Shown: positions 1 through 64,000 of the stretch, one piece after another
How positions within the stretch are numbered: position 1 is the stretch's first letter
Layout: each line of letters opens with the position of its first letter
Assembly: GCF_000025985.1 (NCBI RefSeq)
Contig: NC_003228.3
Location: 744,001-808,000 of the forward strand
Length of the DNA stretch: 64,000 bases
Direction of reading: 5' to 3'
Source: Bacteroides fragilis NCTC 9343
GTDB lineage: Bacteria; Bacteroidota; Bacteroidia; Bacteroidales; Bacteroidaceae
Notes under the pieces: model-generated
What the model was told of the DNA's origin: nothing
Seen by the model: only the letters and a program-made list of their open reading frames with translations
The model's database searches: none
Position numbers and translations under genes: made by a program

Positions 1-508
1 CAATATTCGCTTTTACCAAATCAATATCTGCATTCAGGGTGGCCAGTTCCGTTTTTACCTGCTCGTAAGCTTCCTTACTGACGGCATCCCGTTCGAGCAA
101 AGCATTTTGGCGGAACACACGGTCTTCGGCAAGTTTTAGTTGAGCTACAAGACGTTGCAACTGGGCCTGTAATTGCCGGTCGTTCACTTTTGCCAGTAGT
201 TGTCCTTTCTTTACGGTTGTTCCTTCGTCAAAGTTGATCTCAACAATTTTTCCCGAAGTCTCAAAAGAAAGATCCACCTCCTCGTCAGGCATCAAGCTAC
301 CGCTGATTTGAATCTGGTCTGTCAGCAATTGTGGTTTTATGATTTTGGCGTTTACGTTCAGAACCCTTTTATTGATCTGTTTGCCTGTCATCACTTTGTC
401 GGCTGCTGCCAACTCTTCATTTGCTTTAGGAAGTCGGGAGTAAATTCCCCAACCTATCAGTCCGGCGCCAACCAAGATGACGATGCCCCATTTTACCTTT
501 TTATCCAT
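1..508 (-). CDS. RND efflux periplasmic adaptor subunit, partial (3' end outside window)
   Basis: Membrane-fusion protein of a tripartite efflux pump, linking an inner-membrane RND transporter to an outer-membrane channel. The first 169 codons are visible on the reverse strand from an ATG at 508-506. They show a short cytoplasmic start (MDKKVKWG), one N-terminal membrane segment, then a biotinyl-lipoyl-like hairpin half containing DEEVDLSFETSGKI and EGTTVKKGQLLAKVNDRQL, followed by the beginning of the coiled-coil arm (LQRLVAQLKLAEDRVF, LLERDAVSKEAYEQV). These are typical of the HlyD_D23/AcrA families. It lies 103 bp downstream of the HlyD-type gene on the same strand, but its usual partners (RND pump, TolC-like channel) would be left of the window. 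It may be an independent efflux operon rather than part of the peptide exporter. Confidence 0.85.
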   Translation of the reverse strand, partial: MDKKVKWGIVILVGAGLIGWGIYSRLPKANEELAAADKVMTGKQINKRVLNVNAKIIKPQLLTDQIQISGSLMPDEEVDLSFETSGKIVEINFDEGTTVKKGQLLAKVNDRQLQAQLQRLVAQLKLAEDRVFRQNALLERDAVSKEAYEQVKTELATLNADIDLVKANI

Positions 509-611
509 GTCTTAGTATTAGTATATGTCTGTTCTAAGGTTAGACTAAGAGGGTGGGAAAAGGTTTAATCGGAAAATTAAAATATAGATTTATTTTTTGT
601 GTTAAGGTGTC

Positions 612-1925
612 TTATTGATTATGTTTTCTTAATCTGTGATCAAAAATGGCCCGTAATGGATTGAAAAAACGCATTAATAAACTCAAATCGTCTGTTAGGA
701 TTTCAGCATCTCCTTTCAGTTGTTGCACTTTAGGAAGTCTTTTCCCGTAAGACGTAATAAGTCCTTTATCTAAAACTACGTCTGCACTATATAATAGTTC
801 ATTAGGAACTTCTGATATTTTGGATAGATGACCCACTAACATTCCGAACTCTTGATATGGATAATTTTGTAACTTGATGTTGACTTGTTGTCCTTCTTTT
901 ATCTTTCCCGAATTTTGTATGGGAAATTGTAGTCTGGCTTTTGTTGTCATAGAATCAATGGGAACAACAGAAAAAATAAGCTCACCTGATTTGACGTTTT
1001 GATTCTTACTCCAATATGTAGTAAAACTTACTTTACCATCTATAGGGGTAGTAATTAAATAATTTTGTTTCCAAGTTTCCGTTTGCGCTTTTAATAAGTG
1101 CGTGCTTTGTAGAAGTTTATTTGTTAGCTCCTGCCTGTCGGTGTTATGCTTTAATTCTATTTTTTTTAGATCAGAGCGTAGTTGTTTTAATGAGGATTTA
1201 ATGTTCAATATGTTGACTTCCATATCTACAAGTGAAGATTGGAACTGAAGCCTGTTTTGGTGTCTTTGTTCTATTTCACTTTCAGAAATGACTTCCTTTA
1301 CAAACAGAATGGAATCTCGTTGATATTCTTTGTCTGCAAGTCTGATTTGTGTTTTTAAAAGTTCTCTCTTTCTATTCTCTTGTACTAATAATTGCTTTTG
1401 TGCCTGCTTTTTTTCTTGTAATGACAATACTTCTTCTTCAAATAGTCCGGAATGTAGAAAATTGTATAGCTCAGTATAATTGAGCTTAAGATCAGCATAG
1501 CGTCCCTGTACTTCTCCTAATTCAAGATCATTGCGCAAAAAATCGGGTTCGGGAATTACTGAAAGGCTATCTTTTCCAATTGTGTTTTCTAGGACTGTAA
1601 TGTAATGATCTAAAATTTTCATGTCTTTCCATTGTGCTGGTGACTCTAATATGGCAAGGACTTGTCCTTTTGTTATACTTTCTCCTTCTTCTGTGAATAT
1701 GATTTCTATTTTTCCATTTACTTTGGAAATTAGATTTGCTGGCGGATTTATGGTTGTAATTTCAACTGTAGCAGGTACAATATCTGGATATCTTATAAAT
1801 CCAGAAACGGAAATAACCAGTAAAAGAAAAACGAAGAAAATGGTTATTCCCCATCTTAATATCCACGTAGGACGATAGTTGTACAACTGGTCTCTATAGA
1901 CTTGGCGTAACTGAATTTTTGACAT
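612..1925 (-). CDS. HlyD-family adaptor of a peptide exporter
   Basis: 437-residue membrane-fusion protein, expected to sit in the periplasm and couple the neighbouring peptidase-ABC transporter to an outer-membrane channel. A basic cytoplasmic start (MSKIQLRQVYRDQLYNYRP) precedes one membrane segment at about residues 25-45. Residues about 65-95 form a lipoyl-like half-motif (ISKVNGKIEIIFTEEGESI), followed by a long predicted coiled coil (about 125-285, rich in K/E/Q/L) and the second lipoyl half and beta-barrel (TPIDGKVSFTTYWSKNQNV). The gene starts 11 bp after the ABC transporter stop, so the two are very probably co-transcribed. In Bacteroidetes such an adaptor next to a C39-ABC transporter exports double-glycine-leader peptides. 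No TolC-like gene is visible nearby. Confidence 0.85.
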   Translation of the reverse strand: MSKIQLRQVYRDQLYNYRPTWILRWGITIFFVFLLLVISVSGFIRYPDIVPATVEITTINPPANLISKVNGKIEIIFTEEGESITKGQVLAILESPAQWKDMKILDHYITVLENTIGKDSLSVIPEPDFLRNDLELGEVQGRYADLKLNYTELYNFLHSGLFEEEVLSLQEKKQAQKQLLVQENRKRELLKTQIRLADKEYQRDSILFVKEVISESEIEQRHQNRLQFQSSLVDMEVNILNIKSSLKQLRSDLKKIELKHNTDRQELTNKLLQSTHLLKAQTETWKQNYLITTPIDGKVSFTTYWSKNQNVKSGELIFSVVPIDSMTTKARLQFPIQNSGKIKEGQQVNIKLQNYPYQEFGMLVGHLSKISEVPNELLYSADVVLDKGLITSYGKRLPKVQQLKGDAEILTDDLSLLMRFFNPLRAIFDHRLRKHNQ

Positions 1926-1936
1926 GATGTATTATT

Positions 1937-4108
1937 TTATCCAATCTCTAATTGACTAGAAATTAGGTCGTAATATATTCCTTTTAAATTTATAAGTTCT
2001 TGATGAGTCCCTTGTTCCACAATTTTTCCCTTTTCCATGACCACTATATTATGGGCATTTTTTACAGTACTTAATCGGTGCGCTATTACAATGGCGGTTT
2101 TTCCTTCTAAGATGGTTTCCAAATTTTTGGAAATCTGTTTTTCATTATTCGTGTCAAGAGAGTTTGTCGCTTCATCCAGGAATATGAAGTCTGGGTTTTT
2201 GTATATCGCCCTAGCTATTAGTATACGTTGCTTTTGCCCTTGACTTAATCCTGAACCATTAGTTCCAAGTGGAGTGTATAGCTTTAAAGGGCGAGCATTA
2301 ATGAAATTTTCTGCGTTTGCCAGTTGAATCGCTTTCACTAGTTGTTTTTGATTTACGTTCATTTCTTCATCTTCCAATGTGATATTATATAAGATAGTGT
2401 CATTAAAAAGTTTACCATCTTGTAATACGGCACCGCAACTATTACGCCAACGATATAAATCGATATTATCTAATGGCACTCCTCCGACTTCAATTTCACC
2501 ATTTGTTGGTTTATAAAACCTGAGTAACAATTTTAGTAAAGTGGTTTTACCGCTTCCGCTTTCCCCTACGATAGCTGTAATCTTTCCCTCCGGTATCTCT
2601 AAATTTATATTGTCTAATACTTTGTTTAAATTAGGGTTGTAGTAAAAATCTAAATCTTTCACCTTAATGCCTTTTTCTATAGGAATGGAAACTTTTGATT
2701 CAGATATTTCTGGTTCTTCTTCCCAAATGACCTCGTTTACACGTTTAAGGCTGATGCGGGCAAATTGTAGGGAATGTACATAACCAATCATACTTTTTAT
2801 GGGGGCATTCAGTTGCCCTAATATGTACTGAGCTGCCATCATCATACCTAGCGTCATTGTTCCTTCTATTACATTTAGAGCCGCAATATAAGTAATAAAA
2901 AGCCCTTGTAAATGGATGATAAAAGAGGCTCCGGTCGCTTCTATCTGGTCGAGATTCATGTTTTTTACCCGCAAACCATAAATTTTAAAGCGGCTGAGTT
3001 CCCATTTCCATCTTCGTTTGTTCGCGATATTATTTATCTTTATTTCGTTCACATTTTCTAATAATTCCAATAGATCGTTCTGATTAGTGGCCCTGCATCC
3101 GAATAGTTGATTATCTAGTTTCTTTCGTTGCTTTAGAAAAAGAAATATCCATCCGGTATAAACTGTGTTACCGATCATAAATACAAGGAACATATTACTT
3201 TCGTAATAGAGCATAAGCAGGCTGTAGATGACAAAGAGTAGGATATTGATGAAGATTCCCAGAAAAGTGGACATGATAAATGACTGTATACGTCCGTGGT
3301 CATCTATTCGGGTTAGTAAGTCGCTAACCATTTTACGCTCAAAAAAAGTAATGGGTAAACTCATGGTTTTGCGGAGGAAATCACTGACCATTCCCATGTT
3401 AATCCGCTCTGACACATACAGCATAAGGCGGCTTTGGATAAAGTCAGATGCCATTGAACTAAATGCCAAAATCATACCTGCTATCAGCATGGTGTTCACA
3501 AATTGGATATTACCGGACCCAATGCCGAAATCTACAATGGATTGGGATATGAAAGGGGAAAGTAGCCCGATCAATATCCCTGCAACCATACCTACTATAA
3601 CTTGTCCTAAATATCGGTGATGAGGTTTCAGATATTTCATAAAATGGCTGAAAGAGGCTCGGGTTTCCATTTCGTTCATGTTGTGAAATTCGGGAGTCGT
3701 TTCTAATATCATGATGGTTCCAAGTCCGTTGCACATCTCCCACGCTTCCCTAAATTCTTTATGGTTGTAATGGGTAAGTCCTTGTGCAGGATCTGATATA
3801 TAAACTTTTCTATTCGTGATTTTATGGACTACTACGAAATGACTTTGTTTCCAGTGTACAATTAATGGCAATGGCATCTTCTCTATTAAATCTTCGAATG
3901 TAACTTTGATAGCCAGTGTTCGGAAACCAATCTCTTCTGCTGCCCGGCCAATGTCGAACAATGATACGCCTTCGCGAGTTGCATAACAGCGATCCCTCAA
4001 ATATTTCAATGAAAATCTCTTGCCATAATTTTGGGCTATAATCTTCAGACAGGCTGGTCCACAATCCATTTGGTCATGTTGAATGTAAGATGGAAAGTTT
4101 ATTCTCAT
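1937..4108 (-). CDS. Peptidase-containing ABC transporter (C39 peptidase + TM + ATPase)
   Basis: 723-residue bacteriocin-type exporter (PCAT) that cuts a double-glycine leader and exports the released peptide across the inner membrane. The N-terminal C39 peptidase (about 1-140) has DCGPACL with the catalytic Cys16, a His in HFVVVH and an Asp in ISDPAQG. About 160-450 is the six-helix ABC membrane domain. The ATPase (about 475-723) has Walker A GESGSGKTT, signature LSQGQKQR, Walker B FIFLDEATNSLD and the H-loop IVIAHRLS. All catalytic residues are present, so it should be active. It lies between the CPBP gene (244 bp upstream) and the HlyD adaptor (11 bp downstream). Its likely substrate is the GG-leader peptide encoded at 5158-5496. 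Confidence 0.95.
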   Translation of the reverse strand: MRINFPSYIQHDQMDCGPACLKIIAQNYGKRFSLKYLRDRCYATREGVSLFDIGRAAEEIGFRTLAIKVTFEDLIEKMPLPLIVHWKQSHFVVVHKITNRKVYISDPAQGLTHYNHKEFREAWEMCNGLGTIMILETTPEFHNMNEMETRASFSHFMKYLKPHHRYLGQVIVGMVAGILIGLLSPFISQSIVDFGIGSGNIQFVNTMLIAGMILAFSSMASDFIQSRLMLYVSERINMGMVSDFLRKTMSLPITFFERKMVSDLLTRIDDHGRIQSFIMSTFLGIFINILLFVIYSLLMLYYESNMFLVFMIGNTVYTGWIFLFLKQRKKLDNQLFGCRATNQNDLLELLENVNEIKINNIANKRRWKWELSRFKIYGLRVKNMNLDQIEATGASFIIHLQGLFITYIAALNVIEGTMTLGMMMAAQYILGQLNAPIKSMIGYVHSLQFARISLKRVNEVIWEEEPEISESKVSIPIEKGIKVKDLDFYYNPNLNKVLDNINLEIPEGKITAIVGESGSGKTTLLKLLLRFYKPTNGEIEVGGVPLDNIDLYRWRNSCGAVLQDGKLFNDTILYNITLEDEEMNVNQKQLVKAIQLANAENFINARPLKLYTPLGTNGSGLSQGQKQRILIARAIYKNPDFIFLDEATNSLDTNNEKQISKNLETILEGKTAIVIAHRLSTVKNAHNIVVMEKGKIVEQGTHQELINLKGIYYDLISSQLEIG

Positions 4109-4352
4109 AGTTGTTCTTTGGATTTTCTTTTTCGAGATTTGCAGATGGTTTTTCCTTTTTTATAAATATTCCTTCTGATTATTTTCTCGGTAAAGTTTGG
4201 AACTGGGTTATATAATTTTCTTATACCTAAATATAAGTATGGATATAATAATTTATATAATGATCTTTGTAATTTATATTGTCTCCTATTAAATAGAAAG
4301 TAGTTAATATACAGTTAAATTTGTTCTTGGCTTATGTGTATTTGTTCTTTCT

Positions 4353-5072
4353 TTAAACGTATTTCTTTTTAAGAAAAAAATAAATAATATACATGATTGA
4401 AATAGCAACTATAATGTAATATATAGGACTATATACATAATTTAAAACTCTTGATGTAATGGACCAAAAAACACTGTATGAACAGTAGACGCTAATACTG
4501 TACAAAGAATGAACCAGTATAAGAAGGAAACCATTTTCTGATTTAACGTACAAATAGGCTAATATAAACCCAAAGCATGCCATTGAAATCATTGTATAGA
4601 TACTACTCGTATGTATTATACCAAAGAGTAGTGCTGTTCCCGTGATTATAATCCATTGATTCATTTTACCTTTGAATTTATTGATAATAATGATTCTAAA
4701 GCATAATTCTTCTAAAATAGGGATTAAGAATAGACTATATATGAATCTCGGAAAATTGAGTAGTTCTTGTTTCGCCAATGATATGTTTTGAGGAATTGGG
4801 GTAATCATCCCTATAGCTATACACATGGATATAGTTAAAATGCAAACAGAAAGAATTGTTTTCAAAGAAAGACTCCTATTGAAAGACGAATGACATCGAA
4901 TATTTTTTCTGAATATTAAGATAAATGTAGCGAGACTGAATAGCGTCATGGGGCGTATCCATGGAGTTGTATTTTGCACTAAGTTTCCAATAATTAATAC
5001 CGTTAAAAGACTAATTAAGGGATATGCAAGTATGACAATTAGGAACGATAAAAAAAGATAGATTTTTTTCAT
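4353..5072 (-). CDS. CPBP-family intramembrane glutamic protease
   Basis: 239-residue polytopic membrane protein of the CPBP (Abi/Rce1-like) family. The family motifs are visible: EELCFR at residues 121-126 (Glu121, Glu122, Arg126), FGIIH with His154, and HSLYS with His188. In many members the third motif is HxxxN, so the Ser at the last position is a variation. About seven hydrophobic segments fill the protein. CPBP proteins accompany many bacteriocin and RiPP loci, where they serve in leader processing, self-immunity or neither in a proven way. Here the gene stands between the precursor and the exporter, 85 bp after the precursor stop. Its role as maturase or immunity factor is inference from position. 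Confidence 0.8.
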   Translation of the reverse strand: MKKIYLFLSFLIVILAYPLISLLTVLIIGNLVQNTTPWIRPMTLFSLATFILIFRKNIRCHSSFNRSLSLKTILSVCILTISMCIAIGMITPIPQNISLAKQELLNFPRFIYSLFLIPILEELCFRIIIINKFKGKMNQWIIITGTALLFGIIHTSSIYTMISMACFGFILAYLYVKSENGFLLILVHSLYSISVYCSYSVFWSITSRVLNYVYSPIYYIIVAISIMYIIYFFLKKKYV

Positions 5073-5088
5073 GTATTTTTTGAGTTTT

Positions 5089-5133
5089 GTTTGCAGATAA
5101 ACCCAATTTTAACTTCAGAGAATATCTGCAAAC
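5089..5133 (-). promoter_or_regulatory. Perfect 11-bp inverted repeat between precursor and CPBP gene
   Basis: GTTTGCAGATA at 5089-5099 and TATCTGCAAAC at 5123-5133 are exact reverse complements around a 23-nt loop. The structure lies in the short gap between the precursor stop (5158) and the CPBP start (5072). On the transcribed strand it is not followed by a T run, so it is more likely an mRNA-processing or stabilising hairpin, or a protein-binding palindrome, than an intrinsic terminator. The half-site ATCTGCAAA occurs again on the same strand about 30 nt before the ABC transporter start (around 4139-4147). Confidence 0.5.
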
Positions 5134-5157
5134 TGTTAATGTTAATTATGAGAAAAT

Positions 5158-5496
5158 TTATTTGCTTCCATAATAAATGTGTTTATGGCAAAAGAAATGA
5201 GTCCAAATCGTCACGATATCATGTTCCGGCTTAGGCTTGGTTTGATCATATCCTAATCCGTTACCGCAGGCCGGGCATCCGTCTATATCCCATCTCCCGG
5301 TTTCGTTCCAAGAAGTTCCATAGATTGTTACAGCCGGGGCTGCATAACCATAACCATCAACATAACCACCTTGCCAAGTGTTATTCTCTAACATTCTAAA
5401 AAACTCATCTTGGCTAACTCCTCCTTTAAGAGAAGTCTGCTCTTCTATATTCACTACAGGATATTCACTCAATTTATTTATATTCAGTTTTTTCAT
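5158..5496 (-). CDS. Double-glycine leader peptide precursor (candidate RiPP/bacteriocin)
   Basis: 112-residue peptide with a classical double-glycine leader: MKKLNINKLSEYPVV, an acidic stretch NIEEQTSLK, then Gly25-Gly26, where a C39 peptidase would cut. The predicted core (27-112) is rich in Gly, Tyr and Trp and contains Cys74 and Cys77 in a CPAC motif and Cys103 in a CHKH motif, with four His at 92, 100, 104 and 106. The start resembles, from memory, the GG-Bacteroidales natural-product precursors (TIGR04149-like). Genes for two glycosyltransferases lie upstream and a protease and C39 exporter downstream, so the core is probably exported and may be glycosylated. The 86-residue core is long for a bacteriocin. 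No homologue with known activity is recognised. Confidence 0.75.
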   Translation of the reverse strand: MKKLNINKLSEYPVVNIEEQTSLKGGVSQDEFFRMLENNTWQGGYVDGYGYAAPAVTIYGTSWNETGRWDIDGCPACGNGLGYDQTKPKPEHDIVTIWTHFFCHKHIYYGSK

Positions 5497-5508
5497 ATTG
5501 TTAAAATA

Positions 5509-5637
5509 TTAGTAAGACGTTGGTTGTTTCTTGACTTTTTCGTGAAGCAGTATTTTTTGCTTTTCGACCTGTTGGGCGGCATGGTATGTCAGGGAAACCA
5601 TGGCAGATATAAACATAACTTTTGTCTTAATCTGCAT
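5509..5637 (-). CDS. Possible small ORF (42 aa) just upstream of the precursor
   Basis: A short reading frame on the reverse strand begins with ATG at 5637 and stops with TAA at 5509, 12 bp before the precursor start. It encodes MQIKTKVMFISAMVSL at its N-terminus, a weak secretion-signal-like segment ending near YHAAQQ, followed by a very basic and polar tail (VEKQKILLHEKVKKQPTSY). It fills most of the otherwise empty 228-bp gap between the GT2 gene and the precursor. It could be a second small peptide, an immunity or leader peptide, or chance. No Shine-Dalgarno or TAnnTTTG promoter was seen in front of it. Conservation of this frame next to homologous precursors would decide. Confidence 0.35.
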   Translation of the reverse strand: MQIKTKVMFISAMVSLTYHAAQQVEKQKILLHEKVKKQPTSY

Positions 5638-5724
5638 TGCAATGTTCTGTTTTTATTAGCAGTGTTTACATGTTTAGTTATTCTTATTTTATTATTTATT
5701 TCCTTATGACGGGAAAACATATTT

Positions 5725-7287
5725 TTAATATTCTTCAATTTTATCCAGTTGATATAGATTTTCGCTATTCAATAAGTAATCATACCCTGACGACATGTCC
5801 TTTTGTTGGTCTTCTTGTATATACCTTTCATATTTTCTAATTCGATCATTTTCTTTCATGGATCCATAGTCTTTAAATAATATATTGCTTTGCCATGTGT
5901 TCGTGAAATACGGAGTCGCTATGAAGTGTAATTTCTTATGGGTGTTTATGTGAGTATGCCCTATAGGTCTGAACATTCGGTAAACTGTGAGGATACCTTT
6001 GTTAGAATTCGGAATATCACCTTTATAACTTTGTTCATCGTTCCATAAATACACACCCCTAAAACTTACCACATGTATCTCTTTATTATTCTCAAATTCT
6101 GAAAAATTGGTAAATCTCTCATCAAATCTTTCGTCAATATCCATAAAACAAAACCATTCGGATTGGAAGAAGGCACTTAAATCGAGTAATATATTTCTAT
6201 TCTCTAAATCGTTGAACCCACTTCTTTTCTTTTTCACTTTTAATATAATTTTGTCATGGATTGCTAGATCCCAAGTTCGATCCGTACTTTCATCATCCAG
6301 CAAAATGATACCGTCAAAATAGTTTGCCATATTTGTTAGAAAACCTTCTATCAGTTTTTCTTCGTTGTACGCTTGGCAGAGGACTATCTTTTTATGCCTT
6401 TTCCGAAATGCGGCGGGGTGTCTGATTTCGAAACCGATAAATTGCTGTAGATATGTATAGCACAAGTCTTTTGCATATTGATTGTCTTGCCAGTCGTAAA
6501 TGACTTTGTTAAATTCACTTCCCCAAATATCTTTGTTAGCAATTGCTTCCGAAGGATAATTCATTTTTCTCCAATCCGAGATGCTATGTTTATTGATACG
6601 TTTAGAGCGTTCGTTGGGATCATAATTTTTTTCCCGATGAATAGTCTTTGCCTCTGGGAGGATGAATTTTTTGATACCAGACATGTCCAACCGTGCACGC
6701 ATATTATTATCTTCTCCACCCCATGTGATGAATGTTTCATCATAACCATGTAATTTGTATAGATGGTTACGTTCTACCATCAAATTACCCCACGGGATAA
6801 AATCCAACTCTTTTATATTATTTTCTGTAAGTTCCTGCTCATAGGGTACATATGCCATCATTGCGAGGATATAGTGCATGGGATATTTCTCTATGGCATC
6901 TCTCATTTGCCATATAATATCAGTGAGGAATTCTACTTCAGGATCTATTTGTAGGATATACTTTTTGGTAGCATGCTTGAGTCCTACATTTAGTACGGAA
7001 GCATGGTTGCGAGGAGCATGTTTTCGTTCATTAATAATTAGCTTCCAATTTATGAATGGATAATTTTGAAGCAGCATTAGAAGTTCTGACTTTTCATCGG
7101 GGTCGTCCAGAACAATGATTACCTCAATACCGTTTCGTTGTAAATAGGGTGCATTATGTGGTAATACTTTTCTGAACTCCGTATATCTTTTATAGAAAGA
7201 CATAACGATACTTACATCGAAGTTATGAATAATATCATTATTTAAATCGATGAGTTTCTTTTCTGTTGTGGGTTTATTTACGTTCAT
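5725..7287 (-). CDS. Double-domain GT2-family glycosyltransferase
   Basis: 520-residue cytoplasmic protein with two glycosyltransferase-A-like halves. The first (about 20-260) begins VSIVMSFYKRYTEF, carries IIVLDDPDEKSELL and QIDPEVEF in place of a canonical DxD, and ends with the galactosyltransferase-type motif TWGGEDNNMRARL. The second (about 300-430) begins VLCQAYNEEKLIEGF and has LLDDESTDRTWDL and FMDIDERFDERF, a GT2 fold with an acidic metal site. There is no signal peptide or membrane segment. It overlaps the upstream gene by 4 bp (ATGA), so the two are translationally coupled. Position directly before the GG-leader precursor suggests the sugar acceptor is the peptide. An alternative is a stray capsule-type transferase, but no other polysaccharide genes are nearby. 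Confidence 0.8.
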   Translation of the reverse strand: MNVNKPTTEKKLIDLNNDIIHNFDVSIVMSFYKRYTEFRKVLPHNAPYLQRNGIEVIIVLDDPDEKSELLMLLQNYPFINWKLIINERKHAPRNHASVLNVGLKHATKKYILQIDPEVEFLTDIIWQMRDAIEKYPMHYILAMMAYVPYEQELTENNIKELDFIPWGNLMVERNHLYKLHGYDETFITWGGEDNNMRARLDMSGIKKFILPEAKTIHREKNYDPNERSKRINKHSISDWRKMNYPSEAIANKDIWGSEFNKVIYDWQDNQYAKDLCYTYLQQFIGFEIRHPAAFRKRHKKIVLCQAYNEEKLIEGFLTNMANYFDGIILLDDESTDRTWDLAIHDKIILKVKKKRSGFNDLENRNILLDLSAFFQSEWFCFMDIDERFDERFTNFSEFENNKEIHVVSFRGVYLWNDEQSYKGDIPNSNKGILTVYRMFRPIGHTHINTHKKLHFIATPYFTNTWQSNILFKDYGSMKENDRIRKYERYIQEDQQKDMSSGYDYLLNSENLYQLDKIEEY

Positions 7288-8537
7288 GCTATCAGTATTT
7301 TTTCATTAAACAGCATTTGGATAAACTCCACAAATATTTTAGGTTCCTTTTTGTATGGACTCATATTTATAGCATCTTTTATTAAGCAACTTCTTTTAAA
7401 AAGGGCTATAATTTCAGCTTCTTCTTTACCAAAACTTGAATGGACTTTGTTGTTGGCTGTATAAGCTAATACAAATTTGGTATCAGAAAATTTAATAAGG
7501 TGAAAAGCATCCGATAACCTAAGGTGAATTTCCATAGGGAACGTATATAATTGTTTGTGGTTGGCTGCTACTTCTAAAATTAAGTCGTTAAGCGATTGCT
7601 GGGTTTGGCGATACTCATTGTCCAACAATTCTTTGTTTTTAATAATAATGCAGTCTATGTTTTTGCTCTTTTCTGTATTTTGTACATATTGAATATCGTT
7701 CATGATCAAATTCAAAGGGATGTATTCGTTTAAGCTTCCCCCTATCCGTCCCTGAAACTTATTAGCGAATTGTTGGCTGAGGTTTTGGGGTGTGATAAGT
7801 CCTCCATATCCTTGCTCTCCAATCACGATACATGGTTTACCTAACATTATTCCTGTGTAAATAGAAATACCATCCCCGATGATTATATCATTTGATAGAA
7901 TTACTTTTTCGATATTCGATTCTTTTACATTGATAAGTGTAATATTAGAATTGAATATAGGGATAAGAGGATCTCCATTATAAAGTATTGTGATTCTATA
8001 GTCTGATAAAATATTTAATAAGTTACTGATATAATAGACCGGTGAATTTTTAAGGTTAGGGTGTGCGATAGCTATTAATAGTTTGGGGCTATTTTTATTT
8101 CTTATTTCTACATTTTTAGTAACGACTGGTATAGAAAAATATGGTAAGACAAACATTTTGTCTTTTTGAAAGAAACTCTCCAAGAGCTGATTGAAGCAAT
8201 CACAAAGTATTATTTTTTCTACTTGTTGGTCTTCACTTAAATATTCGTCTTTTAAATACTCTGTATTTATGAAGTGTATGATTGGGATATTTGATTTTCT
8301 TGCAAATTGACTAATGTGGCTCAAACCTGTTTTGCCATAAGTAAGAATAATCTCTGCTTCTTCTGTTTTTATATGACTTGACGGGGGGATATATAGATAA
8401 TCACTGAGATGATTTTGAGATTTACATATAAGGGTGATATCATTGCTATCATCTTTATTATCCAGAATCTTTAGTATTCTATTACAAAAGTCAACTTGTC
8501 GCTGGTTGGAGACGTCTAGGGAAAAAAGTATTTTCAT
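7284..8537 (-). CDS. GT-B-like glycosyltransferase with PqqD-like C-terminal domain
   Basis: 417-residue protein. Residues about 1-330 have the alternating beta/alpha pattern of GT-B enzymes: MKILFSLDVSNQ, IILTYGKTGLSHISQFARK, IIHFINTEYLKDE, then a second half with KLLIAIAHPNLKNS, ITILYNGDPLI and IIIGDGISIYTGIMLGKPC followed by VIGEQGYGG. Residues about 335-417 (HLRLSDAFHLIKFSDTKFV, then FGKEEAEIIALF, ending MLFNEKILIA) resemble a PqqD-like fold, the RiPP recognition element that binds leader peptides. From memory this recalls the TIGR04157 'glycosyltransferase, GG-Bacteroidales peptide system'. It is the first clear gene of the run and overlaps the GT2 gene by 4 bp. The PqqD-like assignment rests on pattern only and needs a profile search. 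Confidence 0.65.
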   Translation of the reverse strand: MKILFSLDVSNQRQVDFCNRILKILDNKDDSNDITLICKSQNHLSDYLYIPPSSHIKTEEAEIILTYGKTGLSHISQFARKSNIPIIHFINTEYLKDEYLSEDQQVEKIILCDCFNQLLESFFQKDKMFVLPYFSIPVVTKNVEIRNKNSPKLLIAIAHPNLKNSPVYYISNLLNILSDYRITILYNGDPLIPIFNSNITLINVKESNIEKVILSNDIIIGDGISIYTGIMLGKPCIVIGEQGYGGLITPQNLSQQFANKFQGRIGGSLNEYIPLNLIMNDIQYVQNTEKSKNIDCIIIKNKELLDNEYRQTQQSLNDLILEVAANHKQLYTFPMEIHLRLSDAFHLIKFSDTKFVLAYTANNKVHSSFGKEEAEIIALFKRSCLIKDAINMSPYKKEPKIFVEFIQMLFNEKILIA

Positions 8538-9479
8538 AATTAGTAAGGTTTCTTGGTTTTCAGTAATAATAAAATTATTATTTTGTTAATATATGACTTT
8601 TTTTTATATGAACATCCTCCAAAAAGATTTTTTTATTTTTAATTAACTAATTAAAAAAAACGGTATGCAATGCCATTCTTGCTGTTATTGAATAGTGAGA
8701 CGAATAGTATGTACTCTGTTGATATCTGAGTAGTTACGCTTTCTTTTGCTGTATCCCTTCTATTATAAATCAATGCTGTATTTTCGCGTTTGGTGAAGGT
8801 GGCGGTCGCTGACTGGCCTGTTATACTTTCGGAGATAAACGATAAACTCTCTCCGATGGAGCGAACCATATCCGGGGTAATCTGTATACATATGAAAGCC
8901 TCATTATCTTTTTAGTAAAAGAGTGAGGACTTATTGTAACAGCCATCGAATCATCCTCTTGATAAAGTGCGACGGTTCTTTTCTTCTTTGCGGATTACGA
9001 ACTAACCAACGGTATTTGTTTTTGATATTAAACGATTGTATACAAGTATGTTATGATGAATCTCCGTTTGTTTATTCCGGCCCTGGTATGCGGGCTCATG
9101 GGCCTTGGTATACGGGCTCATAAGCCCGGGTGGCGGGGATGGGATGAAGAACGGATCATTTTCGACTAAACAGTAAAGGAAAGCACAATGCTCTAAACAA
9201 TGTATTCAGTTAATAAATACGTTCCTTAGTGTTGCCTATCAGCGTCTTAACGATTGGATGGCACTCAAGTTGACGGGTGGAAGATAGAAGATGCGGGTGG
9301 AAGATAAACAGGCTGAAAATGCGATCTTCCACCGCGTCATTGCATTGATTATTAATGGAGTAAGTGGAAAAAGGTGGAAGACGGAAGATCGAAACGTATT
9401 TTTTGTAGGAGAAGCAGTTGCTCTGCCAAGTGAAGCATTAAAATAGAATAAAGAATATTCTCTGAAAAATAGCAGAGAT
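8538..9479. other. Gene-poor interval of 0.9 kb with repeats and a possible gene remnant
   Basis: No convincing gene lies here. The 100 bp next to the GT-B gene is very AT-rich and must hold its promoter, though I see no clean TAnnTTTG element. On the reverse strand 8651-8911 is an open frame with protein-like composition (around ITPDMVRSIGESLSF and TATFTKREN), but it has no good start codon or recognised family, and may be a decayed fragment. 9079-9122 holds two tandem 22-bp copies, and 9275-9382 holds four copies of GGTGGAAGA in both orientations. Annotated-looking frames at 8923-9123 and 9239-9520 are low complexity and not supported. Confidence 0.5.
9079..9122. repeat. Two tandem 22-bp repeats
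   Basis: Units at 9079-9100 and 9101-9122 share the frame GGCC(C/T)TGGTAT(G/A)CGGGCTCAT and differ at three positions. They are immediately followed by AGCCCGGG, which can pair with part of the second unit's GGGCT. They lie in the gene-poor interval upstream of rsgA's 3' side; no function is evident. Confidence 0.6.
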
Positions 9480-10412
9480 TCAGTATGCCGCACGGTATTT
9501 TCCTTCCTCCTTATCCTCAAGCATACTCAGATAGGAAGTGTAGCGTGATTCGCTGATGTAGTGCTCTTCTACTGCTTTCCGAACAGCACAACCGGGTTCT
9601 TGGCGGTGTGTGCAGTTTCCATATTTACAGTTTGCCGAAGTTTTGAATATTTCGGGGAAGTAGTGACCTATCTCTTCCTCTTCCATATCGAAAGTACCAA
9701 AACCTTTGATTCCCGGAGTGTCGATAATGTATCCGTCTCCCGGTACAGGGAACATTTCGGAGAAAGTGGTGGTGTGCATTCCCTTGTTGTGATAAGCTGA
9801 TATTTCCGCAGTCTTGACTTCCAGCCCCGGAACAAGGGCATTGATGAGGGTTGATTTACCCACTCCCGAATGTCCGGAGAAGAGGGTTACCCGGCCTTTC
9901 AGTTCCTCGCGTATGGCATCGACTCCTTCACCGGTCAGTGCGGATATTTTAAAACAAGGGTAACCTATTTGGGTATAGAGCGTGATGAGGCTGTCCAGAT
10001 AATGCAATTCGTCTTCATCATAAGCATCCACTTTGTTGAAAAGAATCTTCACCGGTACCCGATAGGCTTCTGCCGATGCTAAAAAGCGGTCGATAAAAGT
10101 GGTTGAAGTTTCGGGATAGTTAACAGTCACCACCAGCATACATTGGTCGAGGTTGGCTGCAAGAATATGTGATTGTTTGGAGAGGTTCGATGAACGGCGG
10201 ATGATGTAATTTTTCCGATCTTCTATCTCACTGATAAAGGCTGTTCCTTCCTGATTGAGTATGATTTGTACACGGTCACCTACGGCAACGGGATTTGTAC
10301 TCCGTATGCCTTTCAGCCGAAAATTACCTTTGATCTTACATTCAACCAGCTGCCCGTCATCAGTTTTCACCTGATACCAGCTACCTGTATTCTTTATTAC
10401 TAATCCCTTCAT
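9480..10412 (-). CDS. rsgA: Ribosome small-subunit-dependent GTPase A
   Basis: 310-residue circularly permuted GTPase that acts in late 30S subunit assembly in the cytoplasm. An N-terminal OB fold (about 1-65) is followed by the permuted G domain with [10 protein letters not shown] (G4), SALTGEG (G5), [14 protein letters not shown] (G1), and DTPGIKGFG (G3). The C-terminal zinc motif reads [14 protein letters not shown] with the expected Cys/His ligands. Length is normal for the family. It follows frr on the same strand after a 95-bp gap that contains a strong hairpin, a common neighbour pairing in Bacteroides. Confidence 0.97.
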
Positions 10413-10430
10413 GTTTTATAAGCAGCTAGT

Positions 10431-10501
10431 TACAAGTTACGGGCTATTAAGAAAACTTTGAGGCGTTATACACAGATGTGTATGGTAGCCCGTAACTTGT
10501 A
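10431..10501 (-). promoter_or_regulatory. Perfect 16-bp inverted repeat between frr and rsgA
   Basis: TACAAGTTACGGGCTA at 10431-10446 pairs exactly with TAGCCCGTAACTTGTA at 10486-10501. The 39-nt loop itself contains a small ACACA/TGTGT stem. It begins 6 bp after the frr stop and ends shortly before the rsgA start. Without a T tract it is more likely an mRNA-processing hairpin or partial terminator that reduces rsgA relative to frr. Confidence 0.55.
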
Positions 10502-10507
10502 TTTCAA

Positions 10508-11068
10508 TTATACGGTCATAATTTCTTTGTCCTTTTCAGCCAGCATTTCTTCAATTTTGGCAATGTATTTGTCATGAACCTTCTGCAGTTTAGCTTCTGC
10601 GTTCTTTTGTTCATCTTCAGCCAAACCGTCTTTTACAGCTTTCTTCAGTGCATCGATGCCGTCGCGCCGTGCGTTACGGATACTGACTTTGGCTGTTTCA
10701 CCCTCAGCTTTACATTGTTTGGCGAGTTGCTTACGGCGTTCCTCGGTAAGAGGTGGAATACCGATGCGGATAATTTCACCGTTATTCTCCGGCATAATGC
10801 CGAGATCGGAGTCGATAATGGCTTTTTCAATAACCCGGAACATGCTTTTATCCCAAGGTTTAATCGTGATGCTGCGTGCATCGGGAGTGGTTACGGCAGC
10901 TACGTTGCTGATGGGCACCATGCTTCCGTAAGAGTCTACACGGATACCATCCAGCAAGCGTGTGCTTGCTTTTCCGGCGCGGATGTGTGCCAGTGCTTCT
11001 TCCAGATACATCACTGCCATATCCATCTTCTCTTGTGATTCTTCGATAATCGTTTTTACGTCTACCAT
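10508..11068 (-). CDS. frr: Ribosome recycling factor
   Basis: 186-residue RRF, which with EF-G splits post-termination ribosomes. The sequence is collinear with the family from [16 protein letters not shown] through [19 protein letters not shown], the hinge [15 protein letters not shown] and the C-terminal helix [14 protein letters not shown]. Length is the usual 185-186. It has its own promoter upstream (11114-11144). In many bacteria pyrH lies directly before frr; here they are separated by about 9.5 kb of accessory genes. Confidence 0.98.
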
Positions 11069-11113
11069 CTTATTAAGTATTTATAAAATTGGCACTTTGA
11101 TTCATTTTGAAAA

Positions 11114-11144
11114 CAAAAGTAGATTATTTTTTGATTATCTGCAA
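11114..11144 (-). promoter_or_regulatory. frr promoter (sigma-ABfr type)
   Basis: On the reverse strand TTG is followed by 20 nt and then TACTTTTG (11121-11114), matching the Bacteroides -33/-7 pattern TTTG-N19-21-TAnnTTTG. Transcription would start around 11107, giving a leader of about 40 nt before the frr ATG at 11068. Confidence 0.6.
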
Positions 11145-11154
11145 CTATCTATAG

Positions 11155-11184
11155 AGAGAAATGCGTTGCCTGACGTTTCTCTTT
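11155..11184 (-). terminator. Weak hairpin at end of the chaperone-envelope operon
   Basis: GAGAAA(T)GCG and CGTTTCTC around an 8-nt loop can form a short bulged stem just after the stop of the last operon gene at 11195. The T tract is poor, so this is a tentative terminator. Confidence 0.3.
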
Positions 11185-11194
11185 CTAAATAGTA

Positions 11195-12253
11195 TTATTG
11201 GTAATTATCGCAATAGGTGGTAGACGGGCTGCTGATATAACGTCCGCTTAAGTTACAACTGGAACCACTGAGGTGACTACAATTGGAGCATCTTTTACCG
11301 CCGGATGAAGAAGATGATTTTCCTAAAAGTGAAAGCAGAAAGAGAGCGATTAGTACAATTAGTAAAAGGATGAGGAAATGAGCTACAATTAAGACAGTGG
11401 CTGTTGAACCAATTAAATAAGTTAATGTACAGATACACGCATGTTTCCATCCACCTTTGGGAAGTACTTTATTGAAAATAATACCTGTTTGCACAGATTG
11501 TCCGACAAGAAATCCAATTCCTACCACAGGCAAAAAGCCTACAAAGAAAAAGCCACAAATGATAGCGCCTATGATACAGATGCCCCAAGTATATATTCCC
11601 CATGTCCAATTGAAAGTTGCGTAGGAATTGTATTGCACATCATTCAAGGTATTGAAAAAACACATCCATTGATTAAATACAACTGCACCGAATATAAAGA
11701 AATTAATGATGGTCCATAGCCATCCTATTTTATCGGGAGTGCAAAACCAAATACTATTTGCGCCCATTGAAAACACATAAAATAGTTCTAACAAACAGAC
11801 GGTAATGAATAAACTGAGGTTTATCGTATGTTCGCTGTCTTCTAGCGGAGTACTTTCTCCACGACGCATTCTAAGGATGAATAGCACAATAGAAAGTCCT
11901 AATATGATATAAACTAAAGGGCGGCAATCATAATTTGTTTGTCGAAACCAGTCGCTGAGTGTATTTGTTGGAGCTTTTGCGGGAGGTGTTGGAGTAACAG
12001 GTCGTATGTAGGTCGTACTTACGTATCCATATCCGCCATTGAAGGATACCTTTGCCCATTCTCCATCTATTGATTCTACATTTACGATTCCTCCATGATT
12101 TATTGTTCCGATGACAGGAGCATTTGTGCTTCCATGACTACGTATGTTTAGAAAAGTATTGGCGGTCACTTCATACTTTTCCAAAGCTTGGGTAGAGAGG
12201 ACTATAATGAATAGTCCGATACAAATGAACAGGAATCGTTTGAATGTTTTCAT
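11195..12253 (-). CDS. SH3-domain multi-pass membrane protein with Cys-rich tail
   Basis: 352 residues from MKTFKRFLFICIGL, chosen because it starts a signal peptide and lies 11 bp after the L,D-transpeptidase stop; a longer frame to 12370 would overlap that gene heavily. After the signal (cut near TQALEK) comes a bacterial SH3 domain (about 25-90: VTANTFLNIRS, GEWAKVSFNGGYGYVST), a Pro linker, then about six membrane segments (about 115-315). The tail is Ser-rich and has CSNCSHLSGSSC plus one further Cys, which looks like a small zinc-binding element. The SH3 domain resembles that of the 931-residue protein two genes upstream, pointing to a shared envelope ligand such as peptidoglycan. It is the last gene of the operon. 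No specific function is recognised. Confidence 0.7.
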   Translation of the reverse strand: MKTFKRFLFICIGLFIIVLSTQALEKYEVTANTFLNIRSHGSTNAPVIGTINHGGIVNVESIDGEWAKVSFNGGYGYVSTTYIRPVTPTPPAKAPTNTLSDWFRQTNYDCRPLVYIILGLSIVLFILRMRRGESTPLEDSEHTINLSLFITVCLLELFYVFSMGANSIWFCTPDKIGWLWTIINFFIFGAVVFNQWMCFFNTLNDVQYNSYATFNWTWGIYTWGICIIGAIICGFFFVGFLPVVGIGFLVGQSVQTGIIFNKVLPKGGWKHACICTLTYLIGSTATVLIVAHFLILLLIVLIALFLLSLLGKSSSSSGGKRCSNCSHLSGSSCNLSGRYISSPSTTYCDNYQ

Positions 12254-12264
12254 CAGTTTGTTAT

Positions 12265-12816
12265 TTACTGGGTTTTTATGTCTTTTACAGAGGGCGTGAT
12301 GATAACAGTTGTTGGCACTCGGATTAAAGATACTAATTGCTCTAATTCTGAATTTTTGATTCGAATGCATCCTTCGGTCGCTCGGGTCCCAATAGATAAT
12401 GGGTCGTGGGTGCCATGAATCCCAATTCCTTTATGTCCGGGTGTTTCTAACCGGATGAAATGATTACCGTATGCACCCTCTATTTCACCTTTCCCATCTC
12501 CAAAATCGTGTTTCCATTTAGAAGCATCTTGGATATCGATTATTTTAAAAGTTCCTTCAGGAGTTTTTAAATCTCCTTGTTTTTCCTTGTTGCCATAATT
12601 CTTTCCACAAGCTATGTCGGCAGTGAATAATTCTTGGCCCTTATAGTCTATTAAGCGTAATTTCATTTCATCTTTTGAGATGAGAAGAATGTTCGCATTC
12701 TTAATTTGTGCCATTTGGGCAGTATGGTAGTAGTAGAAAGCTACTGCCATACCGCCTATAGAAAGGATAAATGTTAGATGCGATACAATTAGATACCGTA
12801 TAATTTTCTTTTTCAT
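12265..12816 (-). CDS. L,D-transpeptidase (YkuD) family protein
   Basis: 183 residues from MKKKIIRYLIVSH, which begins a signal anchor at about 5-30; a start seven codons upstream would overlap the preceding gene. The catalytic YkuD domain (about 50-180) shows LRLIDYKGQELFTAD, GDLKTPEGTFKI, and the active-site block IGIHGTHDP ... TRATEGCIRI with the catalytic His and Cys. The residue two before Gly-Cys is Thr instead of the more usual Ser. Such enzymes cross-link peptidoglycan or attach proteins to it in the periplasm. It sits between the 931-residue membrane protein (10 bp) and the SH3 membrane protein (11 bp), inside the Hsp70 operon, which is an unusual context. Confidence 0.85.
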   Translation of the reverse strand: MKKKIIRYLIVSHLTFILSIGGMAVAFYYYHTAQMAQIKNANILLISKDEMKLRLIDYKGQELFTADIACGKNYGNKEKQGDLKTPEGTFKIIDIQDASKWKHDFGDGKGEIEGAYGNHFIRLETPGHKGIGIHGTHDPLSIGTRATEGCIRIKNSELEQLVSLIRVPTTVIITPSVKDIKTQ

Positions 12817-12826
12817 TGTATTATGC

Positions 12827-15622
12827 TTAGTGTACAATTACTTGGCAGGAGAAGATTTTACTTCCCTCGTACCATATCTCGTACTGATAAGTACCTGGAG
12901 AATACACGTCACACTCTGGACTTCCCCAGCTTGTTAAATAAGAAACATTGTTATCAGCTCCGACAGCAGGTGTATACATACCATGTTTGTAAGTGTATCC
13001 GTTCGGCGAGTTCTTGTTGGCAATGAGTACACCATTGGGACGATAGATTTTGGCATACAATGTAATATTTCTGGCCCCGTTTAGACTTGAATAAATAATC
13101 TTTGGTTTCAGGTATTGTAATTTATTTCCGTAAAGCGGCTTCCCATAATCTTCTAAAATAGTCCCTTTATCGTTTGAGTTGGCAAATAACATTGTTCGGA
13201 TTTTGATGGGACACTCAACTGGTTTTGAAGAAACAGTTACAGCCTTTTCTGAATTGCCCTGAATTTGCACTCCGGTTGAATACAATAATTCTCCTTCGGA
13301 CCAGAATTCTATTCGGTAAGTTCCAGAAGTGTACGCATCTCCGGTTGTATTTCCCCAACCGGCTAAATTAATATATCCGGATCTGTTTAGAGTTACTTTT
13401 TGTTCATTAGTATATCCGGAGGGTGATCCTGTTCCAGTCATTAAGTTCCCCTGTGGAGTGATAATTTTATATTTGATGACCACTGAACTCTTCCCCGCAG
13501 GATTTTCATAGAAAATACGTGGAGACAAGTACTGAGTGGTGGTGGGGAGCTGTGTCCCAAATTGAGTAAGAATATTGTAACTTTTATCAGTATTTCCAAA
13601 AAGTGCCTTCGTTATTTTTAGTCCGTTCTCACTCTTTGCTTTTGACGGTTGCTGGTTGGTTGGGAGTTGAGGCGAGCGGCTAACCATAGCATTTGGGGTA
13701 GCATAGATAACTTTATATTTATCTGTTTTCCATGGATAATATCTAACATCTTTTATTTTGGCATTTTCTGTTGTTTGCTCTTGATATATAAAAACGGGAG
13801 TTTCGTCATCTGCAAACGAATAAATAGCCAATACACCTTCATGTGTGGAGCTGTTGGATAAGACAAATGCAAATTCTGTAAACTTCGTATATCCGTTAGC
13901 CAGTCGAGGGTAAAGTACTGCATTAGGTTTGACTTCTATAGGTTGTGCAAACAACTGCCATTGCCCCGTCCCTGTTTTATAGTTGTTTTTCTTTATAAAG
14001 TCTACGAGTGCCAGCCGACATTTTGCTGTCGGTGCTCCTTCCATAGCTTCTTTGCTTCCCCATAAGTTATTCAACAATTCAAAATCAGTTTTACTTAGGG
14101 TATAATTGGTAGATACATATCCCTTTTTCTCATTAGCTTTAATGTATGACCATCCATCTCCTTCTTTTTGGTAAGTGATGAGCTCCGAACCATAGGGCAG
14201 AGATTGGATACGATTATATTCTACATTTGCATTTTTATCGGAACGTTGCAACAAGCTGGATACGTATACATAGGTACGCTCTGCATCCCGATCAATGGTC
14301 ATAGGTTTATACCAATATTGATGGCCGCAAAAGCCTATAATAGCGGCGATAATCAGGAACGACCACAAACCTCCGTGCCCCTTTTTAGGCGAAACTGTAG
14401 ATGTTCGTCGGTTAGATGGAGTTCTTGGAGGAGGTGGCGGCGTTACCCGTGATTGTGTGGGGGGAGTAGAGGTCCGGTATTGTTTGATAGTGAATGTGTA
14501 CGTTGCAATTTGCAGATCATTCTCAAAGAATTCAATAATCCATTGGCCAGCGGAGAATACATTTCCAGACATACTTCCGAAGCCATTCAAGGGATATGCA
14601 GATCGGGAACCTGTGAGAGGGACATTACCATACCACGTATAACCGGACTTGCTGTTGCTGGCTGTCATGAGTGTCCTGTCGGGAGCGTATAATTTGTACC
14701 ATATATCTACACTGCTCCCTCCTCTTAATACTCGATAATCAATTCGAGGCTGTAAATAGCAGCTACGAGTATCGAGCTCGGCCTGGTTCGAAGGAATGGG
14801 ATCACCTTTTTCGTCAGTATTGGCAATTACCAATCCGGTTATTTCAATGGAAGGGGATGTTTGCCGGGGAGGAGTTTGTGGTATTCTTTCCTGAGGGGCC
14901 CTTTCTTGTATCGGGTTTTCGCGGGTATATTTCGTCATGAACTTTTTGAAGTCCTCAAAAGTTTTAGAATCTTTTGTATAATATGTTTTGGCTATTCCAC
15001 GAAAATCTTTGCTCCAGGTAATGATGTTTTTGTTATTGCTATGCAATTTGTCTGATGCGATTAGAATGGAGATATACTGCTCACATTCTTTTCGGGACGT
15101 TTCGTTAAATGTACCGTTTTTCCAGAAATTGGCTAAGAAACGGACAGCATTCCATTCATCTCGGTCCAGTTCATTCTGATTCTCGTATAACTGCGAATAA
15201 GTGCTTACCCATTTTTTTGCATTTTGTTTTAATATGATATTTTGAGATTCACTGTTGACAGGTGTCTGAAGAGGAGCCGAAGAGCGGGGTGCAGAACTCT
15301 GATATAATTCCTTTAATGCATTTTGGAATACTAAAAATGTAGTTTCGTCTTTAGTGTAATACTTCCTGGCGATGGTACGAAACTCTTTACTCCATACAAT
15401 AATTTCTTTATTATTGCTGTGTAATTTATCCGATTGTTCAAGAGTGCTTATCAGGTCCATGCATTCGCTGGTAGCATCCGGATCAAATTTTTTTCGCCAA
15501 TAGTCGGCCAGTGTCTCTATAGCAGTCCATTCTGCTGTAGAGAGTTCTGTTTGTTTGCTTTTAAGAAATCGACAAGCTTCGTTCCACTTGCCGATTTCCA
15601 GTTTTAATAAAGTCTTATCCAT
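12827..15622 (-). CDS. Large modular membrane protein: two helical repeats, three beta-sandwich repeats, SH3 domain
   Basis: 931 residues, no signal peptide, one central membrane segment (about 415-435, GGLWSFLIIAAIIGFCG) preceded by basic residues (SNRRTSTVSPKKGH), predicting N-inside/C-outside. The N-terminal half has two copies of an about 105-residue helical module (LHSNNKEIIVWSKEFR and LHSNNKNIITWSKDFR) and a beta module (about 258-380). After the membrane come an SH3-like domain (about 450-515, LPYGSELITYQKEGDGW) and two more beta modules (about 690-805 and 815-931). The three beta modules share LxxxLFxNTD-like starts, YLxPRI, GYT and a final SxGTYxIEFW pattern. The family is not recognised. 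Neighbours are Hsp70 (27 bp upstream) and an L,D-transpeptidase downstream. Confidence 0.8.
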   Translation of the reverse strand: MDKTLLKLEIGKWNEACRFLKSKQTELSTAEWTAIETLADYWRKKFDPDATSECMDLISTLEQSDKLHSNNKEIIVWSKEFRTIARKYYTKDETTFLVFQNALKELYQSSAPRSSAPLQTPVNSESQNIILKQNAKKWVSTYSQLYENQNELDRDEWNAVRFLANFWKNGTFNETSRKECEQYISILIASDKLHSNNKNIITWSKDFRGIAKTYYTKDSKTFEDFKKFMTKYTRENPIQERAPQERIPQTPPRQTSPSIEITGLVIANTDEKGDPIPSNQAELDTRSCYLQPRIDYRVLRGGSSVDIWYKLYAPDRTLMTASNSKSGYTWYGNVPLTGSRSAYPLNGFGSMSGNVFSAGQWIIEFFENDLQIATYTFTIKQYRTSTPPTQSRVTPPPPPRTPSNRRTSTVSPKKGHGGLWSFLIIAAIIGFCGHQYWYKPMTIDRDAERTYVYVSSLLQRSDKNANVEYNRIQSLPYGSELITYQKEGDGWSYIKANEKKGYVSTNYTLSKTDFELLNNLWGSKEAMEGAPTAKCRLALVDFIKKNNYKTGTGQWQLFAQPIEVKPNAVLYPRLANGYTKFTEFAFVLSNSSTHEGVLAIYSFADDETPVFIYQEQTTENAKIKDVRYYPWKTDKYKVIYATPNAMVSRSPQLPTNQQPSKAKSENGLKITKALFGNTDKSYNILTQFGTQLPTTTQYLSPRIFYENPAGKSSVVIKYKIITPQGNLMTGTGSPSGYTNEQKVTLNRSGYINLAGWGNTTGDAYTSGTYRIEFWSEGELLYSTGVQIQGNSEKAVTVSSKPVECPIKIRTMLFANSNDKGTILEDYGKPLYGNKLQYLKPKIIYSSLNGARNITLYAKIYRPNGVLIANKNSPNGYTYKHGMYTPAVGADNNVSYLTSWGSPECDVYSPGTYQYEIWYEGSKIFSCQVIVH

Positions 15623-15649
15623 TTATAGGGTTCTGCTTTGTTCTGTTTT

Positions 15650-17239
15650 TTACTCTACTGATGCTTTGTCGATGATTGCTTTTGATTTTCTGAGTTCTTC
15701 TTCACATTTTACACCGGTGATTTTGAGATCGAATTCAAGTTTATCATTTTCTACATAAGCTAATCCGTGCAAGATACCTTCCTGGTCAATCTGATATGTA
15801 ACTGAAATCTGGGTACCTTGAGGCCAGTCTTTGCTCAGTTTAAGCGTATGGTCGTCAATTAGTGTGCAGAATCTTTCTTCCACGATACTTTCTGTTTCCA
15901 TATTTGTGAAATCACTTTCAAATACTTTCACAGATACACCTCGTTGGTTAGGAATAGAAGTAGTAAAGGTTTCAATTCGTTTTGTGGGTAACGAACTATT
16001 TGCAAAAATGAGGTTTTGCACCATGCTTTGTCCTTCAATGATTACGTCGGTACCATATGTTTTACTGGTGACATTGACCACTGTGGTGCGATCTCCACGG
16101 AGAGGAGCCGGTTTATCATCACTTTCTCCTTCTTCATAGTCGCGAACTGCTTGTGAATAGGCGGCATTCATAGCATAAATTGCCGCTCCTTTGGCTACAC
16201 ATTCATCCGGGTCGGTTAGTTTGGCATCACAATTGAATTCTTTATCTACCCGTTCCTTTATTTGTGGCATGCGGCTACTGCCTCCCACCAACAGTATTTC
16301 ATCAATATTATTGTAACCTTTTTCTTTGGCAATAGCAATAACCTTCTTGGTGGCATCAATCGTTTCGTCCAGTTTCCTTTCTGTCAGTGAATTGAATAAC
16401 TCACGGCTAATCTCTATACGTGCGGAATTGCCTTCATATTGGTAAGTTGCTTTCGCTGTCTGCTTGGCTGTCAATACTTTTTTCTTGTCTTCTGCAAGTA
16501 ATAACAACTCATATTTTAGGTCTAATCGGTCTTCGAACGAATAAGAAGTGTTATTTTGTTCGTTAAAAGCTGCCAGCATATATTCAGCTAATGCGGTATC
16601 CCAGTCTACTCCTCCTAAATGATGGTCTCCACCTGTGGCTATTACTTTAATGGCACCACCGTTCACGTTAATCAAGGTAACGTCAAATGTTCCGCCTCCG
16701 AGGTCGTATACTAAAACCGTTTTTTTCTGATCAGTCTTTACACCGTAAGAGATCGCGGCAGCCGTAGGCTCATTGATGATAGAAAGTACATTTAAGCCGG
16801 CTATTTCTCCGGCCTGCTTGGTTTGCATACGCTCTTTGGTTCCAAAATAGGCCGGACAAGTGATAACGACATCTTTGATCGGTTCCGGATTATCTCCCAA
16901 ATCGTTGGCATCTTTAACCAGCTTTTTTAAGATGAAAGCCGAAATTTCTGTTGGGTCGTAATGATAGGGAAATTCGTTTGTATTTTTATCGAAACTGTCA
17001 TCTACACCTATATGGCGTTTTATGAATACTGCCGTTTTGGTAGGTTCAGTGGCCAACATACCTTTGGCTTCTTTTCCCACGACAACATGGTCCATATCCT
17101 CAAAATATACAGCGGATGGAGTAGTGGCATCTCCTTCGAAATTGCGGAGAACAATGGCTTGGTCGAATTTATCTACTTGTGCAATGCAACTGTAGGTGGT
17201 ACCCAAATCGATACCATATACACTTCTGGTATTGTCCAT
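15650..17239 (-). CDS. Hsp70-family protein without the C-terminal lid
   Basis: 529-residue DnaK-like ATPase, cytoplasmic. The nucleotide-binding domain (about 1-375) is intact: YGIDLGTTYSCIAQVD, phosphate and ATP motifs NEPTAAAISYG, DLGGGTFDVTLIN and LLVGGSSRMPQI. A linker region (about 375-390) leads to a substrate-binding beta domain (about 390-515; FANSSLPTKRIETFTTS, QRGVSVKVFESDF). The protein ends there, about 110 residues shorter than housekeeping DnaK, so the helical lid is missing. It follows a GrpE-like gene by 39 bp; no J-domain gene is visible. This is a second, specialised chaperone rather than the main dnaK, and its client is probably encoded in the same operon. Confidence 0.92.
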   Translation of the reverse strand: MDNTRSVYGIDLGTTYSCIAQVDKFDQAIVLRNFEGDATTPSAVYFEDMDHVVVGKEAKGMLATEPTKTAVFIKRHIGVDDSFDKNTNEFPYHYDPTEISAFILKKLVKDANDLGDNPEPIKDVVITCPAYFGTKERMQTKQAGEIAGLNVLSIINEPTAAAISYGVKTDQKKTVLVYDLGGGTFDVTLINVNGGAIKVIATGGDHHLGGVDWDTALAEYMLAAFNEQNNTSYSFEDRLDLKYELLLLAEDKKKVLTAKQTAKATYQYEGNSARIEISRELFNSLTERKLDETIDATKKVIAIAKEKGYNNIDEILLVGGSSRMPQIKERVDKEFNCDAKLTDPDECVAKGAAIYAMNAAYSQAVRDYEEGESDDKPAPLRGDRTTVVNVTSKTYGTDVIIEGQSMVQNLIFANSSLPTKRIETFTTSIPNQRGVSVKVFESDFTNMETESIVEERFCTLIDDHTLKLSKDWPQGTQISVTYQIDQEGILHGLAYVENDKLEFDLKITGVKCEEELRKSKAIIDKASVE

Positions 17240-17278
17240 AGTTATTTATCTTTTTAGAATTTTTTTTAGATGAGTTGA

Positions 17279-18127
17279 TTATTCTGATTTTTTATATACA
17301 GTGACTGTTGAGGGTTGAAATATTTTGTTTGTGGTAGTATTTCGGAAGCCTCCGTAATGAAATTCTTTAATAGTGCCGGCTTGTTCCGGGGTATCAGTGA
17401 TCACTGTCCGGATGGCTGTTTGCTCTTTAGGTGAATATGCGCTGCCTATTGTCGGTTCAAAATACTCTAAGTCGTATTCGTCTTCTAGAATATCTTGAAT
17501 ATGCAGTTTACAATTTTCCACTTCTCTCAATAATCTCGTATAAGTTTCAGGGGAACTTTTAGCTTCTGTATTTTCATAAAACTTATAAGTTTTCGTGAGT
17601 CGCTCATGCATTTTTATCATGTTTTTCAGAAGAGGTTTTACGATTTCCGCATGAAGATCCCGGTTATGACTTTGCAGTTCTTCATGAAGATCCTTAATGA
17701 TTTTATCTTTGTAAGAAGAATCTTCCAATAGTTTTTTTAATGCATTTATTTGATCTCCGATTTGAGAAGGGAACGAGTGATCGGGATGCGTCGCAGGCTC
17801 TATGGAGCGTTCATCGTTTGGATTCCTATTCTCCAGGTTCTGCTGCCGTTCTTCAAGTTCTTTTGCTAATTTATCCAACTTTTCAGCACGTAGATTCAAC
17901 TCTTCTTCTTTTTGTTGAAGCTCTTGGATTTTTAATTTCATTTCTTCTTCTTGTTCGGGAGAAAGTTGTTCCTGTTCATTGGGGGAGGATGTCGCCTCAT
18001 CGGTAGCTGGAGAGGGAGTGTGATTGGGCATTCCGGTTGAGATTAACTGAGCAAGATTAGCTTCAAATTGGCTCATTCTTTCCAATAGCTCTTCCATTTT
18101 GTTATTTTTACTTTTGGGCCATTCCAT
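17279..18127 (-). CDS. GrpE-like nucleotide exchange factor with long coiled-coil N-terminus
   Basis: 282 residues. About 50-110 is a highly charged coiled coil (MKLKIQELQQKEEELNLRAE). About 130-215 is helical (KDKIIKDLHEELQSHNRDL, EIVKPLLKNMIKMHERL). The last 70 residues have the GrpE head pattern: YFEPTIGSAYSPKEQTAIRT, then AGTIKEFHYGGFR and FQPSTVTVYKKSE, comparable to the GrpE run of preserved Pro, spacer, glycine turn and C-terminal strand. GrpE drives ADP release from Hsp70, and the next gene encodes an Hsp70, which supports the assignment. ATG codons at 18127 and 18097 are both usable; I use the first. It is the promoter-proximal gene of the operon. The family match is by pattern only. 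Confidence 0.7.
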   Translation of the reverse strand: MEWPKSKNNKMEELLERMSQFEANLAQLISTGMPNHTPSPATDEATSSPNEQEQLSPEQEEEMKLKIQELQQKEEELNLRAEKLDKLAKELEERQQNLENRNPNDERSIEPATHPDHSFPSQIGDQINALKKLLEDSSYKDKIIKDLHEELQSHNRDLHAEIVKPLLKNMIKMHERLTKTYKFYENTEAKSSPETYTRLLREVENCKLHIQDILEDEYDLEYFEPTIGSAYSPKEQTAIRTVITDTPEQAGTIKEFHYGGFRNTTTNKIFQPSTVTVYKKSE

Positions 18128-19204
18128 GTTGTGTGTGTTTATAGATTAATATAATAGATTTTTATTTCTGGTTTTACATAAAGTATGAATACTTTTTATT
18201 AGATCAAATAACGAATAATTGTGTGTTTTTTAATCTTGTCTCGCAAATATATAGTTTGTAGTTGTGAAAATCAAACATATTGCTTTATAAAATTGTTGTA
18301 AAATGATTTTGTACCGGATATCCGGTACAAAATTGAAATCAGTAAAGACTTCTTTAATTTATATTGATGGTTGGTACTGCTTTTAGTGCATTAATTTAAT
18401 ATGAGCTTGATACAATATTAGAATAATTGTAGTTGTCCATCATAGACTAATTTAAAGTTAATGGTGGATCTTTTTTCAAAGAAGGGTAACTATAGCAGTC
18501 AATATCTTCATAATATAATAGTTAAATAAGTATTGACTAGAGTGTTTCTATTTTAGAGATGTTCTTTATTGGTTTATTGTTTATCATCGGTCTTTTCTAG
18601 GTTTATTTAATCGGTTGTGCTTATCATAAAATATTTTCTTTACCGTTAATAATCAGATACAACTTGAATTTGAGAAACGACTTAGTTTAACACTCTCCAT
18701 GAGTTATAACCTTTTAAAGTCTTATGAATCAATGTTTTTTAGTTAGGTATATACTTGGGGAGTGGAATCCACAAGTTAATGTTTGTATATTCACCCAGTA
18801 ACACTTATTTGATGAAAATTGTCGGAGGAGGTAGAATTTATTTCCTCAATTCAAAAAAATAATAAAAATACGTATGAGAAACAGATATGTCAGGTATTTG
18901 TATGTATATTATGGGTAATAATATTTGAAATAAAGAGAATTGTCTAAATAGAATAGAAAGAGGATAACTATAGTTTCCCAATTATTTATTTAGTTGGGAG
19001 CATTACGATGATGATGTACTTTTTCTTGCTACCATTCAGATTCTTAGTAGAAATCATTTGTTAAACAATAGATTTTAGTAACTTTAGCCTCTGAGAGCAT
19101 AGCGGTAATTGCTATTGTTAGATACTATAGATTCAGTACTCATAATTATTTCTCTTGATTATTATATTATTCATAATATTGAACTCACGTTAAATATAGA
19201 TAAA
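18128..19204. other. AT-rich 1.1-kb interval between divergent genes
   Basis: No credible gene was found on either strand. The left edge carries a good promoter for the chaperone operon (18244-18275). The right edge has a near-consensus element for the propeller lipoprotein: TTTG at about 19057-19060, then 18 nt, then TAACTTTA, with the last base off consensus. The middle (about 18300-19050) is AT-rich with many stops and one weak TCCCAA/TTGGGA palindrome near 18975-18998. It may be decayed sequence or a long regulatory spacer. Confidence 0.6.
18244..18275 (-). promoter_or_regulatory. Promoter of the Hsp70/GrpE-like operon
   Basis: Reverse strand TTTG (18275-18272), 20 nt, TATATTTG (18251-18244): a full match to the Bacteroides -33/-7 consensus. 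Predicted start near 18237 gives a leader of about 110 nt before the GrpE-like ATG. No CIRCE-like or heat-shock operator was seen next to it. Confidence 0.65.
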
Positions 19205-20365
19205 ATGAAAAAGATCAATGCGGCTTTGGTAATATCTCTGTTTGTAATGACAGGATGTGGAGGAAATAAACAACTGACAGATGATTGCATCACGGTTGAT
19301 GTTAGTGCGGATTATCCTAAAAAGGAACTGATCCTTCAAGATTTTATGGATGTGGAATACGTTCCGTTGGAAACTACTGACGATTTTATAACTCAAGGTA
19401 TTGTGAAAGCTACCGGCAAGAAAATTCTGTTGGTTGCAAACAGGATTATGGATGGTAATATTTTTGTGTTTGACAGGGCTACTGGTAAAGGGGTACGGAA
19501 GATTAACCGTTTGGGACAAAGTGGTGAAGAATATTCGCATATTACGTCTATTGTTCTGGATGAAGATAATAACGAAATGTTTGTTGTAGATTATCCTGCA
19601 AGGAAAATATTGGTATATGACTTATATGGAGAGTTCAATAGAAGTCTCCCATTTCCAGATACCTGCTATTATGAGTTTTTATCGGACTATGACCGGGATC
19701 ATCTGATTGGTTATAAAAGTTATTTGCCATTGATAGAAACCGACGAATCATGCCATGTACTTATTTCCAAGAAAGACGGAAGTGTTACACGAAAAATTCA
19801 AATTCCTTTCAAAGAACTCGAGACACCGGTTGTGACGAAAGATGAGGCGATAGTGACTCCAGGTTTTTTTCTGATAACCCCGCATGATGGTAATTGTCTG
19901 CTGACGAAAACATCATCTGACACAGTATACAATTACTTACCGGATGGCACTCTCAGTCCATTTATTGTACGGACTCCTTCCATTCATTCTATGGATCCTA
20001 AAGTATTTCTTTTTCCGACTATTATCACTGATCGGTATTATTTTATGCAAACTCTTGATAAGAAGTTTAATTTTGAAAAGGGGAGAGGTTTCCCGACCAA
20101 TGATTTAGTGTATGATAAACAGGAAAAAGCAATATTTCAATATACCGTATATAATGATGACTTTTCTAATAAACACCGGGTTGCATTGGGACAGCAACCC
20201 GAAAAATCTGTAGATGAAGAAATTGTAACCTGTCGTGCTTTAAATGCTTCAGACCTTGTCGAGGCAAACGAAAAAGGAGAACTGAAAGGTAAGCTAAAAG
20301 AAATTGCTGCGGGACTGAATGAAGAATCGAATTCGGTGATTATGTTGATAAAACGCAAGAAATAA
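19205..20365 (+). CDS. Six-bladed beta-propeller lipoprotein
   Basis: 386 residues from MKKINAALVISLFVMTGCGG, chosen because it is a lipoprotein signal with the lipobox Cys at residue 17; the frame is open 32 codons further upstream but those lack a signal. The mature part has the repeated strand pattern of the Bacteroides 6-bladed beta-propeller (DUF5128-like) family: FMDVEYVPLETTDDF, IFVFDRATGKGVRKINR, ITSIVLDEDNNEMFVVD, KILVYDLYGEFNRS. These surface or periplasmic lipoproteins are common in Bacteroides and mostly of unknown ligand. It is transcribed away from the chaperone operon, so a functional link is doubtful. Confidence 0.8.
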   Translation: MKKINAALVISLFVMTGCGGNKQLTDDCITVDVSADYPKKELILQDFMDVEYVPLETTDDFITQGIVKATGKKILLVANRIMDGNIFVFDRATGKGVRKINRLGQSGEEYSHITSIVLDEDNNEMFVVDYPARKILVYDLYGEFNRSLPFPDTCYYEFLSDYDRDHLIGYKSYLPLIETDESCHVLISKKDGSVTRKIQIPFKELETPVVTKDEAIVTPGFFLITPHDGNCLLTKTSSDTVYNYLPDGTLSPFIVRTPSIHSMDPKVFLFPTIITDRYYFMQTLDKKFNFEKGRGFPTNDLVYDKQEKAIFQYTVYNDDFSNKHRVALGQQPEKSVDEEIVTCRALNASDLVEANEKGELKGKLKEIAAGLNEESNSVIMLIKRKK

Positions 20366-20542
20366 AGATAGTAAAGGCTAGAGGATAGGTAGGTATTATA
20401 TCCATGCTCATACGCCGTTCGAGGGAAAGTCCATTTCCATATCTGAGAGTAGTAATACCGATTATCGGGGCTATTGATGATAAAAGGTCTGCTGTAAGAA
20501 AAAGAAGGCGAACAAAGTAGAACGCGAAAGATGAAGAATGAA

Positions 20543-20589
20543 GAACGGGTTAACAGGTAGAAGTATTCCATCTACTTGTTAACCCGTTC
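20543..20589. terminator. Bidirectional terminator between lipoprotein gene and pyrH
   Basis: GAACGGGTTAACAGGTAGA at 20543-20561 pairs with 20571-20589, 19 bp with a single G-T position and a 9-nt loop. It lies 23 bp past the pyrH stop and 178 bp past the lipoprotein stop, between convergent genes, and can serve both. Confidence 0.7.
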
Positions 20590-20611
20590 ATAATAAGTGT
20601 AGTTTATGAAG

Positions 20612-21322
20612 TTAATTGTGTACCAATGTACCGATTTCTTCTCCGGTAATCACTTTTTTCAGGTTGCCTACTGTATCCATATCGAATACTACGATCGGCA
20701 GATTATTCTCCTTACACATACAAGTAGCTGTCAAGTCCATCACTTTCAGTCCTCGTTTCAGCACTTCATCGTAAGTGATGTCGTGGAACTTGGTTGCCGT
20801 AGGATCTTTCTCCGGGTCGGCAGTATAGATACCGTCTACGCGAGTACCTTTCAACATGACGTCTGCTTCTATTTCGATACCGCGAAGCGATGAGCCGGTG
20901 TCGGTAGTGAAGAACGGATTCCCGGTTCCTGCCGACATGATGACGATTTCGCCATTTTCCATGCATTCAATAGCTTTCCATTTACTGTAGAATTCACCGA
21001 TAGGTTCCATGCGTACGGCTGTAAGTACACGTGCTTTCACACCGGCCGCAACTAATGCCGAACTTAAGGCAAGGCTGTTAATTACTGTGGCCAGCATACC
21101 CATTTGGTCACCTTTTACCCGATCGAAACCTTTATTGGCTCCACTCAGTCCACGGAAGATGTTACCACCACCGATAACGATGCCGATTTGTACGCCTTGT
21201 TCATGAATCTCTTTGATTTGTGCGGCATATTCGGCCAATCGCTTTTCATCGATGCCGTATTGCTTTTCTCCCATCAGGCTCTCACCGCTGAGCTTCAACA
21301 GGACTCTTTTGTATTTTGCCAT
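20612..21322 (-). CDS. pyrH: UMP kinase
   Basis: 236-residue cytoplasmic enzyme phosphorylating UMP to UDP in pyrimidine synthesis. Amino-acid-kinase family motifs are present: [22 protein letters not shown], the acceptor site [31 protein letters not shown] and [16 protein letters not shown]. Length is normal. A TATCTTTG -7 element lies at 21359-21352 on the reverse strand, between this gene and the MATE gene. frr, which often follows pyrH directly, is about 9.5 kb away. Confidence 0.98.
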
Positions 21323-21370
21323 ACGATTCTGATTGTTGGTTTACTTTTTTGCAAAGATACGCGATTCCTT

Positions 21371-22690
21371 TTAATGGACTATCTTTTTTGCTAAAAAAGC
21401 TTGTACAAGTCCGCGAAGCGACAGGTAGATAATAAAAGCCATCCACAAGGCATGATTTCCCATTACTTCTTGGAAGATGTAATAGGTAAGAAAAAAACTG
21501 GCAGAAGCGATGAACATGGAGAAAAGCATCTGGCGGGTAGCGGTGGCACCTATGAAAATGCCATCCCATAAAAAGGCGGAAAATCCGGCAAGGGGAATGG
21601 CTAATACCCAATAAAAGTAAGTGTCGGCTTCCTGGATAACGGATGATTCGTTTGTCAGTAATCCCAGAAATGATTGTCCACCAATACCGTAAAGAAGGGT
21701 GAACCCGGCTGATAATCCGACACCCCATCCGAATAACTGTCGGACGGTACGGTGAAGCTCCATACGATTACCGGCGCCAATATAACGACCGGCAAGTGCC
21801 TCGCCTGCATAGGCAAATCCATCCATAATATATGAAAAGAGGGTAAACAGCTGCATTAATAAAGTGTTTACAGCCAGTACTACTTCGCCTTGGGCGGCTC
21901 CGGCAGAGGTGAAGAACATCGTTACAGCTACCAGGCACAAAGTACGGAGAAAAATATCGCGATTTACCTGAAAGAACCGATACATGGCTTGTTTTTGCCA
22001 AATGCCTCTCCAATGGACTCGTTTCCGCAATTGTTTATAATAACGTAGCCATAAAAGCAGAGCCATCAGGAAACCTGCATATTGGGCTATAAGCGTTCCG
22101 AGAGCTACTCCTTCTACTTTCATTCCGAAAAGGAATACAAAACAAAGACTTGCCAGGATATTCACAATATTCTGCGTAATAGCGATATACATCGGAAAAC
22201 GGGAATTCTGCATTCCGATGAACCAGCCGGCAAAACCGTAAAGGCCGAGCATGGCAGGAGCCCCCCAGATGCAGATACGAAAGTAGAGAGTGGCCAGACG
22301 TTCTACTTCGTCGGAAGTCTGTATGAAAGCAAATGCGGCTTTTTGGATGGGATATTGCAGAGTCATCAGACAGAGTGCGATAAACAATCCCACGCCGACT
22401 GAACGTAGAAGCAGTTTTGTTACTTCTTCCAGATTACGTTGTCCGAATGCTTGGGAAGTCATGCCGCTGGTGCCCATCCGTAGAAAGCCGAATATCCAGT
22501 AAATGATGTTGAACAGCATGCCACCTACAGCAATGGCTCCGATGTAGGCGGCCGATCCCAGATGTCCTACAATAGTGACATCGACCAGTCCCAATAACGG
22601 GACTGTGATATTGGAAATAATAGAGGGAACGGCTATTTGCAGAATCCGTTTGTTTCCGTTACTGATGTGCATTTGTTTATTCATTGACAT
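21371..22690 (-). CDS. MATE-family efflux transporter
   Basis: 439-residue inner-membrane antiporter with 12 predicted helices in two MatE halves. The first starts ILQIAVPSIISNITVPLLGL with the conserved DVTIVGHLGSAAYIGA. The second holds LAVNTLLMQLFTLFSYIMDG and FAYAGEALAGRYIGA. It belongs to the DinF-like branch by these motifs. Substrate cannot be read from the sequence. It lies 48 bp upstream of pyrH on the same strand, and its start is divergent from the GH16 gene. Confidence 0.92.
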   Translation of the reverse strand: MSMNKQMHISNGNKRILQIAVPSIISNITVPLLGLVDVTIVGHLGSAAYIGAIAVGGMLFNIIYWIFGFLRMGTSGMTSQAFGQRNLEEVTKLLLRSVGVGLFIALCLMTLQYPIQKAAFAFIQTSDEVERLATLYFRICIWGAPAMLGLYGFAGWFIGMQNSRFPMYIAITQNIVNILASLCFVFLFGMKVEGVALGTLIAQYAGFLMALLLWLRYYKQLRKRVHWRGIWQKQAMYRFFQVNRDIFLRTLCLVAVTMFFTSAGAAQGEVVLAVNTLLMQLFTLFSYIMDGFAYAGEALAGRYIGAGNRMELHRTVRQLFGWGVGLSAGFTLLYGIGGQSFLGLLTNESSVIQEADTYFYWVLAIPLAGFSAFLWDGIFIGATATRQMLFSMFIASASFFLTYYIFQEVMGNHALWMAFIIYLSLRGLVQAFLAKKIVH

Positions 22691-22883
22691 GCAAAGTTAC
22701 ATGAAAAACAGAGAATATGAAAATGATGTGAACAATCATGTAATTATATTGGTTCGCAACGTTCTCAATACAGGAATTAATATTATTTTTGTCTGCATAT
22801 TGAAAGATATCTTACAGACAATTAACAAACATCGCAGCGAGGCAGCATCATCAATTTGAATTTAATAACTAAATGAAAAACAT

Positions 22884-24206
22884 ATGAAGCAATTTATTCT
22901 AATAATGATTTGTATATTACTACAAGTCATTCATGCGCATGCAGGGTCTAAGGACATAACGTGGAAATGGGATTATTCCGAAGCGGATGATATTTTTATT
23001 GATTTGCTTGGCAAGGCGGCTACTGGATTTATGGAAACGAATACGCCTAACTGTTATGGGGGGAAATTAGTAGTAAAACTTCCCGAGGGATTACATTTTA
23101 AGCAAACAGAGGCACCTGCTTTTTTGTTGATTGGCAATGCGGAAGAAATAGCTTTTAACGTTGACGTAAATGATAGTATGGCTATTCTTTCATTAAAGAC
23201 ATCTTCAGTACAAACTGTTCCGTCAGAAGCTATTAATATTACACTTAATCCTAAAGCGATTAAAGGCAAACTCAGAAAAGGTATGAACACAACCGGTAGG
23301 TTGAGTTTTCATCCATCAGAGATTCCTACCGTATTTAAATCGCCGATAACGGGTAGAACGTATCATTTAGTGTTTAATGATGAGTTCGATGATGGAGTGA
23401 TAGATACTTTAAAATGGGATACGAGAAGTAGAAGAAGTCCTTTTACCCGTAGAGGTATGTATCAAGAGAAACCTTACTATGTGCTGTGTCATGAGGATTG
23501 GACCAAAGAGTTGCATGGCGAACTTCGTTTGGAAGTCTCTAAATACCCGACACAAAACAATGTTGTGATGACCGGTGGGATTTTATCACTGGGCAGGTTC
23601 ATGGCACGTTATGGTTATTATGAGACAAAGGCTTCATTTAGAGACTGTATTGGTGAAGGTTACTGGCCTGCTTTTTGGATACATTTTGATGAAGCCGATA
23701 AGTATGGAAAAGGAACTGAAATTGATGTTTTTGAATATATTCCTAAAGATAAACAAATCTTTCAGACACTTCATTGGTATAAAAAACAAGCAATGGAGGA
23801 GCAGCAATCAGAAGTGCAACATGCAGCTCTGGATTACGATAAAAGTGGGCAATTTAAAGAACACCGTTCGTCTACCAAGTATTTTGTATTGGATGAAGCT
23901 CAGAGTAAAGAGCATACATTTGCTGTGGAATGGACCCCCGAAGAACTGATTTTTTACACAGATGGTAAGGTTACCCGTCGGGTGAATCGGAAAGATGATC
24001 CCAAACAAGTGCCAAGTGCTTACCAAATGGTTTATTTCTCTTGTTCCGCAGGAGAATGGGGAGGTAATGTGATGGAAAATCAAGTACCTGCCTATGTCTA
24101 TTTTGATTATTGCAGATGTTATCAGGAAAGTGATCAGGATGCTATTTACACCGTTAAAGGTAATGGGATGAAAGTTCCGGCGAGCCGGCGTGTGGGAAAG
24201 CTCTGA
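22884..24206 (+). CDS. Secreted glycoside hydrolase family 16 protein
   Basis: 440 residues. A signal peptide (MKQFILIMICILLQVIHAHA) is followed by an about 140-residue N-terminal beta domain of unknown type and a GH16 jelly-roll (about 155-420). The GH16 catalytic signature is clear at GTEIDVFEYIP, with the nucleophile Glu, the assisting Asp and the acid/base Glu. Aromatic cleft residues include GEGYWPAFWIHFDE. GH16 enzymes cut beta-1,3/1,4-glucans, agars, carrageenans and related beta-galactans; the target here cannot be fixed. No SusC/D pair adjoins it. A -7 element TATTTTTG is at 22784-22791. The protein is secreted to the periplasm or surface. Confidence 0.88.
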   Translation: MKQFILIMICILLQVIHAHAGSKDITWKWDYSEADDIFIDLLGKAATGFMETNTPNCYGGKLVVKLPEGLHFKQTEAPAFLLIGNAEEIAFNVDVNDSMAILSLKTSSVQTVPSEAINITLNPKAIKGKLRKGMNTTGRLSFHPSEIPTVFKSPITGRTYHLVFNDEFDDGVIDTLKWDTRSRRSPFTRRGMYQEKPYYVLCHEDWTKELHGELRLEVSKYPTQNNVVMTGGILSLGRFMARYGYYETKASFRDCIGEGYWPAFWIHFDEADKYGKGTEIDVFEYIPKDKQIFQTLHWYKKQAMEEQQSEVQHAALDYDKSGQFKEHRSSTKYFVLDEAQSKEHTFAVEWTPEELIFYTDGKVTRRVNRKDDPKQVPSAYQMVYFSCSAGEWGGNVMENQVPAYVYFDYCRCYQESDQDAIYTVKGNGMKVPASRRVGKL

Positions 24207-24259
24207 ATATAACAAAGAGTCAGGCTCACAAATATTGAAAATAATAGTGAGTATGTGAC

Positions 24260-24290
24260 TTGGGAATACACAATATAAATACTATCTTTG
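24260..24290 (+). promoter_or_regulatory. Promoter of the TPR-protein gene
   Basis: TTG at 24260-24262, 20 nt, TATCTTTG at 24283-24290, a full sigma-ABfr-type match. Start expected near 24297, 15 nt before the ATG. Confidence 0.6.
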
Positions 24291-24311
24291 TAGGGACCTA
24301 ACTAAATAAAA

Positions 24312-25004
24312 ATGAAGAAGATGAAAACCTTGACTTTATTTCTTTCCTTGCTCTTTTCTTTCCCGTTTGTGCTTTCGGCTCAGATGGTGGGAGAGACTTT
24401 GCAGAAGGTCTCTGCTGCCCTTGATAACAGACAGTGGGACCAAGCTGTTACTTTGTTCCGCCAAGCGGTAAATACCAATGTAGAGAAAGCCGAAATGTTC
24501 TATTGGACAGGTGTGGATAAGAGTCTGGAAGTATCATCCAGGATAGGGCGGGAACTGGCTGCTTATTACAAAAAATCACGCAGCTATGACAAAGCGTATC
24601 TTTTTTACAAAGAGTTGCTTCAAAAATCTCCGAATGATGTTAATTGTCTTGTGTCATGTGCTGAGATGGAAGTATGCCGTGGGCGGGAGTCTGAAGCTTT
24701 GGAGACTTACCGGAAAGTACTGTCATTGGATGCGGATAATCTGGCAGCCAATATTTTTATCGGTAATTATCTTTATTTGAAGGCGGAGAGAGAGAAAAAA
24801 CAGTTAGAAGCAGATTATAAAAAGATTAGTGCTCCCACTCGGATGCAGTATGCACGCTATCGTGATGGTCTTAGCCGTGTGATGAGTACCGGATACGGAA
24901 AGGCAAGGGAATATCTTCAAAAGGTGATCAGTCAATTCCCTTCTACTGAAGCTCAAAAGACATTAGAAAGAATAAAGCTTATAGAAAAAGAGGTGAACAG
25001 ATAA
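24312..25004 (+). CDS. Secreted tetratricopeptide-repeat protein
   Basis: 230 residues. Signal peptide about 1-23 (LLFSFPFVLSAQ), then helical repeats of TPR type: ALDNRQWDQAVTLFRQAVN, SRSYDKAYLFYKELLQKSP, GRESEALETYRKVLSLDADN and a last one at YGKAREYLQKVISQFPSTE. It is likely a periplasmic scaffold; the partner is unknown. The stop codon lies inside the loop of the terminator at 24985-25020. Confidence 0.8.
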   Translation: MKKMKTLTLFLSLLFSFPFVLSAQMVGETLQKVSAALDNRQWDQAVTLFRQAVNTNVEKAEMFYWTGVDKSLEVSSRIGRELAAYYKKSRSYDKAYLFYKELLQKSPNDVNCLVSCAEMEVCRGRESEALETYRKVLSLDADNLAANIFIGNYLYLKAEREKKQLEADYKKISAPTRMQYARYRDGLSRVMSTGYGKAREYLQKVISQFPSTEAQKTLERIKLIEKEVNR

Positions 25005-25020
25005 CTGTTCACCTCTTTTT
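24985..25020. terminator. Perfect 16-bp bidirectional terminator overlapping a stop codon
   Basis: AAAAAGAGGTGAACAG (24985-25000), loop ATAA, then the exact complement ending in TTTTT (25005-25020). Its A and T runs make it work in both directions for the convergent TPR and metalloprotease genes. The TPR gene's TAA is in the 4-nt loop, so the last six codons form the stem. Confidence 0.9.
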
Positions 25021-25030
25021 CTATATGTTG

Positions 25031-26341
25031 TTACCGGGCTGTGCGTATGGGTAAATCAATAGGTCCTTCGACAACGGAACGCGTTTGTGTTTGTCCTTGT
25101 TTGGGGCCGGGTATCAGTGGACTGTATGTCAGGACGTGACGGATACGGGAACGTTGGTCGTTGGTAAACCGGTCTGAGTAACTTACGGAATAATCCATAA
25201 TATTAGTAGAAGTAAATGTCTGATTGGTCTTACAATTTTTACGTTTTACCAGATAGTCAAACGTGAAGTTTGCCGGATCATTCTTCGCGGTGTAGGCGTA
25301 ATCAGCGTCATACTCCACTTTATTATAAGTAGGGGTGTCGTCACAATAATCCGAATCAAAGCAACCGTCATAAATACCTTCGTCATTTTCAGAAAAAGCA
25401 TGGTGTAAGCCCAGATAATGACCTAATTCGTGAGCTAATGTTACGGTGATGTCTGCTGTACTATATTGGGTTGAAGTTGACTGGTCATTAATGAATAAAC
25501 TGTTGATGGAGACACTATATGGAAATTTCAGATTTTGTTTCTCTAAATAAGATTTTTGTGTTTTGCTCAGTCCTTCCAGATAATTGCTTCCTACTGTGGA
25601 AAAAGGTATATGTGCAATTCCCAGTGTGGTACTGTTTGTACTCTCATCGTCCTTGAAGTTGTATACCATTACGTTGATATAGTTATTCGGTTCCCAGATG
25701 TATTTTACATATTTACCTGTTTCGTCATTCATGAAGACATCACAGTCGATAGGGTAACTTTCCTCCCATAAAACATATTTCACTCCCGGAGTTGATAAGG
25801 GTTTCCCATCTTCATCAGTAGTAGCCAGCGTAAAAGTCAAGTTCATATCCACACTTTTGGTTTTATCTTTATAAAGCTTGTTGACTGTATCTAATATTTT
25901 GGCTAAACGGTCTTGTTTAACGTATTGTAAAGGATTGTTTTTATCTTTATATAGTACATGGAAAATAACCGGGAGGTTATAGTGATACTCACCTGCTGTT
26001 GTACTTCTTCCTTGCTGGCTAATGCTGATGGTTTTCTTGATTCCGCCGGAAGTAACGACAACTGTCATATTTCTTTCGGCTTCATCCAGGTTAGCTTCCA
26101 CAACAATGCTGAGTGATTGATTGCTCGTTCCTTGATTAGGAACGAGATTACATGCTGTAGAAGAACTTGCTGCTGTCCAGGAGTCACTACTGGTAATGTT
26201 TACGGTTAAAGTAGCCCCGTCACTGCTGATGTTTTCAAAAGTTGATTGGGATAATTCAAGTGTAGCATCGGAGGTGGAATCCTCACAACTACTGAAACCA
26301 ATAAGTACTAAAAGTATAACGAATAAATATTCTGTTTTCAT
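25031..26341 (-). CDS. Zinc-dependent metalloprotease lipoprotein with BACON domain (BF0631-type)
   Basis: 436 residues from MKTEYLFVILLVLIGFSSCED, a lipoprotein signal with Cys20; an ATG nine codons upstream is in frame but weakens the signal. Residues about 25-115 form a BACON domain (LELSQSTFENISSDG to TISISQQG). The protease part (about 130-420) has the metzincin site HELGHYLGLHHAF with three His ligands and Glu, and a Met-turn NIMDYSVSYSDRF, typical of the M43 family. It matches my memory of the 'BF0631 family' lipoprotein metalloproteases of Bacteroides. It should be surface-anchored and degrade or process extracellular proteins. It is not fragilysin, which lacks this layout. Confidence 0.88.
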   Translation of the reverse strand: MKTEYLFVILLVLIGFSSCEDSTSDATLELSQSTFENISSDGATLTVNITSSDSWTAASSSTACNLVPNQGTSNQSLSIVVEANLDEAERNMTVVVTSGGIKKTISISQQGRSTTAGEYHYNLPVIFHVLYKDKNNPLQYVKQDRLAKILDTVNKLYKDKTKSVDMNLTFTLATTDEDGKPLSTPGVKYVLWEESYPIDCDVFMNDETGKYVKYIWEPNNYINVMVYNFKDDESTNSTTLGIAHIPFSTVGSNYLEGLSKTQKSYLEKQNLKFPYSVSINSLFINDQSTSTQYSTADITVTLAHELGHYLGLHHAFSENDEGIYDGCFDSDYCDDTPTYNKVEYDADYAYTAKNDPANFTFDYLVKRKNCKTNQTFTSTNIMDYSVSYSDRFTNDQRSRIRHVLTYSPLIPGPKQGQTQTRSVVEGPIDLPIRTAR

Positions 26342-26406
26342 AAAAGAATGTTTTTTTATAAAGAACACAGGGTCAAAGATAATGGTTTAAACTTTAAATC
26401 TCAATT

Positions 26407-27162
26407 TTAAAGAATGTATTGTACTTCTTTAAATAGATATCGACGGATCTTACCCGTCTCGTCTTGTAGAACTAAATGACCATCGGCTTCTACTTCTACA
26501 ATTCCGGCATTAAATGTTCCTTCTGAATCTTTATAAAAGTGTATGCCTTCTTTGCGGAAGAGAGCTGCCTGATAACGATCGGTGATAAATTCAATATCTC
26601 CTTCCTGTAAGATCTTATAGTATTCTTTTATCCGCTGAAGAACTTGTGCGAGTATTTCCATACGGTCAGACTCCCGGTGGGTGATCTGTATGATTGAGAT
26701 GGGATTGGGAGCAGAACTGTGAAATTCTTTCTGATTGATATTGATACCTACTCCTGCAATACTCTGGCTGATATGTATTCCCATCAGATCGTTTTCAATC
26801 AGCATTCCGCAGATTTTTTTGTCCTTCCAATAGATGTCATTCGGCCATTTTATAGAAACGTCTCCTATATATAGATCAAGTGTCTCTTTAACTGCTAAAG
26901 AGGCGATTTGTGAAAGCAGGAATTGCTTACGTGCTTCCAGGAAAGTTGGATACAACACGAAGCTGAACATCAGGTTTTTTCCGTCTTCCGATTCCCAACT
27001 GTTTCCGCGCTGTCCTCTGCCTGCAGTCTGGAAGTCTGCCACCACTGTGGTCAGTTCGCTAACCTTCTCCTTTTCGCAGAGGGCATTTAAATAACCGTTG
27101 GTGGAGTCTGCTTTTGCAATATGAATAAGGGGGACAGGGAAAGATTCAGGGCAGGGCATCAT
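26407..27162 (-). CDS. birA: Biotin--[acetyl-CoA-carboxylase] ligase
   Basis: 251-residue ligase without the N-terminal DNA-binding domain. Motifs: ADSTNGYLNAL, the ATP/biotin site GRGQRGNSWESEDGKNLMFS, IKWPNDIYWKDKKICGMLIE and GVGININQ. The C-terminal SH3-like cap is at about 205-251. It attaches biotin to carboxyl-carrier proteins in the cytoplasm. It overlaps the upstream MmcQ/YjbR-family gene by 17 bp, so they are co-transcribed. Confidence 0.93.
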   Translation of the reverse strand: MMPCPESFPVPLIHIAKADSTNGYLNALCEKEKVSELTTVVADFQTAGRGQRGNSWESEDGKNLMFSFVLYPTFLEARKQFLLSQIASLAVKETLDLYIGDVSIKWPNDIYWKDKKICGMLIENDLMGIHISQSIAGVGININQKEFHSSAPNPISIIQITHRESDRMEILAQVLQRIKEYYKILQEGDIEFITDRYQAALFRKEGIHFYKDSEGTFNAGIVEVEADGHLVLQDETGKIRRYLFKEVQYIL

Positions 27163-27502
27163 ATTCGGTACGTAATTTTTTGGTAAACTTCTTCATTACT
27201 TCATCGTAAGAATGATCTATCAGTTGCTTGATCAGCTTGTCATCCGCATCCCGGTCAAAGTAGACTTGATTCCAATACTTCTTGTGAAAATGATAAGCTC
27301 CTTCGATGGCCGAATAGTGCTCACGTAATTCGATGGCATAGTCCGGATCACATTTCAATGAAATCGTATTGGCCCTTTCCAGATCGATCAGGGCGAACAT
27401 TTTATCCATTACTTTCATGACGAGTGAATATTCGTCGAATGGGAAGCATTCTGTGACTGCTTTTTTCCGGAGGCAGTATTCTCTTGCTGATTCTATATTC
27501 AT
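27146..27502 (-). CDS. MmcQ/YjbR family protein
   Basis: 118 residues with the family pattern: MNIESAREYCLRKKAVTE, FDEYSLVMKVMDKMFALIDL, SLKCDPDYAIELREHYSAI and the conserved HKKYWNQVYFD. This fold (CyaY-like) is thought to bind DNA or act as an adaptor, with no settled function. It sits between the YraN-family gene (6 bp) and birA (17-bp overlap). Confidence 0.85.
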   Translation of the reverse strand: MNIESAREYCLRKKAVTECFPFDEYSLVMKVMDKMFALIDLERANTISLKCDPDYAIELREHYSAIEGAYHFHKKYWNQVYFDRDADDKLIKQLIDHSYDEVMKKFTKKLRTEYDALP

Positions 27503-27508
27503 AAAACT

Positions 27509-27874
27509 CTAAAATAATGGCGGATAAAACGCCTCTTTTATATGTTCAATTCTAAAATTTCCGGTTTTGCCTATCACGGTGATAATATCAAACCGTACAG
27601 GTTCATCTATTTGGAATAACTTGATATATGTATCGGCTGCTATTACAGTGCGCCTGATTTTTTGTGGAGTGACGGCGTCTTGAGGAAGTGCGAAGTCCGT
27701 ATCGCTTCGGGTTTTTACTTCTACAATAATCAGTTCTCCGTTTTTAGCTGCCACAATGTCCAGTTCGAAATGTCCTTTACGCCAGTTACGATGCCGAATT
27801 ACGTAGTCATGCCGTTCCAGATAGTCGACGGCGGCGTCCTCTCCGGCTTTTCCTAGAAGGTTGTGTTCTGCCAT
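27509..27874 (-). CDS. YraN/UPF0102 family endonuclease-like protein
   Basis: 121 residues from MAEHNLLGKAGEDAAVDYL. The frame is open up to 27943, but a -7 element at 27961-27954 would put transcription start next to that codon, so the inner ATG fits better. Motifs are those of the restriction-endonuclease-like fold: GxxGEDAA, FELDIVAAKNGELIIVEVK (the D ... E-x-K catalytic triad). Function is unknown; a role in DNA repair or recombination is suggested for the family. Confidence 0.85.
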   Translation of the reverse strand: MAEHNLLGKAGEDAAVDYLERHDYVIRHRNWRKGHFELDIVAAKNGELIIVEVKTRSDTDFALPQDAVTPQKIRRTVIAADTYIKLFQIDEPVRFDIITVIGKTGNFRIEHIKEAFYPPLF

Positions 27875-27953
27875 AAAGAAGATTTTTATATTTATAGGTC
27901 GGTCCGGTGATAAAACATGGATGTGTATCGGCCGACCGGACATATTATTTCTG

Positions 27954-28003
27954 CAAATTTACTCTTTTTATTCTTTGAAATTACAGAAGTAAAAGTAAAT
28001 TTG
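27954..28003. promoter_or_regulatory. Divergent promoters between yraN-like and 77-aa genes
   Basis: On the reverse strand TAAATTTG occupies 27961-27954. On the forward strand TTTG (27974-27977), 18 nt, TAAATTTG (27996-28003). The forward start would fall just before the ATG at 28012, giving a nearly leaderless mRNA for the small basic protein. Confidence 0.5.
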
Positions 28004-28011
28004 CAAAGAAT

Positions 28012-28245
28012 ATGAGAAAGAGAGATAAAAAATGTAATAAGGCAACTCCGGACGAACCTAAGCGGGAACGACGGATGAGCATATTGCTGAGCGAAGATGA
28101 GCAGCAGATTGTGGATCGTTATCTGGATAAGTATAAGATAACGAATAAATCACGCTGGCTTCGTGAGACGATTCTCATGTTTATACATAAAAATATGGAG
28201 GAGGATTATCCTACTCTTTTTGGTGAACACGATATGAGGCGTTAG
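28012..28245 (+). CDS. Small basic protein, MobC/RHH-like pattern
   Basis: 77 residues. A Lys/Arg-rich start (MRKRDKKCNK, PKRERRMSILLSEDEQQ) leads into helices (VDRYLDKYKITNKSRWLRET, ILMFIHKNM). The strand RMSILLS followed by two helices and KSRWLRE is like ribbon-helix-helix or MobC-type DNA-binding proteins. No family is firmly recognised. It is 4 bp upstream of tadA on the same strand and probably shares its mRNA. Confidence 0.65.
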   Translation: MRKRDKKCNKATPDEPKRERRMSILLSEDEQQIVDRYLDKYKITNKSRWLRETILMFIHKNMEEDYPTLFGEHDMRR

Positions 28246-28249
28246 ACGT

Positions 28250-28687
28250 ATGCTGGATGATTCTTATTTTATGAAGCAGGCCTTGATAGAGGCTGTTAAA
28301 GCAGGAGAGAGAGGAGAAGTCCCTGTTGGTGCTGTAGTGGTCTGTAAAGAGCGGATCATTGCCCGTGCGCATAACCTGACTGAAACACTGAATGACGTGA
28401 CTGCCCATGCTGAAATGCAGGCCATTACTGCCGCTGCCAATGTTCTTGGTGGGAAATATCTGAATGAATGTACTTTATATGTCACAGTGGAACCTTGTGT
28501 GATGTGTGCCGGTGCTATTGCCTGGGCTCAAACGGGAAAGCTGGTGTTTGGTGCCGAAGATGATAAGAGAGGCTATCAGAGATATGCTCCGCAAGCACTC
28601 CATCCTAAAACAGTTGTTGTCAAAGGAATATTGGCTGATGAGTGCGCCGGGCTGATGAAAGACTTTTTTGCTGCTAAGAGGAGGTGA
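28250..28687 (+). CDS. tadA: tRNA-specific adenosine deaminase
   Basis: 145 residues, cytidine-deaminase fold. It converts A34 to inosine in the tRNA-Arg wobble position. Zinc site: HAEMQA (His ligand, catalytic Glu) and PCVMCAGAI (two Cys ligands). The N-terminal EVPVGAVVVCKERIIARAHN is typical. The ATG at 28250 follows the previous stop by 4 bp. Confidence 0.93.
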   Translation: MLDDSYFMKQALIEAVKAGERGEVPVGAVVVCKERIIARAHNLTETLNDVTAHAEMQAITAAANVLGGKYLNECTLYVTVEPCVMCAGAIAWAQTGKLVFGAEDDKRGYQRYAPQALHPKTVVVKGILADECAGLMKDFFAAKRR

Positions 28688-28703
28688 TAGTTCACCACTG
28701 CCC

Positions 28704-28991
28704 CTATTCTTTTATTTCTTCGTAGTCTACGTATTCTCCTTCGTTATCATCAAACAGTTTTTTGTGCTTGGCTCCTGTCCCAGTGATGATTTCTTCTTTA
28801 TCATTAGCCTGAGTTTGGTGGTAGTATCTTCTGCTTCCTGAATTATTATTGGGTCCGTTACGATCTGAACCTGACGAGGGCGAGCGTTTTCCAAGTCCGA
28901 AAACGGCTCTTAATACGCTGCCTACAAGGGCCAATCCGATGATTATAACGGCTATGACAATAATGAATAAAAATCCTAAAATGTGAAACAT
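28704..28991 (-). CDS. DUF4834-like small membrane protein
   Basis: 95 residues with one N-terminal membrane segment (FHILGFLFIIVIAVIIIGLALVG is hydrophobic, about 2-25), a Ser/Asn/Gly-rich linker and an acidic tail (DDNEGEYVDYEEIKE). The layout fits the Bacteroidetes DUF4834 family as I remember it. Function unknown. It is convergent with tadA, 16 bp apart. Confidence 0.6.
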   Translation of the reverse strand: MFHILGFLFIIVIAVIIIGLALVGSVLRAVFGLGKRSPSSGSDRNGPNNNSGSRRYYHQTQANDKEEIITGTGAKHKKLFDDNEGEYVDYEEIKE

Positions 28992-29053
28992 GGGCTATTT
29001 GTTTTATGCATTGTTTAAAATTTGTAGTACAACAAACGTGCCAGAAGGATTGT

Positions 29054-29764
29054 TTATTTATTTTTTCTTGTTAAAAGTGAAAGAATGATATACCACACAA
29101 TAACTGCTGAGAATCCGCTGATACCCAGAAACAGTAGTAATGGAATGCAGACAATCAGAAATATGAAACTTACCTTATTATCTTTCCAAGAAAGATTTTT
29201 GAATTTCAGAGAGAACATGGGAATTTCAGCCACAAGCAACCATGAAAAGAGCATTACCATTATAATAAGGTATATAACATTGCAATGTGCCAGCAGAAAA
29301 TCTTTGCCACCTACGATTAACGCTCCCCAATAGAGGGCATTGGCCGGTACCGGAAGGCCTATGAAAGAACTGGTTTGCCGCTCGTCTACGTTAAAATTAG
29401 CCAAACGTAAAGCAGAAAAAATAGAGATAAGGAATGCCAGATAAGGGATATAATCTCTTAATCCTGCCAGAAAGTCGGGGTATATCAATCCGGGTTCTTT
29501 CAAAAATGAAAAAACAAGTAAAGAAGGGGCTACTCCAAAACTGACGTCATCCGCCAGTGAGTCGAGTTCTTTTCCTATCGGAGAATATGCATGAAGCAGT
29601 CGTGCCAGCATGCCGTCGAAAAAGTCGAAGACAGCACTTAATATAATGAAGATAAAAGCTAGTTCATACTTAGCTTCAAAAGCCATCACGCCGGCAATGC
29701 AGCCTGAAAAAAGGTTCAGGCAGGTTACTGTATTGGGTATGTGGCGGGTTATAGCATTTGCCAT
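29054..29764 (-). CDS. pssA: CDP-diacylglycerol--serine O-phosphatidyltransferase
   Basis: 236-residue inner-membrane enzyme making phosphatidylserine. The CDP-alcohol phosphatidyltransferase motif is complete: DFFDGMLARLLHAYSP, then GKELDSLADDVSFG, giving D-G-x2-A-R-x8-G-x3-D-x3-D. Seven to eight hydrophobic segments follow. Its start lies 9 bp after the psd stop, so psd-pssA form an operon making phosphatidylethanolamine. Confidence 0.95.
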   Translation of the reverse strand: MANAITRHIPNTVTCLNLFSGCIAGVMAFEAKYELAFIFIILSAVFDFFDGMLARLLHAYSPIGKELDSLADDVSFGVAPSLLVFSFLKEPGLIYPDFLAGLRDYIPYLAFLISIFSALRLANFNVDERQTSSFIGLPVPANALYWGALIVGGKDFLLAHCNVIYLIIMVMLFSWLLVAEIPMFSLKFKNLSWKDNKVSFIFLIVCIPLLLFLGISGFSAVIVWYIILSLLTRKNK

Positions 29765-29773
29765 TATTGTTTC

Positions 29774-30460
29774 TTATTTTAATTTGGCGATAACAGTTTG
29801 GTTACCGGTGGTCAATTGTCCCATGCTGACACAGATTTCTGTGCCTAACGGGAGATATACATCTACACGTGAACCGAATTTTATGAATCCCAAATGCTCG
29901 TCGATATAACATTCTTCTCCCGGTTCGGCATATGTTACAATACGTCTTGCCATTGCACCGGCTATTTGCCGTGCCATTACCTCTACTCCCTCAGGAGTTT
30001 CGATGACGATCATTGAACGTTCATTTTCTGTACTGGCTTTCGGAAGCCATGCTTTCATGAATTTACCATTATCATGAGTGACTTTCTTGACCACTCCGTC
30101 TACCGGATACCAGTTGGCGTGTACATTTAGTATGCTCATGAAAATAGATACCATAATGCGGCGATCGTGGAAGTATTCATGTTCATCTACTTCTTCGATG
30201 ACTACGATTTTTCCGTCTGCCGGTGCAACTACAATCTTTTCTGTATCCTGTCCGAAAAGCCGGATGGGACAACGGAAAAAGTTAACCATCAACAGATAGA
30301 CGACGATACTTACCAAAGCCACCAGATAGAATGGTATTTTACAATCAATTCCCCAGTAAAGAGCCAGATTTATGATCAGTAGCAGAAAAAAACTACCCCA
30401 TAAAATATGTGTTCCTTCACGGTGAATTCTTATCTTTTTTAATTTCTTAAGTCGACCCAT
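29774..30460 (-). CDS. psd: Phosphatidylserine decarboxylase proenzyme
   Basis: 228-residue proenzyme of the short PSD type, converting phosphatidylserine to phosphatidylethanolamine at the membrane. Two membrane segments lie near the N-terminus (about 20-60). The self-cleavage site is the Gly-Ser in [11 protein letters not shown], where Ser becomes the pyruvoyl group. [15 protein letters not shown] and the [18 protein letters not shown] block are typical. It is followed by pssA at 9 bp. Confidence 0.95.
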
Positions 30461-30486
30461 TTGCGCTATTTAATGATAATTATCCG

Positions 30487-30517
30487 CAAAAGTATACTTA
30501 TTTTAAAAATCCAGCAA
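30487..30517 (-). promoter_or_regulatory. psd-pssA promoter
   Basis: Reverse strand TTG (30517-30515), 20 nt, TACTTTTG (30494-30487). The start would be near 30480, about 20 nt before the psd ATG at 30460. Confidence 0.55.
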
Positions 30518-30596
30518 GCATTTGCAGGTAGAAATGACTTATGTTGATAACTTTTTGAAGTTTATCTTTGTTAGTAGCTGTAGACATTGTAATTTT

Positions 30597-33500
30597 ATGG
30601 CTTCAAATTATCAACCTATAACTATGCAGGATTTCGTTCATTTACACGTCCATACGCAATATTCTCTTCTGGATGGTCAGGCCAGTGTCAGTGCATTGGT
30701 CGATAAGGCTATGAAAGACGGGATGAAAGGTATTGCCGTTACGGACCATGGAAACATGTTCGCCATTAAAGAGTTTACGAACTATGTTAATAAGAAAAAT
30801 GGAGGTCCGAAAGGAGAAATAAAGGACCTGAAGAAGCGGATTGCAGCTATTGAAGCCGGTGAAGTGGAGTGTGCGGATAAAGATGCCGAGATTGCTGACT
30901 GTAAAGCTAAAATAGCGGATGCGGAAGGGCGATTGTTCAAGCCTATCATAGGCTGTGAGATGTATGTGGCTCGCCGTACAATGGATAAAAAGGAGGGAAA
31001 GCCTGACCAGAGCGGGTATCACCTGATTGTGCTCGCCAAAAACGAGAAGGGGTATCATAACCTGATAAAATTGGTTTCGCGGGCATGGACCAAAGGTTAC
31101 TATATGCGTCCCCGTACAGACCGGAACGAGTTGGAGAAATATCACGAAGGTTTGATTATCTGTTCTGCGTGCTTGGGCGGTGAAGTGCCCAAAAAGATAA
31201 CTCAGGGATTGTTGGCGGAAGCAGAAGAAGCCATCCAATGGTATAAGAACCTGTTTGGAGACGATTATTATCTGGAAATGCAGCGCCATAAAGCGACAGT
31301 GCCTAAAGCAAATCATGAAGCTTATCCGTTGCAGGTGAATGTAAATAAGCATTTGATTGAATACTCCAAAAAGTATAATGTCAAGTTAATCTGTACGAAT
31401 GATGTTCACTTTGTCAACGAAGAACATGCTGAGGCGCACGATCGGCTGATCTGTTTGAGTACGGGAAAAGATCTCGACGATCCGAACCGGATGTATTATA
31501 CGAAACAAGAGTGGATGAAGACGAAGGCAGAGATGAATGAACTCTTTGCCGATGTGCCCGAAGCATTGAGTAATACACTTGAGATTCTGGATAAAGTAGA
31601 GTATTATTCAATCGATCACGCACCGATTATGCCTACTTTTGCAATCCCCGAGGACTTTGGTACAGAAGAAGGATATCGGCAAAAATATACGGAAAAGGAT
31701 CTTTTTGATGAGTTCACCCAAGACGAAAACGGCAACGTGGTGTTGAGTGAGGAAGCAGCCAAAGATAAAATAAAACGTTTGGGAGGCTATGATAAACTGT
31801 ACCGTATCAAACTGGAAGCCGACTATCTGAAAAAGCTGACTTTCGACGGAGCTAAGAAGTTTTATGGTGATCCGTTGTCACCGGAGGTCAAAGAGCGGCT
31901 GGTCTTTGAATTACATATTATGAAGACCATGGGTTTCCCGGGATACTTTCTTATAGTACAAGATTTTATTGCCGCCGGGCGTAATATGGGAGTCTCCATT
32001 GGTCCGGGACGTGGTTCCGCTGCCGGTTCTGCCGTAGCCTATTGTTTGCAGATCACTAAAATAGACCCGATCAAATACGATTTGCTGTTTGAGCGTTTCT
32101 TGAATCCCGATCGTATTTCATTGCCTGATATCGATATTGACTTCGATGATGATGGTCGTGGCGAAGTGTTACGTTGGGTGACGGAGAAATATGGACAGGA
32201 AAAGGTGGCGCATATCATTACCTATGGTACTATGGCTACGAAACTGGCTATCAAAGATGTTGCCCGTGTCCAGAAACTTCCGCTTGCCGAATCGGATCGC
32301 TTGGCCAAATTGGTTCCGGATAAAATTCCGGATAAGAAACTGAATCTGAAGAATGCCATAGAATATGTGCCCGAATTGCAGGCGGCTGAAGCATCGCCCG
32401 ATCCTTTGGTGAGGGATACGATGAAATATGCCAAGATGCTTGAGGGGAATGTGCGTGGAACGGGTGTACATGCCTGTGGCACTATTATTTGTCGTGATGA
32501 TATCACGGATTGGGTACCGGTCAGCACGGCTGATGATAAAGAGACCGGCGAAAAGATGCTGGTTACCCAATATGAAGGTTCGGTGATCGAAGATACCGGA
32601 TTGATCAAGATGGACTTTCTGGGGCTGAAAACATTGTCTATTATAAAGGAGGCTGTCGAAAATATTCGTTTGAGTAAAGGAATGGAACTGGATATCGATT
32701 CCATTTCAATCGAGGATCCGGCTACTTATAAACTTTACAGTGACGGACGAACGATCGGTACTTTCCAGTTTGAGTCTGCCGGTATGCAGAAGTACCTGCG
32801 TGAGTTGCAACCTTCTACGTTTGAGGACCTGATTGCGATGAATGCCCTTTACCGTCCGGGTCCGATGGATTATATTCCTGACTTTATTGATCGTAAACAT
32901 GGACGTAAGCCTATTGAATATGATATTCCTGTCATGGAGAAATACCTGAAGGATACATACGGTATTACGGTCTATCAGGAGCAGGTCATGCTTTTGTCAC
33001 GTCTGCTGGCCGACTTTACGCGTGGTGAATCGGATGCCCTCCGTAAAGCGATGGGTAAAAAATTGCGTGATAAGTTGGATCACATGAAACCCAAGTTTGT
33101 AGAAGGCGGAAGGAAAAACGGACACGACCCGAAAGTTCTTGAAAAGATTTGGGCGGACTGGGAGAAATTTGCATCGTATGCGTTCAATAAATCACATGCC
33201 ACCTGTTATTCTTGGGTTGCCTATCAGACTGCTTATCTGAAAGCCAATTATCCGGCTGAATATATGGCTGCTGTCATGAGCCGAAGTTTGTCGAATATCA
33301 CTGATATTACCAAACTGATGGACGAGTGTAAAATGATGGGAGTACAGACGTTGGGACCGGATGTGAATGAAAGTAACCTGAAGTTTACCGTAAACCGGAA
33401 TGGAAATATACGTTTCGGATTGGGAGCCGTCAAAGGTGTGGGTGAGGCTGCCGTGCAAAGCATCATGGAGGAGCGAAAAGAGAACGGTCCCTTTAAAGGT

Positions 33501-34418
33501 ATCTTCGACTTTGTGCAGCGTGTCAACCTGAATGCTTGTAACAAGAAAAATATGGAATGCCTGGCACTTGCCGGTGGATTCGATAGCTTTCCTGAACTGA
33601 AGCGTGAACAGTATTTTGCTGTGAACAGCAAAGGAGAGACTTTTCTTGAGACATTGATGCGTTATGGCAACCGTTACCAAGCTGATAAGGCTGCCGCCGT
33701 TAATTCTTTGTTCGGCGGAGATAACGTTATCGATATAGCGACTCCCGAAATTCTACCGGCGGAACGTTGGAACGATTTGGAGAGACTGAATAAGGAACGC
33801 GAACTGGTAGGTATTTATTTGTCGGCACATCCGCTTGATGAATATGCCATTGTGTTGGAACATGTTTGCAATACACATATGAGCGAGCTTGATGATAAAT
33901 CGGCTTTGGCAGGAAGAGAGATTACGATGGGAGGCATTGTTACCAGTGTCCGCCGGGGTATCAGTAAGAATGGAAATCCTTATGGTATAGCTAAAATAGA
34001 AGATTATTCCGGTTCGGCAGAGATTCCTTTCTTTGGAAATGACTGGGTTACTTTCCAAGGCTATTTAGGTGAAGGTACTTTCTTGTTTATCAAAGCCCGT
34101 TGTCAACCTAAACAATGGCGTCCCGATGAACTTGATGTCAAGATTACTTCGATGGAATTGCTGCCCGATGTCAAGGAACAACTGATAGAGAAGATTACGA
34201 TTCTGATTCCGCTTGCCGAACTTAATTCGGCTTTGGTAACCGAGCTTGCTTCTTTAACGAAAGAACACCCGGGAAATACGGAACTTTATTTCAAAGTAAC
34301 GGATACGGAGGGGAAGATGTATGTAGACCTGATTTCCCGTCCTGTGAAACTTTCGGTTGGCAGAGAATTAATTTCCTATTTAAAGGAACGTCCCGAACTT
34401 GCGTTTCATATAAATTGA
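30597..34418 (+). CDS. dnaE: DNA polymerase III alpha subunit
   Basis: 1273 residues from MASNYQPITMQDFVHLHVHT. The frame extends upstream, but a TATCTTTG element at 30563-30570 puts transcription start near 30577, so this ATG (or the one at 30624) is the start. Domains: PHP (about 10-310, HLHVHTQYSLLDGQ, VTDHGNMF), polymerase core with SIGPGRGSAAGS, the catalytic PDIDIDFDDDGR and GTGVHACG, the beta-binding and HhH region, and a C-terminal OB fold (about 1075-1190, ITMGGIVTSVRRGISKNG). It is the replicative polymerase, and its length is usual for Bacteroidetes DnaE. It is transcribed divergently from psd and followed by trxA. Confidence 0.97.
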   Translation: MASNYQPITMQDFVHLHVHTQYSLLDGQASVSALVDKAMKDGMKGIAVTDHGNMFAIKEFTNYVNKKNGGPKGEIKDLKKRIAAIEAGEVECADKDAEIADCKAKIADAEGRLFKPIIGCEMYVARRTMDKKEGKPDQSGYHLIVLAKNEKGYHNLIKLVSRAWTKGYYMRPRTDRNELEKYHEGLIICSACLGGEVPKKITQGLLAEAEEAIQWYKNLFGDDYYLEMQRHKATVPKANHEAYPLQVNVNKHLIEYSKKYNVKLICTNDVHFVNEEHAEAHDRLICLSTGKDLDDPNRMYYTKQEWMKTKAEMNELFADVPEALSNTLEILDKVEYYSIDHAPIMPTFAIPEDFGTEEGYRQKYTEKDLFDEFTQDENGNVVLSEEAAKDKIKRLGGYDKLYRIKLEADYLKKLTFDGAKKFYGDPLSPEVKERLVFELHIMKTMGFPGYFLIVQDFIAAGRNMGVSIGPGRGSAAGSAVAYCLQITKIDPIKYDLLFERFLNPDRISLPDIDIDFDDDGRGEVLRWVTEKYGQEKVAHIITYGTMATKLAIKDVARVQKLPLAESDRLAKLVPDKIPDKKLNLKNAIEYVPELQAAEASPDPLVRDTMKYAKMLEGNVRGTGVHACGTIICRDDITDWVPVSTADDKETGEKMLVTQYEGSVIEDTGLIKMDFLGLKTLSIIKEAVENIRLSKGMELDIDSISIEDPATYKLYSDGRTIGTFQFESAGMQKYLRELQPSTFEDLIAMNALYRPGPMDYIPDFIDRKHGRKPIEYDIPVMEKYLKDTYGITVYQEQVMLLSRLLADFTRGESDALRKAMGKKLRDKLDHMKPKFVEGGRKNGHDPKVLEKIWADWEKFASYAFNKSHATCYSWVAYQTAYLKANYPAEYMAAVMSRSLSNITDITKLMDECKMMGVQTLGPDVNESNLKFTVNRNGNIRFGLGAVKGVGEAAVQSIMEERKENGPFKGIFDFVQRVNLNACNKKNMECLALAGGFDSFPELKREQYFAVNSKGETFLETLMRYGNRYQADKAAAVNSLFGGDNVIDIATPEILPAERWNDLERLNKERELVGIYLSAHPLDEYAIVLEHVCNTHMSELDDKSALAGREITMGGIVTSVRRGISKNGNPYGIAKIEDYSGSAEIPFFGNDWVTFQGYLGEGTFLFIKARCQPKQWRPDELDVKITSMELLPDVKEQLIEKITILIPLAELNSALVTELASLTKEHPGNTELYFKVTDTEGKMYVDLISRPVKLSVGRELISYLKERPELAFHIN

Positions 34419-34427
34419 TTATCTTTG
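34399..34427 (+). promoter_or_regulatory. trxA promoter within the dnaE 3' end
   Basis: TTG 34399-34401, 18 nt, TATCTTTG 34420-34427. The -33 part lies inside the last codons of dnaE. The start would be near 34434, leaving a 45-nt leader before the thioredoxin ATG. Confidence 0.55.
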
Positions 34428-34478
34428 CCGCATAACAGTGATAGATACTTAATAACTAACAATTAATAATTATAGAAA

Positions 34479-34793
34479 ATGGCTTTAGAGATTACTGACA
34501 ACAACTTTAAGGAAATCCTCGCAGAAGGATCACCGGTTGTTATTGACTTTTGGGCTCCTTGGTGTGGTCCTTGTAAGATGGTAGGTCCTATCATCGATGA
34601 ACTGGCTAAAGAATATGAAGGAAAAGTGATCATGGGTAAATGTGATGTAGACGAAAACAGTGATCTACCTGCAGAATTTGGTATCCGCAATATTCCTACT
34701 GTTCTATTTTTTAAGAATGGAGAATTGGTAGACAAACAAGTCGGTGCCGTAGGTAAACCTGCATTTGTAGAGAAAGTTGAGAAATTATTATAA
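34479..34793 (+). CDS. trxA: Thioredoxin
   Basis: 104-residue cytoplasmic thioredoxin. Active site FWAPWCGPCKMVGP with the redox pair WCGPCK, then the buried Asp (VIDFWAP), the cis-Pro loop IRNIPTVLFFKNGE and the closing GAVGKPAFVEKVEKLL. No signal peptide. It reduces protein disulfides. A 111-residue protein gene follows at 26 bp. Confidence 0.97.
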   Translation: MALEITDNNFKEILAEGSPVVIDFWAPWCGPCKMVGPIIDELAKEYEGKVIMGKCDVDENSDLPAEFGIRNIPTVLFFKNGELVDKQVGAVGKPAFVEKVEKLL

Positions 34794-34819
34794 TATACTT
34801 TCATTAAAAATATTTGTTT

Positions 34820-35155
34820 ATGGGACTGGAAGACGATTTTTTGTTAAATGACGCCGATGATGAAAAGACCATCGAGTTCATCCGGAATTATTTGCCTCAG
34901 GAATTGAAGGAAAAGTTTTCGGAAGACGAGTTGTACTATTTCCTCGATTTGATTGATGAGTACTACTCTGAAAGCGGAATCCTAGATGTTCAGCCCGATG
35001 CTGACGGTTATGTTGACATCGACTTGGAGCAGGTAGTAGAATTCATCGTGAAAGAAGCCAAAAAAGATGAAGTGGGTGAATATGACCCGGAAGATATCTT
35101 ATTTGTGGTGCAGGGAGAAATGGAATACGGCAACTCTCTGGGACAGGTGGAGTAA
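34820..35155 (+). CDS. Conserved acidic hypothetical protein downstream of trxA
   Basis: 111 residues from ATG at 34820 (MGLEDDFLLNDADD); a TTG two codons earlier is in frame but less likely. Very acidic and helical: EFIRNYLPQELKEKFSEDE, LYYFLDLIDEYYSESG, DVQPDADGYVDIDLE, FVVQGEMEYGNS. No signal peptide or membrane segment. I do not recognise a family. The gene shares a transcript with trxA and ends before a strong terminator. Confidence 0.75.
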   Translation: MGLEDDFLLNDADDEKTIEFIRNYLPQELKEKFSEDELYYFLDLIDEYYSESGILDVQPDADGYVDIDLEQVVEFIVKEAKKDEVGEYDPEDILFVVQGEMEYGNSLGQVE

Positions 35156-35179
35156 GCCAGTCTTCGTAAACCAAGAGAT

Positions 35180-35214
35180 AAAAAGCGTGTAGAAACACTT
35201 CTGCACGCTTTTTT
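35180..35214 (+). terminator. Terminator of the trxA transcript
   Basis: AAAAAGCGTGTAGAA (35180-35194), loop of about 4 nt, and a complement with one G-T position ending in CGCTTTTTT. The T run makes it a good intrinsic terminator on the forward strand. Confidence 0.85.
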
Positions 35215-35377
35215 GTTGCATGTATGTGTGATAGTTTACTTCGTCTTGATTCTTCTCCTCCTACTAAAGTGCATTATGTTTTTTTGAAGTATCAGGTGTG
35301 TATAAGAGTCCGGATATTTGCTTGAAAGTGGGATGAATAAAAGCCCGGTTTAGTCTGTTTTTACGAAATAAGATATA

Positions 35378-36109
35378 CTAAATTTCTTCTAATGCATAGT
35401 ATTGGTAGTCTCTTACAACGGTCTGAAGAAATTTTTCATCGTTTATATTTGTTTGATCTACAGATAGCAGGGCACGAACTTTGGGTGCCAATTGTGCGAT
35501 ATGTCTTGTCCGATCCTTATGATGTAATTCTAATGCTTTACTGATTACGTTTATTTGTTCCAAAGACAGGTCGGCAGCTGATGGAAAACTGGGATGATAT
35601 CCTTTAGTCAGATAATCGAACTCGTCAAGACTTACCTGTATTTTGCGATAGTTCTTTTCTTTAATTACCATTGTACCGGCAGCCAGATCTCCCAAACGTT
35701 GGCTGTTTTTGGTCAATAGTATGACCAGTACGCCCAATCCTCCGGTAATAGTTACGTCTATCCCATAGAGCAACCACCTTAGCAGATAGGCGCTCAGGCT
35801 GGGTGTCGTACCGTCTGCTTTTACCACACGGATATTCATAAGTTTCTTTCCGGCACTCTGTCCTTGGTTAAAAACTTCGCAAAGTAACGAGTAACATAGT
35901 ACAGGCAGATAGATGAACAGGAACAACAGGAAAAACGTACTTCCGGAAAAAGCATGTATATTGAGTTTCCCCAATATATAAGAAGTGGCAAGAATGTAGA
36001 TAAACAGCAGAAAATAGTCAATAATACGAGCCAGTATCCGTTCGCCAAGGCTGGCGGGTACCTGACTGATTCGTACGAATTGTCCTGTGATGATAGTCGA
36101 TTCTGCCAT
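35378..36109 (-). CDS. RDD-family membrane protein
   Basis: 243 residues. The RDD domain (about 15-155) starts SLGERILARIIDYFLLFIYI with the Arg-Asp pair and has three membrane segments, the conserved GQSAGKKLMNIRVV and SQRLGDLAAGTMVIKE. The C-terminal 85 residues are soluble and helical (ADLSLEQINVISKALELHH). Function is not proven; RDD proteins commonly sit beside MoxR operons. It is transcribed divergently from the SpoIIM-led operon, with the start at 36109 next to the first copy of the duplicated promoter. Confidence 0.88.
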   Translation of the reverse strand: MAESTIITGQFVRISQVPASLGERILARIIDYFLLFIYILATSYILGKLNIHAFSGSTFFLLFLFIYLPVLCYSLLCEVFNQGQSAGKKLMNIRVVKADGTTPSLSAYLLRWLLYGIDVTITGGLGVLVILLTKNSQRLGDLAAGTMVIKEKNYRKIQVSLDEFDYLTKGYHPSFPSAADLSLEQINVISKALELHHKDRTRHIAQLAPKVRALLSVDQTNINDEKFLQTVVRDYQYYALEEI

Positions 36110-36196
36110 TTCTGATTAAACACATTTGGGTTCCGGCTGCAAATATATCATAATTCTCTTACTTTTGCTTCCGGTTTCGGACAAAACTTATCCGGA
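36091..36196. repeat. Copy 1 of a 106-bp direct repeat containing the RDD promoter and start
   Basis: It aligns without gaps to 36911-37016 at an offset of 820 bp. Positions 36138-36196 are identical to 36958-37016 (59 bp). The rest has scattered mismatches. It contains the RDD start codon, a reverse-strand -7 TATATTTG (36147-36140) and a forward -7 TACTTTTG (36160-36167). Confidence 0.9.
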
Positions 36197-36910
36197 ACTG
36201 CAACCAAGCAGATGTGAAAGGATGCTGGTTGTTTTATTTCGGGTGCGTTCAGAGAGAAGGAGTCGCGCAAATAGATTTTTTTTTCGCGTTTTTGCATGAA
36301 AAAGATATCTTTATCTCTCTTTTGGTGACAGTCGCTATTCTCAAAATCTTCCTGATAGAGAAGTAAAGTACATAAATAGAGTATTTGTATACGGATTTTC
36401 TTGCCTTTTCGGGTAAATATTCCGGTTCTATCATTAAAACATTAGCTTCTTTCGGGAAAAGAAGTTAATGTTTTAATGATAAGAAGTTAGTCTTTTGCCC
36501 GTAAGAAGTTAATGTTTTGTCCGTAAGGAGTTAATTTCGTAAAAGACAGAGAAGAAAGTTATGTTTTTCAATGCTAATTGGTACTTTGGCATGGGTATTG
36601 GTAATCTGTCTTTGTGTATGTAAAATGAAAAGTATTAAAGCAAAGTGTTTGTGTCGTATGGTGGTTTCCAGGTTCTGTGATCGAGCTAAGGTGAAATGAC
36701 TGGCATTCCGGTTTTGCCTAATGGCAAAATAAGGGCTTCTTTTGGTACTACTCGCAACCTAGATCGGAAATAGATGCGTATAGTTCCATCAGAAATACAA
36801 AATGTCATTATGGGTTACAACTATCAGAATGTAAGATTCTCCATCGGTGATGATGGTCATTCTATTTGTTTTTAAGCAGAGTTAATCCGATTTCTTCTAA
36901 AGTGTGACAA
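36197..36910. other. Gene-free 714 bp between the two promoter copies
   Basis: No gene is supported. The left edge after copy 1 reads ATGTGA where copy 2 has the SpoIIM start ATGAAA, a likely decayed start. Inside are a 23-bp hairpin and 22-bp tandem repeats (36430-36540). The remainder is AT-rich with many stops. A 61-codon frame at 36249-36434 on the reverse strand looks like chance. Confidence 0.6.
36430..36540. repeat. 23-bp hairpin merging into 3.7 tandem 22-bp repeats
   Basis: 36430-36452 pairs with 36458-36480 over 23 bp with one G-T pair and a 5-nt loop. From 36459 the right arm is the first of a run of 22-bp units (36459, 36481, 36503, and a partial at 36525) that share AAGAAGTTA plus TTTT and mostly end in CCGT. 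Confidence 0.85.
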
Positions 36911-37016
36911 TCATAGTCGATTCTGTCATTTCCGGTTAAACATTTTTTAGTTTTGGTTGCAAATATATCATAATTCTCTTACTTTTGCTTCCGGTTTCGG
37001 ACAAAACTTATCCGGA
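36911..37016. repeat. Copy 2 of the 106-bp direct repeat, with SpoIIM promoter
   Basis: Ungapped counterpart of 36091-36196. It retains the forward promoter (TTG 36957-36959, 20 nt, TACTTTTG 36980-36987) driving the operon at 37031. On the reverse strand it keeps a vestigial RDD start at 36929, reading MTESTMIVTL and then TAG. Confidence 0.9.
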
Positions 37017-37030
37017 GCCGAACCGGTTGG

Positions 37031-37993
37031 ATGAAAGAGGTAACGTTTATACGTCGGAATATTGAGAAATGGAAAGAGACTGAGAAGGTGGTGGAGCAGG
37101 CAGATAAACTGACTCCTGACCGTCTTGCCGACGCTTATACGGAACTTACGGCAGATCTCGCGTTTGCACAAACTCATTATCCGTCTTCCCGCATTACTAT
37201 TTATCTGAATAATCTGGCTTCGGCTCTTCATAATGTGATTTATCGCAATAAGAAGGAGAAATGGACCCGTATCTTTACTTTCTGGACGCAAGAGGTTCCG
37301 CAAACGATGTACCATGCTCGTAAAGAGTTGTTGGTTTCGGTCCTGATTTTTTTGGCCAGCGTATTGGTGGGCATTGTTTCAGCAGCGAATGATGATAACT
37401 TCGTCCGCCTGATTCTGGGCAACGGCTATGTGGATATGACACTCGATAACATAGCGCGTGGTGAGCCGATGGCTGTGTACAACGGTTCGGAAGAGGTACC
37501 TATGTTTCTGGGCATTACTTTAAATAATATCATGGTTTCTTTCAATGTCTTTGCAATGGGGTTGCTCACCAGCTTTGGAACAGGATGGTTACTGTTTAAT
37601 AACGGAGTGATGCTCGGTGCTTTTCAGACCTTTTTCTTTAAACATGGTTTGTTGGGCGAATCCATGCTTGCGATCTGGTTGCATGGGACTTTGGAAATAT
37701 GGGCCATTATCGTAGCCGGTGCTGCAGGGCTGGCTTTAGGAAACGGGTGGCTGTTTCCCGGAACTTATTCCCGTAAAGAGTCTTTTATGAGGGGAGCCAA
37801 GAAAGGGCTGAAAATTATAGTAGGTACAGTTCCTATCTTTATAATGGCCGGATTTATCGAAGGTTTTATCACGCGTCATACCGAATTACCCGATGTTTTG
37901 CGGTTGGGCATCATTCTATTGTCACTGTCATTTATTATCTATTACTATATTTATTTACCAAACAGAAAAACTCATGGAATCACAAAAACCTAA
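37031..37993 (+). CDS. SpoIIM/DUF95-family membrane protein
   Basis: 320 residues. A soluble N-terminus (about 1-100, FIRRNIEKWKETEKVVEQA) with the conserved ELTADLAFAQTHYPSS is followed by five or six membrane segments, including LLVSVLIFLASVLVGIV and the family block NNIMVSFNVFAMGLLTSFG. LWLHGTLEIWAIIVAGAAG-like HGxxE at about 218 is typical of the SpoIIM family. The first gene of the MoxR operon; the next gene overlaps it by 20 bp. Role unknown; such genes belong to MoxR-DUF58 clusters. Confidence 0.85.
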   Translation: MKEVTFIRRNIEKWKETEKVVEQADKLTPDRLADAYTELTADLAFAQTHYPSSRITIYLNNLASALHNVIYRNKKEKWTRIFTFWTQEVPQTMYHARKELLVSVLIFLASVLVGIVSAANDDNFVRLILGNGYVDMTLDNIARGEPMAVYNGSEEVPMFLGITLNNIMVSFNVFAMGLLTSFGTGWLLFNNGVMLGAFQTFFFKHGLLGESMLAIWLHGTLEIWAIIVAGAAGLALGNGWLFPGTYSRKESFMRGAKKGLKIIVGTVPIFIMAGFIEGFITRHTELPDVLRLGIILLSLSFIIYYYIYLPNRKTHGITKT

Positions 37994-38906
37994 AATTGCT
38001 TTATATGTGAAGCGTCCTTTTGGTGATAAACTGAATGCGACCATGGACTTTATAAAAGAGAACTGGAAACCGATGTTGAAGTTCTGTACCTATTTGATTC
38101 TGCCGTTATGTCTGATTCAAGCCATCAGCATGAATGGAATTATGGGAGGAGCAATGGGAATTGCAGCTGCCAAAGAGGCCGGGACCAATTCTTTAGCGGC
38201 CATCGGAATGCAATTCTGGGTAAATTACGGACTGATGTTTCTCTGCTATCTGGTAGGTTCTATATTGCTGACTTCTATTATTTACGGACTGATGCAGGTT
38301 TATAATCAGCGCGAAGAACGGTTGGCCGGTGTGACGTTTGCCGACTTGAAACCTTTTCTGTTCAAGAATATAAGACGGCTGCTGGTTATGGTACTGTTCT
38401 GTATAGGCCTTACTATAGTGGTGGGCATTGTTATGGGGATTCTGGTTGTAGCTTCTCCGTTCACGCTTTTGCTTACTATTCCGTTGCTGATAGCCTGTGC
38501 AGTGCCGTTAGCCTTGTTTACTCCGATTTACTTGTTCGAGGAGATCGGCATTCTTGCAGCTTTCTGGAAAACTTTCCGTCTGGGATTTGCCACATGGGGC
38601 GGTGTCTTTTTAGTATCTCTGGTCATGGGTTTGATATCCAGTGTATTGCAGGGAGTTACTACGACTCCGTGGTATATTGCCACTATCGTAAAATACTTCT
38701 TTATGCTGAGCGATACACAGAATGAACTGACCATCTCTGCCGGATATAGTTTCATGGTCTACCTGTTGGCTATCGTCCAGACTTTTGGTGCCTATCTTTC
38801 TATGATATTTTCTTTGATTGGTATGGTATATCAATACGGTCATGCCAGTGAGGTGGTAGATAGCATTTCGGTAGAAAGCGAGATAGATAAATTTGAGCAA
38901 TTATGA
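37974..38906 (+). CDS. Polytopic membrane protein of the MoxR operon
   Basis: 310 residues from MESQKPKIALYVKRPFGDK; the frame is open further upstream but that part lies in the preceding gene. About six membrane segments: LKFCTYLILPLCLIQAISM, FLCYLVGSILLTSIIYGLM, MVLFCIGLTIVVGIVMGIL, and others. No family recognised. It overlaps spoIIM-like by 20 bp and is 10 bp before the DUF4129-like gene. Confidence 0.75.
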   Translation: MESQKPKIALYVKRPFGDKLNATMDFIKENWKPMLKFCTYLILPLCLIQAISMNGIMGGAMGIAAAKEAGTNSLAAIGMQFWVNYGLMFLCYLVGSILLTSIIYGLMQVYNQREERLAGVTFADLKPFLFKNIRRLLVMVLFCIGLTIVVGIVMGILVVASPFTLLLTIPLLIACAVPLALFTPIYLFEEIGILAAFWKTFRLGFATWGGVFLVSLVMGLISSVLQGVTTTPWYIATIVKYFFMLSDTQNELTISAGYSFMVYLLAIVQTFGAYLSMIFSLIGMVYQYGHASEVVDSISVESEIDKFEQL

Positions 38907-38916
38907 TCGACTTTAA

Positions 38917-39540
38917 ATGACGTTGCAAGCTGATACATTGGTCTGCGATACCGCAAGGGTTGCTTTTTGGCAATCCAATCCGGATTATGACTATAACCGT
39001 GAACTGATGACTCCTGAGATTGATATCTACGGGTGGCTCAGTATGCAGCTCTCCAAGTTACTTCGTGCCATTTTCGGAAGTCGTTTTGCTGAGGAGTATT
39101 CCGGCATTATCCTGATTATTATTGCTATTCTCATCCTGTTGCTGATCCTCTGGTTTCTTTATAAAAAGCGTCCCGAGCTTTTTATGCGTTCACGCAGAGG
39201 TCCTGTAAACTATAGTGTCCACGAAGATACCATTTACGGAGTCGATTTTGATGCAGAGATCAGGCGTGCCATAGACCGCAAGGATTACCGGGAGGCCATC
39301 CGTCTGCTTTATTTGCAGACCCTTAAACTGTTGAGCGATGACGGCCGGATAGATTGGCAACTTTATAAGACTCCTACAGAATATATTTATGAGGTAAAGC
39401 AGGAGATGCTTCGTACTCCTTTCAGGAATCTGACCCATGGTTTCTTACGGGTACGTTATGGTAATTTTCCCGCTTCCGAGTCTCTTTTTGAAGAGCTGGC
39501 AGCTCTGCAAACTCAAATCAGGAAGGGAGGGGATGTATGA
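38917..39540 (+). CDS. DUF4129-like membrane protein
   Basis: 207 residues. An extracytoplasmic N-terminus (about 1-65), one membrane segment (about 68-85, YSGIILIIIAILILLLIL), then a cytosolic DUF4129-type domain: RRAIDRKDYREAIRLLYLQTLKLL, GRIDWQLYKTPTEYIYEV and LTHGFLRVRYGNFPASE. This is the usual partner domain in MoxR-DUF58 clusters. Its stop overlaps the next start by 4 bp. Confidence 0.8.
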   Translation: MTLQADTLVCDTARVAFWQSNPDYDYNRELMTPEIDIYGWLSMQLSKLLRAIFGSRFAEEYSGIILIIIAILILLLILWFLYKKRPELFMRSRRGPVNYSVHEDTIYGVDFDAEIRRAIDRKDYREAIRLLYLQTLKLLSDDGRIDWQLYKTPTEYIYEVKQEMLRTPFRNLTHGFLRVRYGNFPASESLFEELAALQTQIRKGGDV

Positions 39541-40784
39541 GAAGCAGTCGTTGGTTTATTATCGGGATCGTTCTCTTTTTGCTGATCATGTTTGTGGTAG
39601 AATCTCATCTGCCGAAGAAATTCGTCTGGAATCCCACCTTTGCACAACATGATCACCAGCCACTGGGGTGTGCCGTGTTTGATGATGTCTTGAAGTCCTC
39701 TCTTCCGGATGGATATTTTCTTTCGCGCAAGACATTCTATCAGTTCGCTGCTGACAGTGACTCCTGCCGGAGTATTCTTGTCATTACTCAACATGTCAAT
39801 CTGGTGGAGGCGGATCTCAATGCTTTGCTCGATCTGGCCCAAAGGGGAAACAAGATATTGATAGCCGCTTCCTCTTTCAGTACTTCACTGTCTGATACGT
39901 TGGGATTCGACAATTCGTATGCTTATTTTAATCCGAGACGGATGAAAGAGTATGCGGGCAATTTATTGGAGCGTGACAGTGTCTGCTGGATTGGGGATTC
40001 AGCAGTATATGATAAGCGTACTTTTCGTTTTTATCCTCATTTATGTGGCATTTACTTCACAAAATACGATTCGTTGTCTCTACCCTTAGCTACCAGTCGG
40101 ATTGATTCGATGCAAATGTTCAATGACAGTTTGCCGGATTGTTTTCCGCCCGTGGCCCTTAGTCGTCCGGTAGGGAGCGGAGAGATTGTTTTGGTCACTA
40201 CTCCGTTATTGTTTACCAACTATGGAATGCTCGATGGCGACAATGCAGCCTACCTTTTCCGTCTGCTTTCTCATCTGAAAGGTTTACCGGTAGTCCGTAC
40301 CGAAGCCTATGGGGCGGGAGCACAGGTTGAGGTATCTCCTTTTCGTTACTTCCTTTCCCAGCGTCCTCTGAGGTGGGCGCTTTACCTGACGATGCTGGTA
40401 TTGGTGCTCTTTATGGTATTTACCGCCCGCAGAAGGCAAAGGGCTATTCCGGTGATTCGTGAGCCTGCAAACCGTAATCTCGAGTTTGCCGAGTTGATCG
40501 GTACTTTATATTATCAAAAGAAGAATCATGCTGATCTTGTGCGCAAAAAGTTTATTTACTTTGCTGAGAGCCTGCGGAGGAATATTCAGGTGGATGTGGA
40601 AGATGACAGTGATGACAATGCCTTGTCTAGGCGGATTTCCCGGAAAACAGGGACTGATGAAGAAAAAGTCCGGAATCTGTTCCGTAAGCTCCGTCCCGTG
40701 ATTCGCGGGCAGCAGGAAGTCGGCGAGACGTTGATGAAAGATCTGATTGACGGGATGAACGAGATAGAAAAGCCTCAACCCTGA
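39537..40784 (+). CDS. DUF4350-like membrane protein
   Basis: 415 residues. An N-terminal anchor (about 5-25, WFIIGIVLFLLIMFVVES), an extracytoplasmic Rossmann-like domain (about 35-270; GCAVFDDVLKSSLPDG, LDLAQRGNKILIAASSFS, GSGEIVLVTTPLLFTNYGM), a second membrane segment (about 283-300), and a cytosolic helical tail. The DUF4350 placement follows motif layout and context. It is translationally coupled to the DUF4129-like gene. Confidence 0.75.
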   Translation: MRSSRWFIIGIVLFLLIMFVVESHLPKKFVWNPTFAQHDHQPLGCAVFDDVLKSSLPDGYFLSRKTFYQFAADSDSCRSILVITQHVNLVEADLNALLDLAQRGNKILIAASSFSTSLSDTLGFDNSYAYFNPRRMKEYAGNLLERDSVCWIGDSAVYDKRTFRFYPHLCGIYFTKYDSLSLPLATSRIDSMQMFNDSLPDCFPPVALSRPVGSGEIVLVTTPLLFTNYGMLDGDNAAYLFRLLSHLKGLPVVRTEAYGAGAQVEVSPFRYFLSQRPLRWALYLTMLVLVLFMVFTARRRQRAIPVIREPANRNLEFAELIGTLYYQKKNHADLVRKKFIYFAESLRRNIQVDVEDDSDDNALSRRISRKTGTDEEKVRNLFRKLRPVIRGQQEVGETLMKDLIDGMNEIEKPQP

Positions 40785-40823
40785 CCTTTTTTCGGAAGAA
40801 GAAAGCTGTGGGAGGAATGAAAT

Positions 40824-41843
40824 ATGAATTTGATAAATAAAAAGAATATGGAAGAAAATATGAATGATATGCATGGAGAAGAAACTCCGCGTACCGATTT
40901 GACTCTTTTTTCAGAGAAGATGCAGGAACTGAAAAGCCGGATCGCTTCCGTTATTGTGGGGCAGGAACGTACTGTCGATTTGGTGTTGACAGCTATTTTG
41001 GCTAACGGTCACGTCTTGATAGAAGGAGTGCCGGGAGTAGCCAAGACTTTACTTGCCCGCCTGACAGCCCGTTTGATAGATGCCGACTTCAGCCGTGTAC
41101 AGTTTACACCCGACCTGATGCCGAGTGACGTCCTGGGTACGACTGTTTTCAATATGAAAACCAATGAATTTGATTTCCATCGGGGACCTGTCTTTGCCAA
41201 TATCATATTGGTAGACGAAATTAACCGTGCACCCGCCAAAACGCAGTCCGCTCTTTTCGAAGTCATGGAAGAACGTCAGGCCAGTATCGACGGAACAACT
41301 TACCGGATGGGAGAACTATATACCATTCTGGCAACCCAGAATCCGGTGGAGCAGGAGGGAACTTATAAGTTGCCTGAGGCCCAACTCGACCGTTTCCTGA
41401 TGAAGATTACCATGGACTATCCGTCACTTGATGAAGAAATCAATATCCTGGAACGCCATCACACTAATGCCGCCTTGGTAAAACTGGAAGAGATACAACC
41501 GGTAATTACCCGTGAAGAACTCCTTTCTCTTCGTCGATTGACGGAAAAGGTATTTGTTGACCGTACTCTGCTTCAGTACATTGCCTTGATTGCCCAACAA
41601 ACCCGTACCAGTAAAGCTGTGTATCTGGGAGCTTCTCCCCGTGCTTCGGTGGCTATGTTGCAGGCATCCAAAGCCTATGCTCTCTTACAGGGACGTGACT
41701 TCGTAACGCCGGAGGATATTAAGTTTGTAGCACCTTATGTGTTGCAGCATCGCCTGATTCTGACTGCGGAAGCAGAGATGGAAGGTTATTCGCCTGTCAA
41801 GGTGACTCAGCGGTTGATTGATAAAGTGGAAGTACCCAAATAA
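40824..41843 (+). CDS. MoxR-family AAA+ ATPase
   Basis: 339 residues. Walker A EGVPGVAKTLLARLTA, Walker B NIILVDEINRAPAKTQSALF, MEERQASIDGTTYRM, sensor 1 TILATQNPVEQEGTYKLPEAQ, Arg finger region LDRFLMKI, and a lid with SPRASVAMLQASKAYAL. MoxR proteins act as chaperones for metal insertion or complex assembly, often with DUF58 partners. Later ATGs at 40848 and 40860 are alternatives for the start. The DUF58 gene follows after 2 bp. Confidence 0.92.
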   Translation: MNLINKKNMEENMNDMHGEETPRTDLTLFSEKMQELKSRIASVIVGQERTVDLVLTAILANGHVLIEGVPGVAKTLLARLTARLIDADFSRVQFTPDLMPSDVLGTTVFNMKTNEFDFHRGPVFANIILVDEINRAPAKTQSALFEVMEERQASIDGTTYRMGELYTILATQNPVEQEGTYKLPEAQLDRFLMKITMDYPSLDEEINILERHHTNAALVKLEEIQPVITREELLSLRRLTEKVFVDRTLLQYIALIAQQTRTSKAVYLGASPRASVAMLQASKAYALLQGRDFVTPEDIKFVAPYVLQHRLILTAEAEMEGYSPVKVTQRLIDKVEVPK

Positions 41844-41845
41844 TT

Positions 41846-43156
41846 ATGTTCCTGACCAAACGTTTCTATATACTCGTCCTTGTCGTCATCCTCTTGTTAG
41901 GTGGCGGATACCTGTTCGGTTCTCTGTTTATCATCGGACAGTTAGGGCTGCTTGCGCTGCTGCTTGCTCTGGCTTTCGATGGATATCTGTTGTATCGCAC
42001 CAAGGGTATCCAGGCTTTCCGTCAGTGTGCCGGACGTTTTTCTAACGGTGATGATAACGAAGTCAGCCTGCGTATAGAGAGCCGTTATTCCTATCCCGTC
42101 CGTTTGATCGTGATAGATGAAGTGCCGGTCATATTTCAGCAAAGGAATGTACACTTCGAGCTGTCGCTTTTACCTAATGAGGGAAAGACGCTTACCTATC
42201 GGTTGAGGCCGACTCGCAGGGGAGAATACGGTTTCGGATTCATCCGCGTTTTTACGACTACCCGAATCGGATTAATATCCCGCAGGGCTACCTGTGGCAG
42301 ACCTGAAACCGTTAAGGTATACCCTTCTTACCTGATGCTCCATCGATACGAGCTGCTGGCTATGAGCGATAACCTGACCGAACTCGGTATCAAGCGTATT
42401 CGTCGGGCTGGGCATCAGACTGAGTTTGAACAAATCAAAGAGTATGTAAAGGGAGACGATTATCGCACCATAAACTGGAAGGCCAGTGCACGCCGTCATC
42501 AGTTGATGGTAAATGTCTATCAGGACGAGCGCAGTCAACAGATATACAGCGTGATCGATAAAGGGCGTGTGATGCAGCAGGCTTTCCGTGGCATGACATT
42601 GCTGGACTATGCCATCAATGCCTCGTTGGTGCTTTCGTATGTAGCTATGCGGAAGGACGATAAAGCCGGGCTGGTTACGTTTAACGAGTATTTCGATACG
42701 TTTGTTCCTGCTTCCAAACAAGTCGGTCAGATGCAGACTTTGCTTGAGAACCTCTATAAACAGGAAACAACATTTGGTGAAACGGACTTTTCTGCCTTAT
42801 GCGGGCACTTGGGCAAGCATGTGAATAAACGTAGCTTTCTGGTGCTTTATACCAATTTTAGTAATATGACCAGCCTGAACCGGCAATTAGTTTACCTGCA
42901 ACAATTGGCGCGGCAACACAGAGTATTGGTTGTATTCTTTGAGGATGCCGATCTGAAAGAGTATATAGCGGGCAAGTCGGTGACTACCGAGGACTATTAC
43001 CGTCATGTCATCGCAGAGAAGTTTGCGTTCGAGAAGAGACTGATTGTGTCAACTTTGAAACAGCATGGCATTTACTCGCTGCTGACAACTCCTGATAAGC
43101 TGTCGATTGATGTGATCAATAAATATCTGGAAATGAAATCGCGCCAGTTACTCTGA
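41846..43156 (+). CDS. DUF58-domain protein
   Basis: 436 residues. Two N-terminal membrane segments (about 5-47) precede an immunoglobulin-like stretch and the DUF58 domain. The family motif is EYVKGDDYRTINWKASARR with the vWA-like region that follows: SQQIYSVIDKGRVM, MTLLDYAINASLVLSYVAM, DKAGLVTFNEYFDT. It is the usual MoxR partner. The 3' end overlaps the convergent Imm17-like gene by 9 bp. Confidence 0.9.
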   Translation: MFLTKRFYILVLVVILLLGGGYLFGSLFIIGQLGLLALLLALAFDGYLLYRTKGIQAFRQCAGRFSNGDDNEVSLRIESRYSYPVRLIVIDEVPVIFQQRNVHFELSLLPNEGKTLTYRLRPTRRGEYGFGFIRVFTTTRIGLISRRATCGRPETVKVYPSYLMLHRYELLAMSDNLTELGIKRIRRAGHQTEFEQIKEYVKGDDYRTINWKASARRHQLMVNVYQDERSQQIYSVIDKGRVMQQAFRGMTLLDYAINASLVLSYVAMRKDDKAGLVTFNEYFDTFVPASKQVGQMQTLLENLYKQETTFGETDFSALCGHLGKHVNKRSFLVLYTNFSNMTSLNRQLVYLQQLARQHRVLVVFFEDADLKEYIAGKSVTTEDYYRHVIAEKFAFEKRLIVSTLKQHGIYSLLTTPDKLSIDVINKYLEMKSRQLL

Positions 43157-43369
43157 TACGGGTTGCGTATTGAGGAAGAAGACAGCTATACCTATCATAA
43201 TGACTCCCAGTAGTCCGTAGAACAGCCGGGCACGTCTTCTACCGACATTCCGTACGATCAGTTGTGCATTTTGAGCGGTGAAGAACCAGTTCCAGTTGAG
43301 TATAGATGCCAGCAGGGCTATGAGCCCTGCGGTGGCAAATATTCCCTGTACAAAATATTGAGGGGCCAT
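43148..43369 (-). CDS. Imm17-like small membrane protein
   Basis: 73 residues, two membrane segments: YFVQGIFATAGLIALLASIL and LFYGLLGVIMIGIAVFFL, with NWNWFFTAQNAQLIVRNVGR between. It matches what I recall of 'immunity 17 family' proteins in Bacteroides. No toxin gene is visible, and it lies 11 bp after tsaE on the same strand, so it may not act in immunity here. Confidence 0.6.
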   Translation of the reverse strand: MAPQYFVQGIFATAGLIALLASILNWNWFFTAQNAQLIVRNVGRRRARLFYGLLGVIMIGIAVFFLNTQPVSE

Positions 43370-43380
43370 TCTTCGGATGA

Positions 43381-43800
43381 TTAGTCGTTGATCACTATTT
43401 TTCTTGTTCCGTCCTCCAGTTCCTCAATGGTTACTTTCACGGCGTCTCCCGGCAATAATTCTTCTACCAGCTCCGGCCATTCGATGAAACAAAGTGCACC
43501 GCTATAGAAGTAGTCTTCGTATCCCATATCGTATACTTCGCTCAGCTTCTTGATCCGGTAGAAGTCAAAATGATAGATCAGTTCTCCGTTCTCGTCCGAA
43601 CGGTATTCGTTTACAATGGCAAAAGTCGGTGAAGTGATGACATCCGATACTCCGAGCTCCTCGCAAAGTGCCTTGACAAAAGTCGTTTTACCTGCTCCCA
43701 TCTTTCCGTAGAGTGCAAAGACCGTGTTATCGCCCATGGCTGAGATGAACTCGCGGGCAGCTTCGTGAATTTGTTCCAGTGATTGAATCTTGATTTCCAT
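43381..43800 (-). CDS. tsaE: tRNA t6A biosynthesis ATPase TsaE
   Basis: 139-residue ATPase needed with TsaB, TsaC and TsaD for threonylcarbamoyl-adenosine at tRNA position 37. Walker [20 protein letters not shown], then [32 protein letters not shown] and [14 protein letters not shown] are all diagnostic. Confidence 0.95.
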
Positions 43801-43814
43801 ACTTGTATGTTGGT

Positions 43815-44624
43815 TTATTGTTTCTTTCTGAAAAGGCTCTTTCCTATCTTACAGGCAATATAGATAAGAATAGAAAAGAAGATGATGGATGCTCCCGAAG
43901 GAACATTCAGGCGGTAAGAGATCAGCAGACCTCCCAGGCAACTCAGATAGCCGATGGCAATCGATAACCAGATAATGCGTTTAAACTTGTTCGTAAACAG
44001 GTTGGCTGTCATTTGCGGAATGGTCAGTAACGAGATTGCCAGTACAATCCCCACCATGCGCAGACAGGAAACGATGGTCAGGGCAATGAACATCATCAGG
44101 ATATATTCCAGCACTACGACCGGGATGCCTTGCGAACGGGCAAATTCACGATCGAAAGCCACGTATATGATCGGGTGGATAAACAGGGTAAAGAACAGGA
44201 TCAGCAAGATGGCAAGAATGCCCAGCATGAGTAAGTCCGTCTGTGTGATCGTGAGGATATTGCCAAACAGATAGGCTGAAAGATCGGGTGCGAATCCCGG
44301 TGACAAAAAGCTGAACATGATTCCCAGTGCCATACCCAGCGTCCAGAACATGGCTATGGCCGAATCTTCGCGCATGTCTTTCCGTTTACTGAGCCACTCT
44401 ACCCCGAAAGCCGATAAAACGGAGAAGACAGCAGCCGATAAAATGGGAGATATGCCTGCATACAATCCCAGTCCGATGCCGCCGAAAGAGGCATGGGTGA
44501 TACCGCCGCTGATGAACACCAACCGGCGAGTCACGATATACGTGCCGATAATGCCGCAGGCAATGCTTGCCAGAAGACTCCCCAGGAGAGCGTGTTGAAA
44601 AAATGTATATTGTAGTAAATTCAT
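43815..44624 (-). CDS. Metal ABC transporter permease (ZnuB/MntB type)
   Basis: 269-residue inner-membrane permease of the ABC-3 family, eight to nine helices. Motifs: [36 protein letters not shown], and the family loop [20 protein letters not shown]. It imports zinc, manganese or iron with an ATPase and a binding protein. Neither partner gene is in the window, so the rest is encoded elsewhere. It precedes tsaE by 14 bp. Confidence 0.88.
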
Positions 44625-44662
44625 ACGGTTCAGCAGTTAGGAGTGTGGAGGGAACAGACGGA

Positions 44663-45085
44663 TCAGGGATGGATTCTCCGTTCGCCGACTACCAGAAACA
44701 CTTCGTCTTTTATTTCATCAGGAAGGCTGATCCCCCTCAGTTGCAGGCTACGTACCCATCCGGCTACATCGGTGTCCTGCATTGTATAAAAGACATCGCG
44801 GAATTTATCCGCCTCTTCCGGTGTATAATCTTCGGGTGCCCGGCCGATAAATGTATCCAGTTCTTCGTCGTCATAATACTCTATCTGTTTACTGACGGCA
44901 GCCAGCAGGCTGTCACGTTCGCAAACTTCGTGCTGTCCGCAGCACTCTACGTCGACTTCCTTTACTTCCGGAAAACTGTCCAGTTCTCCGTTATCTATTT
45001 TCTTCTGCAGTCTTTTGTTGCGGATATACCCGGCAATCATTGCCACGATGGCGAGCAACACCAGACCAACTATAAGTATCCACAT
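44663..45085 (-). CDS. Conserved hypothetical membrane-anchored protein
   Basis: 140 residues. One N-terminal membrane segment (about 2-21, WILIVGLVLLAIVAMIAGY), then an acidic cytosolic part: VDVECCGQHEVCERDSLLAA, EYYDDEELDTFIGRAPEDYT, FYTMQDTDVAGWVRSLQLRG, ISLPDEIKDEVFLV. The Cys cluster CCGQHEVC could bind metal. A TACCTTTG -7 element on the reverse strand (45113-45106) supports an own promoter. It is 38 bp before the metal permease. Family not recognised. Confidence 0.7.
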   Translation of the reverse strand: MWILIVGLVLLAIVAMIAGYIRNKRLQKKIDNGELDSFPEVKEVDVECCGQHEVCERDSLLAAVSKQIEYYDDEELDTFIGRAPEDYTPEEADKFRDVFYTMQDTDVAGWVRSLQLRGISLPDEIKDEVFLVVGERRIHP

Positions 45086-45187
45086 AATTACGAATCAAAT
45101 TTTCGCAAAGGTACTTATTAATTTGTATTATTCCGTATATTTGTCCTTGCAATGTGCTAAATGAACTAAAACAGAAACATCCCGATC

Positions 45188-46189
45188 ATGAAAAGAAAAC
45201 ACCTGATTACTGTCCTTATGTGGTGTGTTGCCACTACCTTATGTGCTCAGACCCCGGTCGAAAAGGGGCTTAAAAGTATTAACCGCCAGGCTGCCGAGGC
45301 TTATATCGGATTTTTGGCCGATGATGAACTTCAAGGACGTGAAGCCGGATTTCACGGTTCACGTGTAGCTGCCCGGTATATCGCTTCGCTATTGAAGGAA
45401 ATGGGTATCCGTCCGTTAGGCGAGAGCTATTATCAGCCGTTTGATGCTTACCGGAAAGAACGCCAGCAGAAAGGACGACTGGAAGTGCACCCTGACTCCA
45501 TTGCCAAACTGAAACAAGTGGTGCATCAGAAGTTGTCTATGAACAACGTATTGGGTATGATTCCCGGAAAGAAGACGAATGAATACGTGATAGTAGGTGC
45601 ACATTTCGACCATCTGGGCATTGATCCCGCTTTGGATGGCGACCAGATCTACAATGGTGCCGATGATAATGCTTCCGGAGTATCGGCGGTGTTGCAAATA
45701 GCCAAGGCTTTTGTGGTAAGCGGACAGCAACCGGAACGGAATGTAATTTTTGCTTTTTGGGACGGAGAGGAGAAAGGGCTTCTCGGATCGAAATACTTTG
45801 TGCAGGAGTGTCCGTTCATTAATCAGGTCAAAGGATATTTGAACTTTGATATGATTGGCCGCAACAATCAGCCGCAAAATCCCAAGCATGTGGTTTATTT
45901 CTATACAGAAGCCAATCCGGCTTTCGGGCGTTGGCTGAAAGAAGACATTAAAAAGTACGGCTTGCAGTTAGAACCCAATTACCGCCCTTGGGACAAGCCG
46001 GTGGGTGGAAGTGATAACGGCTCGTTTGCCAAAGCCGGTATTCCCATCATTTGGTATCATACCGACGGTCATCCCGATTACCATCAGCCTTCTGACCATG
46101 CAGACCGTCTGAATTGGGATAAAGTGGTTGAAATATCTAAGGCCTCTTTCCTTAACGTCTGGAATCTGGCTAACGAAAAGGATTATTAA
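45188..46189 (+). CDS. Secreted M28-family metallopeptidase
   Basis: 333 residues with signal peptide (MKRKHLITVLMWCVATTLCAQ). The di-zinc aminopeptidase ligands are in place: VGAHFDHLG (His), NGADDNASG (Asp), WDGEEKGLLG (catalytic and ligand Glu), FDMIGR (Asp) and YHQPSDHAD (His). M28 enzymes release N-terminal residues, and some are glutaminyl cyclases. A TATATTTG -7 element is at 45136-45143. A lipoprotein gene follows at 7 bp. Confidence 0.92.
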   Translation: MKRKHLITVLMWCVATTLCAQTPVEKGLKSINRQAAEAYIGFLADDELQGREAGFHGSRVAARYIASLLKEMGIRPLGESYYQPFDAYRKERQQKGRLEVHPDSIAKLKQVVHQKLSMNNVLGMIPGKKTNEYVIVGAHFDHLGIDPALDGDQIYNGADDNASGVSAVLQIAKAFVVSGQQPERNVIFAFWDGEEKGLLGSKYFVQECPFINQVKGYLNFDMIGRNNQPQNPKHVVYFYTEANPAFGRWLKEDIKKYGLQLEPNYRPWDKPVGGSDNGSFAKAGIPIIWYHTDGHPDYHQPSDHADRLNWDKVVEISKASFLNVWNLANEKDY

Positions 46190-46196
46190 GAACGAA

Positions 46197-47369
46197 ATGA
46201 AAACTAAACTAACTAATTGTGTAAAAACCGTATTACTTTCTTTTATGCTGGGAGTGCTGTTTGCTTGTTGTCAGGGGGCGGCCTCTTCCGGCAATGCAGG
46301 AAAAAATGCTTCCCGGGTGAGGATTGCTTCCAATGACTCTGCGAAGCTGGTTCCTGATAAAGCCCTGAATGATGCGTCTTGCGTACTTGCAGGTTTGCCG
46401 GTTGATAAAGCAAGCGGAAAGCTTTACGCACTGACTCGGACCAAGGAATGGAAGAACCATGCCCGTTACATGGATCAGATATGGAATGTTTTCCGGCAGA
46501 CGGCTCCCCGGCTGGTAGCTTTCTCACAGACGGAACTGGAAGACATCAATACTCGTTGCCATACTCTGTTTTATCCTTTTGGCGGTCCTGACTTTTTGTT
46601 TGCCAATGCGTTCTTCCCCGAGATGGACACTTATGTACTGATCGGGTTGGAACCTGCCGGCACTGCTCCGAAAGTGAAGCATCCTTCTGCCGAAACTTAC
46701 CGGTTGTATCAGAATGCCGTATCGAACGTACTCAATCTGAGTTTCTTTAACGATATGGATAAGGAACTGGCCAATGATACCATCGACGGGGTTGTCCCCA
46801 TCTATTCGTTATTGATGGCCCGGGGGAACCGTAAGATAGTCAGCATTCAGGAAGTGTGGTTATCGGAAACCGGAGATCTTTTCGAAAGAAAAGAGGGGGA
46901 TACCATCCGGAACACATGCAGTGCAGGGATGGAAGTCCGGTTTTTCCGTCCGGGCGCTTCCCGATTGCAGACCCTCTATTATTTCTGCACAGATATCAGT
47001 AACGAGGGGTTGCAAGCCAACCGACCGTTACAGGCGTTTATGGACCGTTTTGATGCGGAGACCACAGCAACATTTGTCAAGTCGGCTTCCTATCTGATGC
47101 ACGAACCTGCTTTTTCGCGCATACGCGAGACGATTCTTCAGAAATCGTCTGCTGTTGTACAAGATGACTCTTCCATTCCGTTGTCCTGTTTTGATCCGGA
47201 GGTGTGGTCGGTTACTTTGTACGGTACCTTCTACAAGCCGATCTCCACTTTCTCTCAGTATCTTCAGCCGCAATTGCGCGATGCCTATCAACTGGGTGAT
47301 CCGAACCCCCTTAATTTCAGGATTGGCTATGCACGGCAATCCAATTTGCAGGTCGCAAGAAGAAAATAG
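46197..47369 (+). CDS. Hypothetical lipoprotein
   Basis: 390 residues from MKTKLTNCVKTVLLSFMLGV, with a lipobox around LFACCQ; the frame extends upstream into the M28 gene, but that part has no signal. Mature part is alpha/beta with RTKEWKNHARYMDQIWNVF, YPFGGPDFLFANAFFPEM, GLEPAGTAPKVKHPSAETY and KPISTFSQYLQPQLRDAYQ. No family recognised. It probably shares a transcript with the M28 peptidase, and it ends right before the inverted repeat at 47370. Confidence 0.75.
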   Translation: MKTKLTNCVKTVLLSFMLGVLFACCQGAASSGNAGKNASRVRIASNDSAKLVPDKALNDASCVLAGLPVDKASGKLYALTRTKEWKNHARYMDQIWNVFRQTAPRLVAFSQTELEDINTRCHTLFYPFGGPDFLFANAFFPEMDTYVLIGLEPAGTAPKVKHPSAETYRLYQNAVSNVLNLSFFNDMDKELANDTIDGVVPIYSLLMARGNRKIVSIQEVWLSETGDLFERKEGDTIRNTCSAGMEVRFFRPGASRLQTLYYFCTDISNEGLQANRPLQAFMDRFDAETTATFVKSASYLMHEPAFSRIRETILQKSSAVVQDDSSIPLSCFDPEVWSVTLYGTFYKPISTFSQYLQPQLRDAYQLGDPNPLNFRIGYARQSNLQVARRK

Positions 47370-47407
47370 TCCCGGTTAATGACTTTTCGCAAGAAGGTTA
47401 ACCGGGA
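47370..47407 (+). terminator. Hairpin at the end of the lipoprotein gene / start of the PUL control region
   Basis: TCCCGGTTAA (47370-47379) pairs exactly with TTAACCGGGA (47398-47407). It follows the TAG at 47367-47369 directly. There is no T run, so it may be a terminator with help or, because the right arm contains GGTTAACC, part of the PUL operator. Confidence 0.5.
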
Positions 47408-47443
47408 ATTAACCCTCCTCCTAACCCTTCCTCATTAGTTTTG
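47396..47443 (+). promoter_or_regulatory. GH92 gene control region: repeated TTAACC motifs plus -7 element
   Basis: GGTTAA (47396-47401), TTAACCC (47409-47415) and TAACCC (47422-47427) precede TAGTTTTG (47436-47443), which matches TAnnTTTG. No TTTG lies at the -33 position, as expected if an activator replaces that contact. The same motif set precedes susC. Confidence 0.5.
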
Positions 47444-47519
47444 CGTCCTAAATAAAATGCAAGGGGGATGTGTCGAAACTCTTTTCACCACAGCCTCTGT
47501 TAGAAAATAAAATTAAGCT

Positions 47520-49805
47520 ATGAGGAAGAATTTTTCAACTATCCTAATTGTCGGTGCAGCCCTTTTACTGGCTTCGTGTGTACAACAAAAAGAGTCTTTC
47601 AGCCCTGTAGACTATGTGAATCCTCTGATGGGGACGGAGTCTACTTATGCTTTTTCACATGGGAATACTTATCCTGCGGTGGCGGTTCCCTGGGGAATGA
47701 ATTTCTGGAGTCCGCAGACCGGAGAGAACGGTAGCGGCTGGATGTACACGTATACCGACAGCCTGATACGGGGGTTCCGCCAGACCCATCAGCCCAGTCC
47801 GTGGATTAACGATTACGGTACTTTCTCTATTATGCCGCTGTCCGGTGTGCTGAAGATGGATCATAAAGAACGGGGAGTACTTTTCTCACATACCCAAGAG
47901 GCGGCGGCTCCCTACAGTTACAGCGTTACGTTTGCCGACGGACTCCGGACAGAACTTTCCGCTACTTCACGCGGAGCGGTATTCGAAGTCACCTTTCCGC
48001 AGGACTCTGCCCAGTATATCGTTGTGGATGCCTACAACGGTGGAAGTGCGTTGACGATTGACCGGGAGAATCGGTGCGTGACCGGTGTGGCGCGTAATCA
48101 CAATGGCGGGGTACCGGATAACTTTGCCAACTATTTCCGAATAGAGTTCAGCCATCCCATTGCAGAAGAAGGCGTGTATGACGGAGATACACTGATGCGC
48201 CATCGGCCGACGTTGGAGAGTGATTATACTTGTGCCTACCTCAGGTTTAATGTGCCGGCGGGAGAGAAATTAACCGTCCGTACCGCCTCCTCGTTCATAA
48301 GTCCTGCACAGGCGCTTGTCAATTTCAGTCGCGAAGTGGGAGGCAAGAGCCTTGCCCAGGTGAGAGAAGAAGCCCGAAAACAATGGAACAGTTATCTGGG
48401 ACGAATTGAAGCGGAGGGAGGCAGCGAGGAGCAATTGCGTACCTTTTACTCTTGCCTCTACCGGACCCTGCTCTTCCCCCGCGAATTTTATGAGTTCGAC
48501 GCTCAGGGGAAACCTGTCTATTACAGTCCTTACAATGGGAAGATACAGGATGGCTATATGTATACCGATAATGGATTCTGGGATACGTTCCGTGCCGTCC
48601 ATCCCTTGTTTACCTTATTATATCCGGAAGTTTCCGAGCGGGTTACCCAATCCATCCTCAATGCTTACGATGAAAGTGGGTTCATGCCCGAGTGGGCGAG
48701 TCCAGGCCACCGGGAATGTATGATTGGTAATAATTCCATCTCCTTGTTGACAGACGCATGGATGAAAGGCATTCGTACCATCTGTCCGGAGAAAGCTCTT
48801 GAGGCAATGATTCATCAGACCGAGGCCCGGCATCCCGGAATCAGCTCGGTGGGACGTGACGGATTCGGGTACTATGACCGTTTAGGCTATGTTCCCTATC
48901 CCGAAGTGCACGAGGCCACGGCCAAGACCCTTGAATATGCTTATGCCGACTGGTGTGTCGCACGTTTTGCCGACTCCATTGGCCGGAAGGAGATTGCCGA
49001 TACCTATTACCGGAAAGCCCTCAACTACCGGAACCTTTACTATCCCGACTATGGATTCATGTGGGCAAAAGATGCCAATGGGAAATGGAGAGACGCTTTT
49101 GACGCGACGGAATGGGGAGGCCCTTTCACGGAGGGCAGTTCCTGGCACTGGACGTGGAGTGTGCTGCATGATCCCGAAGGCTTGTCTCGATTGATGGGAG
49201 GACATACAGCGATGGAAGCCCGTCTCGACTCTATGTTTACAGCTCCCAATACCTATAATTACGGTACTTACGGTTTTGTTATCCACGAGATAGCCGAGAT
49301 GGTGGCTCTTGACATGGGGCAATATGCACATGGCAACCAACCTGTGCAACATGCCATCTATCTATACGACTATATCGGCCGGCCCTGGAAGGCCCAGAAG
49401 CACGTCCGCGAAGTGATGGATAAGCTTTATCACTCCGGCAGCAAAGGCTACTGCGGTGACGAAGATAATGGGCAGACTTCCGCCTGGTATGTCTTTTCCG
49501 CCATGGGATTCTATCCGGTTTGTCCCGGTGTTCCGGAGTATGCCATGGGATCTCCGCTCTTCCCGAAACTGACATTACATTTGCCCGACGGAAAGAACTT
49601 CACAGTGAAGGCGGAAGGCAATAGCCCGGCGAACCGGTATATCGGGAAAGCCCTGCTCAATGAAAGTGAATTTACCCGTAACTACCTGACGCACCGTGAG
49701 CTTACTTCCGGAGGAGAGCTGGTGTTATGGATGGACAGCGTGCCCGATTCCCGGCGCGGTACTCAGAAGAAAGACTTGCCTTACTCTTACTCCAACGAGC
49801 ACTAA
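47520..49805 (+). CDS. GH92 alpha-mannosidase, secreted lipoprotein
   Basis: 761 residues. Lipoprotein signal with lipobox LLASCVQ. The GH92 two-domain fold is evident: YVNPLMGTESTYAFSHGNTY, the beta-sandwich N-terminus, then the (alpha/alpha)6 catalytic part with YTDNGFWDTFRAVHPLFTLL, GGPFTEGSSWHWTWSV and the C-terminal DEDNGQTSAWYVFSAMGF. GH92 enzymes are calcium-dependent exo-mannosidases, mostly alpha-1,2 or alpha-1,3, acting on host or fungal N-glycans. It faces the same way as the regulator and Sus genes and shares their operator motifs. Confidence 0.95.
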   Translation: MRKNFSTILIVGAALLLASCVQQKESFSPVDYVNPLMGTESTYAFSHGNTYPAVAVPWGMNFWSPQTGENGSGWMYTYTDSLIRGFRQTHQPSPWINDYGTFSIMPLSGVLKMDHKERGVLFSHTQEAAAPYSYSVTFADGLRTELSATSRGAVFEVTFPQDSAQYIVVDAYNGGSALTIDRENRCVTGVARNHNGGVPDNFANYFRIEFSHPIAEEGVYDGDTLMRHRPTLESDYTCAYLRFNVPAGEKLTVRTASSFISPAQALVNFSREVGGKSLAQVREEARKQWNSYLGRIEAEGGSEEQLRTFYSCLYRTLLFPREFYEFDAQGKPVYYSPYNGKIQDGYMYTDNGFWDTFRAVHPLFTLLYPEVSERVTQSILNAYDESGFMPEWASPGHRECMIGNNSISLLTDAWMKGIRTICPEKALEAMIHQTEARHPGISSVGRDGFGYYDRLGYVPYPEVHEATAKTLEYAYADWCVARFADSIGRKEIADTYYRKALNYRNLYYPDYGFMWAKDANGKWRDAFDATEWGGPFTEGSSWHWTWSVLHDPEGLSRLMGGHTAMEARLDSMFTAPNTYNYGTYGFVIHEIAEMVALDMGQYAHGNQPVQHAIYLYDYIGRPWKAQKHVREVMDKLYHSGSKGYCGDEDNGQTSAWYVFSAMGFYPVCPGVPEYAMGSPLFPKLTLHLPDGKNFTVKAEGNSPANRYIGKALLNESEFTRNYLTHRELTSGGELVLWMDSVPDSRRGTQKKDLPYSYSNEH

Positions 49806-49817
49806 TCGGCGCATACG

Positions 49818-49848
49818 TTTGCCAATTCTATAATTTTTCGTATTTTTG
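49818..49848 (+). promoter_or_regulatory. Promoter of the PUL regulator gene
   Basis: TTTG (49818-49821), 19 nt, TATTTTTG (49841-49848): a full -33/-7 match, unlike the activator-type promoters of its presumed targets. Start near 49855, about 36 nt before the chosen ATG. Confidence 0.65.
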
Positions 49849-49890
49849 TTGCACTATGAAACGGATGACGCATTTATCGAAGAACAGTAT

Positions 49891-52512
49891 ATGAGAAGGT
49901 TGGGATGTTTGTTTGCTATCGGAATGATGTGGCTTTGCATAGTCGATTGCTTTTCGCAGGGACTTCTTTTCTATGGGAACGAAAAGCGGATTAGTGAGCG
50001 TGCCACCTATTCTGTATTGCGTGAAGGGCACGAGCGCACTTTCACCAACGCTTTCCGTATCTCCTTTGATTATCTGGTCCGGAATGTGGAGAGTCCCGGT
50101 TACATCCTTTATCTGGAAGACCGGGATGCCGGGAAAACTTATAGTTTTACGTATCTGCACAAACCCGGCGACCGTTGTTCTTTCTCCTTCAACGAAGACG
50201 GCAAACGTATCTTTTGTACTTTCGAACTGGATAAGGAAGACTATGATCACCGCTGGTTGCCTGTTTCCATAGCTTTGGATATACCCGCAGACTGTGCCCG
50301 AATTACGATTGGCAAGCGGAGCAAGGAGATCTCCAACCTGGGACTGGAGCCGACAGGATTCTCACCGCATATTTATTTTGGTAAATGCGAATACATCCTG
50401 GATGTGGCTTCGTATGCCATCCGTAACTTGTCTCTTACCGACGGTGAAGAGATCATGATATTTCCTTTGAACGAGAGCAGCGGAGAAGATGTGCACGACA
50501 GCCGGGGACATGTTGTGGGACAGGTCACCAATCCTGTGTGGCTGATTAATCAGTCCTACTACTGGAAAGAACTTTTTACGGACTATTCTTCCACGCCTTC
50601 CGGTCTTAACTTTGACAAGACACACCAGAACATCCTCTTCTTTAATCAGGACTCTCTGTCCGCGTTCGACCTTTACACGCACGAATTATCGAAGACACCT
50701 TATAAGACCCCTCTTCCGGTTCAGCTTCGCCTGGGTATGAACTTTCTGGATGAGGCATCCCGTGAGCTGTATACTTATGAAGTGGCCGATTCGCATGGCG
50801 ATGCCATGGTGGCGGTGCTGGATCTTACTACCAAAGAGTGGCGTCCGGCCAGTTCCGACTATCTTTGCCAACAGCTCCATCATCATTGCGGATTCTTTCA
50901 TCCGGGCGAAAGAAAGTTTTTCCTGTTTGGCGGTTACGGAAGCCGTAGGTACAGCAATACGTTCCTGGCGTACGATTTGAATACCTGTCGTTGGGATACA
51001 CTGGCCTTCTCCGGCGACCGGGTGATTCCCCGTTACTTTTCGGGCATGGCTGTGAGCAATGATTACAAGCGGGTATACCTCTACGGAGGCATGGGCAACG
51101 AAGCCGGTGATCAGAATGTAGGGCGCAACTATCTGTACGATTTATACCGGATAGATATGCAGACCCGTTCGGTGCAGAAACTCTGGGAAGCGAAAGCACC
51201 GGCGGTCAATCGGGTGGTACCCCGTAATATGATACTCTCTGCCGATGAAAAACACCTGTTCCTCCTGGGATATCCCGAATATCTGCCCAATTCCACTTTG
51301 CAGTTGTACCGGTTGTCTGTGCGTGACGGTGAGTGTGAAGCGGTGGGAGACAGTATTCCCATTGTTTCGGAAGAGATTGCTACCAACGCCAATCTATACT
51401 TCAATGAAGAATTAAATGAGTTCTATTGTTCCGTCCAAGAGTTCGAGAAGCACGGGCAAGTGACTACCCGTCTATACTCCCTGTCTGCTCCGCCGGTTAC
51501 ATTGGACGATGTGGAATACTATAGCCGGAGGCGGAATGCCCTGAATGCCGGTCTGCTGGGAGCAGTCGTGGGTGGAGTATTATTGTTGGCGGCCTGTGTA
51601 TGGGGCATCATGCACCATAAGCGGAGGCGGGACAGGATGTCTGCCGAGACCGCATCTGCCGGAGTACGTCCGGAAGAAGTGTCCGATATATCGGAAGTTC
51701 CGGCTGTGGAGTCACCGGAAGTGAAAGAAGAAGAAGTTGAGAAAGAGCCTTCCGAGTGGGAAGAATTGCCGGCGGTATTGCCGCCCGACAAGAATGCTAT
51801 TTTCCTTTTCGGCATGTTTACCATTCTCGATAATGCCGGACGTGACATTACCTATATGCTCAGTCCCAAGCTGCGTACTATCTTTTTGTATATTCTGCTG
51901 AACAGTGTAGGCAAGAGGGGAGTGCTTTCGTCTGACATGAATCAGATATTCTGGCCCGATAAGTCCGGCAGCAATGTGAAGAACCTCAAAGGAGTTTCCA
52001 TGAATCATGTGAGGAAGATATTGCAGGATGTGGACGGCATCGAACTCGTATACCGCAACGGATACTTCTGCATGGTGTTTGGCGAAGAGTTTTATTGCGA
52101 TTACATTCGTCTGATGAACCTTACCTCTCCGGAGAAAAAGAAAAAAGAGACTCCCGGTGCCATACGTGCGGAATGGTTGGAAATACTTTTGCGGGGTAAG
52201 TTCATACCCGCCGCCGAGTCCGACCTTTTCGATTACTACAAACAGAAAGTGGAAACGCTGATCCATTCTCTTCTGCCCGGCCAGTTGGAACTGGCTTACC
52301 GGGATGCCCGGTTCAGTATCGTCATCCGTCTTTGTAACATCCTCTTTATAGCCGATCCTTTGTCGGATCTGGCACTTGCTTATACCGTTTGTGCCCTTCG
52401 GAAGCAGAACAACCAGGAGGAAGCCATCAGGCGTTATGCCGCGTTTACGAAAGATTATAGACGGGTGATGAACGAGGAGTACGGCATAGCTTTCGCTGAC
52501 ATCAAGGTCTGA
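49891..52512 (+). CDS. Membrane-spanning one-component PUL regulator (LamG-like/Kelch sensor, TM, winged helix + BTAD-like)
   Basis: 873 residues from MRRLGCLFAIGMMWLCIVDC (signal peptide); an upstream ATG at 49846 falls inside the promoter. About 25-215 is a LamG-like beta sandwich, about 220-540 a Kelch-type propeller (FLFGGYGSRRYSNTFLAYD, RVYLYGGMGNEAGDQN), about 551-572 a membrane helix followed by HHKRRRDR. The cytosolic part has an acidic linker, a winged helix (about 635-735: FLFGMFTILDNAGRDITYML, KNLKGVSMNHVRKIL) like SARP/OmpR regulators, and a helical BTAD-like tail. It probably senses a glycan outside and activates the flanking GH92 and Sus genes. It takes the place of SusR, hybrid two-component or ECF regulators. 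Confidence 0.8.
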   Translation: MRRLGCLFAIGMMWLCIVDCFSQGLLFYGNEKRISERATYSVLREGHERTFTNAFRISFDYLVRNVESPGYILYLEDRDAGKTYSFTYLHKPGDRCSFSFNEDGKRIFCTFELDKEDYDHRWLPVSIALDIPADCARITIGKRSKEISNLGLEPTGFSPHIYFGKCEYILDVASYAIRNLSLTDGEEIMIFPLNESSGEDVHDSRGHVVGQVTNPVWLINQSYYWKELFTDYSSTPSGLNFDKTHQNILFFNQDSLSAFDLYTHELSKTPYKTPLPVQLRLGMNFLDEASRELYTYEVADSHGDAMVAVLDLTTKEWRPASSDYLCQQLHHHCGFFHPGERKFFLFGGYGSRRYSNTFLAYDLNTCRWDTLAFSGDRVIPRYFSGMAVSNDYKRVYLYGGMGNEAGDQNVGRNYLYDLYRIDMQTRSVQKLWEAKAPAVNRVVPRNMILSADEKHLFLLGYPEYLPNSTLQLYRLSVRDGECEAVGDSIPIVSEEIATNANLYFNEELNEFYCSVQEFEKHGQVTTRLYSLSAPPVTLDDVEYYSRRRNALNAGLLGAVVGGVLLLAACVWGIMHHKRRRDRMSAETASAGVRPEEVSDISEVPAVESPEVKEEEVEKEPSEWEELPAVLPPDKNAIFLFGMFTILDNAGRDITYMLSPKLRTIFLYILLNSVGKRGVLSSDMNQIFWPDKSGSNVKNLKGVSMNHVRKILQDVDGIELVYRNGYFCMVFGEEFYCDYIRLMNLTSPEKKKKETPGAIRAEWLEILLRGKFIPAAESDLFDYYKQKVETLIHSLLPGQLELAYRDARFSIVIRLCNILFIADPLSDLALAYTVCALRKQNNQEEAIRRYAAFTKDYRRVMNEEYGIAFADIKV

Positions 52513-52842
52513 GATTCCCTCCCGATTGTCAGTTTGTCAAAATGATAAAGCAACCTCTCTGCTTTTGGTTTTTTCGGCCGTCGGGCGGGGCATGACCGGA
52601 AAAACGCCGCCATTTCGTTTATCGGTTTATCTTTCTGATGGTATAGATACCTGTTCTTGCTAATTAAAGACGGTGACGAGCCTCTTCGCATACCTTGTGT
52701 TCGCTTTAGAGAAGAATGCCTGTCCTTTTGATACATCAAACAGGACTTCTTCAACAGACCAACCGGAAGTAGAACGGGCTTCTCAGAGCCTTTGTTCCGG
52801 AACAATATATGATAACTGCCAAAACATATAGAGATATTTAGA

Positions 52843-52879
52843 AAAGAAGTAAGCATTTTCCGAAAATGCTTACTTCTTT
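52843..52879. repeat. 18-bp perfect palindrome of the AAGAAGT-TTTT type
   Basis: AAAGAAGTAAGCATTTTC (52843-52860), one base, then the exact complement (52862-52879). The outline resembles the 22-bp repeats at 36459-36540. Degenerate copies follow up to about 52920 (CTTCCTTC, TTTTTCCGAAAAGTAAGG). Confidence 0.8.
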
Positions 52880-53139
52880 CTGACCAAATGCTTCCTTCTT
52901 TTTCCGAAAAGTAAGGTACTTTTCATCTCCGATCGAGGCTTTGAAGGTCGGTTACCCCGGTTTTTCGTGTTCAACAACCCGGTTCTTGCCGTATTTCTCT
53001 TCCGGTTGAGCTCTTTTGGAAGAAGACCTCGTCAACGGAAAAGGCTTTTTGCTGTCTTTCTGAAACCTTGGTTCTTCTTTGTGCTATCTTTGTGTATTTT
53101 TTAATGAGTGGAAGTCAATGTCTGGACTGCTGTAGGGTC

Positions 53140-53220
53140 GGGTTAACAAGAAATATGAGAGGTTAATCGCTTCGTTAACCCTTATTTAATCCCTCTCTTA
53201 AGACCATGGAGATACCTTTG
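53140..53220 (+). promoter_or_regulatory. susC operon control region: GGTTAA/TTAACCC motifs plus -7 element
   Basis: GGGTTAAC (53140-53147) and GTTAACCC (53174-53181) are an inverted pair. GGTTAA (53161-53166), TTAACCC (53175-53181) and TTAATCCC (53186-53193) repeat the order seen before the GH92 gene. TACCTTTG at 53213-53220 is the -7 element, again without a -33 TTTG. Confidence 0.55.
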
Positions 53221-53293
53221 CTTTCGTCTTTAGTTAAAAAGAGTCAGCAACGCCTTGCTTGATTCCTAATGTTAATTTTAATTCATTATTATT

Positions 53294-56200
53294 ATGAGAG
53301 AACGAAAATTAGTAGAAAGAGCCGTAAGGATTTCAGGGATGTTTGTCCTTCTTTCGGGTATGGGACTTCAACCTTGCCTTGCTTCTCACAGCTACAATGC
53401 AGCATCTGCCGGAGTGGTGCAGGTAGAACAGCAGAAACAGAAAATAACCGGTTGTGTTCTTGACGTCACGGGTTCTCCGCTTCCCGGGGCTTCTGTATTG
53501 GTAAAGGGTGCTCCCGGACGTGGAGCAATCACCGATATGGATGGTAACTTCTCGGTTGAAGCGGAACAGGGAGAGCAACTTGAGATCTCCTTTATTGGAA
53601 TGGAAACACAAGTCGTGACCGTTTCCGCAAAGACCCGTCTGCAGATCACCCTGAAAGAGGACAGCAAAACCTTGGACGAAGTCGTGGTGGTGGGTTATGG
53701 TACACAAAAGAAAGCCAACCTCACCGGAGCCGTAGCCAGTGTTTCGGCAGAGACATTGGAGAGTCGCCCGATCACCAATCTTAGCCAGGGACTACAGGGT
53801 ATGATCGGTAACCTGAACATTTCCGCCGACAACGGTGCACCGGGCAAAGGATACGGGTTCAACGTTCGTGGTACTACATCTATAAACTCTTCCGGACCCT
53901 TGGTACTGGTCGATGGTGTGCAGATGGATCCCAACATGATCAATCCGGCCGATGTGGAAAGCGTATCGGTATTGAAGGATGCGGCTTCGGCTTCTATTTA
54001 CGGAACACAGGCAGCCTATGGTGTCGTGCTGATTACCACCAAGAAAGGTAAAGACGAGAAAGCCAAGATCTCGTTCTCGTCCAACTGGTCTGTCAATTCG
54101 CCTACACGTAAACCGGAGTACATGGATTCGTGGACATTTGCCAATTTCCATAATCTGACCAACCGCAACTCGGGTGGAGGCGATTACTACGATAAGAACT
54201 ATATGGATCATATCTATGCCTATTATACCGACCCGAAACACAATCTGCCGGTATTCATCGATCCGTCCAATCCCAACAAGTATCTGTATTGCGGCAACAC
54301 CGACTGGATAGATGAAACCATCAAAGACAACACCCTGATGCAGCAGTACACCCTGTCTCTCAACGGAGGTTCGGGCAAGACCGCCTATTACGGTTCGATA
54401 GGTTTCCTCGACCAAGGGGGAACACTGAAACATTATGACGATAAGTACCGCCGTTTCAATGTCAACCTGAACCTGACTTCGGACGTCACCAATTGGTTGC
54501 AGGTGCGGTTGAAGACCGTCTACAACAACACTTACCGGGATGCTCCTTACGGAAGTAACAACAGTGACGAGACAGCACAGATCAACAGTGCATTCTACGG
54601 TGCCGACCTTCGTCCGATGATGCCGGTATATCATCCGGACGGAAACTTTTCCGGTCAGGGCAGTTGGACGAATATGGTGGCTACCCAGGCCATTTCGGGC
54701 GAGCGCAAGAATAAGGAGAACGACCTTTGGCTGACCGGCGGTTTAAAAATCACTCCGCTGAAGGACTGGACCATCAATGTGGACTATACCTATAATATGT
54801 ATATCCTCTCGAAGAAGCAGCACGGTAAAGAGATATTGGAGCATACGGCCAATCCGGACATTGTAACCGTATTCCCGCATACCACTCCGAGCCGCGTGAA
54901 GTTTACCACCGACGACAACTATTACCAGACGTTCAATGCCTATACCGACTACTCCAAGTCTTTGGGTAAACACAACATTAAACTGTTGCTGGGATATAAT
55001 TACGAAACCAAGAGCTACCGCTGGTTCAATGCCGAACGCGAGAACCTGATCAGTAATGATCTTGCCGGTCTGGGACAGGCTTATGGAGAGAAGTACAACG
55101 GGAGCGGCCAGCACTCCTGGGCCACTATGGGATATTTTGCCCGTATCAATTATAACTACGATGAACGCTATCTTCTGGAGTTGAACGGACGTTATGACGG
55201 TTCTTCCAAGTTCCCCAAGGACAAGCGTTTCGTATTCTTCCCCTCCGTATCGGCTGCCTGGAGAATTTCGAGCGAGGCTTTCTTCGAACCTGCCAAGAAG
55301 ATTGTAGATGAACTCAAGATCAGGGCCTCTTATGGTTCGTTGGGCAATCAGTCGGTTGGCGGCGACTATCCTTATATCGCTACCATGGGCACCAATGGCG
55401 AGATGGGATACCTGGTGGACGGAAAGAAAATAGCCAGCGTGAGTCCCGGCGGTATCGTCAGTCCTTACCTGACTTGGGAGACTGTACGCCAGATTGACTT
55501 GGGTCTCGACTGGGCATTGCTGAACAGCCGCCTGTATGGAACCTTCGACTGGTACATGCGGAAGACACTCGATATGGTGACCAACGGTACACCGCTTCCT
55601 GCCGTACTGGGAACAGGAGCTCCGCAGGCCAATACTGCCGACCTGAAAACAACCGGTTGGGAGCTTTCAATGGGATGGAGAGACCGGGTGAACAAAGACT
55701 TTTCGTATGACGTAAGTTTCGTATTGTCCGACTATCAGGCAGAAATCACGAAGTTCAATAATCCGCAGAATTTGCTCTCTACCCATTATGTAGGCAAAAA
55801 GTGGGGTGAGATCTGGGGATTGGTAACCGAAGGACTTTTCCAGTCGGCAGAAGAGGTAAGTGCCCATGCCGATCAGTCGGAGATCTATGGCGGTGGCTGG
55901 TATCCGGGTGATGTGAAGTACAAAGACCTGAACGGTGACGGCAAGATAAACAAGGGAAAGAATACGCTTGACGATCCGGGTGACCAAAAGATTATCGGTA
56001 ACAGCGAACCGCGTTACAGTTATGGTATTAAAGGCGGATTGCAGTGGCGCGACTTTGACTTTGATGTATTCTTCCAGGGCATCGGCAAGAAGGATGTAGT
56101 GTTGGGAGGCAACCAGTTCTGGGGCTTCGGCAACGAATGGCATGTACCTTTCAAACATGCACTCGACTCATGGACCGAAGATAACCGCAATGCTTACTTC

Positions 56201-56479
56201 CCCCGGTCTACCTACGACAACGTGACCGGTAACCGTGAAACGCAGACCCGTTATCTCCAGAATGCCGCTTATCTGCGCCTGAAGTCTATCACATTGGGAT
56301 ATTCTTTGCCGAAAGCGCTCCTGGCCAAGTGGAAGATAGATCATGTGCGTTTTTACGTAAGCGGACAAAACCTGCTGACGTTCGATCACCTGTTTGACAT
56401 ATACGACCCCGAAACAGTGAGTCTCAGCACTTATCCGCTGACTAAGTCTGTTTCATTCGGATTAAACATTACCCTCTAA
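53294..56479 (+). CDS. SusC/RagA-family TonB-dependent outer-membrane transporter
   Basis: 1061 residues. After a signal sequence comes the carboxypeptidase-regulatory-like domain (about 50-115, ITGCVLDVTGSPLPGASVLV), the TonB-box region DEVVVVGYGTQKKANLTGAV, the plug with NVRGTTSINSSGPLVLVDGV and SVLKDAASASIYGTQAAYGV, and a 22-strand barrel ending in the terminal strand TKSVSFGLNITL. It imports glycan fragments with its SusD partner, 13 bp downstream. It has no N-terminal STN domain visible, so it does not signal to an anti-sigma factor; control fits the membrane regulator upstream. Confidence 0.96.
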   Translation: MRERKLVERAVRISGMFVLLSGMGLQPCLASHSYNAASAGVVQVEQQKQKITGCVLDVTGSPLPGASVLVKGAPGRGAITDMDGNFSVEAEQGEQLEISFIGMETQVVTVSAKTRLQITLKEDSKTLDEVVVVGYGTQKKANLTGAVASVSAETLESRPITNLSQGLQGMIGNLNISADNGAPGKGYGFNVRGTTSINSSGPLVLVDGVQMDPNMINPADVESVSVLKDAASASIYGTQAAYGVVLITTKKGKDEKAKISFSSNWSVNSPTRKPEYMDSWTFANFHNLTNRNSGGGDYYDKNYMDHIYAYYTDPKHNLPVFIDPSNPNKYLYCGNTDWIDETIKDNTLMQQYTLSLNGGSGKTAYYGSIGFLDQGGTLKHYDDKYRRFNVNLNLTSDVTNWLQVRLKTVYNNTYRDAPYGSNNSDETAQINSAFYGADLRPMMPVYHPDGNFSGQGSWTNMVATQAISGERKNKENDLWLTGGLKITPLKDWTINVDYTYNMYILSKKQHGKEILEHTANPDIVTVFPHTTPSRVKFTTDDNYYQTFNAYTDYSKSLGKHNIKLLLGYNYETKSYRWFNAERENLISNDLAGLGQAYGEKYNGSGQHSWATMGYFARINYNYDERYLLELNGRYDGSSKFPKDKRFVFFPSVSAAWRISSEAFFEPAKKIVDELKIRASYGSLGNQSVGGDYPYIATMGTNGEMGYLVDGKKIASVSPGGIVSPYLTWETVRQIDLGLDWALLNSRLYGTFDWYMRKTLDMVTNGTPLPAVLGTGAPQANTADLKTTGWELSMGWRDRVNKDFSYDVSFVLSDYQAEITKFNNPQNLLSTHYVGKKWGEIWGLVTEGLFQSAEEVSAHADQSEIYGGGWYPGDVKYKDLNGDGKINKGKNTLDDPGDQKIIGNSEPRYSYGIKGGLQWRDFDFDVFFQGIGKKDVVLGGNQFWGFGNEWHVPFKHALDSWTEDNRNAYFPRSTYDNVTGNRETQTRYLQNAAYLRLKSITLGYSLPKALLAKWKIDHVRFYVSGQNLLTFDHLFDIYDPETVSLSTYPLTKSVSFGLNITL

Positions 56480-56492
56480 TACGATAACGATT

Positions 56493-58175
56493 ATGAAAAA
56501 GAATAAGATATTACTGATAGCGGCAGTGGCATGTACTTCCATGTTCTCTTCCTGCTCCGATTTACTGGACTTGTATCCCGAAGATTCTCTCTCGGATCCG
56601 AAATTCTGGACAAGTGTACAAGACCTTGAACTTTATGCCAACGGCTTTTACGGTATTTTACCGGGGGCGCAGGGACCTGGTGCCGATGATGAATCGGACT
56701 GTTACGTGAACGAGAAACCGAAGACCTGGATCTTCAATCTTGAAACGATTCCTACTTCCGGTGGCGGATGGGGAAATGGAGACTGGGGAAACATCCGTTC
56801 CTGCAACTATTTTATGGCTCGTTACAAACAGGTGAAAGGGGATGAAAGCCAGATTAACCGTTCGGTAGCCGTGGTCCGCTTCTTCCGTGCCTGGGAGTAT
56901 GTGTACAAAGTGAAACGCTTTGGCGATGTGCCCTGGTATGAAACCGAGTTGCAGATGGACTCCGAAGAACTGTACAAGGGACGTGATTCCAGAAAAGTCG
57001 TGTTCACACACATCCTGGAAGATCTCGATTTTGCCATCGAACACCTTCCGAAGCCTAATGAAACCAAAACCGGCAATATGCATAAGTATGCTGCGTTGGC
57101 TTTCAAGTCGAGAGCTTGCCTCTACGAAGCGTCTTTCCGTAAGTATCACGGACTGGGCGACTACGAAGAGTTGTATCGTGAAGCAGCTGATGCAGCCGCA
57201 CAGGTGATCGAAGAGGGAGGTTACTCCATCTATAAGACCGATAAGCCTTTACAGGATTATTACAACCTGTTTGTACAGGAAGATTTAGCCTCCAATAGCG
57301 AGTGTATCATGCCCAGGGTTTATATCACCAAGCTATTGATGCACAACAACACCCGCCAGATGGAAGAGTCGTATACAGGTCTGAGCCGTGCCATGTTCGA
57401 ACAATACCTATGTGCCGATGGTCTGCCCACCGCAGTCAGTCCGGGATACGAGGAGGCCGACATGCCGATGGATGAGTTGATGCAGCGTGATCCGCGCCTG
57501 CGCCAGACGATCGATAATCCGGAACTTCCTTTTAAGGTGCTGAGCGATGGTACGAAACAGTTCAATGCCCTTCCCATAATAGATACCAAATATTGTACTA
57601 CCGGATATTACGTGATGAAGTATCACTCTACCGATCCCGAACAGTGGAACATCGGGCAGTCTACACTGGATGTGTTTATCTTCCGTTATGCCGAGGTGCT
57701 GTTGAACTATGCCGAGGCGAAAGCCGAATTGGGTGAATGTACCCAGGAGGTATTGGACCAGACTGTCAATGAACTGAGAGACCGTGTAGAAATGCCGCAT
57801 CTGAAAGTAAATGTCGGTTTCACCGATCCGAACTGGCCGGATTATGGTTATGAACTCTCTCCGCTGCTTTACGAAATCCGCCGCGAGCGTGCAGTCGAGT
57901 TGGTAGGCGAAGGCTTCCGTTGGGATGACATTGTACGCTGGAAAGCCGGCAAGTTGCTGGAAGCACCGAAGAGTATGCTTGGAATGAAAGTATCGGATAA
58001 GCTGAAAGAGCAGTACGACTCCTTCTCCCGTGAATTGACGCAGGACAATCTGCTGATTGTTTATCCGGACAGGACAACCCGCAAATGGGACGATAAACTC
58101 TATCTGCATCCGTTGCCTATCGACGAGACAACGATGAATCCGAACTTGTTACCCAATAATCCCGGATGGGAATAA
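56493..58175 (+). CDS. SusD/RagB-family glycan-binding lipoprotein
   Basis: 560 residues with lipobox MFSSCSDLL. The SusD family layout is present: LDLYPEDSLSDPKFWTSVQD, helical TPR-like repeats (RFFRAWEYVYKVKRFGDVPW), and the C-terminal block RYAEVLLNYAEAKAELGE, IRRERAVELVGEGFRWDDI and PIDETTMNPNLLPNNPGW. It caps the SusC barrel at the cell surface and binds the glycan. Confidence 0.96.
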   Translation: MKKNKILLIAAVACTSMFSSCSDLLDLYPEDSLSDPKFWTSVQDLELYANGFYGILPGAQGPGADDESDCYVNEKPKTWIFNLETIPTSGGGWGNGDWGNIRSCNYFMARYKQVKGDESQINRSVAVVRFFRAWEYVYKVKRFGDVPWYETELQMDSEELYKGRDSRKVVFTHILEDLDFAIEHLPKPNETKTGNMHKYAALAFKSRACLYEASFRKYHGLGDYEELYREAADAAAQVIEEGGYSIYKTDKPLQDYYNLFVQEDLASNSECIMPRVYITKLLMHNNTRQMEESYTGLSRAMFEQYLCADGLPTAVSPGYEEADMPMDELMQRDPRLRQTIDNPELPFKVLSDGTKQFNALPIIDTKYCTTGYYVMKYHSTDPEQWNIGQSTLDVFIFRYAEVLLNYAEAKAELGECTQEVLDQTVNELRDRVEMPHLKVNVGFTDPNWPDYGYELSPLLYEIRRERAVELVGEGFRWDDIVRWKAGKLLEAPKSMLGMKVSDKLKEQYDSFSRELTQDNLLIVYPDRTTRKWDDKLYLHPLPIDETTMNPNLLPNNPGWE

Positions 58176-58184
58176 ACATTTAAA

Positions 58185-59150
58185 ATGAGAAGAATCATGA
58201 AACAGAACATACTGAAGGCAGCCATTCTGGCTGCCGGATTCTGCTGCACAGTGGGATGCAGTGACAATGACAGCGATCTGACCATCTACATACCCGATGC
58301 GGGAACTGCCGTGAAAGCCAATTTCTACATTGAAGACGAGCCGTATGTGCAGACTTTTAATGTGGCCGTTACTCCCGAAACCTATCCGCAACTGACGGAA
58401 TACGGACTGCCTAATGATGCTGTGGTACATCTGCAAGCCGATCCGGGCAAGGTAGACGAGTATAACGCGAAGAACGGAACCGAATATGAACTGCTGCCGG
58501 AAGCCGCTTACGACCTGACTGAAGAGGTATTGGTAAAAGCCGGGACACCGAAGTCTGAGGAAGCCGTAATCACGGTTCATGCAAAAGGTAACATCGAGGC
58601 GTTCAAGGAGTATCTGCTGCCCGTAAGCATTACTTCGGTGGAGGGAGCGGTAGCCGATCATTGCTGTCAGACCATCTACTTCATCTTCAGAGGTTCGATG
58701 GATGCCAGCAACATGGAGTTGCTCGACCGTACCGGATGGGAAGCATTGAGTGCTTCGTCCGAAGAGCCGAAAGAGGGCGATTGGGGACACAGCGGACTGA
58801 AAGAAGCTTGTCTGGATGGCGATCTGAATACTTTCTGGGGTACCGACTGGAGTACTCAGCATCCGCAACCACCTCACTGGATTGTTATTGACCTGAAGAA
58901 AACAACCCATATCCAGGGATTCGCTTGCCAGGCACGTGAAGAGGGGTATGACGGGCCGAAAGAGGTGACTGTGGAAGTGAGCGATGATAATGCCACCTGG
59001 ACGGTAGCCGCTAAGTTTAAAGATATTCCGGCACAGGGTGAGTTCCGATCCTTCCTGCCCGCTGCTGTAGATGGACGCTACCTGAAGGTAACCATCACAG
59101 CCGTGAACGGCGGACCGCATGTGACGATAAGCGAACTTAATTTATTCTGA
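58185..59150 (+). CDS. Surface glycan-binding lipoprotein: DUF1735 + F5/8 type C domain
   Basis: 321 residues; lipobox TVGCSDND. ATG at 58185 or 58197 both give a signal. About 30-165 is a DUF1735-type beta domain (VQTFNVAVTPETYPQLTEYG). About 175-321 is an F5/8 type C (discoidin, CBM32-like) domain: LKEACLDGDLNTFWGTDW, HWIVIDLKKTTHIQGFACQA and RYLKVTITAVNGGPHVTISE. It probably serves as the extra surface binding protein of the locus. It lies 9 bp after susD. Confidence 0.85.
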   Translation: MRRIMKQNILKAAILAAGFCCTVGCSDNDSDLTIYIPDAGTAVKANFYIEDEPYVQTFNVAVTPETYPQLTEYGLPNDAVVHLQADPGKVDEYNAKNGTEYELLPEAAYDLTEEVLVKAGTPKSEEAVITVHAKGNIEAFKEYLLPVSITSVEGAVADHCCQTIYFIFRGSMDASNMELLDRTGWEALSASSEEPKEGDWGHSGLKEACLDGDLNTFWGTDWSTQHPQPPHWIVIDLKKTTHIQGFACQAREEGYDGPKEVTVEVSDDNATWTVAAKFKDIPAQGEFRSFLPAAVDGRYLKVTITAVNGGPHVTISELNLF

Positions 59151-59178
59151 TATACAAAACTGTAAAATAGACGAACAC

Positions 59179-60630
59179 ATGAATCTAAGAAATTTCTTTT
59201 TAGCGGCGGGAATCGCTGCTGTAGCGGTACCTGTATGGGGGCAAAAGGCCCCCGAACCCTACGGGCTGACTCCCAGTGCGAGACAGGTAGAGTGGTATAA
59301 CCGGGAGATGATCGCTTTCTTTCACTTCGGTATCAATACCTTTGAGGAGTATGTAAACGAAGGGGACGGACGTGCTCCGGCAGCTATATTCAATCCTACG
59401 GCCCTCGATTGCGGACAGTGGATGCGTACCCTTCAGTCGGCCGGTATCCCCAGTGCCATCATTACAGCCAAACATGCCGATGGGTTTTGCCTTTGGCCCA
59501 GTAAATATACGGATTATGGAGTGAAGAACTCTGCCTGGAAGAATGGAAAGGGAGACGTTGTGCGCGAGTTTGTGGATGCTTGCGAGGAGTATGGCATTAA
59601 GGCGGGCATCTATCTGGGTCCGCACGACCGGCACGAGCATCTTTCTCCCCTTTATACTACGGAGAAGTACAAGCAGTATTATGGTCACCAGTTGGAAGAA
59701 TTGATGGGTGACTATGGAAAAGTCTGGGAAACTTGGTGGGACGGTGCCGGAGCAGACGAACTGACTACTCCCGTCTATACTCATTGGTATAAGATTGTGC
59801 GAGAGAAGCAACCGGACTGTGTCATTTTCGGGACCAAGAACTCGTATCCTTTTGCCGATGTGCGTTGGATGGGAAATGAGTCCGGCAAAGCCGGTGATCC
59901 TTGTTGGTCGACTACCGACTCTGTATGCGTCAGAGATGAATGGAAGAACTATGAAGGGCTGAACGAAGGAGTAAAAGGCGGTGATGCATATATCCCTGCC
60001 GAAACCGATGTATCGATCCGTCCCAGTTGGTTTTATCATGCTGAGGAAGACAGCCGCGTGAAAAGCGTAAAGGAACTTTGGGATATTTATTGCACTTCTG
60101 TCGGTCACAACAGTGTGTTGCTGCTCAACTTCCCGCCTGATCGTCGCGGACTGATTCATCCTACCGATTCACTTCATGCTGCCTTGTTGAAGCAGGGATT
60201 GGATGAAACCTTCGGAAACAATCTGTTGGCTAAGGCCAAGGTGAAAGCAACGAACGGACGCGGAGGTAAATTCCGTCCGGAGTTCCTGACAGACAACAAT
60301 AAGGAAACTTATTTTGCCGGCCGAGACGGAGCCAAAACCTCGGACATCGTTTTCACTCTTCCCCGGCAGACAGAGTTCGACTGCCTGATGATTCAGGAAG
60401 TGATCGAATTGGGACACCGCACGACGAAGTGGAGTGTGGAATACTCTAATGATGGCCGTAACTGGACCCCGATACCGGAAGCAACCGATAAGCAGACGGT
60501 GGGGTATAAATGGATCGTACGTTTCGAACCGGTAAAAGCCAAACAGGTACGTCTTCGTATCCTCGACGGATTTGCCTGTCCTGCTATCCATACATTCGGA
60601 GTGTACAAACAATCGGCTTTATTTCAGTAA
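59179..60630 (+). CDS. GH29 alpha-L-fucosidase with C-terminal F5/8-like domain
   Basis: 483 residues, signal peptide ending near VPVWGQ. The GH29 barrel is clear: MIAFFHFGINTFEEYVNEGD, TAKHADGFCLWPSKYTDYG, GIKAGIYLGPHDRHEHLSPL and VWETWWDGAGADE, which carries the likely nucleophile Asp. The last 140 residues form a discoidin-like beta domain (FVLPRQTEFDCLMIQEVIE-like, ending IHTFGVYKQSALFQ). It removes terminal alpha-L-fucose from host-type glycans, in the periplasm or at the surface. Confidence 0.93.
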   Translation: MNLRNFFLAAGIAAVAVPVWGQKAPEPYGLTPSARQVEWYNREMIAFFHFGINTFEEYVNEGDGRAPAAIFNPTALDCGQWMRTLQSAGIPSAIITAKHADGFCLWPSKYTDYGVKNSAWKNGKGDVVREFVDACEEYGIKAGIYLGPHDRHEHLSPLYTTEKYKQYYGHQLEELMGDYGKVWETWWDGAGADELTTPVYTHWYKIVREKQPDCVIFGTKNSYPFADVRWMGNESGKAGDPCWSTTDSVCVRDEWKNYEGLNEGVKGGDAYIPAETDVSIRPSWFYHAEEDSRVKSVKELWDIYCTSVGHNSVLLLNFPPDRRGLIHPTDSLHAALLKQGLDETFGNNLLAKAKVKATNGRGGKFRPEFLTDNNKETYFAGRDGAKTSDIVFTLPRQTEFDCLMIQEVIELGHRTTKWSVEYSNDGRNWTPIPEATDKQTVGYKWIVRFEPVKAKQVRLRILDGFACPAIHTFGVYKQSALFQ

Positions 60631-60639
60631 AAACAATAG

Positions 60640-64000
<3,361 letters not shown>

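Follow-up and report, generated by a model that had tools for sequence, protein, structure and literature searches.

Passages of Kaur et al. (2020, PMC7159879) describe GAP1-N2 GTPase systems organized around alternative themes, namely tubulin, Hsp70 with GrpE, and kinase with PP2C and vWA, and state that some of these systems have SH3 domains beyond a transmembrane (TM) helix. Going by these passages, their Hsp70-GrpE theme is the closest described counterpart of the five-gene operon of Bacteroides fragilis NCTC 9343 considered here. Both comprise an operon-encoded Hsp70 with GrpE and TM proteins that carry SH3 or beta-sandwich domains outside the cytoplasm, and both have tubulin and kinase-PP2C-vWA alternatives. 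In contrast to the GAP1-N2 systems, no GAP1, GTPase, or DnaJ-domain match was found in the five proteins, and the operon adds a YkuD enzyme, an SH3 multi-pass membrane protein (SH3TM), an A-repeat, and a U domain; the term "YkuD" is absent from the main text of PMC7159879. The first-pass annotation had presented the operon as an unfamiliar system. This holds for its GAP1- and GTPase-free form but not for its Hsp70-GrpE theme, which already appears in those passages of Kaur et al. A search of open-licence PMC papers found no earlier report of the operon, and Kaur et al. (2020) alone looked pertinent.

Escherichia coli HscC with DjlB/DjlC, as presented in parts of PMC8215388, is similarly an additional Hsp70 that has diverged and is linked to the inner membrane. 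HscC uses J-proteins, whereas our operon encodes none, its Hsp70 lacks the J-contact Arg, and a dedicated GrpE-like factor is present. YkuD L,D-transpeptidases (PF03734) share with the enzyme described here the catalytic domain, the His and Cys motif, and the membrane anchor, but here the enzyme is genetically tied to SH3u, a bacterial SH3 domain followed by U. PknB-type transmembrane Ser/Thr kinases have a wall-binding ectodomain. They resemble the system studied here in cytosolic output, membrane passage, and an SH3u-like outer part (L109 to L111 are local examples), but the output here is an Hsp70-GrpE pair acting in trans. We give an even chance to the reading that the operon encodes an inner-membrane module that senses and remodels the cell wall and is read out by a dedicated, J-independent Hsp70.

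In the window, by which we mean the whole 64,000-nucleotide stretch analysed, the genes for the GrpE-like protein, lidless Hsp70, p931, YkuD, and SH3TM follow each other on the minus strand, inserted between pyrH and frr (Table 1). Gaps of 39, 27, 10, and 11 bp, calculated from the coordinates, confirm the tight spacing (10 to 39 bp) noted before. The single clear promoter postulated for these genes is less certain. A string matching TTTG-N20-TATATTTG, which we take to be the Bacteroides promoter consensus, is present at the right position, but chance alone would give 1.19 matches in the window, which holds 4, and at least 4 turned up in 5 of 100 shuffles, so that the string is weak evidence for an operon promoter. 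In 15 of 30 Bacteroides genomes, pyrH and frr are spaced within 270 bp. Compared with L004 and L006, dS was 0.04 to 0.09 for the GrpE-like, Hsp70, and p931 genes versus 0.19 to 0.25 for frr and rsgA, and the operon, an insertion at this site, seems to have been exchanged. All five genes are under purifying selection, with omega values against L004, L005, and L006 of 0 to 0.05 (GrpE-like), 0 to 0.02 (Hsp70), 0.13 to 0.16 (p931), 0.15 to 0.23 (YkuD), and 0.25 to 0.34 (SH3TM).

Table 1. Features of the operon, with positions in the window
Feature	Position	Strand	Description
Promoter-like string TTTG-N20-TATATTTG	18244..18275	-	Bacteroides-type candidate; 116 bp before first ATG
GrpE-like protein, 282 aa	17279..18127	-	N-terminal coiled coil; C-terminal GrpE region, residues 125-278
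Hsp70, 529 aa	15650..17239	-	ATPase residues intact; lid absent; J-contact Arg to Ser; linker Asp to Asn
p931, 931 aa	12827..15622	-	Single-pass inner-membrane protein; N-terminus probably inside
A1, residues 1-112	15287..15622	-	Five-helix A-repeat; predicted cytosolic
A2, residues 129-233	14924..15238	-	Second A-repeat; predicted cytosolic
B1, residues 258-382	14477..14851	-	Ig-like beta-sandwich; predicted cytosolic copy
TM helix region, about residues 421-446	14285..14362	-	Model helices 421-437 and 439-446; pLDDT mostly <50
Bacterial SH3 domain, residues 448-510	14093..14281	-	Predicted periplasmic
U, residues 511-652	13667..14092	-	Unannotated alpha/beta domain directly after SH3; SH3+U = SH3u
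B2, residues 668-788	13259..13621	-	Ig-like beta-sandwich; predicted periplasmic
B3, residues 804-931	12830..13213	-	Ig-like beta-sandwich; predicted periplasmic
YkuD-fold L,D-transpeptidase-like enzyme, 183 aa from ATG	12265..12816	-	N-terminal membrane anchor; catalytic His and Cys
SH3TM, 352 aa from MKTFKR	11195..12253	-	SH3 multi-pass membrane protein; C-terminal Cys-rich tail

The hydropathy scan of p931 gave no segment over threshold, and the TM assignment therefore rests on position, flanking charges, and a clearer TM in relatives (for example, P0017). TonB_C domains at the C-terminus of the SH3u relatives L038, L113, and P0018 agree with a periplasmic C-terminus of p931. Its SH3 domain scored below the Pfam SH3_3 cut-off (20.6 versus 27 bits). 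The structural model was built from the window sequence, L007, and six of nine database relatives, omitting P0020, P0021, and P0024 with their different N-termini. A fold search with this model, which mostly probed SH3 and B and barely U and A, listed no relative of U or A.

At the N-terminus, the A-repeat profile matched 8 of 158 Bacteroides genomes, all eight of which carry the Hsp70 clade of this operon. The A-repeat gene directly follows the Hsp70 gene in the window and in L033, L044, L045, L112, L116, L118, and L119; L044 also contains MORN repeats. The earlier suggestion that the N-terminal modules of p931 may stand in for the missing J-protein gains support from this confinement of A-repeats to Hsp70-clade genomes and from the loss of the J-contact Arg. 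We found no support for reading the A-repeat as a genuine J-domain. None of eight pieces of A or A-like sequence matched DnaJ in a Pfam search with an E limit of 10, in which HMMER filters lose most weak matches, and the A5 profile gave no such match among PDB sequences. The idea stays a lead for one feature, a turn reading HSN in the window, HPAD in G218, and HPGD in G205, whose resemblance to the J-domain HPD may be chance.

We rejected an A-like domain common to all Hsp70 partners: of seven pieces from L034, L115, L117, L037, and P0021, only that of L117 (69.6%) was convincing. Scored with the core A profile, the top listed shuffle among 105 reached 16.4 bits, and nine controls (stretches from kinases, zinc-finger-like parts, GrpE, frr, a Sel1 part, and others) reached up to 13.9 bits. 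L117 (32.1 bits), L115 (20.3 and 18.1 bits), and, slightly, L037 (18.4 bits) exceeded the shuffles; L034 (12.0 and 16.5 bits) and P0021 (15.7 bits) fell below or tied with them. A second A profile gave 22.2 bits for L034 versus up to 17.1 bits for controls, the sole comparison made with it.

Across the related loci, the envelope half, consisting of SH3u and often YkuD, is constant, and the cytosolic half is exchanged. Found with SH3u were the GrpE-Hsp70 pair, a kinase-vWA-PP2C set plus Hsp70 (L037; in L180, with two vWA and a DA1-like peptidase), and a Tubulin_2 protein (L179; 37 bits, cut-off 27). In some SH3u proteins, the N-terminus contains several hydrophobic segments or has stretches that resemble zinc fingers but score under the Pfam cut-offs. 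In P0020, a kinase is fused to SH3u, and in L109, L110, and L111, full kinases are fused to a weaker SH3u, with FHA-trypsin adjoining L110 and PP2C adjoining L111. This swap of the inner machine on a kept wall-facing part suggests that chaperones can be connected with the bacterial wall in a manner not described before.

Since all three GAP1-N2 themes occur here with SH3u, the operon might alternatively be a GTPase-less, NTP-dependent conflict system, in which p931 or the envelope proteins would detect attack at the surface and Hsp70 assembly would trigger an effector. The same-family relative L008, which combines GrpE and three Hsp70s with DO-GTPase2 (32.2 against a cut-off of 27) and GAP1-N2 (24.1 bits against 24), and the seeming exchange of the pyrH/frr insertion would suit such a system. 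We nevertheless regard it as somewhat unlikely: a recognizable effector is absent, the five proteins contain neither GAP1 nor DO-GTPase (Pfam, E up to 1), and PADLOC (E up to 0.1) returned only three weak JetC (MukB-like) matches for them, all to the GrpE-like protein and probably due to its coiled coil. Copies of p931 were not found in phage, plasmid, or IMG/VR collections, nor was operon DNA found on plasmids.

The Hsp70 matched Pfam HSP70 with 335 bits. As proposed from the first reading of the sequence, it lacks the lid: it has 529 aa versus 639 aa for DnaK of the same genome, and nothing is alignable to the lid, as in the other clade members of the genus (490 to 543 aa); the substrate-binding SBD-beta is alignable to DnaK. 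Each of the 14 genus members has equivalents of all six ATPase residues (D8, K70, E171, D194, T199, and D201); among the 120 nearest database relatives, five are invariant and D8 was found in 118, with 2 gaps. According to passages in PMC8215388 and PMC7289447, DnaK R167 touches the J-domain Asp. Arg is absent from this position in every genus member (7 Ser, 6 Ala, 1 Asp) and in all 120 database relatives (90 Ala, 17 Gly, 13 Ser), whereas it is present in DnaK of the same genome and in five of five PDB Hsp70s among the matches listed. The linker Asp is lost in just 8 of the 14. A database search listed many further proteins of this Hsp70 subfamily. Loss of the lid and the J-contact Arg fits the absence of a J-protein from the operon, and judged by these two features, the clade Hsp70s appear not to be J-protein partners of the DnaK type. 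In G726, the Hsp70 gene is overlapped by a longer reading frame on the opposite strand.

The GrpE identity of the first gene product held, albeit by a narrow pass of the Pfam GrpE profile (27.1 bits, cut-off 25.8). Counterparts in L034 (29.7 bits), L115 (35.0), L117 (26.9), and L008 (43.8) also passed, and the L033 homologue, a 345-aa protein of L037, and a 286-aa protein of L043 missed the cut-off. A poor model (pLDDT 53.6, pTM 0.29) shows helices at residues 156-186 and 193-218, followed by five strands. The sequence is rare, with matches in 2 of 201 family genomes (E 0.001), 4 loci of the genome contig collection, and 15 database proteins; a six-frame search of its own genome for the GrpE family listed the canonical GrpE alone.

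Because SBD-beta aligns with DnaK, client binding is possible, and the operon could encode a membrane chaperone similar to HscC-DjlB/C, with Hsp70 helping particular membrane proteins to fold or insert, p931 as the tether, and YkuD and SH3TM as clients or bystanders. That HscC is thought to pair with membrane-anchored J-proteins (in passages of PMC8215388) would suit this reading. Against it, the clade has lost both lid and J-contact Arg. It also leaves the large periplasmic SH3u/B part, whose partners elsewhere include kinases and a tubulin-like protein, without a role, and we consider it quite improbable.

On the envelope side, the enzyme scored 66.2 bits against Pfam YkuD (PF03734; cut-off 23.4), and all 14 aligned sequences have the motifs HGT and EGCIR with the catalytic His and Cys. 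SH3TM matched SH3_3 (42.8 bits, cut-off 27); with its own profile, one of whose four rows was erroneous, B. fragilis-type counterparts scored 342 to 345 bits. SH3u was present in 19 of 158 Bacteroides genomes. The Hsp70 clade occurred in 14, of which 12 had SH3u (Fisher P = 1e-11); in the other two (G205 and G218), an A-repeat protein adjoins Hsp70 and SH3u is absent. A close YkuD (at least 60% identity) occurred in 13, all with SH3u (Fisher P = 7e-15); one further match (G201, 41% identity) came without SH3u. These P values are uncorrected for relatedness among genomes.

With G481, G595, and G748 added to the 19, 22 genomes had a strong SH3u. YkuD lay at most one gene from it in 16 genomes and Hsp70 in the same cluster in 12; 7 had both partners, and 1, a fragment, had neither. 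The 22 genomes represent far fewer independent cases, because groups of them are near-identical. Twelve weaker SH3u loci had neither YkuD nor Hsp70 adjoining. Recurrence within the genus supports the claim of the first-pass annotation that a dedicated Hsp70/GrpE pair is joined to a wall-facing apparatus. Its inclusion of the transpeptidase stands in part: YkuD is linked to SH3u, but it is not constant, and it was not found beside Hsp70 in G235, G728, G274, G722, and G726 (5 of 12 Hsp70 loci). YkuD co-varies with the SH3u domain and not with Hsp70, and going by these five loci, wall chemistry is not required for Hsp70. Ordinary co-transcription of a duplicated Hsp70 with cell-wall genes of no common function, to which the commonness of the individual families and the optional YkuD would be congenial, is already disfavoured and very improbable given these associations and the repetition of the five-gene order at a second site beside a guaA-like gene (L034 to L036), where Hsp70 is only 38 to 39% identical.

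If the operon encodes a wall-sensing and wall-remodelling module read out by Hsp70, p931 would be seated in the inner membrane, where its periplasmic SH3u, B2, and B3 may bind or probe peptidoglycan. YkuD, anchored beside it, would make or break peptide links, presumably of the L,D type. On the cytosolic side, A1 and A2, perhaps with B1, could hold Hsp70 in place of a J-protein. Because the ATPase residues are intact but the lid and the Arg for the J-domain trigger are absent, the ATP/ADP state of Hsp70 would most likely be set by p931 in response to a wall signal, the presumed direction of signalling, and reset by the GrpE-like factor. Hsp70 would then be a nucleotide switch or an assembly factor and not a chaperone for folding in general. 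A Ser/Thr kinase or tubulin-like protein takes its place in relatives. It is tempting to speculate further, although we think it unlikely, that periplasmic SH3u, in many cases accompanied by YkuD, is the unchanging head of a transmembrane wall receptor to which any of three nucleotide-driven machines has been joined in evolution, with a J-domain-free Hsp70 as one exchangeable output, and that Hsp70 is an actin-fold switch or assembly protein steering wall cross-linking, not a folding chaperone. The machines in question are the Hsp70-GrpE switch, the kinase-phosphatase set, and the tubulin-like polymer.

Should the wall-sensing reading prove true, two unannotated domains would be defined, U as a sensor and the A-repeat as an Hsp70-linked module, and the Hsp70, kinase, and tubulin themes of proposed bacterial conflict systems would be joined to one constant envelope head. 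The condition of the cell wall would reach a cytosolic chaperone machine by a direct physical route. In gut Bacteroidales, a large subfamily of Hsp70s would stand outside the J-protein rule, governed by a membrane receptor.

The five-gene operon of B. fragilis NCTC 9343, encoding a GrpE-like factor, a lidless Hsp70, the single-pass 931-residue protein p931, the L,D-transpeptidase-like YkuD, and the SH3 multi-pass protein SH3TM, represents a real and conserved unit with an optional transpeptidase, and its genes very probably function together as one unit. A profile of SH3u, the predicted periplasmic SH3 and U domains of p931 (alignment A2), matched 19 of 158 Bacteroides genomes (E <=1e-10), 26 of a sample of 393 genomes from the order (E 0.001; 14 of the 26 cover U, the others chiefly SH3), and 2 of a sample of 395 from the phylum (E 1e-5, own genome counted). 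Hsp70s of the window clade (E <=1e-80) were found in 14 of the 158 Bacteroides genomes, 12 of them with SH3u, and a close YkuD (at least 60% identity) in 13, all with SH3u (Fisher p, 1e-11 and 7e-15, respectively, with kinship among genomes ignored). Within the genus, these families co-occur beyond the window, which is the kind of check that the first-pass annotation had proposed. One more YkuD match (G201, 41% identity) occurs without SH3u, and the two Hsp70-clade genomes lacking SH3u, G205 and G218, encode A-repeat proteins with MORN repeats (by Pfam for G218) and a different C terminus. The A-repeat, a five-helix, predicted cytosolic module of p931, was found in 8 of the 158 genomes, each with the window's Hsp70 clade. 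By contrast, a search with the sequence of the fast-diverging GrpE-like factor itself found it in only 2 of the 201 family genomes.

Neighborhoods were read in 22 strong-SH3u genomes, namely, the 19 from the Bacteroides search plus G481, G595, and G748; several are incomplete (71 to 90%), and close kin among them (own genome G000/G214/G683/G723; G255-G209-G240; G235-G728) leave fewer independent cases. YkuD lies within one gene of SH3u in 16 of the 22 (G000, G214, G683, G723, G255, G209, G240, G217, G689, G238, G694, G279, G252 with interrupted copies, G481 with one gene between, G595, and G748). Hsp70 is part of the SH3u cluster in 12 (G000, G214, G683, G723, G235, G728, G255, G209, G240, G274, G722, and G726); seven genomes have both, and only G288, a fragment, has neither. 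Full-length SH3TM occurs in nine, each time with Hsp70. In G252, two SH3u loci (L039 and L047) are split or carry stop codons, as does the adjoining YkuD copy at one of them, and the module is decaying there.

Aspects beyond the first description are that the envelope head is constant, that the inner, nucleotide-driven machines are exchangeable, and that the Hsp70 is probably J-independent. GrpE and Hsp70 are the inner partners of SH3u in the window, L033, L034-L036 (Hsp70s only 38 to 39% identical), and L181; kinase, vWA, PP2C, and Hsp70 take this place at L037 and L115/L180. At L115/L180, GrpE (35.0 bits), a DA1-like peptidase, and another vWA are added. L179 encodes a Tubulin_2 match (37 bits, cut-off 27) spanning 55 residues. 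Where Hsp70 is lacking, N termini carry stretches that resemble zinc fingers but score under the Pfam cut-offs (L038, L040, L098, L099, L113, and L114) or, by eye, several hydrophobic segments (L041). The database protein P0020 fuses a kinase to a B domain (Ig-like beta-sandwich), a TM segment, SH3u, and two B domains. The order search supplied 14 SH3u loci. The 12 weaker of these (3 to 16 kb each) contained no YkuD by profile and no Hsp70 save a chance-level row at L108 (12.3 bits), and three of the 12 are Ser/Thr kinases fused to SH3u (L109, 203.8 bits; L110, 203.6 bits, beside FHA-trypsin; L111, 192 bits, beside PP2C).

The window covers bases 744001-808000 of a contig of 5,205,140 bases in a 5.24-Mb genome. 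The operon itself is an insertion in the pyrH-frr pair, since the spacing of this pair is tight in half of 30 Bacteroides genomes (completeness at least 95%) and variable elsewhere: the distance is <=270 bp in 15 and about 1 to 1.4 kb in 5, and frr is without pyrH inside 1.5 kb in 10, two of which carry the operon. The pair accepts other inserts too. Operon relatives occur in B. fragilis Q1F2 (L004) and S82 (L006). Against both, dS was 0.04 to 0.09 for GrpE, Hsp70, and p931 but 0.19 to 0.25 for frr and rsgA, suggesting that the operon was exchanged once the flanks had diverged; against locus L005, this contrast is present for rsgA (0.19) but absent for frr (0.008).

Coordinates of the operon, its neighbors, and loci noted in passing
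Feature	Sequence	Position	Strand	Remark
Operon	Window	11195-18127	-	Between pyrH and frr
pyrH	Window	20612-21322		Name from reading of sequence
Lipoprotein-like gene	Window	19109-20365		Divergent, beside pyrH; name from reading of sequence
frr, with rsgA behind	Window	10508-11068		Names from reading of sequence
417-aa protein	Window	7284-8537	-	Behind rsgA; C-terminal part resembles, by eye, a small winged or PqqD-like domain
GAP1-N2-type system	L008 (G128)	3611-17656		Same family; DA1-like peptidase (36.5 bits), GrpE (43.8 bits), three Hsp70s, 962-aa protein with zinc-ribbon-like stretch (below cut-off), DO-GTPase2, GAP1-N2 (24.1 bits, cut-off 24)
Kinase-vWA-PP2C-Hsp70-SH3u cluster	L180 (G722)	5109-17298		Upstream: DA1-like peptidase (such a gene also in L008) and, by eye, more kinase-, PP2C-, and membrane-protein-like genes
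Tubulin_2 cluster	L179 (G748)	2019-10113		Same phylum as window, outside order; Tubulin_2 protein, 1184-aa protein (no Pfam match), 377-aa protein, then SH3u, YkuD
Distant Hsp70-like protein (498 aa)	L046 (G284)	2523-10289		With two small B-domain proteins
Hsp70-like protein (830 aa)	L043 (G245)	7526-13978		Long C-terminal extension; with 895-aa protein (B-like domain) and two small genes

According to Kaur et al. 2020 (PMC7159879, section 29), GAP1-N2 GTPase systems fall into three non-overlapping themes (tubulin; Hsp70 and GrpE; kinase, PP2C, and vWA), and some place SH3 or beta-sandwich domains on the far side of a TM helix. The window operon has the Hsp70-GrpE theme in common with them, but the GAP1 and GTPase defining these systems were absent from its proteins; it resembles a GAP1-N2 system in its parts list and is not a member by that definition. 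The main text of the paper does not contain the word YkuD. A published account of the operon was not found among open-licence PMC papers, but the related Hsp70-GrpE theme was already proposed by Kaur et al., which, with the optional transpeptidase, makes the operon less unusual than first described. The phylum of L008 is not named among the main homes in section 29.

DnaK R167 is described in PMC7289447 and PMC8215388 as receiving the HPD aspartate of the J-domain and, in the resting state, as pairing with linker and SBD aspartates. Arg occupies this position in the own genome's DnaK and in five of five aligned PDB Hsp70s. The 14 genus members of the window clade have Ser (7), Ala (6), or Asp (1), and the best 120 of 6294 database relatives (E 1e-60; 8000 candidates scored, clustered at 90%) have Ala (90), Gly (17), or Ser (13). 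The linker Asp is replaced by Asn in 116 of these best 120 and in 8 of the 14; catalytic residues are unchanged in both sets. Because all sequences belong to one Hsp70 subfamily, this reflects the conservation of one or a few losses, and the 120 do not count as separate events. Of the three Hsp70s in the GTPase-linked cluster L008, two retain the Arg and the third carries Ser. Loss of the Arg, together with the missing J-protein that the first-pass annotation had remarked on, makes it likely that something other than a J-domain controls the clade's Hsp70. Judged from its company with this Hsp70 clade in all eight genomes where it was found, the A-repeat is the best candidate for taking over this control. 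At the turn of this repeat, the window has HSN, and G218/G205 have HPAD or HPGD; Pfam and PDB-sequence searches gave no profile match linking it to J-domains.

Taken as a whole, we give an even chance to a reading in which p931 would act as a receptor-like tether. The state of the wall, sensed by SH3u, would change the cytosolic A-repeats, which would set the nucleotide state of Hsp70; the GrpE-like factor would reset it, and YkuD would edit the wall at the same place. The strongest argument for Hsp70 as the output device is that, elsewhere, a similar sensor head shares a polypeptide or a gene neighborhood with kinases and with a tubulin-like protein.
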